A stretch of DNA of 64,000 nucleotides from Tubulanus polymorphus (Eukaryota > Nemertea > Palaeonemertea > Tubulaniformes > Tubulanidae): contig NC_134025.1 in the NCBI RefSeq assembly GCF_964204645.1, positions 8,127,001 through 8,191,000 of the forward strand. The letters are read 5' to 3'. Positions 1 to 64,000 of the stretch are shown here, one piece after another. Positions within the stretch are counted from its first letter, which is position 1, and each line of letters opens with the position of its first letter. The position numbers were made by a program, and so were the translations under genes. The notes beneath the pieces were generated by a model. That model searched no databases. It was not told the origin of the DNA and worked only from the letters and a program-made list of their open reading frames with translations.

Positions 1-31
1 TGGTCAGAGAAATCCGCTTGTAAAGGTCGCG

Positions 32-721
32 TTGAAAACAAAAGCCATTAAAATCGATGTCTTGCGAAAGAAACATAATCTTAGAAAAAATCCTAAGTTC
101 ACTGATGTCTGGTTGAGATCAAGCCAATCACATGCGGAACGTCTCAATGACATAAACTTCCGAAGAGTTCTAGATTTTATACCAGAAGCCAAGAAAGAAC
201 TTAAAATAGCGAGTAATGGGCGATTGATAAGTCGCTCCGTGCCACATAGGCAACCGATAAACCGCAACGCGCCGGCTCAAAGAAACCGAACCCCAGCGAC
301 AGAGCCCGATGTAACCCCTGCCCGCGATGAAAGTAATGATGAAAAAAACCGAACCCCAGCGACAGAGCCCGATGTAACCCCTTCCCGTGATGAAAGTACT
401 TTTTCTGGTTTTACGTTTCGAGCTTCACCTACCCTGCCACCTCAAGTTGCTGTTAATAATGATGCAACATCTGGTGCGAACGAAACAACCAGCCGCAAGG
501 AATACGCCACACTGACCAACTCTACGAAATCGCGCACCCGTAAAACCGCGCCTGCTGGAAATCGTAAACGGGATACCGTTAGACCTCCGGAAAAAAGAGC
601 CAGAGTAGCGTCTGAACCTGAACAATCATCAGTAAACGAAGCGCTCCGAGACGCCAGGTTCGTCTTGGATATGGACAGTGGATTACATCTATCCCAACCG
701 CTAGCAGCAGCTCCAGAATAG
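32..721 (+). CDS. LINE ORF1-like protein (gag-like, basic, low complexity)
   Basis: An open frame of 229 codons, rich in Arg, Pro, Thr and Glu, with no zinc knuckle that I can see. It may begin upstream of the window, so the first Met need not be the true start. Residues about 84-125 hold two near-identical copies of a 21-residue unit (63 bp period, starting near 283 and 346) that reads NRTPATEPDVTP followed by an acidic stretch. The frame ends in TAG at 719-721, and the endonuclease frame continues in the same phase directly after it. The role is inferred only from its position in front of a LINE ORF2. Confidence 0.6.
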   Translation: MKTKAIKIDVLRKKHNLRKNPKFTDVWLRSSQSHAERLNDINFRRVLDFIPEAKKELKIASNGRLISRSVPHRQPINRNAPAQRNRTPATEPDVTPARDESNDEKNRTPATEPDVTPSRDESTFSGFTFRASPTLPPQVAVNNDATSGANETTSRKEYATLTNSTKSRTRKTAPAGNRKRDTVRPPEKRARVASEPEQSSVNEALRDARFVLDMDSGLHLSQPLAAAPE

Positions 722-3700
722 GATTGCGCCGAGCCAGGAGAAATTAGTATCCTGTGTCTGAATATTTGTGGTTTGAAATCTAGATCATATACTCTAGAGT
801 TTGATAGTTTATGCAAGTCAGCTGATATTTTAGTTTTTTCTGAAACCAAACTTGATGATTCCGATGAATTGTGGGTAAAAGAGTATTTTAAAAGTGTCGG
901 TTACGAAGTAGTCATGAATAACAGATCAAATCTAGCTATAAGGAAATCTGGGGGAATCCTGGTTGCTTTTAAGCAAAGTCTAAACAGATATATTAAAACT
1001 ATTCATAAATCAACCAATATCATTCAATGGATTGAAATTGATAAGAGATTCCTAGGGTGGAAAAAACATTTGTTAATTGGAGGAGTATATATTCCCCCAG
1101 AAACTAGTAGATATGGAAATATTAACTTATTCGATGAACTCGACACTGACGTTATAAACCGAATGAGTTCTACCGATGCTTATTTTTGTCTATGTGGCGA
1201 TTTCAATGCCTACACAAAGCAGTTATTAGACTATTTACCCCATGACGAAATACTCATGGAATTCCTAGGCCTAGACGAAGTTTTTGTGGAAGATCGTCAT
1301 AACCTTGATGCACTAAAAATACAAGGTCTACTCAATAGGAAAAACAAAGACTCCTCTATCAATAATTGGGGTTATCGTTTGTTAGACTTTTGTAAAAATC
1401 ACAACATGTTCATTGCAAATGGCAGATTAGGTAGGGATAAAGGAATCGGTGAGTACACGTGCATCAAAGGGGAAAATAACCATGTTATTGATTACTTTAT
1501 TATGTCTCCCTATTTGTTGTCAAAATGCGTGAACTTCAATGTAAACGACTATGACCAAATGATTTCAGACGTACACTGTGCTGTTACGTGTTCCTTCTCT
1601 ATTTCACACACGAGAAGTCCATATACAAATGTACAAAACATGCCTAACATAGCAGGTAAAATTAAATGGAACAGTGGTCGAAGCGATGTTTTTAGAGAGG
1701 CAATCAACCAAACCGAATTGAATAAAATAAATATCGAACTTCAAAATGATATAATAGACAGCGCCTGTGCGAATAAGCGTATATGCGACATTTTAAATAA
1801 GGCGGCAGGGGCCACAATGGGCCGAAGCCGGGTTAACTTTGACAAACCAAAAACTTTGTTACATGACTATAAAGTGAAACGAGACCGTAGAATTTATAGG
1901 AAAGCGAAAAGAAATTATAAAAGATATCGATCCGTCCAAAATAGAACTAATCTGAATTCGGCGTATAAGAGGTATAAAACATCGATAAAGATATCAAAAC
2001 AAAAGAAAGTTAAATTGCACAATGACCAAATAGGAAAGTTAGCAAAAGACGATCCAAAAGCTTTTTGGAAATATTTCCGAAAGGAAAAACCAAATGAATG
2101 TAAAGCGTCGCGAGATGATTTATTTGACCACTTTTCCGTCATTAACCAAAACCGTAGTGCAGAAAATGATAATCGTAATTTTTTCAATGTGAATGACTTC
2201 CTTCATGACCACAATGATGATGCACTTAATAGGCTAATCACTGAGGGAGAAATATCTAAATGTATAAAATGCCTCAAAAATAATAAAGCCCCTGGAAACG
2301 ACGAAATTTTAAACGAATTCCTCAAAACTGCAGAAAATGAAATCATGCCTACCCTCGTTTTGTTGTTTAACAATATTTTGAAAACTGGCTGCATTCCGGA
2401 AGAGTGGGCTGTAGGTATTATCACTCCAATCTTTAAGAATAAGGGAGACCCTTCCAATCCGGATAACTACAGAGGAATTACTCTATTAAGCTGTATGAGC
2501 AAATTGTTTACGAGCCTGATTAATAAACGTTTAGAGGAGTTTTTGATGGATAACCAATTACTGAATGAAAATCAAGCTGGATTTCGAAAAAATCGTAGTA
2601 TCATGGACCATATTTTCACATTGCATTCTCTTATAGATATTCTGACTAGTAATAAGCGGAAGCTTTATTGTATATTTATTGATTACCAAAAAGCATTCGA
2701 TACAATATGGAGAAAAGCACTGTGGCATAAATTAATTTTAACGGGAATTACAGGAAATATCCTGGAAATATCCGGAAAATCTGTCACCAGTGCTTTTCTC
2801 CATATTTGTCAATGACCTCGAGTCTTTCTTATACGAGAAAGGGTGTCAAGGATTAGATTTCCAGCTGGATGATTTCTGGTTTAACATATTAATACTTTTA
2901 TATGCCGACGATACTTTATTATTATCTGACAATGCTTCCAAACTGCAAAATATACTTGACCATGTTGTGGATTACTGCCAAACATGGCAGTTAGTAATCA
3001 ATGTCGAAAAAACCAAAGCAATAGTTTTCGAAAAAAGACGATCTAACAGACAGCCCATTTTCTATATCAGGGGGGTAGCCTTGGATACAGTATCTGACTT
3101 TAGATATTTGGGAGTACACTTTAATTATACTGGAAATTTCGCTAAATGCAAAAAAGATATCTGTGACCAAGCAAAAAAAGCACTATTTTTTGTTCTTAAA
3201 AAAGTACAGCAATACTCCCTAACTATAGACATTGCATTTAAAATTTTTGATGCAATGGTGGGATCGATCCTTACCTTTGGTAGTGAAATATGGGGTTTCT
3301 CGAACTTAGATGCAATCGAGAAAATACACCTAATGTTCTGCAAATACTTATTGAAATTGAAACGTGCAACTCCAAATGCTATGGTTTATGGAGAATTAGG
3401 TCGTTTTCCTTTTGAAATACAAATAAAAGTCAGAATGGTTAAGTTTTGGGGACATCTGATCACAGAGAGCAACACTCATTCTAGTAAAATGTATCGTATC
3501 CTAATAAAAAATCATGTAAATGGTAAGACCAGTAAATGGATCACTTGTATTCAGTCTATCTTAGAAAACTGTGGTCTAGGTTACATTTGGTACGAACAAT
3601 CTTTCCCGAATATCCGGTATTTATCAGAAACTGTTAAATTATGTTTACAAGATCAATTCAAACAGAAATGGCACCAGACTATCGCAGCTTCAACAAAACT

Positions 3701-4070
3701 AGATACCTATAGAATTATTAAGCCGAATTGGGGGCGGGAAGTATGTTCATTAGCACTACCATTTGACCTCAGGACAAATGTAATACGGTTTCGTTGCTCT
3801 AATCATAATCTACCGATTGAAACAAGAAGATATGAAAATATCCCCCGAAATGAACGACTTTGTACCAAATGTAACCTAGGGCAAATCGGCGACGAATACC
3901 ATTTTATAATGGAGTGTACTTTTTTCGAAAGTTTAAGAAGTCGGTACATACCGCAACAAATAGTAACGTTTCCTAATATAAGAAAATTTATGAACCTTTT
4001 TACGTCAGAAAACCCAAACGTCCTAAGGAATCTTGCAGTTTTTATAAAAAAGGCACATAGCCTCATCTAG
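722..4070 (+). pseudogene. LINE ORF2: endonuclease and reverse transcriptase, broken by deletion
   Basis: The first part (722-2815) starts with an EEP/APE endonuclease domain. Recognisable pieces are SETKLDD, SGGILVAF, VYIPPETSRY and the CGDFNAYT block near 1194-1214. The reverse transcriptase follows with NNKAPGNDEILNEFLK, NPDNYRGITLLSCMSKL, ENQAGFRKNRS and FIDYQKAFDTIW. The second part (2790-4070), in another frame, resumes after the lost motif with LLYADDTLLLS, the catalytic palm motif, and ends in a CCHC-type knuckle (CTKC, then H and C, about 3860-3916). About 35-40 codons between these parts are missing and the frame shifts. A GGAAATATCC direct repeat lies at the junction. Confidence 0.88.
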
Positions 4071-4264
4071 CCTCACCTCATCGCTGTTCCTGGTATACAC
4101 GAACTTTTCAAAATAACTTTTCAATTGTAAATATAACTAGTTATTGTATGACTAGCAACTGTTATTGTATAACTGCAAACTGTTTATTTTGTATGTATCC
4201 TGTGCTCGCAAAAAATGTACAATTTTCTGGAGCAATAAATTTAAATCTAATCTAATCTAATCCT

Positions 4265-5264
4265 ATCATAGAAACCGCGTAAACATTTACTAATGAAATT
4301 AGTTTATTAGTCACGGACAGTTCATGCACCCCGAGATAACTACCTCACATGCACAAGGAAAGCGGTCTATTTGAGTCATTGGGGGAAAACCCACTAATAC
4401 CATGTCTTCACGATTATTCATCATTCATACTGTTATCACAGAATCCCGTCAATAGACAGATTTTCATTAAAAAAAACTCCTCGATTCAATTGAGGGGAGA
4501 TATATGAGGCATTCTTAATTACTTGGAGCACCGATCCTCTGAAATTCTGCCAAAAACTTCATGCTTACCACTCATAATTTAAAAAAAAAAACAAATTGTT
4601 TTCTTTAATTTTGATACTCAACTGGAGATTAAACGGTACATCATCATGTAAATTTAGGAAAGTCCATATTAGAATTTCGTTTCTTGATCTTCCAATTTAA
4701 TCTTATCCCAATTTTTGATTTTGGTCAGAGTATGGCGGTATCAAATCATGCGTACAGGGTCAGTCTGTCCATGAGGATACTAGTTGTGATAAGTCAGACA
4801 AGTCATGATTAGGCATTAAAGCAATTCACTAAATGAAAAACTGCCACCTGCCATTTTTTCCGCATTAAGCGTTAAATTTTGCTTAAGTCTACAAAAATTA
4901 TGTCATCATTGACGCCGGTCCTCTCTGATAGAAGAAAAATAAACTCAAAAGAAAAACCATTCAGTAAATGATAATAATATTGAGTTTATTAATCACAATG
5001 CAATAAAAGTGGTAATTTTCAATTTGCCTCGTCCAAATTCATACGCTCGCTGTTGTAATGTGGTCACATTTCTCTGGTGAAATTTATCCCTTAACTTCCT
5101 AATCTTTGTTTCTTGGTGAAATAATATAACATGAGGTGCGGCGGTGATGAGGTGTTGAATTGGCTACGCATTTGCCGGTGAAGACAATTTGATATAATCA
5201 CTCATTTACCGAATTTGTTGTTGTTGCGTGAATAATTGACCAAACCGATTAAATAATGAAATAT
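4265..5264. other. Intergenic, no recognised feature
   Basis: About 1 kb of AT-rich sequence between the LINE tail and the duplicated upstream flank of receptor A. I see no long reading frame, RNA gene or clear repeat. It has no obvious counterpart in front of receptors B and C, so the duplicated unit seems to begin after it. Confidence 0.5.
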
Positions 5265-6545
5265 GATTTATAGGTCCCTAAGGGTAACGGTGTTTATATT
5301 GTTTTTTCGCTAGATCCACGTTTACTCGGTTTTCGGTATAGACAAATACTCACAAACAGTAAAATGTTTGCTATTACTCCCGTAATGACAGAAAGAGCTA
5401 CAGATGGCTGCTTTTATCCCGGCTCGAACATTGTCATTGTTTACACTGAAAGTTTCACCCTGAAATTTCGATAATTGAAAGAATACCCGAGGCGGAAAAT
5501 GTGTAATGGATATATTTCATTCTACCTCTGTTAATGAATGTTTTTGTCTAATCAACGTTCCGTCTAATTTCATCATCGAATAGCCACACTCAGACCAGGA
5601 GACTATAATCGAAACCGACTTTAAATTAAGAAGATTAAAATTGAATTGATTCGGAAGTCTATAATTAATTTATTAAACAGATGATTGTTTCGTGAATAGA
5701 TTCTGTTTATCTTTTTTAGCAAAATAACGCCCGGTGATATCCCATCCTATTCTTCAAGCCGGGCGTAGGTCGGCCTTTCGACGATGGCAGTCGCAAGGTA
5801 GCGTAGGTCGGTGAGTCGTTGCGACGCGATCGTCGCTGGCGGTGAGTCGCAAGCCGTCGCAAGGCCGACCTACGCCCGCCTTCACAAATTTGCCGCGGTT
5901 CCATATTTAAGAGATTTCTATGGTAACACACTGTTTAGGCGGTCTGCGATTGATGCGCGGCAGCGCTGCATGCATTTTTGATAATGTTGTCACTCACCTG
6001 GTCAAATTATTCATAATCGCATCATTTTGATAATGTTTATCATGTTGACCGGACGTGCAGGAATGGAACGTCACTTCGTAAGTACAAGTTTTCATTATAA
6101 TTAATCGTTGACTATTACGTAGGCCCAATTCTTTTCTTTTTCCGAATTTTCACTTTTTTACATTATCACTTCCCGACATAAAATATAGATTTATACAAAT
6201 GTTTAAATTATTAAAACAACAAGTGTATGAAGAGGAAATTTTGAAAATGGCTCAGCACTTTTTGAATTGAAACGTCACACTTCTCTGATAGTTCTTTTGA
6301 TTGTGGGGTATTTTCGACAGCGGGGTCAAAAATTTGAAAATGGACACTTTTGTGACCATATGATTAGGACAGGTACCGACGATCTTAGCTGTATAACCTC
6401 TTTTCCATTTTATTCATCATCTTCCAGATAAATTGGTAACGTTAGAACGAAATCCAGACGCAACGCACAAAAAGCGAAGACATCTGATAATTATTTTGGC
6501 ATTTTCTTCGTTGATACTTCAAGGCTAAACGCGCGGTGCACCGAA
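5265..6545 (+). other. Duplicated 5' flank of receptor A
   Basis: From roughly 5265 this sequence is homologous to 15190-16436 (before receptor B) and 27370-28909 (before copy C). Shared landmarks include the gatttataggt block, the tgccgcggttcc block near 5890, and the run ending in acgcacaaaaagcgaagacatctgat about 70 bp before the ATG. It should contain the promoter and 5' UTR. No TATA box or splice acceptor could be assigned with confidence. It carries a small foldback MITE at 5761-5877 that is absent from the other two copies. Confidence 0.6.
5761..5877. mobile_element. Small foldback MITE, GC-rich, in the receptor A upstream region
   Basis: The element has inverted termini: GGGCGTAGGTCGGCCTT at 5761-5777 and its reverse complement at 5861-5877. 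The interior is GC-rich and partly palindromic, unlike its AT-rich surroundings. GCC flanks both ends and could be a 3-bp target duplication, as used by PIF/Harbinger elements; that class call is only a suggestion. The homologous positions before receptors B (about 15738) and C (about 27795) read straight through without it, so this is an insertion with visible empty sites. Confidence 0.75.
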
Positions 6546-9500
6546 ATGGGATATCCTACACAGTTCTTGATGGCGATATTTTTCTCAGGAATGATAACTT
6601 TTCATGCTAAGAAAGTTATTTTGCTGATGGAAGAAAATGGTTTTCTGAAGGTGCCATTCGTCTTTGATAACCAAACGGACAATTCCATACTTGTCGAGTT
6701 TCCTCCGCCGCTGTTCAACAGTATCAGCAACGATGCACAATTAACACCAGTTGTCGTTGATATTAATTTCAAACAGTCGTCATCTATTTGCAGAAAAAAT
6801 TTAAATCTTATTCTCGGCATCATCATGGATAACGAAACAGTAAGCCTGGAAGTTTCCAAATTCGTTAATCACGATCCAATTTGTATTTCTTTGAAGAGAT
6901 CACCTCACAACAGAATGTCTTTACAAATAATCTCCAAAGAAAAAGCCGTTTGCGTGGTTTGGGGAATGGCCGTTTTATACTACGACCGATTTGCGTGCTC
7001 GAAAGCCAGACTAGAAGAAAGTACACTAGCCGTTTCAACAGTTTCTGATGGATTATCAGGCACTTTACAATCACCATGGCATCCATATAAGCGATATCCA
7101 TCATCATTAGATATTGACTATATTTTCCCATCAAGAACCGGTTTCCATAACCAGTTTTACTGTCTACAATTTGACATTCAGGATACGAGATATTGCAAGG
7201 CGGACTCGTTATCCATTTATGGCGGATTGCAACGTGAAAACAGTAATCTAATGGGAGTTTACTGCGGTAATATTCAACCCGGAAAAATTAACGTGACCGC
7301 TGGTTTGTCGTCGGCTATGTTAATAGTTTTTAAAAGCGATATTATCGTCAGTGGTCGTGGCTTTTTGTGCGCTTATCAGATTTACGAAGGCAATAAAACA
7401 TTGTCTACCACTCTCACTAAGGACGTATCTGAATTGAGTGGCTCATTTGCGTCGAATACATCGGACCCTTTTTACTCGTATATTTGGCGGATCCATGGGA
7501 AATTTGGAAATGTTATTAATATTTTCTGGGATTTCTCGAATACAACTTCTCAAGACCTCCCGGATATCTACTTAAAGGTAACCGAAGGACCAAAAAATAA
7601 GATCATTTACGAGCATGACAAGCAACATGTGATTGGTAACATTACATCGACAGGGTATTTTGTCTCGATCGCATTAACTTTTACTTCTATGAGAAAAACA
7701 CCCCTTACTTTGACTTACGGACAGTTCCAAGCTGATTGGTGTCAGGGCATTTTTGACAATGTTTCTAGATCAGAAAGAGCGGCAGCATTTCTAAGTATGC
7801 ACATGTGTTCTAACAAAACCATCTATTCATTGAATAGAATAAGTACCCATGAAGGGGGAAAAATCCAAATTTTGTTAGATACCGTTCGTCTCACTAGTTT
7901 CAATATCAATTGTGAGCAAGGTTTTTTAGTCGATTTTGGTAATAACACATTTGCTGAACCATTTTGTGTCTCGACGCGCGATCAAATGCTCAGTACACAT
8001 AGACTTCTGCGACGAATACCATTCGTATCCTTAAAGAATAAAGTCTCCATCGTTTTGTTTTCGTATTCTGACGTCGAAGATCGTGATTTATTTGTTATTG
8101 TCGAATATAAGACGATAGAATGCCAAACACGCGACCATAGAACTATTAACTTCGAAATAATTGGCAATTTGTGGAATACAAGAAATATAACAGTCCCGTG
8201 TTACTCGGCGTTTTGGCATCCAGCGGATGATGATGATACCGATGTTAACCGAAATTATACCATCGGAACTGAATCAAACGTGATAAAACTCGATAAGTAT
8301 TATCCGGCCGATATTGATATTCAAACCCAAGGAAGCTGTTTATTTGTGATATACCTACGTAACATTTCCGATCATATTCAGGCATACTCAGATGGGAATC
8401 GTGTCAGCGTGAGCACTCCGTCCACCGTTTATATCAAACGGTTGTACTGCAGCCATCAGCAAACGACCGTGTTACTAACATTGAAAAAGCGCTGTCACAC
8501 TATCACCGAACTTAACGATGCCCAGTTTTCTCAATTCAGGACTCTATGTGGTAACATTAGACTAGCGAATCTTATATTAGGAAGTCGCTCTACGTATTAT
8601 TTTTGGGCAGTTACGAACACCGACCGTATCTGCGACGATTCCGACAAACATTTCATTATCCGATTAGAATCCGTTATTTCTTCTTACGACGTATCACTAA
8701 AAGTTGACGAATGTCCCGGATTCGACATATGCCCGTGCAACTTCGCTGCATGTTGCTATAAAAAGAACCTTATGATCATCGATGGAACATATACGAATCG
8801 TGGTGAGAGAGCCATTCGCACCACCGGGCCCGCGTTCACTGTTACCATTGAGGGTGAGCCTCATGGCCGCATTTCTAAATTTGTTATGAACTACGATATA
8901 GCCCAACAACCAACTCAGTCAATATTCACTTACCAACCCGGAAATCTGTGTCTGGATGGATTTATCTCCTGGAAAAAGTTTTGTTATTTTTTCGATGTAG
9001 GCTATGAACTAAACATCGACAACCAAGTAGTTAGAACATGGTCAGAAGCCGAAATGTTTTGTAAATCAAAAGGAGCAGAGCTTGTTAGCATACTCGATGA
9101 AGTTGAATTTGAATTCCTTCACGAAATGTGGCGCGGAGTTTGGTGGAAAAAATTTCGGCAAATTCGAAATAACGCATGGATTTCTATAGGACTTCAAAAT
9201 AAAGTTGATGTACGTATAGATGAACAAATATCAATGAATGAAGTAGTAAAGTAGTTACTATCAATTACATGACTCATCGCTTATCAAATTCATATTCAAT
9301 CATTTTAGGTTAACAAGTACACCTGGACAGACGGCAATCCATTAACCTACAGCGAATGGTACGAACCAGTAAGACACCTGTTTGATGTTTCTGAAGGGAA
9401 AGTGTACACTCCGAATAACCATGCCTACCTCAAGAAAACGAAATTCTTCGATCCTGATTTGTTAGAACCATCAAGGGATCCATCTTCACGATGCGTTGTA

Positions 9501-12500
9501 ATGCACGTCGACGTGCTTTTTTACCGAACAAATTGGATAAAGATCCCCTGTGACTACCCGATCAACAATATTGGTGTTATTTGTAAGAAACCTAATTCAC
9601 TAGCGAAAACCAGGTTCAGCCGTTCTGTGTTTTCACAAACGAAAGAAGAATACAATAATACCGCTGCTCATCAATCACTTAAAAGCGAAGAAAATATCAA
9701 AACAAGCATTTACTCGTCATTAACTCCGATGACGTCATATTGTCCTAACGGCTGGACGTACGTGAATGAAAATCTTTGTTGGATGCTCCTTTCCGGTGTC
9801 GTTGATTTACATAGTGATTATTCATACGAGAACGCTGTAAATGACTGTTATCCCTATGAACTGCAAGATGAATCTGGAATCGACCTTCTTGTACTTAACG
9901 ATATGCTGAAAATATGGATGCATAGACCAGAATATGGAGCCATCTACTTGAGGCGAACTCATGACGGACGAACAAATATTATCATCGGAAAATATTCCAG
10001 ATACCCAAAAACGTACAGAGATCAAGATACATCCATTTTGAAATTCAGACAAGTTGATTATAATATTGCCACTTTTCAAAAAGCATCAGCACGGAATGTG
10101 CTTTGTAAGACGGTACCATTTCGTCGCAAAACGTTTCCTTGCCGCAATGGCCAATTCATGTGCGGAGATGGAACATGCATTGCTGATGTTCATATTTGTG
10201 ACAGAGTTTCTAATTGCGCTGATCAGTCGGACGAAATGGATTGTACCGATATAAGTAGTAACGCTAACGGACTCTTCACTTGCAACAGTGGCCAAACAAT
10301 ATCAATATCTCGTTACTGCGACTTTCGTTCTGATTGCCTTGATCACTCGGATGAAACAGAATGTATTACGGGATCTTGTGAGAGTGGGGAACAGCCGTGT
10401 CGAAACGGACAATGCGTCTCAAACAGTAAGTGGTGTGATTTTGTCAAAGACTGCATCGATGGAACTGATGAAATTGAAAGTCACTGTCAGAGTAATTGTA
10501 AGAATGGATTTAAATGCTATTCGGGTCTGTGTATTCCACTTTGGAAATATAAAGATGGTATATCTGACTGTCCAGGTACTTACGGTGAAGATGAAGAAAT
10601 AACGTTGGCAGATATGATACGTGGGGAATTTAAGTTTTCCCTTTCATCCGGAATCGTCAACGAAAGGAGCATTGATCCATTTTGTCAGAACATTTCAGAT
10701 GTGCGGTGTGTGTTTGATCGTCCCGGTTGTATACCTAAACACAGAACTTGTATCTTTGACGACAACAATACGTGTCGAGAGATTTTCCATCTTCAATCAT
10801 GCCAGAACTTCACCTGTCCCGGAATGCTCAAATGCCCGGAAAGTTACTGCATCCCAGTGCGAAAGGTATGCGACGGAGTCTGGGATTGTAAAAACGGTTA
10901 CGATGAAATGGATTGCGAGCACGGATTATGCCCCGGTAATTTCTACTGCCCTGAAGAAAGAATATGTATCTCGCAAGAAGAAGTATGCGACGGTGTAGTG
11001 CACTGTAAAACATCATTTGACGATGAGAGATATTGCGGTAATACATGTGCGGATGGCTGCCATTGCTTTGGTTATACCGTCAACTGTGGCTTAAGTCCAC
11101 AAAACAGCACTGGTTGGATAAGCAAAAGCACACGATTCTTAAATCTTTCTTACAGCCGTTTTCCTTTAGATAACGAAACGTTTAAATCTTTTTATCGTTT
11201 GGGACACCTCGACCTCAGCCACAACAAAATATCTGTGATCGGTTCGAAAACATTTTCCGATCTTGTTAATTTACTGATTCTTGACCTCAGTAACAACGAG
11301 ATACAATTCATTGATACCGAGATTCTTAAAGGGCTTTCGAGACTTCAGTTTATTCACCTGGCGGGTAATCCACTTTCACGCTTCAAACCAATGGCGTTTC
11401 AGTACTTGTCGTCTGTCAAATCTCTTTCTATCAATGAAATGTACAGACTAAATTCGATACCTCAAAATGCTTTCTTTGGGATGATTTCATTAGAAAAATT
11501 AGACATCAGCGTAAATTCTATCAAAACCATATCCGATCACGCATTTTCTGGTCTTATCCATTTAAGGGTTCTTAATGTAACTAAAAATCAACTCGGGCCG
11601 ATATCATCAAATGTATTTTATAATTTATCCTTGGAGGAGCTCTACACCGATGCCTTCAAATTTTGTTGTATTGCTAACAAATACGAACAACACGCGCTAT
11701 CGTGTTCCCCCGATCCAGACGAGTTTTCCTCTTGTTCTGATTTATTAGATAAACTTCCTTTACAGATCGGTGTTTGGGTACTTGGTATAATGGCTGTTTT
11801 TGGAAACTTATTTGTTTTTGGATATCGGTGCCGGAGTGAGAAAAATAACGTTACCAATTATTTGATATTGACACTCTCCATATCAGACCTTTTAATGGGT
11901 GTCTACCTAATTATCATAGCTAGTATGGACACCATATATAGGGGAGAATATATTACTTACGAGGATATTTGGAGGAACAGCTTACTTTGTAAATTTGCCG
12001 GAGTCATGTCAGTTGTTTCTAGTCAGATGTCGGTATACACTATGCTGTTGGTGACAGTTGACAGGTTCGTCGCTATCGTCTTATTTCTGAAGCCACAGTT
12101 TCGGGTATCTATGAAACGTGCATTAACGTGTACATCAGTTGGCTGGATTTTCTGGATCCTAATAGCCATTATTCCTCTTACAGAACCGTATTTAGGTGGT
12201 TCGTACTTTGGCAATTATTACGGACGAAATGGAGTGTGTTTGCCATTTACAATTAGCAAGGGAGATGAGCTCGCAAAGGAGTATTCTTTGGCTCTACTCC
12301 TTTTTAATCTAGTTACATTCACGTTAATCGCATTTTGCTATATGACAATCTACCACGTGTACCGTGTTTCGGAAAATAAGATGGCGGAATGTAAAAATCG
12401 AGCCAAATCTAATGAAATGACATTGGTCAAAAAGCTTATTTTGATATTAATGACGGACTTAATATGCTGGTTCCCGATTGTGATTACTAAACTGATGGCG

Positions 12501-12722
12501 ATCAACGGAACTTTCATCAACCCGGAAGCGGCAGCCGTCATGGCGGTTGTCATTCTTCCACTGAATTCTTCGTTGAATCCATTCCTTTACACATTCTCCG
12601 CTATTCGAGCAGCGAGGTCAAACAAACAGGGCCAGAGAAAACCAAGAAGCTCAATTTCTATGGCAACGATCTCGGGATCTCAGGTGACAGTTACTACAAC
12701 AAGTCAGGGGCCAGTTGCATAG
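6546..12722 (+). CDS. Receptor A: CUB / C-type lectin / LDLa / LRR / 7TM G-protein-coupled receptor (GRL101- and relaxin-receptor-like)
   Basis: Two exons, 6546-9245 and 9309-12722, joined in phase 0 over a 63-bp intron (donor gtaaag or 3 bp earlier; acceptor cattttag). The product is about 2037 residues. Order: signal peptide 1-20; unassigned N-terminus to 145; CUB-like domain about 146-278; a weaker CUB-like domain about 280-395; unassigned Cys-containing stretch to 795; C-type lectin domain about 800-996, split by the intron, with a WTDGNP motif; a second degenerate lectin-like unit; about six LDLa repeats about 1176-1478 (CADQSDEMDC type); about seven LRRs about 1482-1678; 7TM about 1718-2001. 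The 7TM has GN in TM1, DRF in place of DRY in TM3, CWFP in TM6 and NPFLY in TM7. LDLa+LRR+rhodopsin 7TM is the type C LGR plan (relaxin receptors, snail GRL101). A plasma-membrane receptor is expected; the ligand is unknown. Confidence 0.9.
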
Positions 12723-13640
<918 letters not shown>

Positions 13641-13644
13641 TGTA

Positions 13645-14760
13645 ACCTTTGCGACAAGAAGTTTGCTGTTTTAAAAAAATTAAAGAACAATGACTTGATT
13701 TTGATATTGCTTTCCTACTATAGAATGGTTTTACTTACTTTTACTTTCGGTAGCGATGTGTGGGGCTTGAAAATCTGGTAGAAAGATTGCACTTAATGTT
13801 TTGCAAATACTCATTTGATTTGAAACGAGGGAGATGGGTTTCTATTTTTACCTCACTTTAAAAAAAGAGAGGGATAAAAAGTCATATTCCAAATTCCAAA
13901 AGTGAGGAGGGCAACTAAGTTTTAGTCCAAATTCCAAAAGTGAGGAGGGCAACTAAGTTTTTTCTTTTTAAATGCGGTGATTTTGAAATAGTATGTAATT
14001 GGAGGTATTGTAAGAACGGTTGCTTATCGAACTGTGAGCTTGGAATGGTTGCCTGTCTAATCTGGTAGGGTTCCATAGTCTAATCAATTAAATGTTATGA
14101 TGAATGTGTATCTTCTTAACCACACGTAACTGCGACCGTGAGACAAAAACAAGTATGATCAGTTTATTTTTCGGGATGCGCATCTTTATTTCTATTTTCT
14201 ACTGACGAACTTTTTTGACCCACGCGTAAAAATGAAACTGATGAGAAACAAGTTATTTTTTGTGTAGCCTTAAAGTCAAATGTCTGAAATTTTGGGGAAA
14301 ATTCAAAATGGAAAAGAGACGCTATTTCTAAAAAGGATTATGTATCGTGTTTTGTACGACTTTTTTTTATAGTAACCACCCTAGAAAACTGCGGCCAGCC
14401 TTGGACATATCTGGTTTTATCCGAACTTTCCAAACCTAGATTATCTCGGCGCTGTAGTTTAACAGAGACTGCGGGACCAATTTATACAGAAATGGCATTC
14501 AGAAATAGATATATTAAGTAAGTTTAGAACATAAAAGATTATAAAACCTGACTGGAGCCAGGAGATCTATTTTTCTAAGCTCTCCACACTTGATTGTATA
14601 TTGCTATGTAAATCTAAACGCTCGGTCGTTTCCATGATATTGCAAGGGAACGACAAGTGCAATATGAACCTCATCGATGACGAGTTTCCATTTCATTCTA
14701 GAATATAACCTATTTGTTCTACTATAGAACTTCACTTCAGGCTCTTTTTAACACGGAAAA
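13645..14760 (+). mobile_element. Decayed LINE fragment (same family as 1-4264)
   Basis: Plus-strand remnant of a LINE ORF2 3' half. Legible pieces are TFGSDVWG, ERLHLMFCKYS near 13740-13815, a KFWG stretch near 14285, and a stretch near 14385-14510 parallel to the ORF2 C-terminus of the first LINE. It is full of indels and stops. The same remnant, with the same left junction to the GH3 fragment, recurs at 25845-27130, so it was there before the unit was duplicated. Confidence 0.75.
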
Positions 14761-15189
14761 GTGCATGCCCATTATATCAAAGAAGCAAACAAACTGTTAT
14801 ACCCCCACCACCATTCGTCACCGGGTAGGCGCACATTGCACCATTGTTTATGGGTTTGTTTTTGGCTTACGTCGTTTGGATCTTGCTTTTCAAAAACTAA
14901 CCCCTTCGGATTATTCATTTCATCACGACGGGACAGCATTTGAAGTGTTGCCACCATGAATCGAATTCGTTTGCACTATATTCGTCTTTTTCTTCTGGAT
15001 AAGGATGTATTTTACGTATTTCTTCCCACGAAATTTTTTTGAAAAGATTATTTCGTTCCCACGAAAGAAATATTCATCTTTAACCGTGTCACCTCCGGGG
15101 CTCCGTAGAAAGCAACAAAGAGAGTGTCTAATAAATGGGCCAGTGTCTCACTTATTTATGAAGGGGTTGAAATATAGACTGAGCGATTT
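14761..15189. other. Unassigned, part of the duplicated unit
   Basis: Short overlapping open frames with no coding signature. The stretch is homologous to about 27150-27370 upstream of copy C. Nothing identifiable. Confidence 0.4.
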
Positions 15190-16436
15190 ATAGGTCTCTA
15201 ATGATGGCAAAGGCCTTGATATTTTTTCAGTATGAATGTTACTCGTGATACATTAGGCATAATTGTTTTTTTTTCGGTACAGATAAGATACTCACGATGA
15301 CAATAAAAATGTTAGCTATTACTCCCGCAATCAAAAATAAAGCCACAACTAATCGCTTTTATTACCGCGTTCAGTTCATTATTTACACTGAACTCTCTAA
15401 TGAAAGCTTTCAGCCTGAAATTTGGTAATTGAAAGAATACCCGAGGTAGAAATGGGTGGAAGTTATTTCATTCTATCTCCGTTATACCGATGAATGTTAA
15501 TTCTGTCGCATCAAAATTCCGTCTAATTTGATCATAAAATAGTCGCACTCAGACCAGGAGAGCCCACTTTAAACACATTAAGAAGATTACAATCAAGTAT
15601 ATTTGCTAATCTATATTTCATTCATTAAACATTAAAAAAAACATGAAACATTAAACATAAAAATGTTTCATAAATAGGTTCTATTTACATTGCTTGAGCT
15701 AAATAATGTCCGGTGATTTCCCACCATATTCTTCATAAACAAATCTAAAAATTTGCCGCGGTTCCAATGAGGATTAATTTTAGAGATTTCTATGATAACA
15801 CACTGTTTAGGCGGTCTGTGATTGATGCGCGTGGCGCTGCATGCATATTTGATAAATGTTGTCATTCGCCTTGTCAAATCATTCATAATCGCATCGTTTT
15901 GATAATGTTTATAAAGTTGTAAGTTGTAAGTTATAAGTCGACCGAACGTACGGGAATGGAACGTCACGACGTAAGTAAAGGTTTCATTCTAATCAATCGT
16001 TGGCTATTACGTAGGCCAAATTCTTTTTCATTCCGAATTTCACTTCTTTGTGAATTTTTCCATTATCACTTCCTGAAGATTGATTTATTGAATTATAGAT
16101 TTGATTGAATTATTGAAATGATAAGTATATGAAGGGAAAAGACTCACAGCATTTGAATTGAAACGTCGCACATCTCTGATAGTTTTTCTTTTATTGTGGG
16201 GTTTTCTTCAATTCAGTGGGGTCAAAAATATGAAAATGAACACCTTGGTCATATCATTGGCACAGATGCCACTGACTTCAGCTTTAATCTCTTTGCCATT
16301 TATCATCTTCCAGATAAATTAAACAACGTTAGAACGAAATCCAGTCGCAACGCACAAAAAGCAAAGACATCTGATCATTATTTTGGCATTCTTCGTTTAT
16401 AATAATACTTCGCTGCTAAACGTACGGTGCACCGAA
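15190..16436 (+). other. Duplicated 5' flank of receptor B
   Basis: Matches 5265-6545 and 27370-28909. It probably holds the promoter and 5' UTR. Translation should start at 16437, where the ATGGGATATCCTA context matches receptors A and C; in-frame codons further up lack an ATG. Confidence 0.55.
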
Positions 16437-19400
16437 ATGGGATATCCTATAAAGTTTTTGATGGTGATATTTTTCACAGGAATTTTGAGTTTTCACGCGA
16501 CAAAAGTTATTTTGCGGAAGGAAGAAAATGGTTTTCTGAAGGTGCCATTCATCCTAAATAACCAAACGGACAATTCCATACTAATTGTCGAGTTTCCTCC
16601 GCCGCTGTTCCACAGTATCATCAACGACGTACAATTAACGCCGGTTGTCGTTGATATTAATTTCAAACAGTCGTCATCTGTTTGCAGAGCGAATTTAAAT
16701 CTTATTCTCGCCATCATCATAGATAACGAATCACTAAACATGGAAGTATCCAAATTCGTGAATGACGAGCCGATTTGTATTTCTTTGAAGAAATCACTTC
16801 ACAACAACATATCTTTTCAAATAATCTCCAAAGAAAAAGCCGTTTGCGTGGTTTGGGGAATGGCCATTTTATACTACGACCGATTTGCGTGCTCAAAAGC
16901 CAGACTAGAAGAAAGTACACTAGCCGTTTCAACAGTTTCTGATGGGTTATCAGGCACTTTACAATCACCATGGCATCCATATAAGCGATATCCATCATCA
17001 TTAGATATCGACTATATCTTCCCATCAAGAACCGGATTCCATAACCAGTTTTACTGTCTACAATTTGACATTCAGGATACGAGATATTGCAAGGCGGACT
17101 CGTTATCCATTTATGGCGGATTGCAACGTGAAAACGGTAATCTAATGGGAGTTTACTGCGGTAATATTCAACCCGGAAAAATTAACGTGACCGCTGGTTT
17201 GTCGTCGGCTATGTTAATAGTTTTTAAAAGCGATATTATCGTCAGTGGTCGTGGCTTTTTGTGCGCTTATCAGATTCACGAAGGCAATAAAACATTGTCT
17301 ACCACTCTCACTACGGACGTATCTGAATTGAGTGGCTCATTTGCGTCTAATACATCGGACCCTTTCTATTCGTACGTTTGGCGGATCCATGGGAAATTTG
17401 GAAATGTTATCAATATTTTCTGGGATTTCTCGAATACGTCTTCTCAAGACCTCCAAGATATCTACTTAAAGGTAACCGAAGGACCAAAAAATAAGATCAT
17501 TTACGAGCATGACAAGCAACATGTGATTGGTAACATAACATCGATAGGGTATTTTGTTTCGGTCGCATTAACTTTTACGTCTATGAGAAAAGCACCCCTC
17601 ACTTTGACTTACAGACAGTTCCAAGATTGGTGTCAGGGCATTTTCGCCAATGTTTCTAGATCAGAAATAGCAGCTGCATATTTAAGTATGCACACGTGTT
17701 CTAACAAAACAATCTATTCATTGAATAGAATAAGTACCCATGAAGGGGGAAAAATCCAAATTTTGTTAGATACCGTTCGTCTCACTAGTTTCAATATCAA
17801 TTGTGAGCGAGGTTTTTTAGTCGATTATGGTAATAGCTCATTTGCTGAACCATTTTGTGTCATGACGCGCGATCCCAGTAGTACACCCGAACATAAACGA
17901 CGAATACCATTCGTATCCGCAAATAACAAAGTCTCCATCGTCTTGTTTTCGTATTCTGACGTCGAAGACCGCGATTTAGCGGTAATTGTCGAGTATAAAA
18001 TGCTAGAATGCCAAACACGCCATGATAGAACACGTAACATCGAAATGATTGGTAATTTGTGGAATACAAGGGATATAACAGTTCCGTGTTACTCGGCCTT
18101 TTGGCATCTAGTGGATGATGATGATATCGATGTAAACGGAAATCATACCATCGGCACTGAATCAAACGTTATAAAACTCGATAAATATTATCCGGCCGAT
18201 ATTGATATTCAAACCCAAGGAAGCTGTTTATTTGTGATATACCTACGTAACATTACCGGTCATATTCAGGCATACTCAGATGGGAATCGTGTCAGCGTGA
18301 GCACTCCATCCACCGTTTATATCAAACGATTGTACTGTAGCCATCAGCAAACAACCGTGTTATTAACATTGAAAAAGCGCTGTCACACTATCACCGAACT
18401 TCGTGATTCGCAGATTTCTCAATTCAGGACTCTATGTGGTAACATTAGACTAGCGAATTTTATATTAGGAAGTCGCTCTCCGTATTATTTTCGGGCAGTT
18501 ACAAATATCAAACGTATCTGCGAAGATTCCGACAAATATTTCATTATCCGATTAGATTCCGTAATTTCTTCTGATGGCGTATCACTGAAAGTAGACGAGT
18601 GTCTCGGAGACAAAATATGTCCGTGTTACTTCGATATATGTTGCTCTAAAAAGAACATTATGCTCATTGATGGGATATATAGAGATCGCGGAGAAAGAAC
18701 CATTCGCACCACCGGGCCCGCGTTCAGTGTCATCATTGAGGGTGAGCCTCATGACAGCGTTTCTAAATTTGTCATGAACTACGATATAGCCCAACAACCA
18801 ACCCAGTCAATATCCATTCTTCAACACGGAAATTTTTGTCCTGATGGATTTGTGTTCTGGAATAGGTTTTGTTATTTTTTCGATGTAAGCTCTAAAATCG
18901 ATAGCAAAGCGGTTAGAACATGGTCAGAAGCCGAAATGTTTTGCAATTCAAAAGGAGCAGAGCTTGTAAGCATACTCGATGAAGTTGAATTTGAATTCCT
19001 TCACGAAATGTGGCGCGGAGTTTGGTGGAAAAAATTTCTGCATATTCAAAGAGACGGATGGATTTTTATAGGACTTCAAAACAAAGTTGATGTACGTATA
19101 AATCAACATTTATTAATGAATGAAGTAGTTGAATAGTAATAATGATGATAATGATGATAATGATAATGATAATATAAAATAGACTCAGATTAAAGATGTT
19201 GCTTGAATTCATATTTTATCATTTTAGGTTAACAAGTACACGTGGACTGATGGCAATCCATTGACTTATAGCGAATGGTATGAACCATTAAGACGCATGT
19301 TTCATTTGTCTGAAGAAAAAAAGTTCGCTCCTATTAACCATGCCTACCTCAAAAAAACGAAATTCTTCGATCCTGATTTGTTACAACCATCAAGGGATCC

Positions 19401-22400
19401 ATCGTCACGATGTGTTGTAATGCACGTCGACGTGCTTTTTTACCGGACAAATTGGATAAAGATCCCCTGTGACTACCCGATCTACAATTTCGGTTTTGTT
19501 TGTAAGAAACCTCATTCACCAGCAAAAACCAGGTGGAGCCGTTCTGTGTTTTCAAAAACGAAAGGAGAATACAATAATACCGCTGCTCATCAAACACTTA
19601 AAAGCGATGAGAATAACAAAAAAAGTATTTACTCGTCATTAACTCCAATGACGTCATATTGTCCTAACGGCTGGACATACGTGAATGAAAATGTTTGTTG
19701 GATGCTCATTTCAGGTCTCGGTAATTTAGATAGTAAGTATTCATACGAGAATGCTGTAAATGACTGTTATCCATATGCGCTGCAAGATGAATCTGACATC
19801 GACCCTCATGTACTTAACGATATGCTGAAAATATGGATGCATAGACCAGAATATGGAACCATTTACTTGAGGCAAAATCATGACGGACGAAAAAAGATTA
19901 TCGTCGGAAAGTATTCGAGATACCCAAAAACGTACAGAGATCAAGATACATCCATTTCGAAATTCAGACAAGTTGATTATCATATCGCCATTCATGAAAA
20001 AGCATTAGCACGGAATGTGCTTTGTAAGTCTGTACCATTTCGTCGCAGAACGTTTTCATGCAGCAATGGCCAATTCATGTGCGGAGATGGAACATGTATT
20101 GCCGACGTTCACGTTTGTGACAGAGTTTCCAATTGCGCTGATCAGTCGGACGAAATGGATTGCACCGATATAAGTAGTAACGCTAACGGACTCTTCACTT
20201 GCAACAATGGCCAAACAATATCAATATCTCGTTACTGCGACTTTCGCTCTGATTGCCTTGATCACTCGGATGAAACAAGATGTATTACGGGATCTTGTGA
20301 GAGTGGGGAACAGCCGTGTCGAAACGGACAATGCGTCTCAAACAGTAAGTGGTGTGATTTTGTCAAAGACTGCATCGATGGAACTGATGAAATTGAAAGC
20401 CACTGTCAGAGTGATTGTAAGAATGGATTTAAATGCTATTCGGGTCTGTGTATTCCACTTTGGAAATATAAAGATGGTATATCTGACTGTCCAGGTACTT
20501 ACGGTGAAGATGAAGATCTAACGTTGGCAGATATGATACGCGGGACATTTGAGTTTACCCTATCATCAGGAATTGTCACCCAAAAGAGCACTGATCCATT
20601 TTGTAAGAAAATTTCAGATGTCCGGTGTGTGTTTGATCGCCCCAGTTGTATACCTAGACACAGAACGTGTATCTTGGACGACAACAATACGTGTCGAGAG
20701 ATGTTCCATCTCCAATCATGCCAGAATTTCACCTGTCCCGGAATGCTGAAATGCCCTGAAAGTTACTGCATCCCAGTGCGAAAGGTATGCGACGGAGTCT
20801 GGGATTGTAAAAACGGTTACGATGAAATGGATTGCGAGCACGGATTATGCCCCGGTAATTTCTACTGCCCTGAAGAAAGAATATGTATCTCGCAAGAAGA
20901 AGTATGCGACGGTGTAGTGCACTGTAAAAAATCATTTGACGATGAGAGATATTGCGGTAATACATGTGCGGATGGCTGCCATTGCTTTGGTTATGCTGTC
21001 AACTGTGGCTCAAGTCCACAAAACAGCACTGGTTGGATTAGCAAAAGCACACGATTCTTAAATCTTTCTTACAGCCGTATTACTTTAGATAACGAAACGT
21101 TTAAATCTTTTTATCGTTTGGGACACCTCGCCCTCAGCCACAACAGAATATCTGAGATCGGTTCGAAAACATTTTCCGATCTTGTTAATTTACTGACTCT
21201 TGACCTCAGTAACAACGAGATACAATTCATTGATACCGAGATTCTTGAAGGACTTTCAAGACTTCAGTTTATTCACCTGGCGGGTAATCCACTTTCACGC
21301 CTCAAACCAATGGCGTTTCAGTACTTGTCGTCGGTCCAATCATTTTCTATCAATGAAATGTACAGACTAAATTCGATACCTCAAAATGCTTTCTTTGGGA
21401 TGATTTCATTAGAAAAATTAGACATAAGCGTAAATTCTATCAAAACTATATCCGATCACGCATTTTCTGGTCTTATACATTTAAGGGTTCTCAATGTAAC
21501 TAAAAATCAACTCGAGCCGATATCACCAAACGTATTTCATAATTTATCCTTGGAGGAGCTCTACACCGATGCCTTCAAATTTTGTTGCATTGCAAACAAA
21601 TACGAACAACACGCGCAATCGTGTTCCCCCGATCCAGACGAGTTTTCCTCTTGTTCTGATTTATTAGATAAACTTCCTTTACAGGTCGGTGTTTGGGTAC
21701 TTGGTGTAATGGCTGTTTTTGGAAATTTATTTGTCATTGGATATCGGTGCCGGGGAGAGAAAAATAACGTTACCAATTATTTGGTATTGACACTGGCAAT
21801 ATCAGACTTTTTTATGGGTGTCTACCTAATTATCATTGCTAGTATGGACACCATATATAGGGGAGAATATATTACTTACGAGGATATTTGGAGGAACAGC
21901 TTACTTTGTAAATTTGCTGGAGTCCTGTCAGTTGTTTCTAGTCAGATGTCGGTATACACTATGCTGTTGGTGACAGTTGACAGGTTCATCGCTATCGTCT
22001 TCTTTCTGAAGCCACAGTTTCGGGTATCCATGAAACGTGCATTTACGTGTACATCAGTTGGCTGGATTATCTGGATCCTAATAGCCATTATTCCTCTTAC
22101 AGAACCGTATTTAGGTGGTTCGTACTTTGGCAATTATTACGGACGAAATGGAGTGTGTTTGCCATTTACAATTAGCAAGGGAGATGAGCTCGCAAAGGAG
22201 TATTCTTTGGCGCTACTCCTTTTTAATCTAGTTACATTTATGTTAATTGCATTTTGTTATATAGCAATCTACCACGTGTACCGCGTTTCGGAAAATAAGA
22301 TGGCGGAATGTAAAAGCCGCACCAAATCTAACGAAATGACTTTGGTCAAAAAGCTTATTTTGATATTAATGACGGACTTAATATGCTGGTTCCCGATTGT

Positions 22401-22641
22401 GATTACTAAACTGATGGCGATTAACGGAACTTTCATTAACCCGGAAGCGGCAGCCGTCATGGCGGTTGTCATTCTTCCATTTAATTCTTCGTTGAATCCA
22501 TTCCTTTACACATTCTCCGCTATTCGAGCAGCGAGGTTAAACAAACAGGTGCAGAGAAAATCAAGAAGCTCAATTTCTATGGCAACGATCTCGGGATCTC
22601 AGGTGACAGTTACTACTACAAGTCAGGGGCCAGTTGCATAG
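16437..22641 (+). CDS. Receptor B: CUB / C-type lectin / LDLa / LRR / 7TM G-protein-coupled receptor
   Basis: Intact paralogue of receptor A. Exons are 16437 to about 19127 and 19228-22641, with a 100-bp intron whose donor is weak (gtagttg or gttgaat) and whose acceptor is attttag. Exon 2 has exactly the length of A's exon 2 (3414 nt); the product is about 2034 residues. Domain order is as in A: signal peptide, CUB-like units, C-type lectin domain crossing the intron (WTDGNP kept), degenerate lectin-like unit, LDLa repeats, LRRs, 7TM with DRF, CWFP and NPFLY. The C-tail is Ser/Thr-rich and ends SQGPVA as in A. Differences from A cluster in the first 130 residues and in the stretch before the lectin domain, while the CUB and several LDLa blocks are almost identical even at silent sites. 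It is presumably a second functional receptor with altered ligand preference (inference). Confidence 0.9.
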
Positions 22642-23106
22642 TCATGGCTTAGATTTAAGACTGGTCTAATACCAATTTAGTTCTATACTCAATCTAACAA
22701 CTTAAGACCAGTCTCAAGATTTAAGACCAATTTTGGACTTAAGTCAAGACTGTGCAACTGGGCCCAGTAGTTAAAGATTCCGTTAAAGATTCCGTTTATT
22801 ATCGAAATGATGGCCTATATCATTATCTATATATGTTTGTCGAGGAGACGTTTTTTTTTCATGAAGTAGGTTAAAATGTTGAGATAATTATAAAAAGGCT
22901 TATCGAGTAACCATAACGCAATCATTACCTTTGATCAAATATATTCTATCCTTATTATAATTGTTTGATTTATCCTTGTAACGATTCTGTGTAAATTCAA
23001 CATTGTATTATGTAAACAATATACGTCGCGTGATATAAAAACATGTTTTTCCATCATCTTTCTATCGGTAAATATTATCTCAGTTCTTGCACAACTGGTC
23101 ACGTTG
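22642..23106 (+). other. 3' flank of receptor B with a small palindromic insertion
   Basis: Homologous to the 3' flank of A, ending in gtcgcgtgatataaaaacatg near 23040. Relative to A it carries about 90 extra bases near 22677-22765 made of repeated and inverted ttaagaccagtct/agactggtct words ending gggcccagtagttaa, probably part of a short interspersed repeat. The rest of the interval has nothing recognisable. Confidence 0.5.
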
Positions 23107-23113
23107 ATCTAAC

Positions 23114-23567
23114 CTACGAGCAATCATCTTAAGCCCGGCGCACACCTTTGCGATTGATCGTATGATCCTTTCATCGCATGGTTTTATCGCATCATCGTAA
23201 AGGTATGCGGTGGCATCCGGAGCCGATTTCATCGCATCATCGCTTCATCGCAACAAATCAAACTTGTTTGATATTTTGCATGCGATTTTTCCGTGCGATG
23301 AAAATCGTAAAGGTGTGCGGGCTACGCTGTCGATGTTCAGAACGAACATTTTTAGTAGCCAATCGGAATTAACGATGAAGCAATCACGGGATGTTCAAAA
23401 TGGCGGCTCAGTCACGTGATTGAATCCAACTCGAGGCCCTCATAAAAAATCGCAAAGGTATGCGGGAATGATGCGATTTTCGTCGTGTCATCGTGTCATC
23501 GCATGCGATGATACGATGACACGATGATCGCAAAGGTGTGCGCCCGGCTTTAGATAATTGCTCGTAG
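23114..23567. mobile_element. MITE with about 45-bp terminal inverted repeats and 7-bp target duplication
   Basis: The left terminus CTACGAGCAATCATCTTAAG, continuing through the CGCACACCTTTGCGAT block, is mirrored at the right end as ATCGCAAAGGTGTGCG through TTGCTCGTAG. Both ends are flanked by ATCTAAC (23107-23113 and 23568-23574), a clean target-site duplication of 7 bp (8 bp, GATCTAAC, if the end is drawn one base in). The interior is built from repeated TCATCGCA words and has no transposase, so it is non-autonomous. Short open frames inside it are chance products. Confidence 0.9.
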
Positions 23568-23574
23568 ATCTAAC

Positions 23575-24120
23575 ACAGTTGAATGAGTGAATCCAGTTGA
23601 CGATAGACCTTCTTTTGCAGGATATGATGTATCCTTTGAATAGTGGAATTGTAACTTTCTAGAATCGTAGAAAAGATGACACAATTCAATATCAGACTAG
23701 GGTGTTGCGTCTGTGTATAAAAATGCTACGTATATTTTTGTATCTGTGAACATACAAGACATATTAACTTGTGAAGAGAATTCAGCCAGTCAAATGGAAG
23801 ACTTGATGGTTAATAGGGGAGGGTTTGCTACTCGGCCATGTTAGGTGTTGTAGGTATTAGCTTGTTGCCATGAACTATTTAAAACAATCTAAAGCATATA
23901 TTGCGAAGTTGCACTGAAACCAAATGGTATCATACCATTGTAACAAGGAGTGTTAAAATTAAATATGTGCGCTTTCCTTTTCTAATGAGGAGACCCTCAT
24001 AATCTCTGGAATTTCCTGCTGAAATGTTAAGCAATCCTTCTCCAACTTAAGTTTTAAGTCTTCTCTGAAACAGGCATTCGGGTGATTCTCCGCAATTAAT
24101 GAATTAAGCTTTCTATTAAG
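23575..24120. other. Intergenic, homologous to the region after copy C
   Basis: The stretch with ttgctactcggccatgtt (near 23826) and ataccattgtaacaaggag (near 23930) is homologous to about 38370-38700. This shows that the duplicated unit runs on past the receptor into the GH3 gene. No gene is recognised; weak open frames differ between the two copies. Confidence 0.5.
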
Positions 24121-24135
24121 AAATGTATTGTCGTT

Positions 24136-24708
24136 CATGAGATATATCGTTAGATTTGTAGATTATGTGATTCGGGCCAAAATTGAAGATGAGCAACACT
24201 TTACCCCCCGATGTAAATTTTATGATACCGAAAGGAATAATTTTTTGAGCTCGCTCCGAGTAATTATCCCCATTGACAATATTTCCGACGATGAACTTTT
24301 CGTCCTTCTGATGTCCTACGGCAATGACTTTGAGATATGTAACCTTTTCTGTAGCTATGTACAGCGAATAACAGATATAAGAAACGGGTCTTTTTGTTAA
24401 CTACAGGTCTCACAATCATGGGGTGGGAGCACGTGGTGTTGTAGTGCAGATTTTTGACCGCGGGAGTTATGTCGTGAGTTTTCTTTTTTTTGTCGGCCTC
24501 GTGATTGTGGGACCTTAGCTCTTTTTATACTTAACATGATAGGCTACTGTGCTGCCGTCCCTTCGATTCTATTATTTTGTTCTTTTATCCTTTCCACATT
24601 GTTTTTACTTTATTGACTTTATTGACTTCACACTCGAATGTTTTTTATTGTAAGATTTTAGAGTTCAATAAAGTTCTATTCTAATCTATTCTATTCTATA
24701 TTGAATAT
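24136..24708 (+). mobile_element. 5'-truncated LINE 3' end
   Basis: An open frame (24128-24400) ends in a stretch around IEDEQHFTPRCKFYDTERN, the C-terminal zinc-knuckle region typical of LINE ORF2 proteins. A 3' UTR follows, then AATAAAG and a short repeated tail of TCTAT type ending near 24708. The homologous sequence after copy C (near 38700) runs through without it, so it is an insertion specific to this unit. Exact ends and target duplication are not resolved. Confidence 0.7.
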
Positions 24709-24715
24709 TCAACAA

Positions 24716-25082
24716 TTGATCTAACTGTTGAAGTACACATTATGGAAATTAACTAATTAATGTACATTCTATGTGTACTACATATTGACAGAAACCGTTC
24801 ACTTAAATGGCAATCTAATTTCATTCAATTTCATTTAAATGAAACGTGATTCGGGCATTTCTAATGCATCAAATTATTTGGGCCGACACATCAATGAATA
24901 AATACTGTAATGATTATTCTTAGTGCTCATTGCCCACGCATCAACCTGTGGTTACCAACCATCATTGCAAGTGAAGCAACTTTGTATTCAGCCCGTGTGG
25001 CATTGAGTTGCGGAGATTTCGACTGTGTGCATCAAAATATTCAGGGGGGTATATGGTTACCATGCATATATACCACACGTAC
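24716..25082. other. Intergenic between LINE fragment and GH3 remnant B
   Basis: Homologous to about 38712-39234 after copy C (shared gaagtacacattatggaaat and gctcattgcccacgcatcaac). Nothing else recognised. Confidence 0.45.
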
Positions 25083-25845
25083 CTTCCGTTTATGTGAAAT
25101 GAAGGAAGCTGGTGGAAAATTCCAACGACCTTGACAATCTCACCAGTTCTGTAATGATATTAACCACCATCAGTAGTGACAATCAGTTCGTACATTAAAT
25201 GTAAATTAATGAGAAATTTTCTCCTTCACTTACCTGAAAATGAAGAAAATGATAACAGAATATTTTGCAGCTAATAAAATATGAATGAAAAAACCCTAGA
25301 TTTTGAAAACAACGTCTCGGATGCGTTATATAATCTGGGATGGTAGTTTTACAAAATATTTGCTCGTTTGTAAGAAAAACCCTTTCCGATGTCAGGCTAT
25401 ATTACCTCGTGTAAAAGTAACGTTGAGCTTTGTAAGTGCACTGAATCAAATGGCATAAATTCGAAGACTACCCCAAACGGGGCTGCGGAACATCCGTACA
25501 TGTAAGAATACATATGCACATGACCAAAGTAGTCCTAACGTATATTTTCTATTTCCTGTTCCAAAGGACCCGAACCATGTATCTGGATGACCTGCAGCGT
25601 TGGCCATATCCTCGGGAAAATAGAAGTAAAGTCTCCCAGTAAGACATTTCGTAGTTCTACAGCCCGGGCTGGATTCGGAGGTAGACCGTTTTCGAGTTGT
25701 TTCTTTGCTTCCGATGAAATCTGCTCCGAAGCGGCGTAATGTAGTTTATAAAATCCATGTCTCTCCGTACGATAGGAACGACTGTGAATGCAACATAATA
25801 CAACAGGCAAAATGTATATGTAACCATGCGAAACGAAGTTTGATG
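25083..25845 (-). pseudogene. GH3-domain gene remnant B (exons 2 and 3)
   Basis: Minus-strand remnant. Exon 3 (about 25083-25235) still shows the equivalent of YELIVTTDGG but has an insertion of about 20 bases near 25195. Exon 2 remains at about 25474-25800, with SSEAKKQLENG, PARAVELRN, LLGDFTSIFPRIWPTLQVIQ and GSGPLEQE legible. The same block of about 125 codons is deleted as in remnant A. The 5' part of exon 2 is gone: the gene breaks off at the same point as remnant A, where LINE-derived sequence begins. Confidence 0.82.
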
Positions 25846-27130
25846 TTTTAAAAAAGTTGAAGAACAATCCTTTGATTTTGATATTGCTTTCCAACTGTAG
25901 TATGGTTTTACCTACTTTAACTTTCGGTAGCGATGTGTGGGGCTTTGAAAATCTGGTTGAAAGATTGCACCTAATGTTTTGCAAATACTCATTAGATTTA
26001 AAACGAGGGAGATGGGTTTCTACTTTTACCTCCCTATTTTAAAAAAGAGAGGGATAAAAAGCCTTATTCCATATTCCAAAAGTGAGGAGGGCAACCAAGT
26101 TTTTTTCTTTTTAAATGAGGAAATTTTGAATACAATTTGGAGCTAGAAACAGCTAATCCTTTGAGACTTAAACATAAAATACTAGGTTTTATTTGATTGA
26201 ATATCAATGTTAACAAACTTTATCTATTCCAAGATAATAACTACATAGAAAAAAACCGGCATTGTTTTTTCATCGTTGAGAAAATTGATAGGCCGACTGT
26301 ATCATCACGTCCGGATATCAATCCGGTGATTTTGAAATAGTATGTAATTGGAGGCATTGTGAGAACGGTTGCCTGTCGAATTGTCAGCTTAGAATGGTTG
26401 CCTGTCTAATCTGGTAGGGTTCCATAGTCTAATCACTTAGATGCTATGATGAACTCGTATCTTTTTAACCACACGTAACATCGACCGTGAGACAAGTATG
26501 ATCAGTTTGTTTTTCGGGATGCACATCTTTATTCTTATTTTCTACTGACGAACTTTTTTGACCCGCGCGTAAAAATGAAACTGATGAGAAACAAGTTATT
26601 TTTTGCGTAACCTTTAAGTCAAATTATTGAAATTCTGGGGAAGCTTGATATTAAAAAGAGACGTTATTTCTAAAAATATGTATCGTGTTTTGTACGACTC
26701 TATTGTAACATCAGGAACGTGAAATGGGTTCTATTTGTGAAAAAACCCCTAGATAACTGCGGCCTTGAACATATCTGGTATTATCCATACTTTCGAAAAG
26801 TAGATTATCTCGGCTGCTGTAGTTAACAGAGACTGCGTGACCAATTTATACAGAAATGGCATTCAGAAATAGATATCCAGTGAGTGTAGAACATTCACGA
26901 TAAGAAAAGATTATAAAACCTGACTGGAGCCAGGAAATCTACTTTTCTAAAGCTCTCCACACTTAACTCGATTGTATGTTGCTACGTAAATCTAAATACT
27001 CAAACCACGACCGGTCGTTTCCATGATATTCCAAGGGATGAACGACAAATGCAATATGAACCTCATCGGCGATGAGTCTCCATTTCATTCTAGAATATAA
27101 CCTATTTGAAAATTTAAGATATAAACGCTT
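25845..27130 (+). mobile_element. Decayed LINE fragment (second copy, same junction as 13645)
   Basis: Homologous to 13645-14760: TFGSDVWGFENLVERLHLMF near 25920-25980, KFWG-equivalent near 26630, and the LINE C-terminal stretch near 26740-26880. About 150 bp near 26105-26320 are present here and not in the other copy. The shared GH3/LINE junction dates the insertion before the duplication that made units A/B and B/C. Confidence 0.75.
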
Positions 27131-27369
27131 ACAAGAGATTCTATAGAGCGTCAAAGAAGCAAACAAACTGTTATACCCCAATCCGTCATTCGTCACTGGG
27201 TAGGCGGCGCGCATTGCACCATTGTTTATTGGTTTGTTTTTGTCTTACGTCGTTTGGATCTTGGTTTCCTAGGACTAACCCCTTTGGATTATTCATTTTA
27301 TAACCTCAAGACGGGACAGCATTTGAAGTGTTGCCAGCAGGAATCGAACTCGTTTGCACTATGTTCGTC

Positions 27370-28909
27370 TATTTCTTCGTCGATTTAAAGGTATCTAATG
27401 ATGGCATAAGCCTTGATATTTTTAATTGGTCGCTTTTATTATCGCGTTCAGTTCATTATTTACACCGAACTCTCTAATGAAAGCTTTCAGCCTGAAATTT
27501 GGTAATTTAAAGAATACCCGAGGTGAAAATGGGTGAAAGTTATTTCATTATATCTCCGTTATACCGATGAATGTTATTTCTGTCTCATCAAAATCCCGTC
27601 CAATTTGATCATAAAATAGTCGCACTCAGACCAGGAGAGCCCACAAATTTAGAAGATTAAAATCAAGTCAATTTGCTTATCTATAAGTCATTCATTAAAC
27701 ATTAAAACAACATGAAACATTAAACATAAGAATTTATTTACTTTGCTTCAGCAAAATAATGTCCGGTGATTTCCCATCATATTCGCCATAAACAAATCTA
27801 AAAAATTTGCCGCGGTTCCAATAATGAGAATTTATTTTAGAGATTTCTGTCCTGACTGGTAAACCATATATGAACAACGAAGAACGTGACGTGTTTCAGT
27901 GAGCAATATAGTATGAGTGGACACTCAGATTTATTCTGTACACAATTTATAGCTGATCAGTTCCATGGTAGTACCATAAGTACTGACAGGTACTGATATT
28001 CATTCGTGATTTGTACTGTAGAAACAGTATGAGATATTCGAATTATTTAGCAAAAGAAGTTTGAAGCGTATTTCCTTGCCAAATAAAAATAAAGATGTTT
28101 AAATTTCAAAATGTCTGACTTTAACGCCCCCTGTAGCCCAAAAAACGAAAAAATTGTAAAAGGCATCCACTACACATAATAGCCCACATACTCTGCTATC
28201 AAATGAGCCCGGTTGCCAAGCTGTAACAAAAAATGACGTGATCGTCGAATTTTGGGATAGTTTTTTAAGGTTGGCTGGCTGACTACATAATACATGTATT
28301 GAATGCCATGGATTACTGATAATATTAATACCAGTGACACGAGTCGCGACAATTTCTATGGTAACGCACTGTTTAGGCGGTTTGTGATTGATACGCCTAG
28401 CGCTACATGCATATTTGATGAATGTTGTCATTCGCCTTGTCAAATAATTTACAATCGCATCGTTTTGATAATGTTTATAAAGTCAAGTTGGCCGAACGTA
28501 CGGGAATGGAACGTCACGACGTAAGCAAAGCTTTCATTCTAATTAATCGTTGACTATTACGTAGGCCAAATTCTTTTTCTTTTCCGAATTGTTCACTTCT
28601 TTGTGAATTTTTCCATCATCACTTCCTGAAGATTGATTTATTGAATTATCAATTTGTTTGAATTATTGAAATGATAAGTGATGGGGTTTTCTTCAATTCA
28701 GCGGGGTTAAAAATGTGAAAATGAACACCTTGGCACAGATGCCGACGACTTCAGCTTCAATCTCTTTGCCATTTATCATCTTTCAGATAAATTAAACAAC
28801 GTTAGAACAGAATCCAGACGCAACGCACAAAAAGCGAAGACATCTGATCATTATTTTGGCATTCTTCGTTTATAATAATACTTCGCTGCTAAACGTACGG
28901 AGCGCCGAA
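27370..28909 (+). other. Duplicated 5' flank of receptor copy C
   Basis: Matches the 5' flanks of A and B in blocks, interrupted near 27850-28350 by about 500 bp without a counterpart in the other flanks (nature not recognised). No other gene is seen. Confidence 0.5.
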
Positions 28910-31900
28910 ATGGGATATCCTATAAAGTTTTTGATGGTGATAGCTTTCTCAGGAATTTTGACTTTTCACGCTACAAAAGGTATTTTGCGGAAGGAAGAAA
29001 ATGGTTTTCTGAAGGTGCCATTCGTCCTTGATAACCAAACGGACAATTCCATACTTATCGAGTTTCCTCCGCCGCTGTTCCACAGTATCAGCAACGACGT
29101 ACAATTAACGCCGGTTGTGGTTGATATTAATTTCAAACAGTCGTCATCTGTTTGCAGAGCGAATTTAAATCTAATTCTCGCCATCATCATAGATAACGAA
29201 TCACTAAGCATGGAAGTATCCAAATTCGTGAATCACGACCCAATTTGTATTTGTTTCAAGGAATCACTTCTCAAGAACATATCTTTTCAAATCATCTCCA
29301 AAGAAAAAGCCGTTTGCGTGGTTTAGGGAATGGCCGTTTTATACTACGACCGATTTGCGTGCTCGAAAGCCAGACTAGAAGAAAGTACACTAGCCGTTTC
29401 AACAGTTTCTGATGGGTTATCAGGCACTTTACAATCACCATGGCATCTATATAAACGATATCCATCATCATTAGATATTGATTATATCTTCCCATCAAGA
29501 ACCGGATTCCATAACCAGTTTTACTGTCTACAATTTGACATTCAGGATACGAGATATTGCAAGGCGGACTCGTTATCCGTTTATGGCGGATGGCAACGTG
29601 AAAACGGTAATCTAATGGGAGTTTACTGCGGTAATATTCAACCCGGAAAAATTAACGTGACCGCTGGTTTGTCGTCGGCTATGTTAATAGTTTTTAAAAG
29701 CGATATCATCGTCAGTGGTCGTGGCTTTTTGTGCGCTTAACAGATTTACGAAGGCAATAAAACATTGTCTACCACTCTCACTAAGGACGTATCTGAATTG
29801 AGTGGCTCATTTGCGTCGAATACATCGGACCCTTTTTATTCGTACGTTTGGCGGATCCATGGGAAATTTGGAAATGTTATCAATATTTTCTGGAATTTCT
29901 CGAATACAACTTCTCAAGACCTCCCGGATATCTACTTAAAGGTAACCGAAGAACCAAAAAATAAGATCATTTACGAGCAGGACAAGCAACATGTGATTGG
30001 TAACATAACATCGATAGGGTATTTTGTCTCGGTCGCACTAACTTTTACGTCTATGAGAAAAGCACCTCTCACTTTGACTTACAGACAGTTCCAAGGTGAT
30101 TGGTGTCAGGGCATTTTTGACAATGTTTCTAGATCAGATATAGTGGCAGCATATTTAAGTATGCACACGTGTTCTAACAAAACAATCTATTCATTGAATA
30201 GAATAAGTACCCATGAAGGGGGAAAAATCCAAATTTTGTTAGATACCGTTCGTCTCACTAGTTTCAATATCAATTGTGAGCAAGGTTTTTTAGTCGATTT
30301 TGGTAATAACACATTTGCTGAACCATTTTGTGTCATGACGCGCGATCCCAGTAGTACACCCGAACATAAACGACGAATACCATTCGTATCCGCAAATAAC
30401 AAAGTCTCCATCGTCTTGTTTTCGTATTCTGACGTCGAAGACCGCGATTTAACGGTAATTGTCGAGTATAATATGCTAGAATGCCAAACACGTCACAATA
30501 GAACACGTAACATCGAAATAATTGGCAGTGTGTGGAGTATACTAGATATAACAGTTCCGTGTTACTCGGCGTTTTGGCATCTAGCGGATGATGATGATAC
30601 CGATGTAAACGGAAATCATACCAACGGAACTGAATCAAACGTAATAAAAATTGATAGATATCATCCGGCCGATATTGATATTCAAACCCAAGGAAGCGGT
30701 TTATTTGTGATATACCTACGTAACATTTTCGATCATATTCAGGCATACTCAGATGGGAATCGTGTCAGCGTGAACACTCCGTCCACCGTTTATATCAAAC
30801 GATTGTACTGCAGCCATCAGCAAACAACCGTGTTACTAACATTGAAAAGGCGCTGCCACACTTTCACCGATCTTCGCGATTCTCAGATTTATCAACTTTG
30901 GACTCTATGTGGTAACATTAGACTAGCGAATTTTGTATTAGGAAGTCGCTTTCCCTATTATTTTTGGGCAATTGCAAACACTAAACGTTTCTGTGAAGAT
31001 ACCGACAAACATTTCATTATCAGATTAGATTCCGTTATTTCTTCTGATGGCGTATCACTGAAAGTTGACGAATGTGTCGGAGCCAAAAAATGTCCGTGTT
31101 ACTTCCCTGCATGTTGCTCTGAAATGAACATTATGCTCATTGATGAGATATATAGAGATCGCGGAGAAAGAGCCATTCGCACCACCGGGCCCACGTTCCG
31201 TGGCATCGTTGAGGGTGAGCCTCATGACAGCGTTTCTAAATTTGTCATGAACTACGATATAGCGAAACAACCAACTCAGCCAATATCCATTCTTCAACAC
31301 GGAAATTTTTGTCCTGATGGATTTGTGTTCTGGAATAGGTTTTGTTATTTTTTCGATGTAAGCCCTGGACCTAAAATCGATAGCAAAGCGGTTAGAACAT
31401 GGTCAGAAGCCGAAATGTATTGTAATTTAAAAGGAGCAGAGCTTGTAAGCATACTCGATGAAGTTGAATTTGAATTCCTTCACGAAATGTGGCGCGGAGT
31501 TTGGTGGAAAAAATTTCTGCAAATTCGAAATAACCCATGGATTTTTCTAGGACTTCAAAACAAAGTTGATGTACGTATAGATCAACAATTATTAATGAAT
31601 GAAGTAGTAAAGTAGTAACGTAATAATAGTAATAATATGAAATAGACTCAGATTTAAGATGTTGCTTGAATTTTAATATTTCATCATTTTAGGTTAACAA
31701 GTACACGTGGACTGATGGCAATCCATTGACTTATAGCGAATGGTATGAACCATTAAGACGCGCGGTCGATAATTCTGAAGAAATAAAGTTCGCTCCCATT
31801 AACCATGCCTACCTCAAAAAAACGATATTCTTCGATCCTGATTTTTTAGAACCATCAAGGGATTCATCGTCACGATGTGTTGTATTGCACGTCGACGTGC

Positions 31901-34900
31901 TTTTTTACCGGACAAATTGGATAAAGATCCCCTGTGACTACCCGAACAACGATTTCGGTGTTGTTTGTAAGAAACCTCATTCCCCAACTAAAACCAGGTG
32001 GAGCCGTTCTGTGTTTTCAAAAACGAAAGAAGAATACAATAATACCGCTGCTCATCAATCACTTAAAAGCGACGAAAATGACAAAAAAAGCATTTACTCG
32101 TCATTAACTCCGATGACATCATATTGTCCTAACGGCTGGACATACGTGAATGAAAATCTTTGTTGGATGCTCATTTCAGGTCTCGGTAATTTAGATAGTA
32201 AGTATTCATACGAGAATGCTGTATATGACTGTTATCCATATGCACTGCAAGATGAATCTGGCATCGACATTCATGTACTTAACGATATGCTGAAAATATG
32301 GATGCATAGGCCAGAATATGGAGCCATTTACTTGAGGCAAACTCACGACGGACGAAAAAAGATTATCGTCGGAAAGTATTCCAGATACCCAAAAACGTAC
32401 AGAGATCAAGAAACATCCATTTTGAAATTCAGACAAGTCGATTATAATATCGCCACTTTTCAAAAAGCATCAGCACGGAATGTGCTTTGTAAGACGGTAC
32501 CATTTCGTCGCAAAACGTTTCCTTGCAGCAATGGCCAATTCATGTGCAGAGATGGAACATGTATTGCCGATGTTCACATTTGTGACAGAGTTTCTAATTG
32601 CGCTGATCAGTCGGACGAAATGGATTGTCCTGATATCGGTAATAACGCTAACGAACTCTTCACTTGCAACAATGGCCAAACAATATCAATATCTCGTTAC
32701 TGCGACTTTCGTTCTGATTGCCTTGATCACTCGGATGAAACAGAATGTATTACGGGATCGTGTGAGAGTGGGGAACAGCCGTGTCGAAACGGACAATGCG
32801 TCTCAAACAGTAAGTGGTGCGATTTTGTGAAAGACTGCATCGATGGAACTGATGAAATTGAAAGCCACTGTCAGAGTAATTGTAAGAATGGATTTAAATG
32901 CTATTCGGGTCTGTGTATTCCACTTTGGAAATATAAAGATGGTATATCTGACTGTTCAGGTACTTACGGTGAAGATGAAGAACTAACGTTAGCAGATATG
33001 ATACGCGGGGATTTTCAGTTTACCCTATCAGCTGGAATTGTCGTCGGAAAGAGCACTGATCCATTTTGCCAGAAAAAGTCAGATGTCCGGTGTGTGTTTG
33101 ATCGTCCCGGTTGTATACCTAGACACAGAACTTGTATCTTGGACGACAACAATACGTGTCGAGAGATTTTCCATCTCCAATCATGCCAGTGTTACGATTT
33201 AGCTATTTTGGCTAAATAGTAATGCTGTTTGTAAAGTATTTTTATGTTACTTTAGGGCAGAACATCTGCTGTTTTTATAACATTTAGCGTAGATCGACAT
33301 TCAAGACCCTTCAAACTGGCATCTTTAGGCTTCATTGTTCCAATTCTTAGATAGTATCCATTAGGCTTATAATTATATAAACATTGGTTGAAACCATGGT
33401 CTTGAGTGGCGATCTCTATACTTGTAGAGATTTATAGAGTATTTTAGTTATATTATTGTATATAGAATGTTTGGGAGTTTATTTAGTAATTAACTAATGG
33501 AAAGGGATTGAGACTTGGGGTGATATTCTGGGGATAAAAAGGGTTAGTTCAGTAGATTCGGGGAGAACGAGACCAAGCAAGAGAGGATAACGAGAACGAG
33601 AGAACGGGAACTGGAGAACTAGGCGGGAGTGAGAGCTAAGTCAAGTCCAGAGAAAAGCTAGTCAGGAGTACCGAGAGATCAGATCGGGATCGTACGGGAG
33701 AATAGCCGAGGGATTGGATCTGGATCAGACGGGGTGACTATAGGATTTACGCTGGATTTTAACGACACATTATAGAAGAAATTATATATCGGAGGATGGA
33801 ATAAATATACTCATATTATACTAGATAAAGGCAAACTACTGAGTTAAGTTAAGTATACTTTTTATATCCCGGATTCTAGGAGCTAGGGCAATCGTCTACA
33901 AATAGGTTATCAGTAGCAAGAGATACCGATAGGTAAGAAAAATATACTAAACCGTTTCACTCAGAGTTATCGAAAACGACGACCACTTAGATCGAACGAA
34001 CACTTAAAATCGTTTCACCAGAACTTCACCTGTCCCGGAATGCTCAAATGCCCTGAAAGTTACTGCATCCCAGTGCGAAAGGTATGCGACGGAGTCTGGG
34101 ATTGTAAACACGGCTACGATGAAATGGATAGCGAGTACGGATTATGCACCGGTAATTTCTACTGCCCTGAAGAAAGAATATGTATTTCGCAAGAAGAAGT
34201 ATGTGACGGTGTAGTGCACTGCAAAACATGATTTGACGATGAGAGATATTGCGGTAATACATGTGCGGATGGCTGCCATTGCTTTAGTTATACTGTCAAC
34301 TGTGGCTTAAGTCCACAAAACAGCTCTGGTTGGATTAGCAAAAACACACGATTCTTAAATCTTTCTTACAGTCGTATTACTTTAGATAACGAAACGTTTA
34401 AATCTTTCTATCGTTTGGGACACCTCGACCTCAGCCACAACACAATATCTGTGATCGGTTCGAAAACATTTTCCGATCTTGTTAATTTACTGACTCTCGA
34501 CCTCAGGAACAGCGAGATACAATTCATTGATACCGAGATTCTTGAAGGACTTTCAAGACTTCAGTTTATTCACCTGGTGGGTAATCCACTTTCACGCCTC
34601 AAACCAATGGCGATTCAGTACTTGTCGTCTGTCCAATCTCTTTCTATCAATGAAATGTACAGACTAAATTCGATACCTCAAAATGCTTTCTTTGGGATGA
34701 TTTCATTAGAAAAATTAGACATAAGCGTAAATTCTATCAAAACCATATCCGATCGTGCATTTTCTGGTCTTATCCATTTAAGGGTTCTTAATGTAACTAA
34801 AAATCAACTCGAGCCGATATCACCAGACGTGTTTTATAATTTATCCTTGGAGGAGCTCTACACCGATGCCTTCAAATTTTGTTGCATTGCAAACAAATAC

Positions 34901-35844
34901 GAACAACACGCGCAATCGTGTTCCCCCGATCCAGACGAGTTTTCCTCTTGTTCTGATTTATTAGATAATCTTCCTTTACAGGTCGTTGTTTGGGTACTTG
35001 GTATAATGGCTGTTTTTGGAAATTTATTTGTCATTGGATATCGGTGCCGGGGAGAGAAAAATAACGTTACAATTATTTGGTATTGACACTGGCAATATCA
35101 GACTTTTTAATGGGTGTCTACCTAATTATCATTGCTAGTATGGACAGCATATATAGGGGAGAATATATTACTTACGAGGATATTTGGAGGAACAGCTTAC
35201 TTTGTAAATTTGCTGGAGTCATGTCAGTTGTTTCTAGTCAGATGTCGGTATACACTATGCTGTTGGTGACAGTTGACAGGTTCGTCGCTATCGTCTTCTT
35301 TCTGAAGCCACAGTTTCGGGTATCTATGAAACGTGCATTAACGAGTACATCAGTTGGCTGGATTATCTGGATCCTAATAGCCATTATTCCTCTCATAGAA
35401 CCCTATTTAGGTGGTTCGTACTTTGGCAATAATTACGGACGAAATGGGGTGTGTTTGCCATTTACAATTAGCAGGGGAGATGAGCTCGCAAAGGAGTATT
35501 CTTTGGCGCTACTCCTTTTTAATCTAGTTACATTTATGTTAATTGCATTTTGTTATATAGCAATCTACCACGTGTACCGCGTTTCGGAAAATAAGATGGC
35601 GGAATGTAAAAGCCGCACCAAATCTAACAAAATGACTTTGGTCAAAAAGCTTATTTTGATATTAATGACGGACTTAATATGCTGGTTCCCGATTGTGATT
35701 ACTAAACTGATGGCGATTAACGGAACTTTCATTAGCCCGGAAGTGGCAGCCGTCATGGCGGTTGTCATTCTTCCACTGAATTCTTCGTTGAATCCATTCC
35801 TTTACATATTCTTCGCTATTCGAGCAGCAAGGGATCTCAGGTGA
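28910..35844 (+). pseudogene. Receptor copy C pseudogene (CUB / lectin / LDLa / LRR / 7TM)
   Basis: Third copy of the receptor, exon 1 from 28910 to about 31606 and exon 2 from 31693. Lesions visible against A and B: TAG at 29324-29326 in place of a Trp codon; TAA at 29738-29740 in place of Tyr; an 828-bp solo LTR inside exon 2 (33190-34017); TGA at 34229-34231 in the last LDLa repeat; loss of one C near 35070 in TM1-TM2, shifting the frame; a 58-nt deletion near 35830; and a LINE in the C-tail region from about 35848. Long stretches between lesions remain open (29765-31615, 31726-33189), so decay is recent. Domain order was as in A. A truncated secreted product is possible but not supported. 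Confidence 0.95.
33190..34017. mobile_element. Solo LTR (828 bp) with 4-bp target duplication
   Basis: The insertion begins TGTTACGATTT and ends AAATCGTTTCA, i.e. TG...CA ends within an imperfect inverted repeat, as in LTRs. CCAG is duplicated at 33186-33189 and 34018-34021; removing one copy restores the receptor A/B sequence across the site. Inside are a TATA-like GATAAAAAGGG at about 33534, a purine-rich GAGA/GAAC region, and AATAAA near 33800. No internal retroelement genes or second LTR are present. A 4-5 bp duplication suits a Ty3/gypsy-type parent; the family is not determined. Confidence 0.9.
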
Positions 35845-35847
35845 CAG

Positions 35848-37915
35848 AAAGAAAAAATCGTTCTATTAACCAAACACCACCGAGCGCCGAGAAATCAGCA
35901 AAAAAACAGCAGGTTTTTCAGCAGGTTTGTACATAATTGTAGTTATCTTCTAATCGAAGGAGATTTGTCAATATTGCGGGAAAAAACACCCAAAACATAC
36001 GATGTTCTAATGTGTCTTGGACATTTAAATCTGAATGACCGGATGATGGTCATTCAAAATAACGCCGTCTATTACTTCGGAGAATCATCAGATGAAAATC
36101 CATTAAACAATAACTGTCCGTATAGGCCTACAGATGTTGACAATCTTGTTGACGATTTGAAATCTGGAGACTCTGAGCTAAATATTCTACAACTCAACAT
36201 TCATAGCGTACTTAAAAAATTAAGCGAGCTAAGAAACTTAGTCAGTAAACATTTTATTAGAAAAACAAGGTTGTAAACTGCACCTAATTCTACTATGTGA
36301 GACACTGATTAATGACCACAATATAAGTACCATAGATATTCCAGGTTACCATTTAATTGAAGAACACCGACCAACTGGTCAAGGGGCGGAGTTGCCATAC
36401 TAGTGAATAAAGAATTACGATATGTAAAAAGAAAGCATTTACAAATCTTCAAACCTGGTCAATTTGAATCGTGCTTCATATAATATAATAATATTGTAAT
36501 CGGTGAAATTTACCGAATACCAGGGACTAAGGAAACTGAGTTTTTGAAAGATTACAGAATTTGTGTCGAAAAAATAAAGAGTGAAAATAAGCTAATAATC
36601 ATCGGCACTGATCAACTCTAGATTATTGGTGGAAAAAATTACGGTTTAAGGGGCACAGCCTTATCCTGGTTCGATAGTTACCCGAGAAATCGCAAAATGT
36701 ATGCCAAATACTCTAATGTACAATCTACCGAATTACCCATAGATTATGGAATTCCACAAGGCTCTGTTTTAGGGCCGCTTCCTTTCTTGATATATACTAG
36801 TGATATGCACCTATCCCTAAAAAATTCGAAGTCCATTCTTTTTGCAGATGACACTGATGCTTTTATCACTGGAAGATCAGTTGATCAATTAATTGATAAC
36901 TTAAGCGAAGATTTAAATATTCTTTGCGGCTGGTTTTGTGCAAATAACATAACACTTAATAGCTAAAACGAGAATTGTCTTATTCAAACCCAATAAAAAT
37001 TGACACATTAGAAATGAAGATGTTACTATAAAAATCGGAAATCAATCCCTAAAATTATCAACGTCACCGACTTTTCTTGGTTTACAATTGGATGAATACC
37101 TTGATTTTAATGAACATATAAATATGATCTGCAAAAGAATATCTAAGTACATCTACCTTATGAACTCCATAAAACACTTTGTACCATCATTCTCACTAAA
37201 ATTATTGTATCAAACTTACATCAATAGCCACTTATCATACTGCCTGATATCATGGGGACCACTCACATCTAATGCTAATACACAAAGACTTGTTAGATTA
37301 CAAAAAAATCAATGAGAGAAATTGCCAAATCTAAATACAATAGCCACGCGAATCCTATCTTTAAAAAATTCAACGTTCCTAAATTTGAGGATATGATCGA
37401 ACTAGAATCGCTTTAGTATGGTTTCAAACAATCAGCTACCGGTACCTATCATGAATATCTTTCAAAGGAATTCTTTTAACCACAATCACAATACTCGTCA
37501 ATGTAACCACCCTCGGATTCCATTACACAATAAAAGTTGTTTCCATAAAAGCTTCCTGTGCTTAATTCCTAAGAACTGGCAAAACTTGAAACAAGATTTA
37601 AGATCTTCCAAAACGATTTATTCACTTAAAGGCAAGTTCAAAAAATCTAGAACCAGCATTTATGATTAATAATGATGTTTATCTATGATCGTGCCATAGC
37701 CATTTTCATACATTTGTATCGGTATGCCTGTTGTGTGTCAGTGCGCGTAAATGAGGCGAGAGAGTGTCTGGGTGACCAAGTAACAAGCAATTTGCTTCAT
37801 TGGGCCCCCTCAATTGATATTACAACATTTCATATTCTGAATGTACATCTACTGTATAACTTGTATAACTTGTTATAATTTCTTTGTAAATAATGATCTG
37901 ATATATAAAAAAAAG
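35848..37915 (+). mobile_element. Jockey/CR1-like LINE, decayed and internally deleted, inserted in copy C
   Basis: Legible protein pieces in order: an endonuclease start (LNILQLNIHS near 36180), HNISTIDIPGYHLIEEHRP near 36310, an RT segment with IPQGSVLGPL (near 36750) and the FADDT palm motif (near 36843), LSYCLISWGPL near 37230, and the HNTR-containing C-terminal stretch near 37490. Frames change repeatedly and a large block between endonuclease and RT is missing. Copy C's 3' flank resumes near 37970. It differs from the first LINE (FADD instead of YADD, no matching tail), so a second LINE family is present in the window. Confidence 0.85.
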
Positions 37916-37969
37916 TTACTACGACAAGTTGGTAGTTTAGAGTCCACTTAAACGTATTTGCTTATCGAT

Positions 37970-39234
37970 ATCAATATCTGTACATGGAGATATTATGAAA
38001 TACGCTGAAATGTTTAGATAATTACGAATATGCTTATCGAGTTACCAAAACGCAACCATTACCTTTATTCAAGATCAAATATATTCTATCCTTATTATAA
38101 TTGTTTTATTTTTTTACCCTTGTATCGATTATATTGTGTAAATTCAACATTGTATTATGAAAACAATAAACGTCGCATGATTTAAAAACGTGTATTTCTG
38201 CGCAATTTTATCAGGTACATATTTTTCAATATCAGATCTCAATATATGAAACACACACATTGATACCTTATTGACTTAACCTAATATAAAATGATGCATC
38301 CATTTTAACAATGGTACGTGATCCTACACTAATCCCTTCTTTCTTCGTGATATTTTGGAAGAATTCAACCATTCAAATGCACGACTTGGTGGTTGAAAGG
38401 GGAGGTTTTGCTACTCGGCCATGTTTTTGCTTTAGGTATCGCTTATTGCCATGAAATATCTAAAACATACATGGGGAAGGTGCACTGAAGCCAAATGGTC
38501 TCATACCATTGTAACAAGGAGCGTTAATGAAATATGTGAGCTTCTCATGTGAGACTCTCATGATCTCCAGAATTCCCTGCTTCACCTTCTTCAATGAACT
38601 GTTTTTAGTTTTGAATTCAAAGCTATAAAATGTGCTCTGAAATAGGCATTCAAGTGTTTCATAATCTAAGCATTCTATCAAGAAATGCATTGTAACGTTC
38701 ACGGGAATATCATGTTGAAGTTATCTATTGAAGTACACATTATGGAAATGAACACATCATTTAAATTACAATCTATGCGTATATATTGACAGAAACAGAT
38801 CACTTAAATGACACTATGATTTTAATGAAACGTGATTTGGGAAATTATAATGCATCAAATGATTTTATCCGACACATTTATCAATGAATAAATGATGAGT
38901 ATTTGTGAGTGCACAGTGCTCATTGCCCACGCATCAACTTAATGATATTGAGGTTACCATGGACGTACTATAAACTCGAGAAGTATTTACAAATAATTTT
39001 ACAATCTCAAATATCTGATTAATTATACAGATGTTAAATATCAAAATAAGAGATTTTTTCAGCTCCATTTGTCATACATCAAGTGACTCTGAAATATCAA
39101 TATAGAAATCAGATAAAGAAGGGCGTGGTATGATACAAACAAACAAAAAACATTTCGAAATATCCAAAACAGATTCCCGCTGCGTGCATCAAATATTCAG
39201 AGGGATATAGTCACCACGCATATACTACACGTAC
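37970..39234. other. 3' flank of copy C and interval to the GH3 gene
   Basis: From 37970 to about 38190 this matches the 3' flanks of A and B (ending cgtcgcatgatttaaaaac). From about 38370 it matches 23790-24120. A minus-strand open frame at 38460-38702 is partly alignable with the unit B copy but is not conserved as protein, and I could not match it to a GH3 C-terminus. No convincing C-terminal GH3 exon was found here. Confidence 0.45.
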
Positions 39235-41000
39235 CTTCCGTTTATGTCAAATAATGGAAGCTGATGGAAAAATCCAACGACCTTGACAATCTCACCAGTT
39301 CTGTAACGATATAAACCACCATCAGTAGTGACAATCAGTTCGTACATTTCTCCTTCATTTACCTGAAAATGAAGAAAATGATTACAGAATATTTCGTAGC
39401 TTATTGAAAATGAACGAAGAAGCCCTAAATAATACATATTTTGAAAATTTTGTTTTAAAAGGTTCATCGAACTACAACGTCTCGGATTCATAATGTATAT
39501 AATCCGGGATGGAACTTTTTACAAAATATCTGCTCGCTTGTAAGATAAATTCCTTTCCGATGACAGGCTATATTACCTCGTGTAAAAGCAACGTTGAACT
39601 TTCTTTTAAGTGCACTGATTCAACTGGCATAAATTCGAAGAATACTCTATCTAAGGTGGGTACGTAACTTGTATTTGCAGTCCATAGGCAATTCAAACCG
39701 CACACAGGGGCCGCAGAACAACCGTACATATAAGAATACATAGGCACATGACCACAGTACTCTTTACGTATATGTTCAGTTTCCTGTTCCAAAGGACCCG
39801 AGCCTTGTATCTGAATCACCTGCAGCGTTGGCCATATCCTCGGGAAAATGGAAGTTAAGTCTCCCAGTAAGAAATTTCTTAGTTCTACAGCCCGGGCTGG
39901 ATTAGCATGTAGACCGTTTTCCAGTTGTTTCTTTGCTTCCGATGACAGTTCATTAATATGTAGAGAACCTGTTTCGATGTCGAAACAAATATCACGCCAT
40001 CGCTGCTTGAAGACATTCAAAAATGATCGTAGCGTGCCTGGTGATTTGACTAACAGTCTACCAACATTTCGGTCAGATAAACCGAATATTAGATGAAGAT
40101 ATATCAACGTGTTCACGTCTGTAGCTAAGTCGTAGGCGATTAGCGGCGTTGTTGAACCCGGGGATGGACCTATGAGACCGGTGACGTTCCCGATCCGTGT
40201 ACTATCGACGGTTGAATATTCGAGATGAGGCGGTAGGTAAATATGAACGTGCTTTTTCAGTCCTTTGAAACAAGAAAACTGTTTCGAAGCGGCGTAATGC
40301 AGTTTATAAAATCCCCGTCTCCATGTGCGATACGAACGACTGTGAAAAGGGAAATATGTTTTCGAACTTTTATTTCCTGCAACCCCGAAGTAAATCGGTT
40401 TATCAGGCAACATTATGTCAGATACATCGTACTCCATCATTTCATTTACATATTCTTGATAATCGTTGGCTTTTGTAAGCGAATGCTTTTCAATGAAATC
40501 CTCCACGTTTCTTGTATCGTTTAGTTTTTTATCCGTGCTGTACTTCGTTGTTTTTGCCCACGAGAGAATGTTTCCCAAACAGTTTTGTTGAGCGCGGGCG
40601 ACGTGTGTAGAAAGTCTCTGCAGTTTGTAATGTCCCCATCGACCTAGAGTTAGGACCTTCAGAACGGAGAAGTACTGCTTTCTTAAAGTTATCATGGAGT
40701 GCGTTTCGCTCGGTTCTCGAGAGTAAATATCGAAGCAAACGGCAGCTATAGTGCCATGCAATAAGGCGATCGTCACTGGAAAAGAAAAGTGTGAATATGT
40801 TAAGATTATCGCAATATTACAATTTACGTTTGTAGTCTTTACTTACTCCAAATTGATTTTCCAATGGTCAGTTCCTCGCCATCGTCTTCGGTATCTTGCA
40901 TCACATACATCCGCAATTGCCTTCCCAGTATATAGAGAGATATAATGAGACTCGTGTGCCCTATGAGAAATATCTTCTCGCTTATGGTAAGACGTAGCAT
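39235..41000 (-). CDS. GH3 domain-containing protein (GHDC-like), C-terminal exon(s) not found
   Basis: Three exons read from 41000 downward: 41000-40847, 40775-39577 and 39362-39235, all with GT/AG borders and consistent phases (1, 0, 2), giving about 493 codons without a stop. The N-terminus has a hydrophobic segment (IFLIGHTSLIISLYI), a likely signal anchor. Fold landmarks of the GH3 acyl-adenylase family are the FFEFMPVE and YELIVTTDGGLYRYRTGEIVKVVGF stretches. The usual SSGTTG-type ATP-binding loop is replaced by AGNKSSK (about residue 150), and the acidic residue of the usual YGxSE motif is Ala (YGCSAAP). Catalytic acyl-amido synthetase activity is therefore doubtful. The final exon expected after GTACGT at 39234 is not evident. 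Its decayed relatives sit beside receptors A and B. Confidence 0.82.
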
Positions 41001-41950
41001 ACTTAAACCCCTTTTCGGGCGACATTTATAGGCTGTATGTACCGTTCTGCAATAGCAATAGTCATGTTGTGATTATCAAACACATTCTAGAGCTACAGAT
41101 AAGAAAAAAATCCTTGGAAACGACCGTCTATAGGGCGATATTAATCAGCACTGATAAGAAATACATAAATGTATAGACATTCACAACGAAGTGCTCAATC
41201 AGTACCGACATTTGTCTACTGTACTATAGCATAAATTAGTATCGATATCGATAAAATCGGAGAAATGTACAATTGTACCAATGAGAAATTAGAAATTAAC
41301 GCTGAAAGCAATTTTCCATACAAAATGAAATTAAGTATATATCAAAGTTTCCAAAAATGTCTATATTTTGTGTTTTCGTTAGAAACTAAAATGATTAAAA
41401 TTATTTAGACAGATCACTCGAAATGTATTGCATTATATCTTTGTATTTAACCTTTATTCAACCCCATTAACCTATTTCAATTTATCGTATGAGGAAAAAG
41501 GTTGAAGTCCAAAATATGAATTTTCATTGAATTATGCGAAGATTATTTAAGTGTCAACAATATAGATTTGCCATTAATTCAATAATGTTAAAATAGCCAA
41601 ACGCATAACGGGCCACGTCTGAATGTATATAAAAGAAACACACACGCTAATGTGATTATCTGTATCTGAAACGACTACAGGTCATTTCCACCGAGTTGTA
41701 CCCTAAACAAATGGGAAATTTCTTAAGGGGTTAAGTGCCACATTTCCAAGATTTGGAAATATCGTGACCCCAGTGATAGCTGATGTGGTATGGATCAAAA
41801 TGATTATTTTTGTAAATTATTTTCTCTAAATTTGATATTGTTTTTAATTTCAAAAAGTTACAGGGAAAAGGAATTCACGATGGAGTGACAACTCGCTATA
41901 AGAACATTATTTTTTGCTATTTTAATAAACCACTAAATCTATCGTTTTGA
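41001..41950. other. Intergenic, no recognised feature
   Basis: AT-rich interval upstream of the GH3 start. It should include the GH3 promoter. No repeat, RNA gene or long frame recognised. Confidence 0.4.
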
Positions 41951-41957
41951 AATTGTC

Positions 41958-42206
41958 ATAAGGGAGTTGGCGTTGAACGTTCTGAAGACTTTTGGGACTT
42001 TATTGATTCTGGCTGCACAGGTGTCATTAACTTACCAGAGACTAGCAACAGAGAACTGAAACGATTGGAAGATGGTTGGCGGTTTGGAATGTATGATCTA
42101 TATTCAATTCATGAACTCTATCTAAGTGTAGTCGAATATTTCTTTTTCATTATATTTGGAACTTTTTGCTGTTTCAGAAGAAAACATAGATACGACAATA
42201 ATGCTG
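41958..42206 (+). other. Possible orphan exon of an unknown membrane protein
   Basis: An open stretch with protein-like composition follows an AG at 41957 (cataag) and ends at a good donor (GCT then gtgagtatg, near 42206). It encodes about 83 residues with an acidic/aromatic first half, a Cys-Thr-Gly-Val turn, the piece GWRFGMYDLYS, a hydrophobic segment (VVEYFFFIIFGTFCC) and then RRKHRYD, i.e. one likely membrane helix with a positive inner end. No other exon was found nearby on the plus strand. It may be a real exon, a pseudo-exon or chance. Confidence 0.35.
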
Positions 42207-42698
42207 TGAGTATGACCTATTTAAATTATTGCACGTAGTCATACAGGATCCCATAAAACGTGTAATCATGTAATGCTTATACGAAATGAAGCTACTTCTT
42301 CAAGATGTTGAGAATATCAGGATAATATATAACAGAGTATAAAACAAAAATTTATGTCAAACGTATCTATATATTCATTAGTGAAATACCCTCTGTCATA
42401 CATGATGCTATGTGTATTCATATTTATTCATATCTAATTAAAACATACAAAAATAAAGGTTTCATTTACATCTGTGATATTGCTGATCAAATTGCCATGT
42501 ATCAGTCATGTGTTAAATATATTTTGCAAATGTAAACAATAGCGAGATTCCAATCAAAATCAAGTAAAGGTGATTGACGTAGAAGTTATCTTCTGTCGCG
42601 ATAAATCGTGTATTCTGCAGGTTCAGGCATTTAGATTATGACTTGAATTCACGTAAATGCACACAACCAAAATACTTCTACTTTTAAAATCTCGAATT
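42207..42698. other. Intergenic, no recognised feature
   Basis: Low-complexity AT-rich sequence after the orphan exon and before the 3' end of the minus-strand adhesion GPCR. Confidence 0.4.
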
Positions 42699-49610
<6,912 letters not shown>

Positions 49611-51309
49611 AGCTTGGCGTTTTACAGTTTTGCTGCTTAAGTAATAAATGACATCCGTGAAAAAGTCTCTGGTGGCGAATTCTGGAAAATACGAAAGTCG
49701 ATCTCCACCAATTTTCTTTACGTAATACGAAACGTTTGTTTTAACGTGGCATTAAAACGGATTTTCGTGTTAGCTTTAAACGAATTGGTTGAGGTTGTAT
49801 GCCAGGATTATACACCATACAACATATATAGCGTATCAGCGTAACTCAAAAATCTTAAAGCGTACATATCCGAATGAGTTGTTTCTGACCGCTCAATCCC
49901 CAATGCGTTCTTACTTCATCAAAACAGAAAATGATTCGATATTTAACTGAAATTGCTTTTACGTAACTAAGAACAATCGCTAAGAGTGTTTTGGCTGCTC
50001 GAAAGGTATTCCAATTACCAGAGTATACATACTATAAGATTGAATGTATATACTATGATCTAGGCCTTGTTATATACAATTAAATGATCGCAAATTGTAG
50101 TTAGAGGTCCATTAATTATGAAAAACTCGCTGCAATTCATCGGTAATCGTTGGTGTACTCTTGATTCCGCTGGGAAATTAGTGTTCTTGTTCAGCTATTA
50201 AAGCTTCTCGGCTAAATTGAAAAACTAATATCTACGGAATAAAAATGGTGTTGGAATGTACAATGTGTGATTTCTTTTCAATGATAAATTACATTCAAGC
50301 CTTCGTTCATTCTGCAACTATATGTATCTCGACTTGAGGATTATCGTTTATACTTTCCGTTTAGATGCACGAAAATTTCGTGGTACACTTTTTATCCCAA
50401 TCATTGTGTATTTACGATAATGAGTAGCCGTTTATATCACACGTACCGTCAAGTTATGACTACTATCCTTTTTCACTTTTTTGAAATAAACTATGTAGAA
50501 ATTTCTAGACATCTACCTTCCTCGTACGAGATTCTCCAAGACTAATATATAGTGGCCTACATAGACGCTTGAAATCATGTTTATTTCATGGTCTAAACAC
50601 TTCACAAAAAAGAACTTTCAATAGCTTTCCAAGGATTTCATATTTACGCATGACATTAAAATATTGAATAAGGGGCATGTGGCGAAGTACAATTGCTGTT
50701 AATGAGACATACAAGCGTATATTGAATTGCTCTAGAAACAGATTCATGCCAGAAGTATTTGAATGTGAATAATTTAAGTATACCTAAATCGAGTCAGTTG
50801 TAAATTAGTGTCGACTTTTCTTTTTTTTAAAGTTTTAACAAAAATATTAGCAAAATTAGATAACTTTTGAAGCCGTGGGTCGATCTGGTTCAAGGAAATA
50901 ATGTCGAGGATTTTGAAATGAAGAATAAACATTGCAAAATGTCTTTAGGATTAGATATTTTTCAGAATCGTTTCACAACTGTTTCTGATCGATGAAAGAA
51001 AAAGAGAAAATAGAAATTTGGAAATGTAAAAATATGTTTTGTTCATCTCCAATAAAAACGAATTCAACCGTTGACTTTTAAATGGAAAACTTACTAATCG
51101 TTTCTGTCACGCCCGTTCGGAATGTAGATCAGACGTCATTTGTATGTGAGTCATCAACGATTAATCCCAAAACCAACTCTCAACTTCTCAGTTGGTTATT
51201 GTGTACAACCATGCATACATCAGGACTAGTCATTGCCGTCCTTATTTAATGAAAACCTTGTTATCATACATTATCTGCGCGCATCGATATGCCAGAACAC
51301 GAAAATAGA
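49611..51309. other. Shared upstream region of the two adhesion GPCRs, first part
   Basis: About 1.7 kb of AT-rich sequence upstream of adhesion GPCR 1. The two genes are divergent, so control elements for either may lie here. No motif, RNA gene or coding frame is convincing. Confidence 0.4.
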
Positions 51310-51911
51310 TTAACCCTTTAACCGGCAAGTATTTTTCGGCCTATGAGAGATTTTGGACCTTGCAAGGGAAAAACTTAATAACTCAGTAGATGTGAGGGAT
51401 AACCCCATACTGTATGTATTTTATGAAAGCTCTTTTCACATGCTTTCAAATGATACCATGTTTGCGAACTTTGGGAGTTACCTTCAGGGTCTGATCCCAA
51501 GGTCACAGATCCCAAGGTCATCCAGATTTTTGGGCCACCCATAATAAAAAAACTGTCATGAGATTCATCCCAATATGAATTATCATCAGAATCTTTCATT
51601 ACTATGTCCAAGATATCAGCCAAACTCACTAGAGAACGTCTTTAGTGCATTGGCCATTACTACTAACGATATTCTCAATTTTGGAAATCTGACCCACGTG
51701 ACATGTGGTTTCCATACCCCCTTCTACATGCCAAATGTATGATATATCACTTTCCAACCTTTTTAGACATTGTAGGCCGTCTGGTGTCGCCATCTGCTGA
51801 TAGGAAAATGAGTTAGAATGCTTCACTGAAATCAATACTTGACTATTCTATTCACTATAGCTGGTCTATTCAAATCGGTCGCTAGCGACCGATTGCCAGT
51901 TAAAGGGTTAA
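51310..51911. mobile_element. piggyBac-like MITE flanked by TTAA
   Basis: TTAA at 51310-51313 and 51908-51911 flank inverted ends: CCCTTTAACCGGCAA on the left and its near-complement TTGCCAGTTAAAGGG on the right (one mismatch). TTAA target plus CCC-starting termini is the piggyBac superfamily hallmark. The roughly 600-bp element has minus-strand open stretches (51835-51629, 51629-51375), including an acidic piece ILDIVMKDSDDNSYWDE. These may be remnants of a transposase N-terminus, but no catalytic domain fits in this length. Confidence 0.82.
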
Positions 51912-51999
51912 TACCGTGTGCTTAACTTGTGTGACTGTGCTCAATCCCATGGTCGACCATTTCCGCGCTATAGTTCCGACTAACTGGCATTCAGTTTAG

Positions 52000-52283
52000 C
52001 CGAGTTTTTAGTAGCGTTTTACGTCCCAAATGCAAGTAACAGTCTATCCTTGCCACTAGGGTTACATTGTTACTTGCAGTTGGGACATGTGGGTCTTAGG
52101 AGACGGCCGCGACCTTTTTATAGGTTGTTATGACTCACAACCTGACTAAGTTAGCAGAGCTTAGTCCAGCCACAGATACTCTAGTTTATACGTCCATGGT
52201 CCAGTCAACGCTAGAGGTGGTTGCGAAGCAGGAACCTCGTGGTTCTCAGTCCTCCAACCAACCAACTGAGCTAACCGCGAAGG
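52000..52283 (-). mobile_element. tRNA-derived SINE
   Basis: Read on the minus strand from 52283, the head contains GCGGTTAGCTCAGTTGGTTGG, a good A box (TAGCTCAGTTGG), and about 35 bases later a degenerate B box (GAGGTTCCTGCTTCG). The body runs on toward about 52000 and includes an imperfect hairpin built on GTCCCAA..GCAAGTAACA and its complement near 52022-52090. It does not fold into a complete tRNA cloverleaf by eye, so a SINE is more likely than a tRNA gene. The 3' end is uncertain. Confidence 0.7.
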
Positions 52284-52788
52284 AAAAAATTCGATTTCAC
52301 TTAGTTTAACTTAAGTTGACTAAACGCCAAACTAAATCGATGTATCCGATTACAGAATTTACTTATCAAAAATAACATAACTTTCTAGAAAATTAATGTG
52401 TCAAATACAAGTCATAGTTGGATGTATGCATTTTTGATATTCTATACTGGGCGAAGACCTTTTGTGTAAATAAATGGTCGGTAATAATATAAAATTTATG
52501 ATAATGATTTTCCGGGTTTTTAAATCATTGTTGGATTTCAATTTTCATAATCATTAATGGCACTAGGTTTTATTACTGGAAGCCAACTATACCTCAATAT
52601 AGACCAGGAAGAAAATACATATGTATATAACCAATAATGCAAAAAGACTATACTACATTCCTTTTGAAATATCCGAAATTCAAACCGCCTTAAATGAGTT
52701 ATTATATACATCGTGTATGGGGAAGCTATCGTCAATTTTCGGAATATATACTTATACATATTCATCTTTTGAATAAAATCTGCAAAAG
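52284..52788. other. Proximal upstream region of adhesion GPCR 2
   Basis: About 500 bp, AT-rich, directly before the ATG at 52789. It probably includes promoter and 5' UTR; no defined motif. Confidence 0.4.
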
Positions 52789-55700
52789 ATGGCGAAATTT
52801 AGCCTCCCGCTTTCGGCATTCTGTCTCATTATTCTATTGAACAAAAGCTTGGTGTCAGATGGCAGGGGGGATGCATCAAGTTGCTGCGATATAAAAACGG
52901 AAAAGTTTGTATGCTGTTTTATTAGGTAGGCTATCTAATATTCGTAAGTCTGTTTGTTTTTATGTATTCTATTATGTACATAAAATTGAATCGCAATAAG
53001 GCTGTTATTAACAATATTAAACTATGTATAACCATGAACATTGGAAATTATTATTTCGACAGTTTTTATAGTTATTATATCGAAAAATAACATTTTATTT
53101 ACGGGTTTTAGTCTTTGCGATGGGAATGTTTCTCGGCTTGAGCTGTAAGTATCATAAATAAGCAACTCAAAATAAATCCATTATATTATTTCAAATCGCT
53201 CACGGATTGAGTATTGAAGAATGACATTCGCTCATTTTAGTGATTCGTCATTCAAAAGAAAATGTATTTGCAAGGATGAGTTCAAAGACTACGTTAACCT
53301 GAACTCGCTGTGAGTATCAAAAAATGATATATTGTAACCTAAGAAGTTATTCATAGTTCGATTTAATCTATATTTGAAGATCTTTCTAGTAAACATCTTT
53401 TTAGGAATATTCTTACATTACAGAAATCTATCAAATAATCTTATCAAATATGTACATGAAGATGCGTTTTCCCACAATGAAAATTTGGAAGTTCTGTAAG
53501 TATTCCTTTACTAAGGTCTTTTTGGTTGATTCGTGAAATGGATTCCCGTGTAGAGCTCATAGATTATTCATGTACTCCGTACATAGGAAAGCATTGTTTC
53601 ATATAATTCTAGCGATTTGTCGTATAACAACATAAGTACGTTGAAGAAGGAAACGTTCGAAAACACAGCAAAACTGAAATTTCTGTAAGTAAATAAGAAC
53701 CTAAACCTAAATAAGTTAGCAGATTCATATCGATCGATCAATAGAAAATTGATGAAACAAAATATGTTTAGTGTTGCATTCTTATGCATTCAAACACACG
53801 ACCGCACGTGATGAGTTCCTTTAAGTAAAACAAGATTTCTAGCAGGACACCGTAAACAGATTTGGAAAAAATTCATTTGATAATCATGTGCTTTAGCAAA
53901 TGTTCGACAAGGAAAGCTTTTGTCAATTAATGACATAGAGAAAATTATTTCAGTACCAAAAATAGTATGTTTCTACTTTCCATCATCTACATTAAGAAAT
54001 ATTCATCATTAATGTTAATTTGAAGATCTTTCAGCTTTTCAGAAATATTCTTACATTACAGAAATCTATCAAATAATCATATTAAAAGTATTCATGAAGG
54101 TGCATTTTCCTACAATGAAAATTTGGAAGTTCTGTAAGTATTCTTTTACTAATGCCATTTTGCTGAAATGGATTCCCGTGTAGAGCTCGTAAATTATTCA
54201 TGTACTCCGTACATAGGAAAGCATTGTTTCATATAATTCTAGCAATTTGTCGTATAACAACATAATTACGTTGCACCAGGACACGTTCGAAAACACAGCA
54301 AAACTGAAATATCTGTAAGTGATCACAAACCTTAACCAAACATCGTGTCTTAGAGAAAAATAAGAATAAATGAAAAACTGAAATGATTTGAAAGAAAAAT
54401 ATACAAGTTAGTTGATTCATATCGATCGATCTACAGACGATTGATAAAACAAATATTTTCTCTTTTGCATCTTAATGCGTTCCTGTCAGTAAAACAAGAT
54501 TTGTAGCAGGACGCCGTAAATCAGATTTGGAAAAAATCATTTTCATTTTATAATCATGTCTCTTTGGTGAATTGGATTCCCGTGTAGAGCTCATAGATTA
54601 TTCATGTACACTGACATAGGAAAGCATTGTTTCATATAATTCTAGCGATTTGTCGTATAACAACATAAGTACGTTGCACCAGGACACGTTCGAAAACACA
54701 GCAAAACTGAAATATCTGTAAGTGATCACAAACCTTAACCAAACATCGTGTCTTAGAGAAAAATAAGAATAAATGAAAAACAGAAATGATTTGAAAGAAA
54801 AATATACAAGTTAGTTGATTCATATCGATCGATCTACAGACAATTGATAAAACAAATATGTTCTCTGTTGCATCTTAATGCGTTCCTGTCAGTAAAACAA
54901 GATTTGTAGTAGGACGCCGTAAATCAGATTTGGAAAAAATCATTTTCATTTTATAATCATGTCTCTTTGGTGAATTGGATTCCCGTGTAGAGCTCATAGA
55001 TTATTAATGTACTCCGTACATAGGAAAGCATTGTTTCATATAATTCTAGCGATTTGTCGTATAACAACATAAGTACGTTGAAGAAGGAAACGTTCGAAAA
55101 CACAGCAAAACTGAAATATCTGTAAGTGATCACAAACCTTAACCAAACATCGTGTCTTAGAGAAAAATAAGAATAAATGAAAAACAGAAATGATTTGAAA
55201 GAAAAATATACAAGTTAGTTGATTCATATCGATCGATCTACAGACAATTGATAAAACAAATATGTTCTCTGTTGCATCTTAATGCGTTCCTGTCAGTAAA
55301 ACAAGATTTGTAGTAGGACGCCGTAAATCAGATTTGGAAAAAATCATTTTCATTTAATAATCATGTCTCTTAGTAACAAAATCAGTAATAAAACATGCTG
55401 AAAGATCGTTTAATCTAGTTTGATATTGCTATGTATTGTCATACATTTCAGATATTTGACAGACAACCGAATCGATTGTAGTTTGAACAATACGTTATTC
55501 AAACATATTTCTGAATTAACGTAAGTGAAATGAATGTATCAGATTGTATGTTTGATTCCGCGTTTCTGTGCCTCCGTGTTTCCTCCGTTTCCCTGGGATA
55601 GAGCGAGCAATTGGGCTTAAACGCACGTGACTAAAGGGAGACGCTCGTTAACATGTTTTTATCTCCTGTTCCTGCGTTTCCCTGTGTCGTATTTACACGA

Positions 55701-58700
55701 CAATTTCATCAATTTTCATGATATTCTTCGTACCGAGACCATGATTCTATATTTTACAGTCTTGTCTGTGCGGATAGTAAGTGCACTAACAACTGTATCG
55801 AAGAAACCGACTCCTTCAGTGAGTAAGTGGTTACTTATTTTAGGATAGACCCTATGCCAATACCGATCTATAGATCTAGATAGTTTTACTTATAGATTAG
55901 CGTTGATTGATTGAGATTTATTTCAGTTTCATTTCAAGTTGCTCGCCGGGGCATTCTTCGGTCTCTCAACGAATGAAACCAACAACCACGTCCAAACCCA
56001 CTATTACCACGGACATGCATCTTAATAAAGGTAAAATTATAGAATAAACGGACCATCATCATCCTTTATCATTCCGTGTCAATGGAAAATATTCTTATAA
56101 TTTAAAATATTCTCAAATATTCTTTAAAAAAATCTTTTTTTGAGTTTACTCCGACTATCAGCAACTGGAAATTATAAGTTTACATTATAGGGGGGAAATC
56201 CAGGAAAGCTTTTCAGAACCTATATAACCTCACTGGCAAGAGGCGGAAAGGGAAAAAGGACGTTACTGAATCACTGGAAGCTATCGATACGATTTTATCG
56301 GATGAAGAGATATTTGGGAGTCTCGTTCAAAGTGAGACAGTTCGGGGCCTTGTCGACGCGTTCAGCGATTTGATTGACGTAAACCAAACTGTTCTCGATG
56401 AGATACAAAATTCCAACAACAGTATCAGGAAGTAGGACTCGGGGAGAAGTGCTCTTTTATCGAATAATGTTAGTAGAATACTGGATTTCTGATCAGGAAA
56501 CTATTTCTGTTTCAGAGTGTTGAAACAAATTGAACACTTATCAAACAAGATAGTCGTCTACGGAAACGAATCCATAACTGTGAGACAAAAGAATATTGAG
56601 CTACGCGTCATCTCGCCAGATAGCATCGAAGATAAAGGAATGACTCTTCATTTCTCTGCCGAAGTAAGTAGTGATATGATAACCATATAAGGATTGTATT
56701 CTGATTACAAACTAGTAATAAAATGTACCCTTTTTTCAAGGATGGAACCGATGAAACAAACGTTTATTTGCCAAAGTCAATTTCTAAGGAAAACGAGACG
56801 GTAAAAATTGTGTTCTATCCGAATACGGCACTTTTTCAGGTAAGAATTAAACGTTGTTTATCATATTGGTTTGGAGTCTAGATCTAATAGAAATTTACTG
56901 TGTATCGCAGGCGTTGGAAGCACAAGGAAGGCGCAATGTTGTAAGCCAAGGATTTCTCACTAGCAAGGTTCTCGCAGTTAGTGTTGGAATGCATGAAAAA
57001 GCTGACCTTCCACAGCCGATTATCTTGAAATTTCGAAATTTGAATCGCCAAGATCCTACTAAGGTATATGCCTTATGAAACTCGTTACTGGTGTTGTACG
57101 TGTCTCGAAAACTCTATATGCAGAGGAGATCGGCATCATAACGGTCATGATCTCTACTAGGGGAAATAACCTTCATTATGCGTTAAATGAATTTCGCAAT
57201 CGTAGATAATGCATGAGAATAGCTGTTATTGAAGCAGTCAAATAGTCCCGTAGAGTTTTATCACACGTTTGAGTCTAGCCCACCTGTATATAACGCGAAA
57301 ATTTGCACGTAAAGCGACTAATATTATAGGTTCGAACCCCTGATGATGTTCCTTCGTTCATTTGAACAAAGTTTATAAGGTCGCGTTATGAATTATTATA
57401 CACAGCAAAGTGTGGTGCGGTGTGTATTCTGGGATTTTATGGCGAACGACGGGAAAGGAAACTGGTCGACAGAAGGATGTTTAACTACAGTTACTGTATC
57501 TGGAATCACGTCCTGTGAATGTAACCATCTTACAAACTTCGCATTGTTAATGGTACATAAGCAGCTTCCGTCATTATATAGAATGCAGTTATGAAATGGC
57601 AATTTTGATTGATATTTACTTTGTTACTTTATAGAATGTTTATGATGCGAGTAGCCGCCAAATTTCAACTCAGCAAAACAGATCACTTTCTATTCTGTCA
57701 ATAGCTGGTTGTGTACTTTCACTGGTTGGGTTGTTTTTAACTCTGTTGACTTACATTATGTTCCGGTTTGTTGAAATTTAGATGAGTAAAAACTCACAAT
57801 ATAACTCATTTTTAAACTTCCGTGCACTGGTAACATGACTCATGCACAATCGAACATCATGAATATTTTTTTCTAATTCAAGAGGATACCAATTCTGTTT
57901 TTAGGAAACTACGGAAAAGTATCCCGTCCCAGTTACTGATTTGCCTCTGTGTTGCTCTATTCTGCGTCGATATTGTTTTCCTCTTCGAATCAAGCGTCAA
58001 AATCGATATGACCCTTTGCAAGGTTTGTTTGGCGATCATAGATTACTTGAAAATACCCGCTTAGTTTACATTCGGCATAAGATGTTAACGATACGATTAT
58101 AATTTTGATTTAGATCGCTGCGGTGTTGCTGCATTACTTTCTACTGAGCAGCTTCACTTGGATGTTAATAGAGGCGTTCTATATGTATTTGGCCCTCATT
58201 AAGGTTTTTCAACCATACTTCAATCGGATTCTTTTAAAATTCAGTTTAGTCGGCTGGGGTAAGTGAAACATGAATCTCTAGTCTCATTTGCATCATATTC
58301 TGTATATTTTGATAATTACCAAGATTTGTTCTTTTCTGAAAAAAAACTGACTGAAATGTTGTTCCCATCCCTAGGTCTTCCATTGATTATCGTAATCATT
58401 ACAATGGCGGTGTCTTTTCAAAGTTATGGCCTTCAAGGGGCATCTGGTCAAAATATGTAAGGATCACAATACGTTTCGTTTCAGAACTAATGAACATACA
58501 TTTCTTCTAAAGGTCTATTATATTCTCTCTTGAAGTTGCTGGTTGAAAGAGAAGGCATTTTACGGGGCTTTTCTGGCACCGGTTTGCCTGATTTTGCTAA
58601 TAAATTCAGCGACCTTCGTTATGGTTATCAAACAAATTCACCAAATGACTAAAAGGAGAGCAATGCATGTGACGAATCAAGAAAAAATGTCAATTTCCTC

Positions 58701-59328
58701 TCAAATAAAAGGAGCAATAGGAGTGTTGCTGTTGCTTGGACTCACTTGGATATTCGGACTACTGTCTATCAAAGAAACAGCGACATCGATATTCAGCTAT
58801 ATATTCGTACTGCTGAATGCTCTTCAGGGGCTGTTTATATTTGTATTCTACTGCGTTTTGAAGAAGGAAGTACGAGTGGCTTGGAAAAACGTACTTGACA
58901 AAAAGGACACCGTCTTCCTTTCAAATAACAAAGGCATGTTTTGTTTTCGATTTTTACGTTCTAACTGTCGGGGAAAATCATTTATACAAGTTAGTATTAA
59001 TTGTCTATTCTATAGGGACACACAGCACAACTCTTTCCGAAACAAAAACACGGAAACTGAGTCACGCAGAGTCTTTTCACAAAACCAGCAGTGAGTATGT
59101 AATAACTCGCATCAAACAACTTCCTGAATTATCATGCGTTTTTTAAAAAGAACATTAGATTAAATCATATCAAATAGTGCATCTATCTACAATATCACAT
59201 GTTTTTAACGTTATTCAATTTCTTTTATCGTAGTGGATAAAACAATGGAATCTCCGCGATGTAAGAATATTGAAATGGAGGAAAATGGACACAAACCGAG
59301 TACTAGTTCGCGTGAAACGGTGATCTAA
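52789..59328 (+). CDS. Adhesion GPCR 2: LRR / Thr-rich linker / GAIN-GPS / 7TM
   Basis: Twenty-four exons: 52789-52925, 53112-53144, 53241-53309, 53424-53495, 53613-53684, 54062-54133, 54243-54314, 54646-54717, 55050-55121, 55452-55520, 55760-55822, 55927-56030, 56191-56431, 56516-56663, 56741-56839, 56911-57063, 57406-57552, 57635-57765, 57905-58022, 58114-58258, 58375-58456, 58536-58933, 59016-59090, 59234-59328. The sum is 2739 nt (912 residues) in consistent phase. Signal peptide, LRR N-cap (KCICK), six 72-nt LRR exons plus a diverged one, Cys-rich end, Thr-rich linker, GAIN, GPS ([11 protein letters not shown]), 7TM ([21 protein letters not shown]). The tail ends ETVI, a class I PDZ ligand. 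GAIN exon 1, TM1, TM2, TM3 and later exon lengths (241, 131, 118, 145, 82, 398) equal those of adhesion GPCR 1. It lacks the Ly6-like and hormone-receptor-like modules. Intron 22 starts GC, not GT. Confidence 0.9.
54167..55370 (+). repeat. Three tandem copies of a roughly 404-bp unit, each carrying one LRR exon
   Basis: Units begin near 54167, 54569 and 54973 at the word ggattcccgtgtagagctc. Each contains a 72-nt LRR exon (54243, 54646, 55050; spacing 403 and 404 bp) plus flanking intron. Units 2 and 3 are nearly identical over their whole length, introns included, so the last duplication is very recent. A shorter related block around 53537-53684 is the probable parent. Confidence 0.93.
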
Positions 59329-59956
59329 ATTTTGAAAAAAAACTTCGTTGACTAGATAAAACGTGTGAATAAGTGTATAATCGAAAGTATTATTAGTATT
59401 TAGTTATTAGTTTGACTCTTGGTTTTGTTAAACAAGTTAATTTAATAATATCTTAAACAATGTTCATAGAAAGAAGATAAGATTAAAAAGACAAGAGAGA
59501 GGAAGTTTTTTCATGCAAATATTATTAATCAAGAAATCTATCATACGTCATTTCTATATTGATCCATAGTTTACAAGTGGAATAAAGTATGTAAATATTG
59601 TTTCATTACAATAATTATATTTTTTCGTATTCAATCTTTTCGTGCCATTTATTCTAATCCATTCTCTCCCAACACATTTATCTAATTTAAATGTGACGCT
59701 TAGCAGTAAAATCACGCGCCTATATCTATCGTGAACGGTTGTCGACAGAATCCATTAAAACTGGAAAAAAAATCAATCAGGTGTAGAAACACTTGCAATT
59801 CGTAATAGTGAGTTAAGCATTTTCAAAATGACATCATATTGATATTTTTGTTTCATTCATTTAACGAATCAAAGTGGTGGTTAGTCCAGATACATGCATG
59901 TGACTAATCATAATTTTGCAAAGTCTTCATTTACATAATTTCTATCCATCTTGGAT
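59329..59956. other. Convergent intergenic region
   Basis: Between the stop of adhesion GPCR 2 (plus) and the stop of the D-serine dehydratase-like gene (minus). It should hold both 3' UTRs; an AATAAA occurs near 59581. Nothing else recognised. Confidence 0.5.
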
Positions 59957-62089
59957 CTACCAGCCTCTCATCGGGGTCCACGTCTCTATAACCTTCTCGT
60001 CTCGATGTATGTAATAATATGGGAACATCGCTCTTCATAAAAAAAGAAATAATTGCTTTTCATGAAAAATGATCGTAATAATCTATGAATGGGTGATCTC
60101 TTCATATGCATACACTGGATTATTCGAACTATACTTACATGATACGGATAGAAAAATAACATCGTCCCCAGAGGGAATTGGCTATAGTCAATTTTTCCAC
60201 TGACTGGCTCCAAAGTACCCACTTCTTGGCTAATTTCGGTAAGCCTAAATTGAAAAATTAAACTTAGTTACGTAGAAAACTGAAAGAAATGATGGTTAAT
60301 TGTGTTGCGTGTCATCTATGAAAGTTGTATCATGACAATTCATTATTCACTATTGAAAGAGATTTTAGGTGTAAAGGGGCAGTTCACCGACTTACATGAG
60401 TTCAAGGTGTCCTTCTACGAGACAAGTGCTACCGGGTGGTACAAGCCCTTTTCCATCGTGGCTCAAAGCCATGAAACCGCAGTCAACAAGCATCGTATTC
60501 TTTTCCGGGTAATGTCCAGTAACTCGTGTCGCTACTTTACAAGCAACGCGGTCCAGACTAACGCTTCCGATTAATGTCTGTTCCACATCTATGATTTCCA
60601 AAGCAAAACACATGTTGAAAATGAAATGTATGCAAATACTGAGAGACTACGGCTAAATCTTAATTCTGAGGAATGCTTTGTTTTGGGTTGAACAAACGTG
60701 TTGTTTTTCTGGAAAAAGTGGTTCCTGGAATAATTTCGTACGAATTTTTCGAAATGAATTGATATTGTTAATAGGTTTTATAAAACCCTGATACTAACGG
60801 GCGAAGTTAAATTGGCCAAGGCTTTATAACATGTGGCTATCAGAAATGAATTGAAAGCAATGTGGACAAGACACACCATAGAAAATGTAACTTCCTGGAT
60901 TCAGTTGGTTGGTTAGTTCAGTTGGTTGGTTCATCTTGTCTCCCAGATAACTGGCAGTTGGGGTAGAGCCGATCCCACAAGTTTCGAATGTCAAGTCAAG
61001 ACCATTTAGTCTGAAAATTTTAAAAAAATTATTTGAATAAGCATTACTGGTTTTCACAATTTTTGTTCCAGCGTGTATTTTCCTTCCTTTGATATATATG
61101 ACTAATATTTGCCAGTAAAAGAGCTCGTAAGCCGTACGCTTACCTTTTTTGCATTCTAAAAGTCGTGTCACTGCTAAATCAGATGTTGACTTCAACTCAT
61201 CAGTGGAATGGCACTCGTACGTGAGACCGCCAAAATACCCGTACAAGCCGTAAAATATCATAGTCCCTGATGTTGCTATGGTTTTCGCGAGATCTACTGC
61301 CTGGTCCGAGTTCCACAACACACATGCTGGGGAATAATAGCTAATAGGTGACAACAAATTCTGTTTCCAGGATTTGTTGGTTATAAGTAAAAATATATAA
61401 TTTCCTCGCTTCGAGCCAACATATATTTTCAGCAAGACTGACCATTTTCGCCCGTCTTTCAAAGGGTTTTCAGCAAGGGCTTATCTATGCCATGTAGGCT
61501 ATCAACCATCACGTGAAAAGCCTCTAATTTTTCCGCTAAAACTTTACACCTACGAGTACGGAATATTTCTATTGCGGTATTCAGGATTTTTACCGCGGAA
61601 CTTTCGCAGCAATAAGTGGAGCAGCAAAGACCATGTCATCAAATCCACCATCTGCGAAGAATTCTGCTTCTTTCAGTGTTGAGACGCAGACACATGCTTT
61701 AGTGCCCCGGTCATTAGAATAGCGGCTTCTCTACGTGTAGAATGTCATTTTCATCATGATTATTTCTGATGAGAACAGTGTTCACACAAGAATTACATTA
61801 TACAGAATTTACATCATCTTGATTATTGATCAAAAATAGAATGGATATACTAAAAGATAAGATTCATTAAAACATCTAACACTGAAGACACTTAACAAAT
61901 CGATGATTTAGAAATCCGTTTTGACAAAACTTACAACGTTTTATGCGTTTTCAAATGTGCCCGTAGCTTTACTCCCAACGTCTCACATCGATGTCGCATT
62001 ATATCACAATTTGATTTTACTTTATCCAAATCAACAAGATATGCCGGAGTTTCTAATTCAGATATGGTTGCGGGACAGGGAATATCCAT
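59957..62089 (-). pseudogene. D-serine dehydratase-like gene (PLP-dependent alanine-racemase fold), probably broken
   Basis: Read downward: exon 62089-61935 (MDIPCPATISELETPAY start, ending HLKTHKTL with the expected PLP lysine), a long exon region 61730-61144, then 61010-60877 (ETCGIGSTPTAS, SYIFYD), 60588-60396 (GSVSLDRVACKVATRVTGHY), 60244-60139 (DYSQFPLGTMLFFYPYH) and a last exon ending at 59957 (YYYIHRDEKVIETWTPMRGW). Homology covers the whole family length (about 380 residues). Breaks: a missing base in GGGG near 61708, two further frame changes near 61580 and 61485, no GT donor after GSKR near 61415, a phase clash at the exon ending at 61144, and no codons for the Cys of the C-terminal zinc site (the HxC after YPYH). 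Such enzymes remove D-serine in the cytosol. A few indels could be assembly errors, but the lost donor and zinc ligand argue for a pseudogene. Confidence 0.75.
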
Positions 62090-62578
62090 CGTTTCACTGG
62101 AGGAGTTCAACTATACCATAGTTCAATAGTATACTCGATGCATTCCCACATCGAAAATACACTATTATTCAATTAGGATTTGGATCCAATTGGGATAATT
62201 TTTCACCATTCTCATGGAAACCCATGCGATTAATCAAATTATTTCTAACCAGATCGTATCAACGTATTCGACAACGTATAGGCCTACTTTTCTCCGTATT
62301 ACCGGTAACTTAAACGGTGGTTGAAATACCATTGCTGGGTCATAATAATTTTTAGCATTGTCTCTAGATTGATGAAACGATAGATAAACACAATAAATTC
62401 GAGATCATGTTTGTGGAATATGTAAGTCTATTACTATTTCAATACATAATATCATCGGAAAATGTCCATGAATTAAAATCTATATATACTGCTAAATGAA
62501 GTGAAGTGTAAGATGACTAATTCTCAATTCATCGCATTAATCAAGAATCAGTTTTACATAATTTCTCTTTTGCACAAT
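62090..62578. other. Intergenic between D-serine dehydratase-like and OTC genes
   Basis: Both neighbours are on the minus strand, so this holds the OTC 3' UTR and the upstream region of the D-serine dehydratase-like gene. AT-rich, nothing specific recognised. Confidence 0.45.
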
Positions 62579-63978
62579 CTAAAACAACGGTTTTTGTAAC
62601 TTGCATTGGTGATCCATTTGTTGGTGCAGTATAACGGCCTGAAATGAGGAGCATGTTTCATCAAGTCAAGTAAATGATGCTAACAACGTAATGAATCATA
62701 GCATTACTAAACATGTATTGCTGTAACTTTTCAATATATAAACAGAAAACTATTTTTCGTAGGCCTTTATCCAATTGATAGATTACCATGACTGTCCATA
62801 ATCGATTTTCTGCTTCCTGGAAGACCAAACTCTTTTTGCTGTAAAATATATCGTCTGTAACTTCCAGTGACTTTCTCGGTAAACAGTGCATAAATACGGC
62901 ATCCGGCAACGCGATTTTCATCAACTTTATAGAGAAAAACAACTGTTAATCAATTACTTATTTACAAATTATTTACGAATAATGTTCTGCTAATCTTTTG
63001 AATGATAGTTTACGCCATATAAATGAGTCCGAAGAACAATTACGTAGTACAATGAGTTCGACGTTGTAAAAAGATTGTTCACATAATCATCAAAATGACG
63101 TTTGATGCATTTACTTACGTATGTATGTAAGCGCTAATGATAAATCATACATACATGTTCATTAACTTGATATCCGTGGAACGCTATGAGTCGTTTTTTC
63201 GTTTCGCTTTCTTGTCCCATGCTCACCCACGAATCTGTGATGACAACATTAGCCCCATACACCGCTTCACGTGGATCGCTCGTAAAATATACACCCGTAT
63301 TGTGCTGAAATTTACCAACAACTATTGTGAGCACGTAAAGACTAAATAACGGTATATGTTGTTACGCTCGCGTAAGTTTTTTTACCCGTTCGCCTGACAA
63401 TTTGGCTTCGGCGACAATAGCAGATTCGGCGTTATACCCCTAGAACGAAAATCGAATGTTTCAATCTTAACTCTATATCATCGTATATAACACTTTTGAT
63501 AATGATAATGATAAAATTTATATAGCGCAATAAATCCATGCTAAAAAGCGCTCAAATGCGCTCTTCCAGGGTAACATCAAGGTATGTATGAAATAGTTGA
63601 GTTTTGATCATGGATTTAAATTCATTCAGCGTCAAATTGAGTACAGTGGGTGTAGAGATCATGGAATTCCAGGTTCGCGGTGCTTGTCTTGAAAAAGCTA
63701 TACTACCAAAATTTGCGAGAGTAAAGGAGGCTTCAACCAGTGTGAATTTTTAAGAGGATCGAAGAGAACGTGTTGGTTTGTAAATGCTCGCTAATATACA
63801 TTGGTGCACGATCTGTAAGGGCCTTAAAAGTTTTATCAATTCAAAGGGAACTGACCTTTGGAGTAGCAACACTTATGTCCATGCCAAGTTTTGGACAGCC
63901 CATAAGCAGTGAATGTAAAATGTTGTTACCATCACCAACCCAAGCGACTCGAAGACCTTTTAATCCTCCGAAGTGTTC
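62579..63978 (-). CDS. OTC: Ornithine transcarbamylase, 3' five exons (gene continues past the window)
   Basis: Exons read downward: 63978-63856 ([20 protein letters not shown]), 63439-63386 ([18 protein letters not shown]), 63304-63155 ([20 protein letters not shown], then SMGQE), 62924-62787 ([26 protein letters not shown]) and 62638-62579 ([19 protein letters not shown], then TAG). All junctions are GT-AG and in phase 0. The ornithine-binding D-x-W-x-S-M-G motif and the HCLP motif are intact. The carbamoyl-phosphate-binding STRT region and any mitochondrial leader would be on exons beyond 63982. The enzyme makes citrulline from ornithine and carbamoyl phosphate, normally in mitochondria. 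The C-terminus is slightly longer than usual after the WTVM block. An aspartate transcarbamylase is excluded by the SMG motif. Confidence 0.95.
63493..63850. repeat. Probable interspersed repeat in an OTC intron
   Basis: The intron 63440-63855 starts with a (GATAAT)n-like stretch, then atttatatagcgcaataaat and a paired aagcgctcaaatgcgctc. This design (short satellite, then TATATAGCGC and AAGCGCT words) resembles short interspersed repeats I know from marine invertebrate genomes. Ends and class are not determined. Open frames across it are not conserved genes. Confidence 0.45.
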
Positions 63979-64000
63979 CTGAAGCCAAAACAGTTAAATT

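What the first reader, a model, noticed from the sequence alone, without database searches (positions are those of the whole stretch)
6546..22641. Giant receptors joining CUB, C-type lectin, LDLa, LRR and rhodopsin 7TM modules
Seen: two intact genes encode about 2035 residues each, with CUB-like units and a C-type lectin domain placed in front of an LDLa-LRR-7TM body, and only one short intron, which cuts the lectin domain. Known: type C LGRs (relaxin receptors, snail GRL101) have LDLa, LRR and 7TM but not, to my knowledge as a standard form, CUB plus lectin modules. Inference: a lineage-specific receptor class combining carbohydrate or complement-type recognition with direct G-protein signalling.
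Basis: partly seen in the sequence, partly recalled or inferred. Interest (0 to 1): 0.72.

Follow-up and report, generated by a model that had tools for sequence, protein, structure and literature searches.

The report
Giant lectin-bearing G-protein-coupled receptor family
The window holds two intact and one broken copy of an unusually large cell-surface receptor that joins complement-type and lectin-type modules to a hormone-receptor-like body, and the same animal genome carries over two hundred related loci, many in tandem arrays, which looks like a large repertoire for recognising something outside the cell.

Summary
Genes A (6546-12722, 2025 aa) and B (16437-22641, 2022 aa) each have one phase-0 intron, of 99 and 136 bp rather than 63, which cuts a C-type lectin domain. 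A third copy (28910-35856) is broken. Order: hydrophobic start, one confirmed CUB, about 500 aa without a profile match, lectin domain 1, a divergent lectin domain 2, six LDLa by Pfam, LRRs, class A 7TM closest among solved structures to RXFP1. Several CUB units are not supported by profiles. Two diverged paralogues on another contig (D, E) share the order and the intron position. Searches of the animal's own 268-Mb genome found 231 further loci of the hinge-TM segment, 191 of them in open frames of at least 1000 aa, 196 on three contigs; 84 of 90 N-terminal hits lie 2.6-4.1 kb upstream of a TM hit. The lectin-LDLa-LRR-7TM form is published for Biomphalaria sudanica (ten complete and two partial genes in a schistosome-resistance region, PMC12297450); CUB is not mentioned there. 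New here, as far as my searches show: the CUB, the second lectin domain, and the size of the family. Most likely role: recognition of external ligands coupled directly to G proteins (inferred). Neither expression nor ligand is known.

The parts
6546..9209 (+). gene A exon 1 (residues 1-888): hydrophobic start, CUB, unassigned region, first half of lectin domain 1
7053..7376 (+). gene A CUB domain (residues 170-277)
   Evidence: Pfam CUB 4.2e-12; PDB neuropilin/PCPE CUBs; profile of A, B, D, E hits CUB chains
8946..9209 (+). gene A lectin domain 1, exon 1 half (residues 801-888)
   Evidence: Lectin_C 3.8e-9 when spliced
9210..9308 (+). gene A intron, 99 bp, GT-AG, phase 0, inside lectin domain 1
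9309..9593 (+). gene A lectin domain 1, exon 2 half (residues 889-983)
9735..10121 (+). gene A divergent second lectin-like domain (residues 1031-1159)
   Evidence: profile-profile with lectin domain 1: probability 93.9, score 48.9, 0 of 100 shuffles as high; no Pfam match on its own; not significant from A and B alone
10140..11036 (+). gene A LDLa array (6 by Pfam, 7 by eye; residues 1166-1464)
11046..11714 (+). gene A leucine-rich repeats (about residues 1468-1690)
11805..12590 (+). gene A class A 7TM domain; the coding sequence ends at 12722
   Evidence: 7tm_1 7.3e-32; nearest solved 7TM is RXFP1
16437..19091 (+). gene B exon 1 (residues 1-885)
19092..19227 (+). gene B intron, 136 bp
19228..22641 (+). 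gene B exon 2 with stop (lectin half to 7TM)
28910..35856 (+). copy C, broken: two in-frame stops in exon 1, 828-bp insertion (33190-34017) in exon 2, frame change near 35071, altered C-terminal tail

Best explanation
A and B are members of a large family of type C LGR-like receptors in an animal, probably a protostome. The ectodomain carries, from the N-terminus, a CUB domain, a long cysteine-bearing region without a profile match, two C-type lectin-fold domains (the second divergent and fast-changing), an LDLa array and LRRs, on a class A 7TM. Most likely mechanism: the outer CUB/lectin half binds a protein or glycoconjugate ligand outside the cell; binding shifts the LDLa-LRR body, which triggers the 7TM much as the LDLa module of RXFP1 is proposed to act on its own 7TM, and a G protein signals. 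The tandem arrays would supply a repertoire of related specificities. Shown: domain order, intron position, overall purifying selection in the A/B and D/E pairs, family size as a lower bound. Inferred: ligand binding by CUB/lectin, activation mode, G-protein coupling, immune or other external-recognition role.
For: Pfam on A and B, D and E, G. A-B dN/dS 0.43 over the whole protein; D-E 0.41. Same intron position and phase in A, B, D, E. 7TM part alone: RXFP1 152 bits, glycoprotein hormone receptors 114-119, LGR4 65-67. Family: 35 listed matches besides A-E for exon 2, from the 41 best-scored of 814 candidates; 231 distinct hinge-TM loci from two capped searches, 191 with open frame of at least 1000 aa; 90 N-terminal hits (capped, 382 candidates), 84 with a TM hit 2.6-4.1 kb downstream. 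Lectin domain 2 is the least conserved of five exon-2 segments in the three close pairs examined: A-B 0.82, D-E 0.45, F-G 0.52. Published precedent: lectin-bearing GRL101 cluster in the B. sudanica SudRes2 resistance region (PMC12297450). RXFP1's LDLa is described as essential for activation (PMC4837482, start of abstract in the search listing).
Against: No RNA, protein or ligand evidence. None of the named segments of A-B or D-E has dN/dS above 1; of 45 overlapping 60-codon windows in A-B, five have dN above dS (91-150, 226-285, 451-510, 1486-1545, 1801-1860), on few changes and untested. The replacement/silent difference between residues 1-1160 and 1161-2025 in A-B gives p = 0.098. Variation is not confined to lectin domain 2: in A-B, residues 650-790 (109/140) and 1-160 (128/160) are no better conserved than it (102/126), and in D-E 525-650 is about as variable (0.47). 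Canonical lectin calcium/sugar residues are incomplete. Array members F and G lack the acidic residue of the DRY-type motif, so coupling may differ or be lost there. In SudRes2 the top associated variants lie in a neighbouring non-GRL101 gene, so the immune link of the published relatives is indirect. CUB passes Pfam in 5 of 6 members examined (A, B, D, E, G; not F). The 231 loci were not each checked for every module, and 26 of 90 N-terminal matches contain a stop, some probably because the query runs into an intron.
Confidence: 0.6

Rival explanations
1. Hormone receptor: as proposed for GRL101 by others, the ligand is an insulin/IGF/relaxin-like peptide bound by LRR and LDLa; the CUB and lectin domains only tether or shape the ectodomain.
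For: 7TM nearest to RXFP1; PMC8286064 argues that GRL101 could be an IGF receptor (passages).
Against: That paper finds one GRL101 orthologue per ambulacrarian species studied, against 231 loci besides A-E here. In the three close pairs the LDLa and 7TM are better conserved than lectin domain 2.
Confidence: 0.18
2. Chemosensory or gamete/self recognition: the arrays are an olfactory-like or allorecognition repertoire rather than an immune one.
For: Tandem arrays with a median neighbour spacing of 11.3 kb over 169 pairs closer than 50 kb resemble chemoreceptor clusters (general knowledge); a GRL101-like transcript is up in starfish sensory tentacles (PMC6267866, passages).
Against: No expression data. 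The one published set of lectin-bearing relatives that I found lies in a parasite-resistance region (PMC12297450).
Confidence: 0.3
3. Exon 1 and exon 2 are separate genes that happen to be adjacent.
For: In A, exon 1 runs on in frame for 42 bp past the donor to a stop, so an unspliced transcript would make a product without a membrane part (sequence).
Against: The lectin domain is cut between them and is restored by splicing; GT-AG at the same position in A, B, D, E; 84 of 90 N-terminal hits genome-wide sit upstream of a TM hit.
Confidence: 0.04
4. Mostly dead or repeat-amplified copies: the family has spread by tandem duplication without function.
For: Copy C is broken; 40 of 231 loci have open frames under 1000 aa; 26 of 90 N-terminal matches contain a stop; C6 19.82-20.11 Mb repeats with an offset near 232.3 kb, which could also be an assembly artefact.
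Against: 191 of 231 loci keep frames of at least 1000 aa; dN/dS 0.41-0.43 in both intact pairs tested.
Confidence: 0.08

Closest known systems
SudRes2 GRL101-like receptors of Biomphalaria sudanica (PMC12297450; abstract, passages and section 9 seen)
   Same: N-terminal C-type lectin, LDL repeats, LRR, class A 7TM; clustered paralogues
   Different: ten complete and two partial genes in the region and six more elsewhere with GRL101, lectin and LDL domains, against 231 loci besides A-E here; the main text has no mention of CUB (0 occurrences); a second lectin domain is not described in what I read.
GRL101 of Lymnaea stagnalis (type C2 LGR; as described in PMC8286064 and PMC4079206, passages)
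   Same: many LDLa repeats, LRRs, class A 7TM
   Different: twelve LDLa and six LRR in the description read; no CUB or lectin in the passages read
Relaxin receptors RXFP1/2 (type C1 LGR)
   Same: nearest solved 7TM; LDLa-LRR-7TM order
   Different: one LDLa module in RXFP1 (abstract in listing); no CUB or lectin (recalled)
Adhesion GPCRs with CUB or lectin domains (ADGRG6; amphioxus set in PMC2246102, passages)
   Same: CUB, Lectin_C or LDLa in front of a 7TM
   Different: another 7TM class (7tm_2) with a GPS; A and B match 7tm_1 and not 7tm_2

Membership tests
Type C LGR | LDLa module(s) + LRR + class A 7TM, in this order | tested here: met
   A, B; D, E; F, G
Type C LGR | 7TM closer to RXFP than to type A or B LGRs | tested here: met
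   gene A only: 152 bits against 119 and 67; solved structures only, not a tree
Type C2 (GRL101) | multiple LDLa repeats | tested here: met
   six stretches in A and B, five in D and E, six in F and G
Type C2 (GRL101) | phylogenetic grouping with GRL101 rather than RXFP/LGR3/LGR4 | not testable with these tools
   no GRL101 sequence at hand
Lectin-bearing GRL101 of B. sudanica | N-terminal C-type lectin domain and clustered paralogues | tested here: met
   orthology not testable
CUB domain family | Pfam CUB above curated cut-off | tested here: met
   A 46.8, B 45.8, D 36.3, E 39.8, G 24.4 bits (cut-off 21.4); F 14.3, not met
Calcium-dependent sugar-binding C-type lectins | EPN or QPD motif together with WND (motifs recalled) | tested here: not met
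   A EPS, B QPS, D and E QPD, F and G QPI; WIK, WIK, WFK, WFK, WVR, WVR in place of WND
Adhesion GPCR | 7tm_2 with GPS/GAIN | tested here: not met
   neither among the families listed for A and B at E up to 10

The most novel reading that the evidence does not exclude
This animal has made a repertoire of more than two hundred CUB/lectin receptors that are themselves GPCRs: a large, tandemly duplicating recognition system in which variation sits mainly in the outer half, a divergent second lectin domain included, and signalling is direct through G proteins, functionally comparable to an innate immune or allorecognition repertoire.
Probability: 0.4. Interest if true: 0.88.

Novelty: new variant of a known kind. 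Interest (0 to 1): 0.7.

Why it matters
Recognition by lectins and CUB proteins is usually coupled to proteases or kinase pathways, not to a G protein in the same chain (general knowledge). A family of hundreds of such receptors, similar in form to genes inside a snail schistosome-resistance region, would point to a GPCR-based branch of invertebrate recognition. It offers testable candidates for the binding surface (the outer half, lectin domain 2 first) and for how part of the orphan GRL101 group works.

Tried and rejected
Several CUB units in A: not supported for residues 22-645 (the best of these, 520-655, scored 13.8 with 1 of 50 shuffles as high and probability 0.4). Residues 645-800 stay marginal (score 19.4, probability 2.4, best of 50 shuffles 18.8; 1 of 40 as high), although they sit where array members F and G carry an SPNYPG stretch read by eye.

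Lectin domain 2 from A and B alone: not significant (37 of 100 shuffles as high). Six members made it significant; both alignments come from the same proteins, and the junction of G was guessed by eye.

Positive selection: not shown.

Relatives in viral contigs: no match to the patterns used. Rfam and tRNA scans of the window: none. COX1, to name the animal: no match in the assembly. The small contig C77 was read for its first 9000 of 15,646 bases only and looked non-mitochondrial.

NCBIfam hits to bacterial LRR proteins and a nitrate reductase subunit: far below their cut-offs, taken as chance.

One search held one mistyped coordinate that came from no call; one search left it out, and repeats the count against all 150 rows. 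Only one search is used.
Full report
GENE MODELS. Gene A has exon 1 at 6546-9209, a 99-bp GT-AG intron at 9210-9308, and exon 2 at 9309-12722, giving 2025 aa. Gene B has 16437-19091, a 136-bp intron at 19092-19227, and 19228-22641, giving 2022 aa. Both ATGs are the first in their open frame. A and B share 1782 of 2021 aligned residues (88%), with dN/dS 0.43. The third copy at 28910-35856 has two in-frame stops in exon 1, an 828-bp insertion in exon 2, a frame change and an altered tail.

DOMAINS. Pfam gives one CUB (46.8 and 45.8 bits), Lectin_C split by the intron, six LDLa, LRRs and 7tm_1. The CUB is seen by sequence in PDB (neuropilin, PCPE) and with a four-member profile, whose hits include cubilin, C1r and ADGRG6. 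No other CUB was confirmed in A: Pfam on five segments, and profile-profile scores within the shuffles except at 645-800, which is marginal. Residues 1031-1159 form a divergent second lectin domain: not detectable from A and B alone, clear with six members (probability 93.9, score 48.9, best of 100 shuffles 20.7). Lectin domain 1 lacks a complete calcium/sugar motif set in each of the six members aligned (motifs recalled).

KINSHIP OF THE BODY. The 7TM of A alone matches solved RXFP1 at 152 bits, glycoprotein hormone receptors at 114-119, an unnamed family 1 receptor (8w1z) at 92 and LGR4 at 65-67. Multiple LDLa repeats are the mark of GRL101 (type C2) in PMC4079206 (passages). No GRL101 sequence was at hand, so the placement inside type C is not tested.

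THE REST OF THE GENOME. The window is G000:C1:8127001-8191000 of a 267.8-Mb assembly in 77 contigs. Multi-copy mir-2 (12 matches, 7 above cut-off; the control set rang in 1 of 14 genomes, below cut-off) points to a protostome (mir-2 distribution recalled). No COX1 was found, so the animal is unnamed. A search with exon 1 found A, B, C and three other matches: D and E on contig C7, and one weak match on C6 with four stops. D (1862 aa) and E (1857 aa) have the same order of modules and the same phase-0 junction (GLHDKYQ|INDFQW and GLHDKDQ|INDFQW, against GLQNKVD|VNKYTW), plus one more intron inside the lectin domain. CUB passes in both. A-D identity is 51% in the 7TM, 48% in LDLa, 33-36% in CUB, lectin 1 and LRR, and 19-27% elsewhere in the ectodomain.

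A search with exon 2 listed 43 matches, scored from the best 41 of 814 candidates. Thirty-five of the rows are neither A-C nor D-E, at 35-38% identity, each covering the query from residue 4 or before to 1100 or beyond of 1137 (lectin domain 1 to 7TM); 2 of the 35 contain a stop. Two short hinge-TM queries, each capped at 150 of 344 and 347 candidates, gave 231 distinct loci: C12 83, C6 57, C9 56, C8 10, C10 9, C5 5, C22 4, C4 3, C11 2, C32 1, C3 1; 191 lie in open frames of at least 1000 aa. Stops inside the segment: 0 of 150 and 2 of 150 rows. A-E are not among the 231. An N-terminal query (CUB-like stretch and start of lectin 1 of F) gave 90 scored of 382 candidates; 84 of the 90 have one of the 150 TM rows at 2.6-4.1 kb downstream. 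Twenty-six of the 90 contain a stop. One fetched C12 member (G) has a CUB at 24.4 bits and a lectin domain at 37.4 bits with a junction guessed by eye; one C9 member (F) has a CUB trace below cut-off and weak Lectin_C traces. I did not check every locus for every module.

WHERE IT VARIES. Lectin domain 2 has the lowest identity of five exon-2 segments in each of the three close pairs I could compare: A-B 0.82, D-E 0.45, F-G 0.52. The stretch 984-1160 has the highest dN/dS of eight segments in A-B (0.73) and D-E (0.66), still below 1. Parts of exon 1 vary about as much: A-B 650-790 109/140 and 1-160 128/160, D-E 525-650 0.47. Five of 45 short windows in A-B have dN above dS, untested. Relaxed constraint would look the same.

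MECHANISM. Shown: anatomy, conservation, tandem amplification. Inferred: outer modules bind, LDLa/LRR relay, 7TM signals. The relay is modelled on RXFP1, whose LDLa is described as essential for activation (PMC4837482, abstract in listing). F and G carry RQRY/RHRF where A, B, D and E have VDRF/VDRV, so array members may couple differently.

LITERATURE. PMC12297450 (abstract, passages and section 9 seen) describes ten complete and two partial GRL101-like genes in SudRes2 of B. sudanica, with lectin, LDL, LRR and 7TM, and calls the N-terminal lectin domain unique to them; 'CUB' occurs 0 times in its main text. The strongest variants there lie in a neighbouring Zn-RING-IAP gene. Its preprint PMC11722531 (passages) agrees. 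Searches for GRL101 with CUB and C-type lectin (passages of both papers seen, where the terms are unrelated), GRL101 with 'CUB domain' (the same paper), GRL101-like with lectin, and wider domain searches showed me no paper describing a CUB-lectin-LDLa-LRR-rhodopsin receptor. Most of the wider hits were judged from listings only, and the library is open-access only. PMC2246102 (passages) reports CUB, Lectin_C and LDLa in amphioxus adhesion GPCRs, a different 7TM class.

VERDICT. It is a new variant of a known kind (type C LGR / GRL101-like, lectin-bearing), and the genome-wide family is the more surprising part.

Noticed in passing
window 39571-40842 (-) and 25538-26038 (-): GH3-domain gene or remnants (Pfam GH3 2.1e-33 and 6.9e-7); similar sequence lies beside receptor copies, so it may have travelled with the tandem duplication.
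   Followed up: partly
window 44281-44934 (-) and 58534-59091 (+): Two secretin-family 7TM (7tm_2) exons or remnants, 1.4e-17 and 1.6e-16, in opposite orientation.
   Followed up: no
window 722-4067 (+): Non-LTR-type retrotransposon with endonuclease and reverse transcriptase domains, split over two frames.
   Followed up: no
window 54159-55371: Three tandem copies of a 404-bp unit, 97% matches.
   Followed up: no
L028 62-5076 and L029 105-8552 (contigs C66 and C65): Tandem arrays with one tRNA gene per unit of about 353 bp and 335 bp (16 of the 20 small-contig loci scanned).
   Followed up: no
G000:C6:19.82-20.11 Mb: Receptor array repeated with an offset near 232.3 kb and the same scores; a segmental duplication or an assembly error (offsets read from the coordinates).
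   Followed up: no
G000:C9:2930630 and 2934302; 2851982 and 2855657: N-terminal and TM hits both lie in open frames of 1568 and 1608 aa, so the intron may be lost or readable in these copies.
   Followed up: no
L037 and L038 (array members F and G): The acidic residue of the DRY-type motif is replaced (RQRY, RHRF), while window genes have VDRF.
   Followed up: partly
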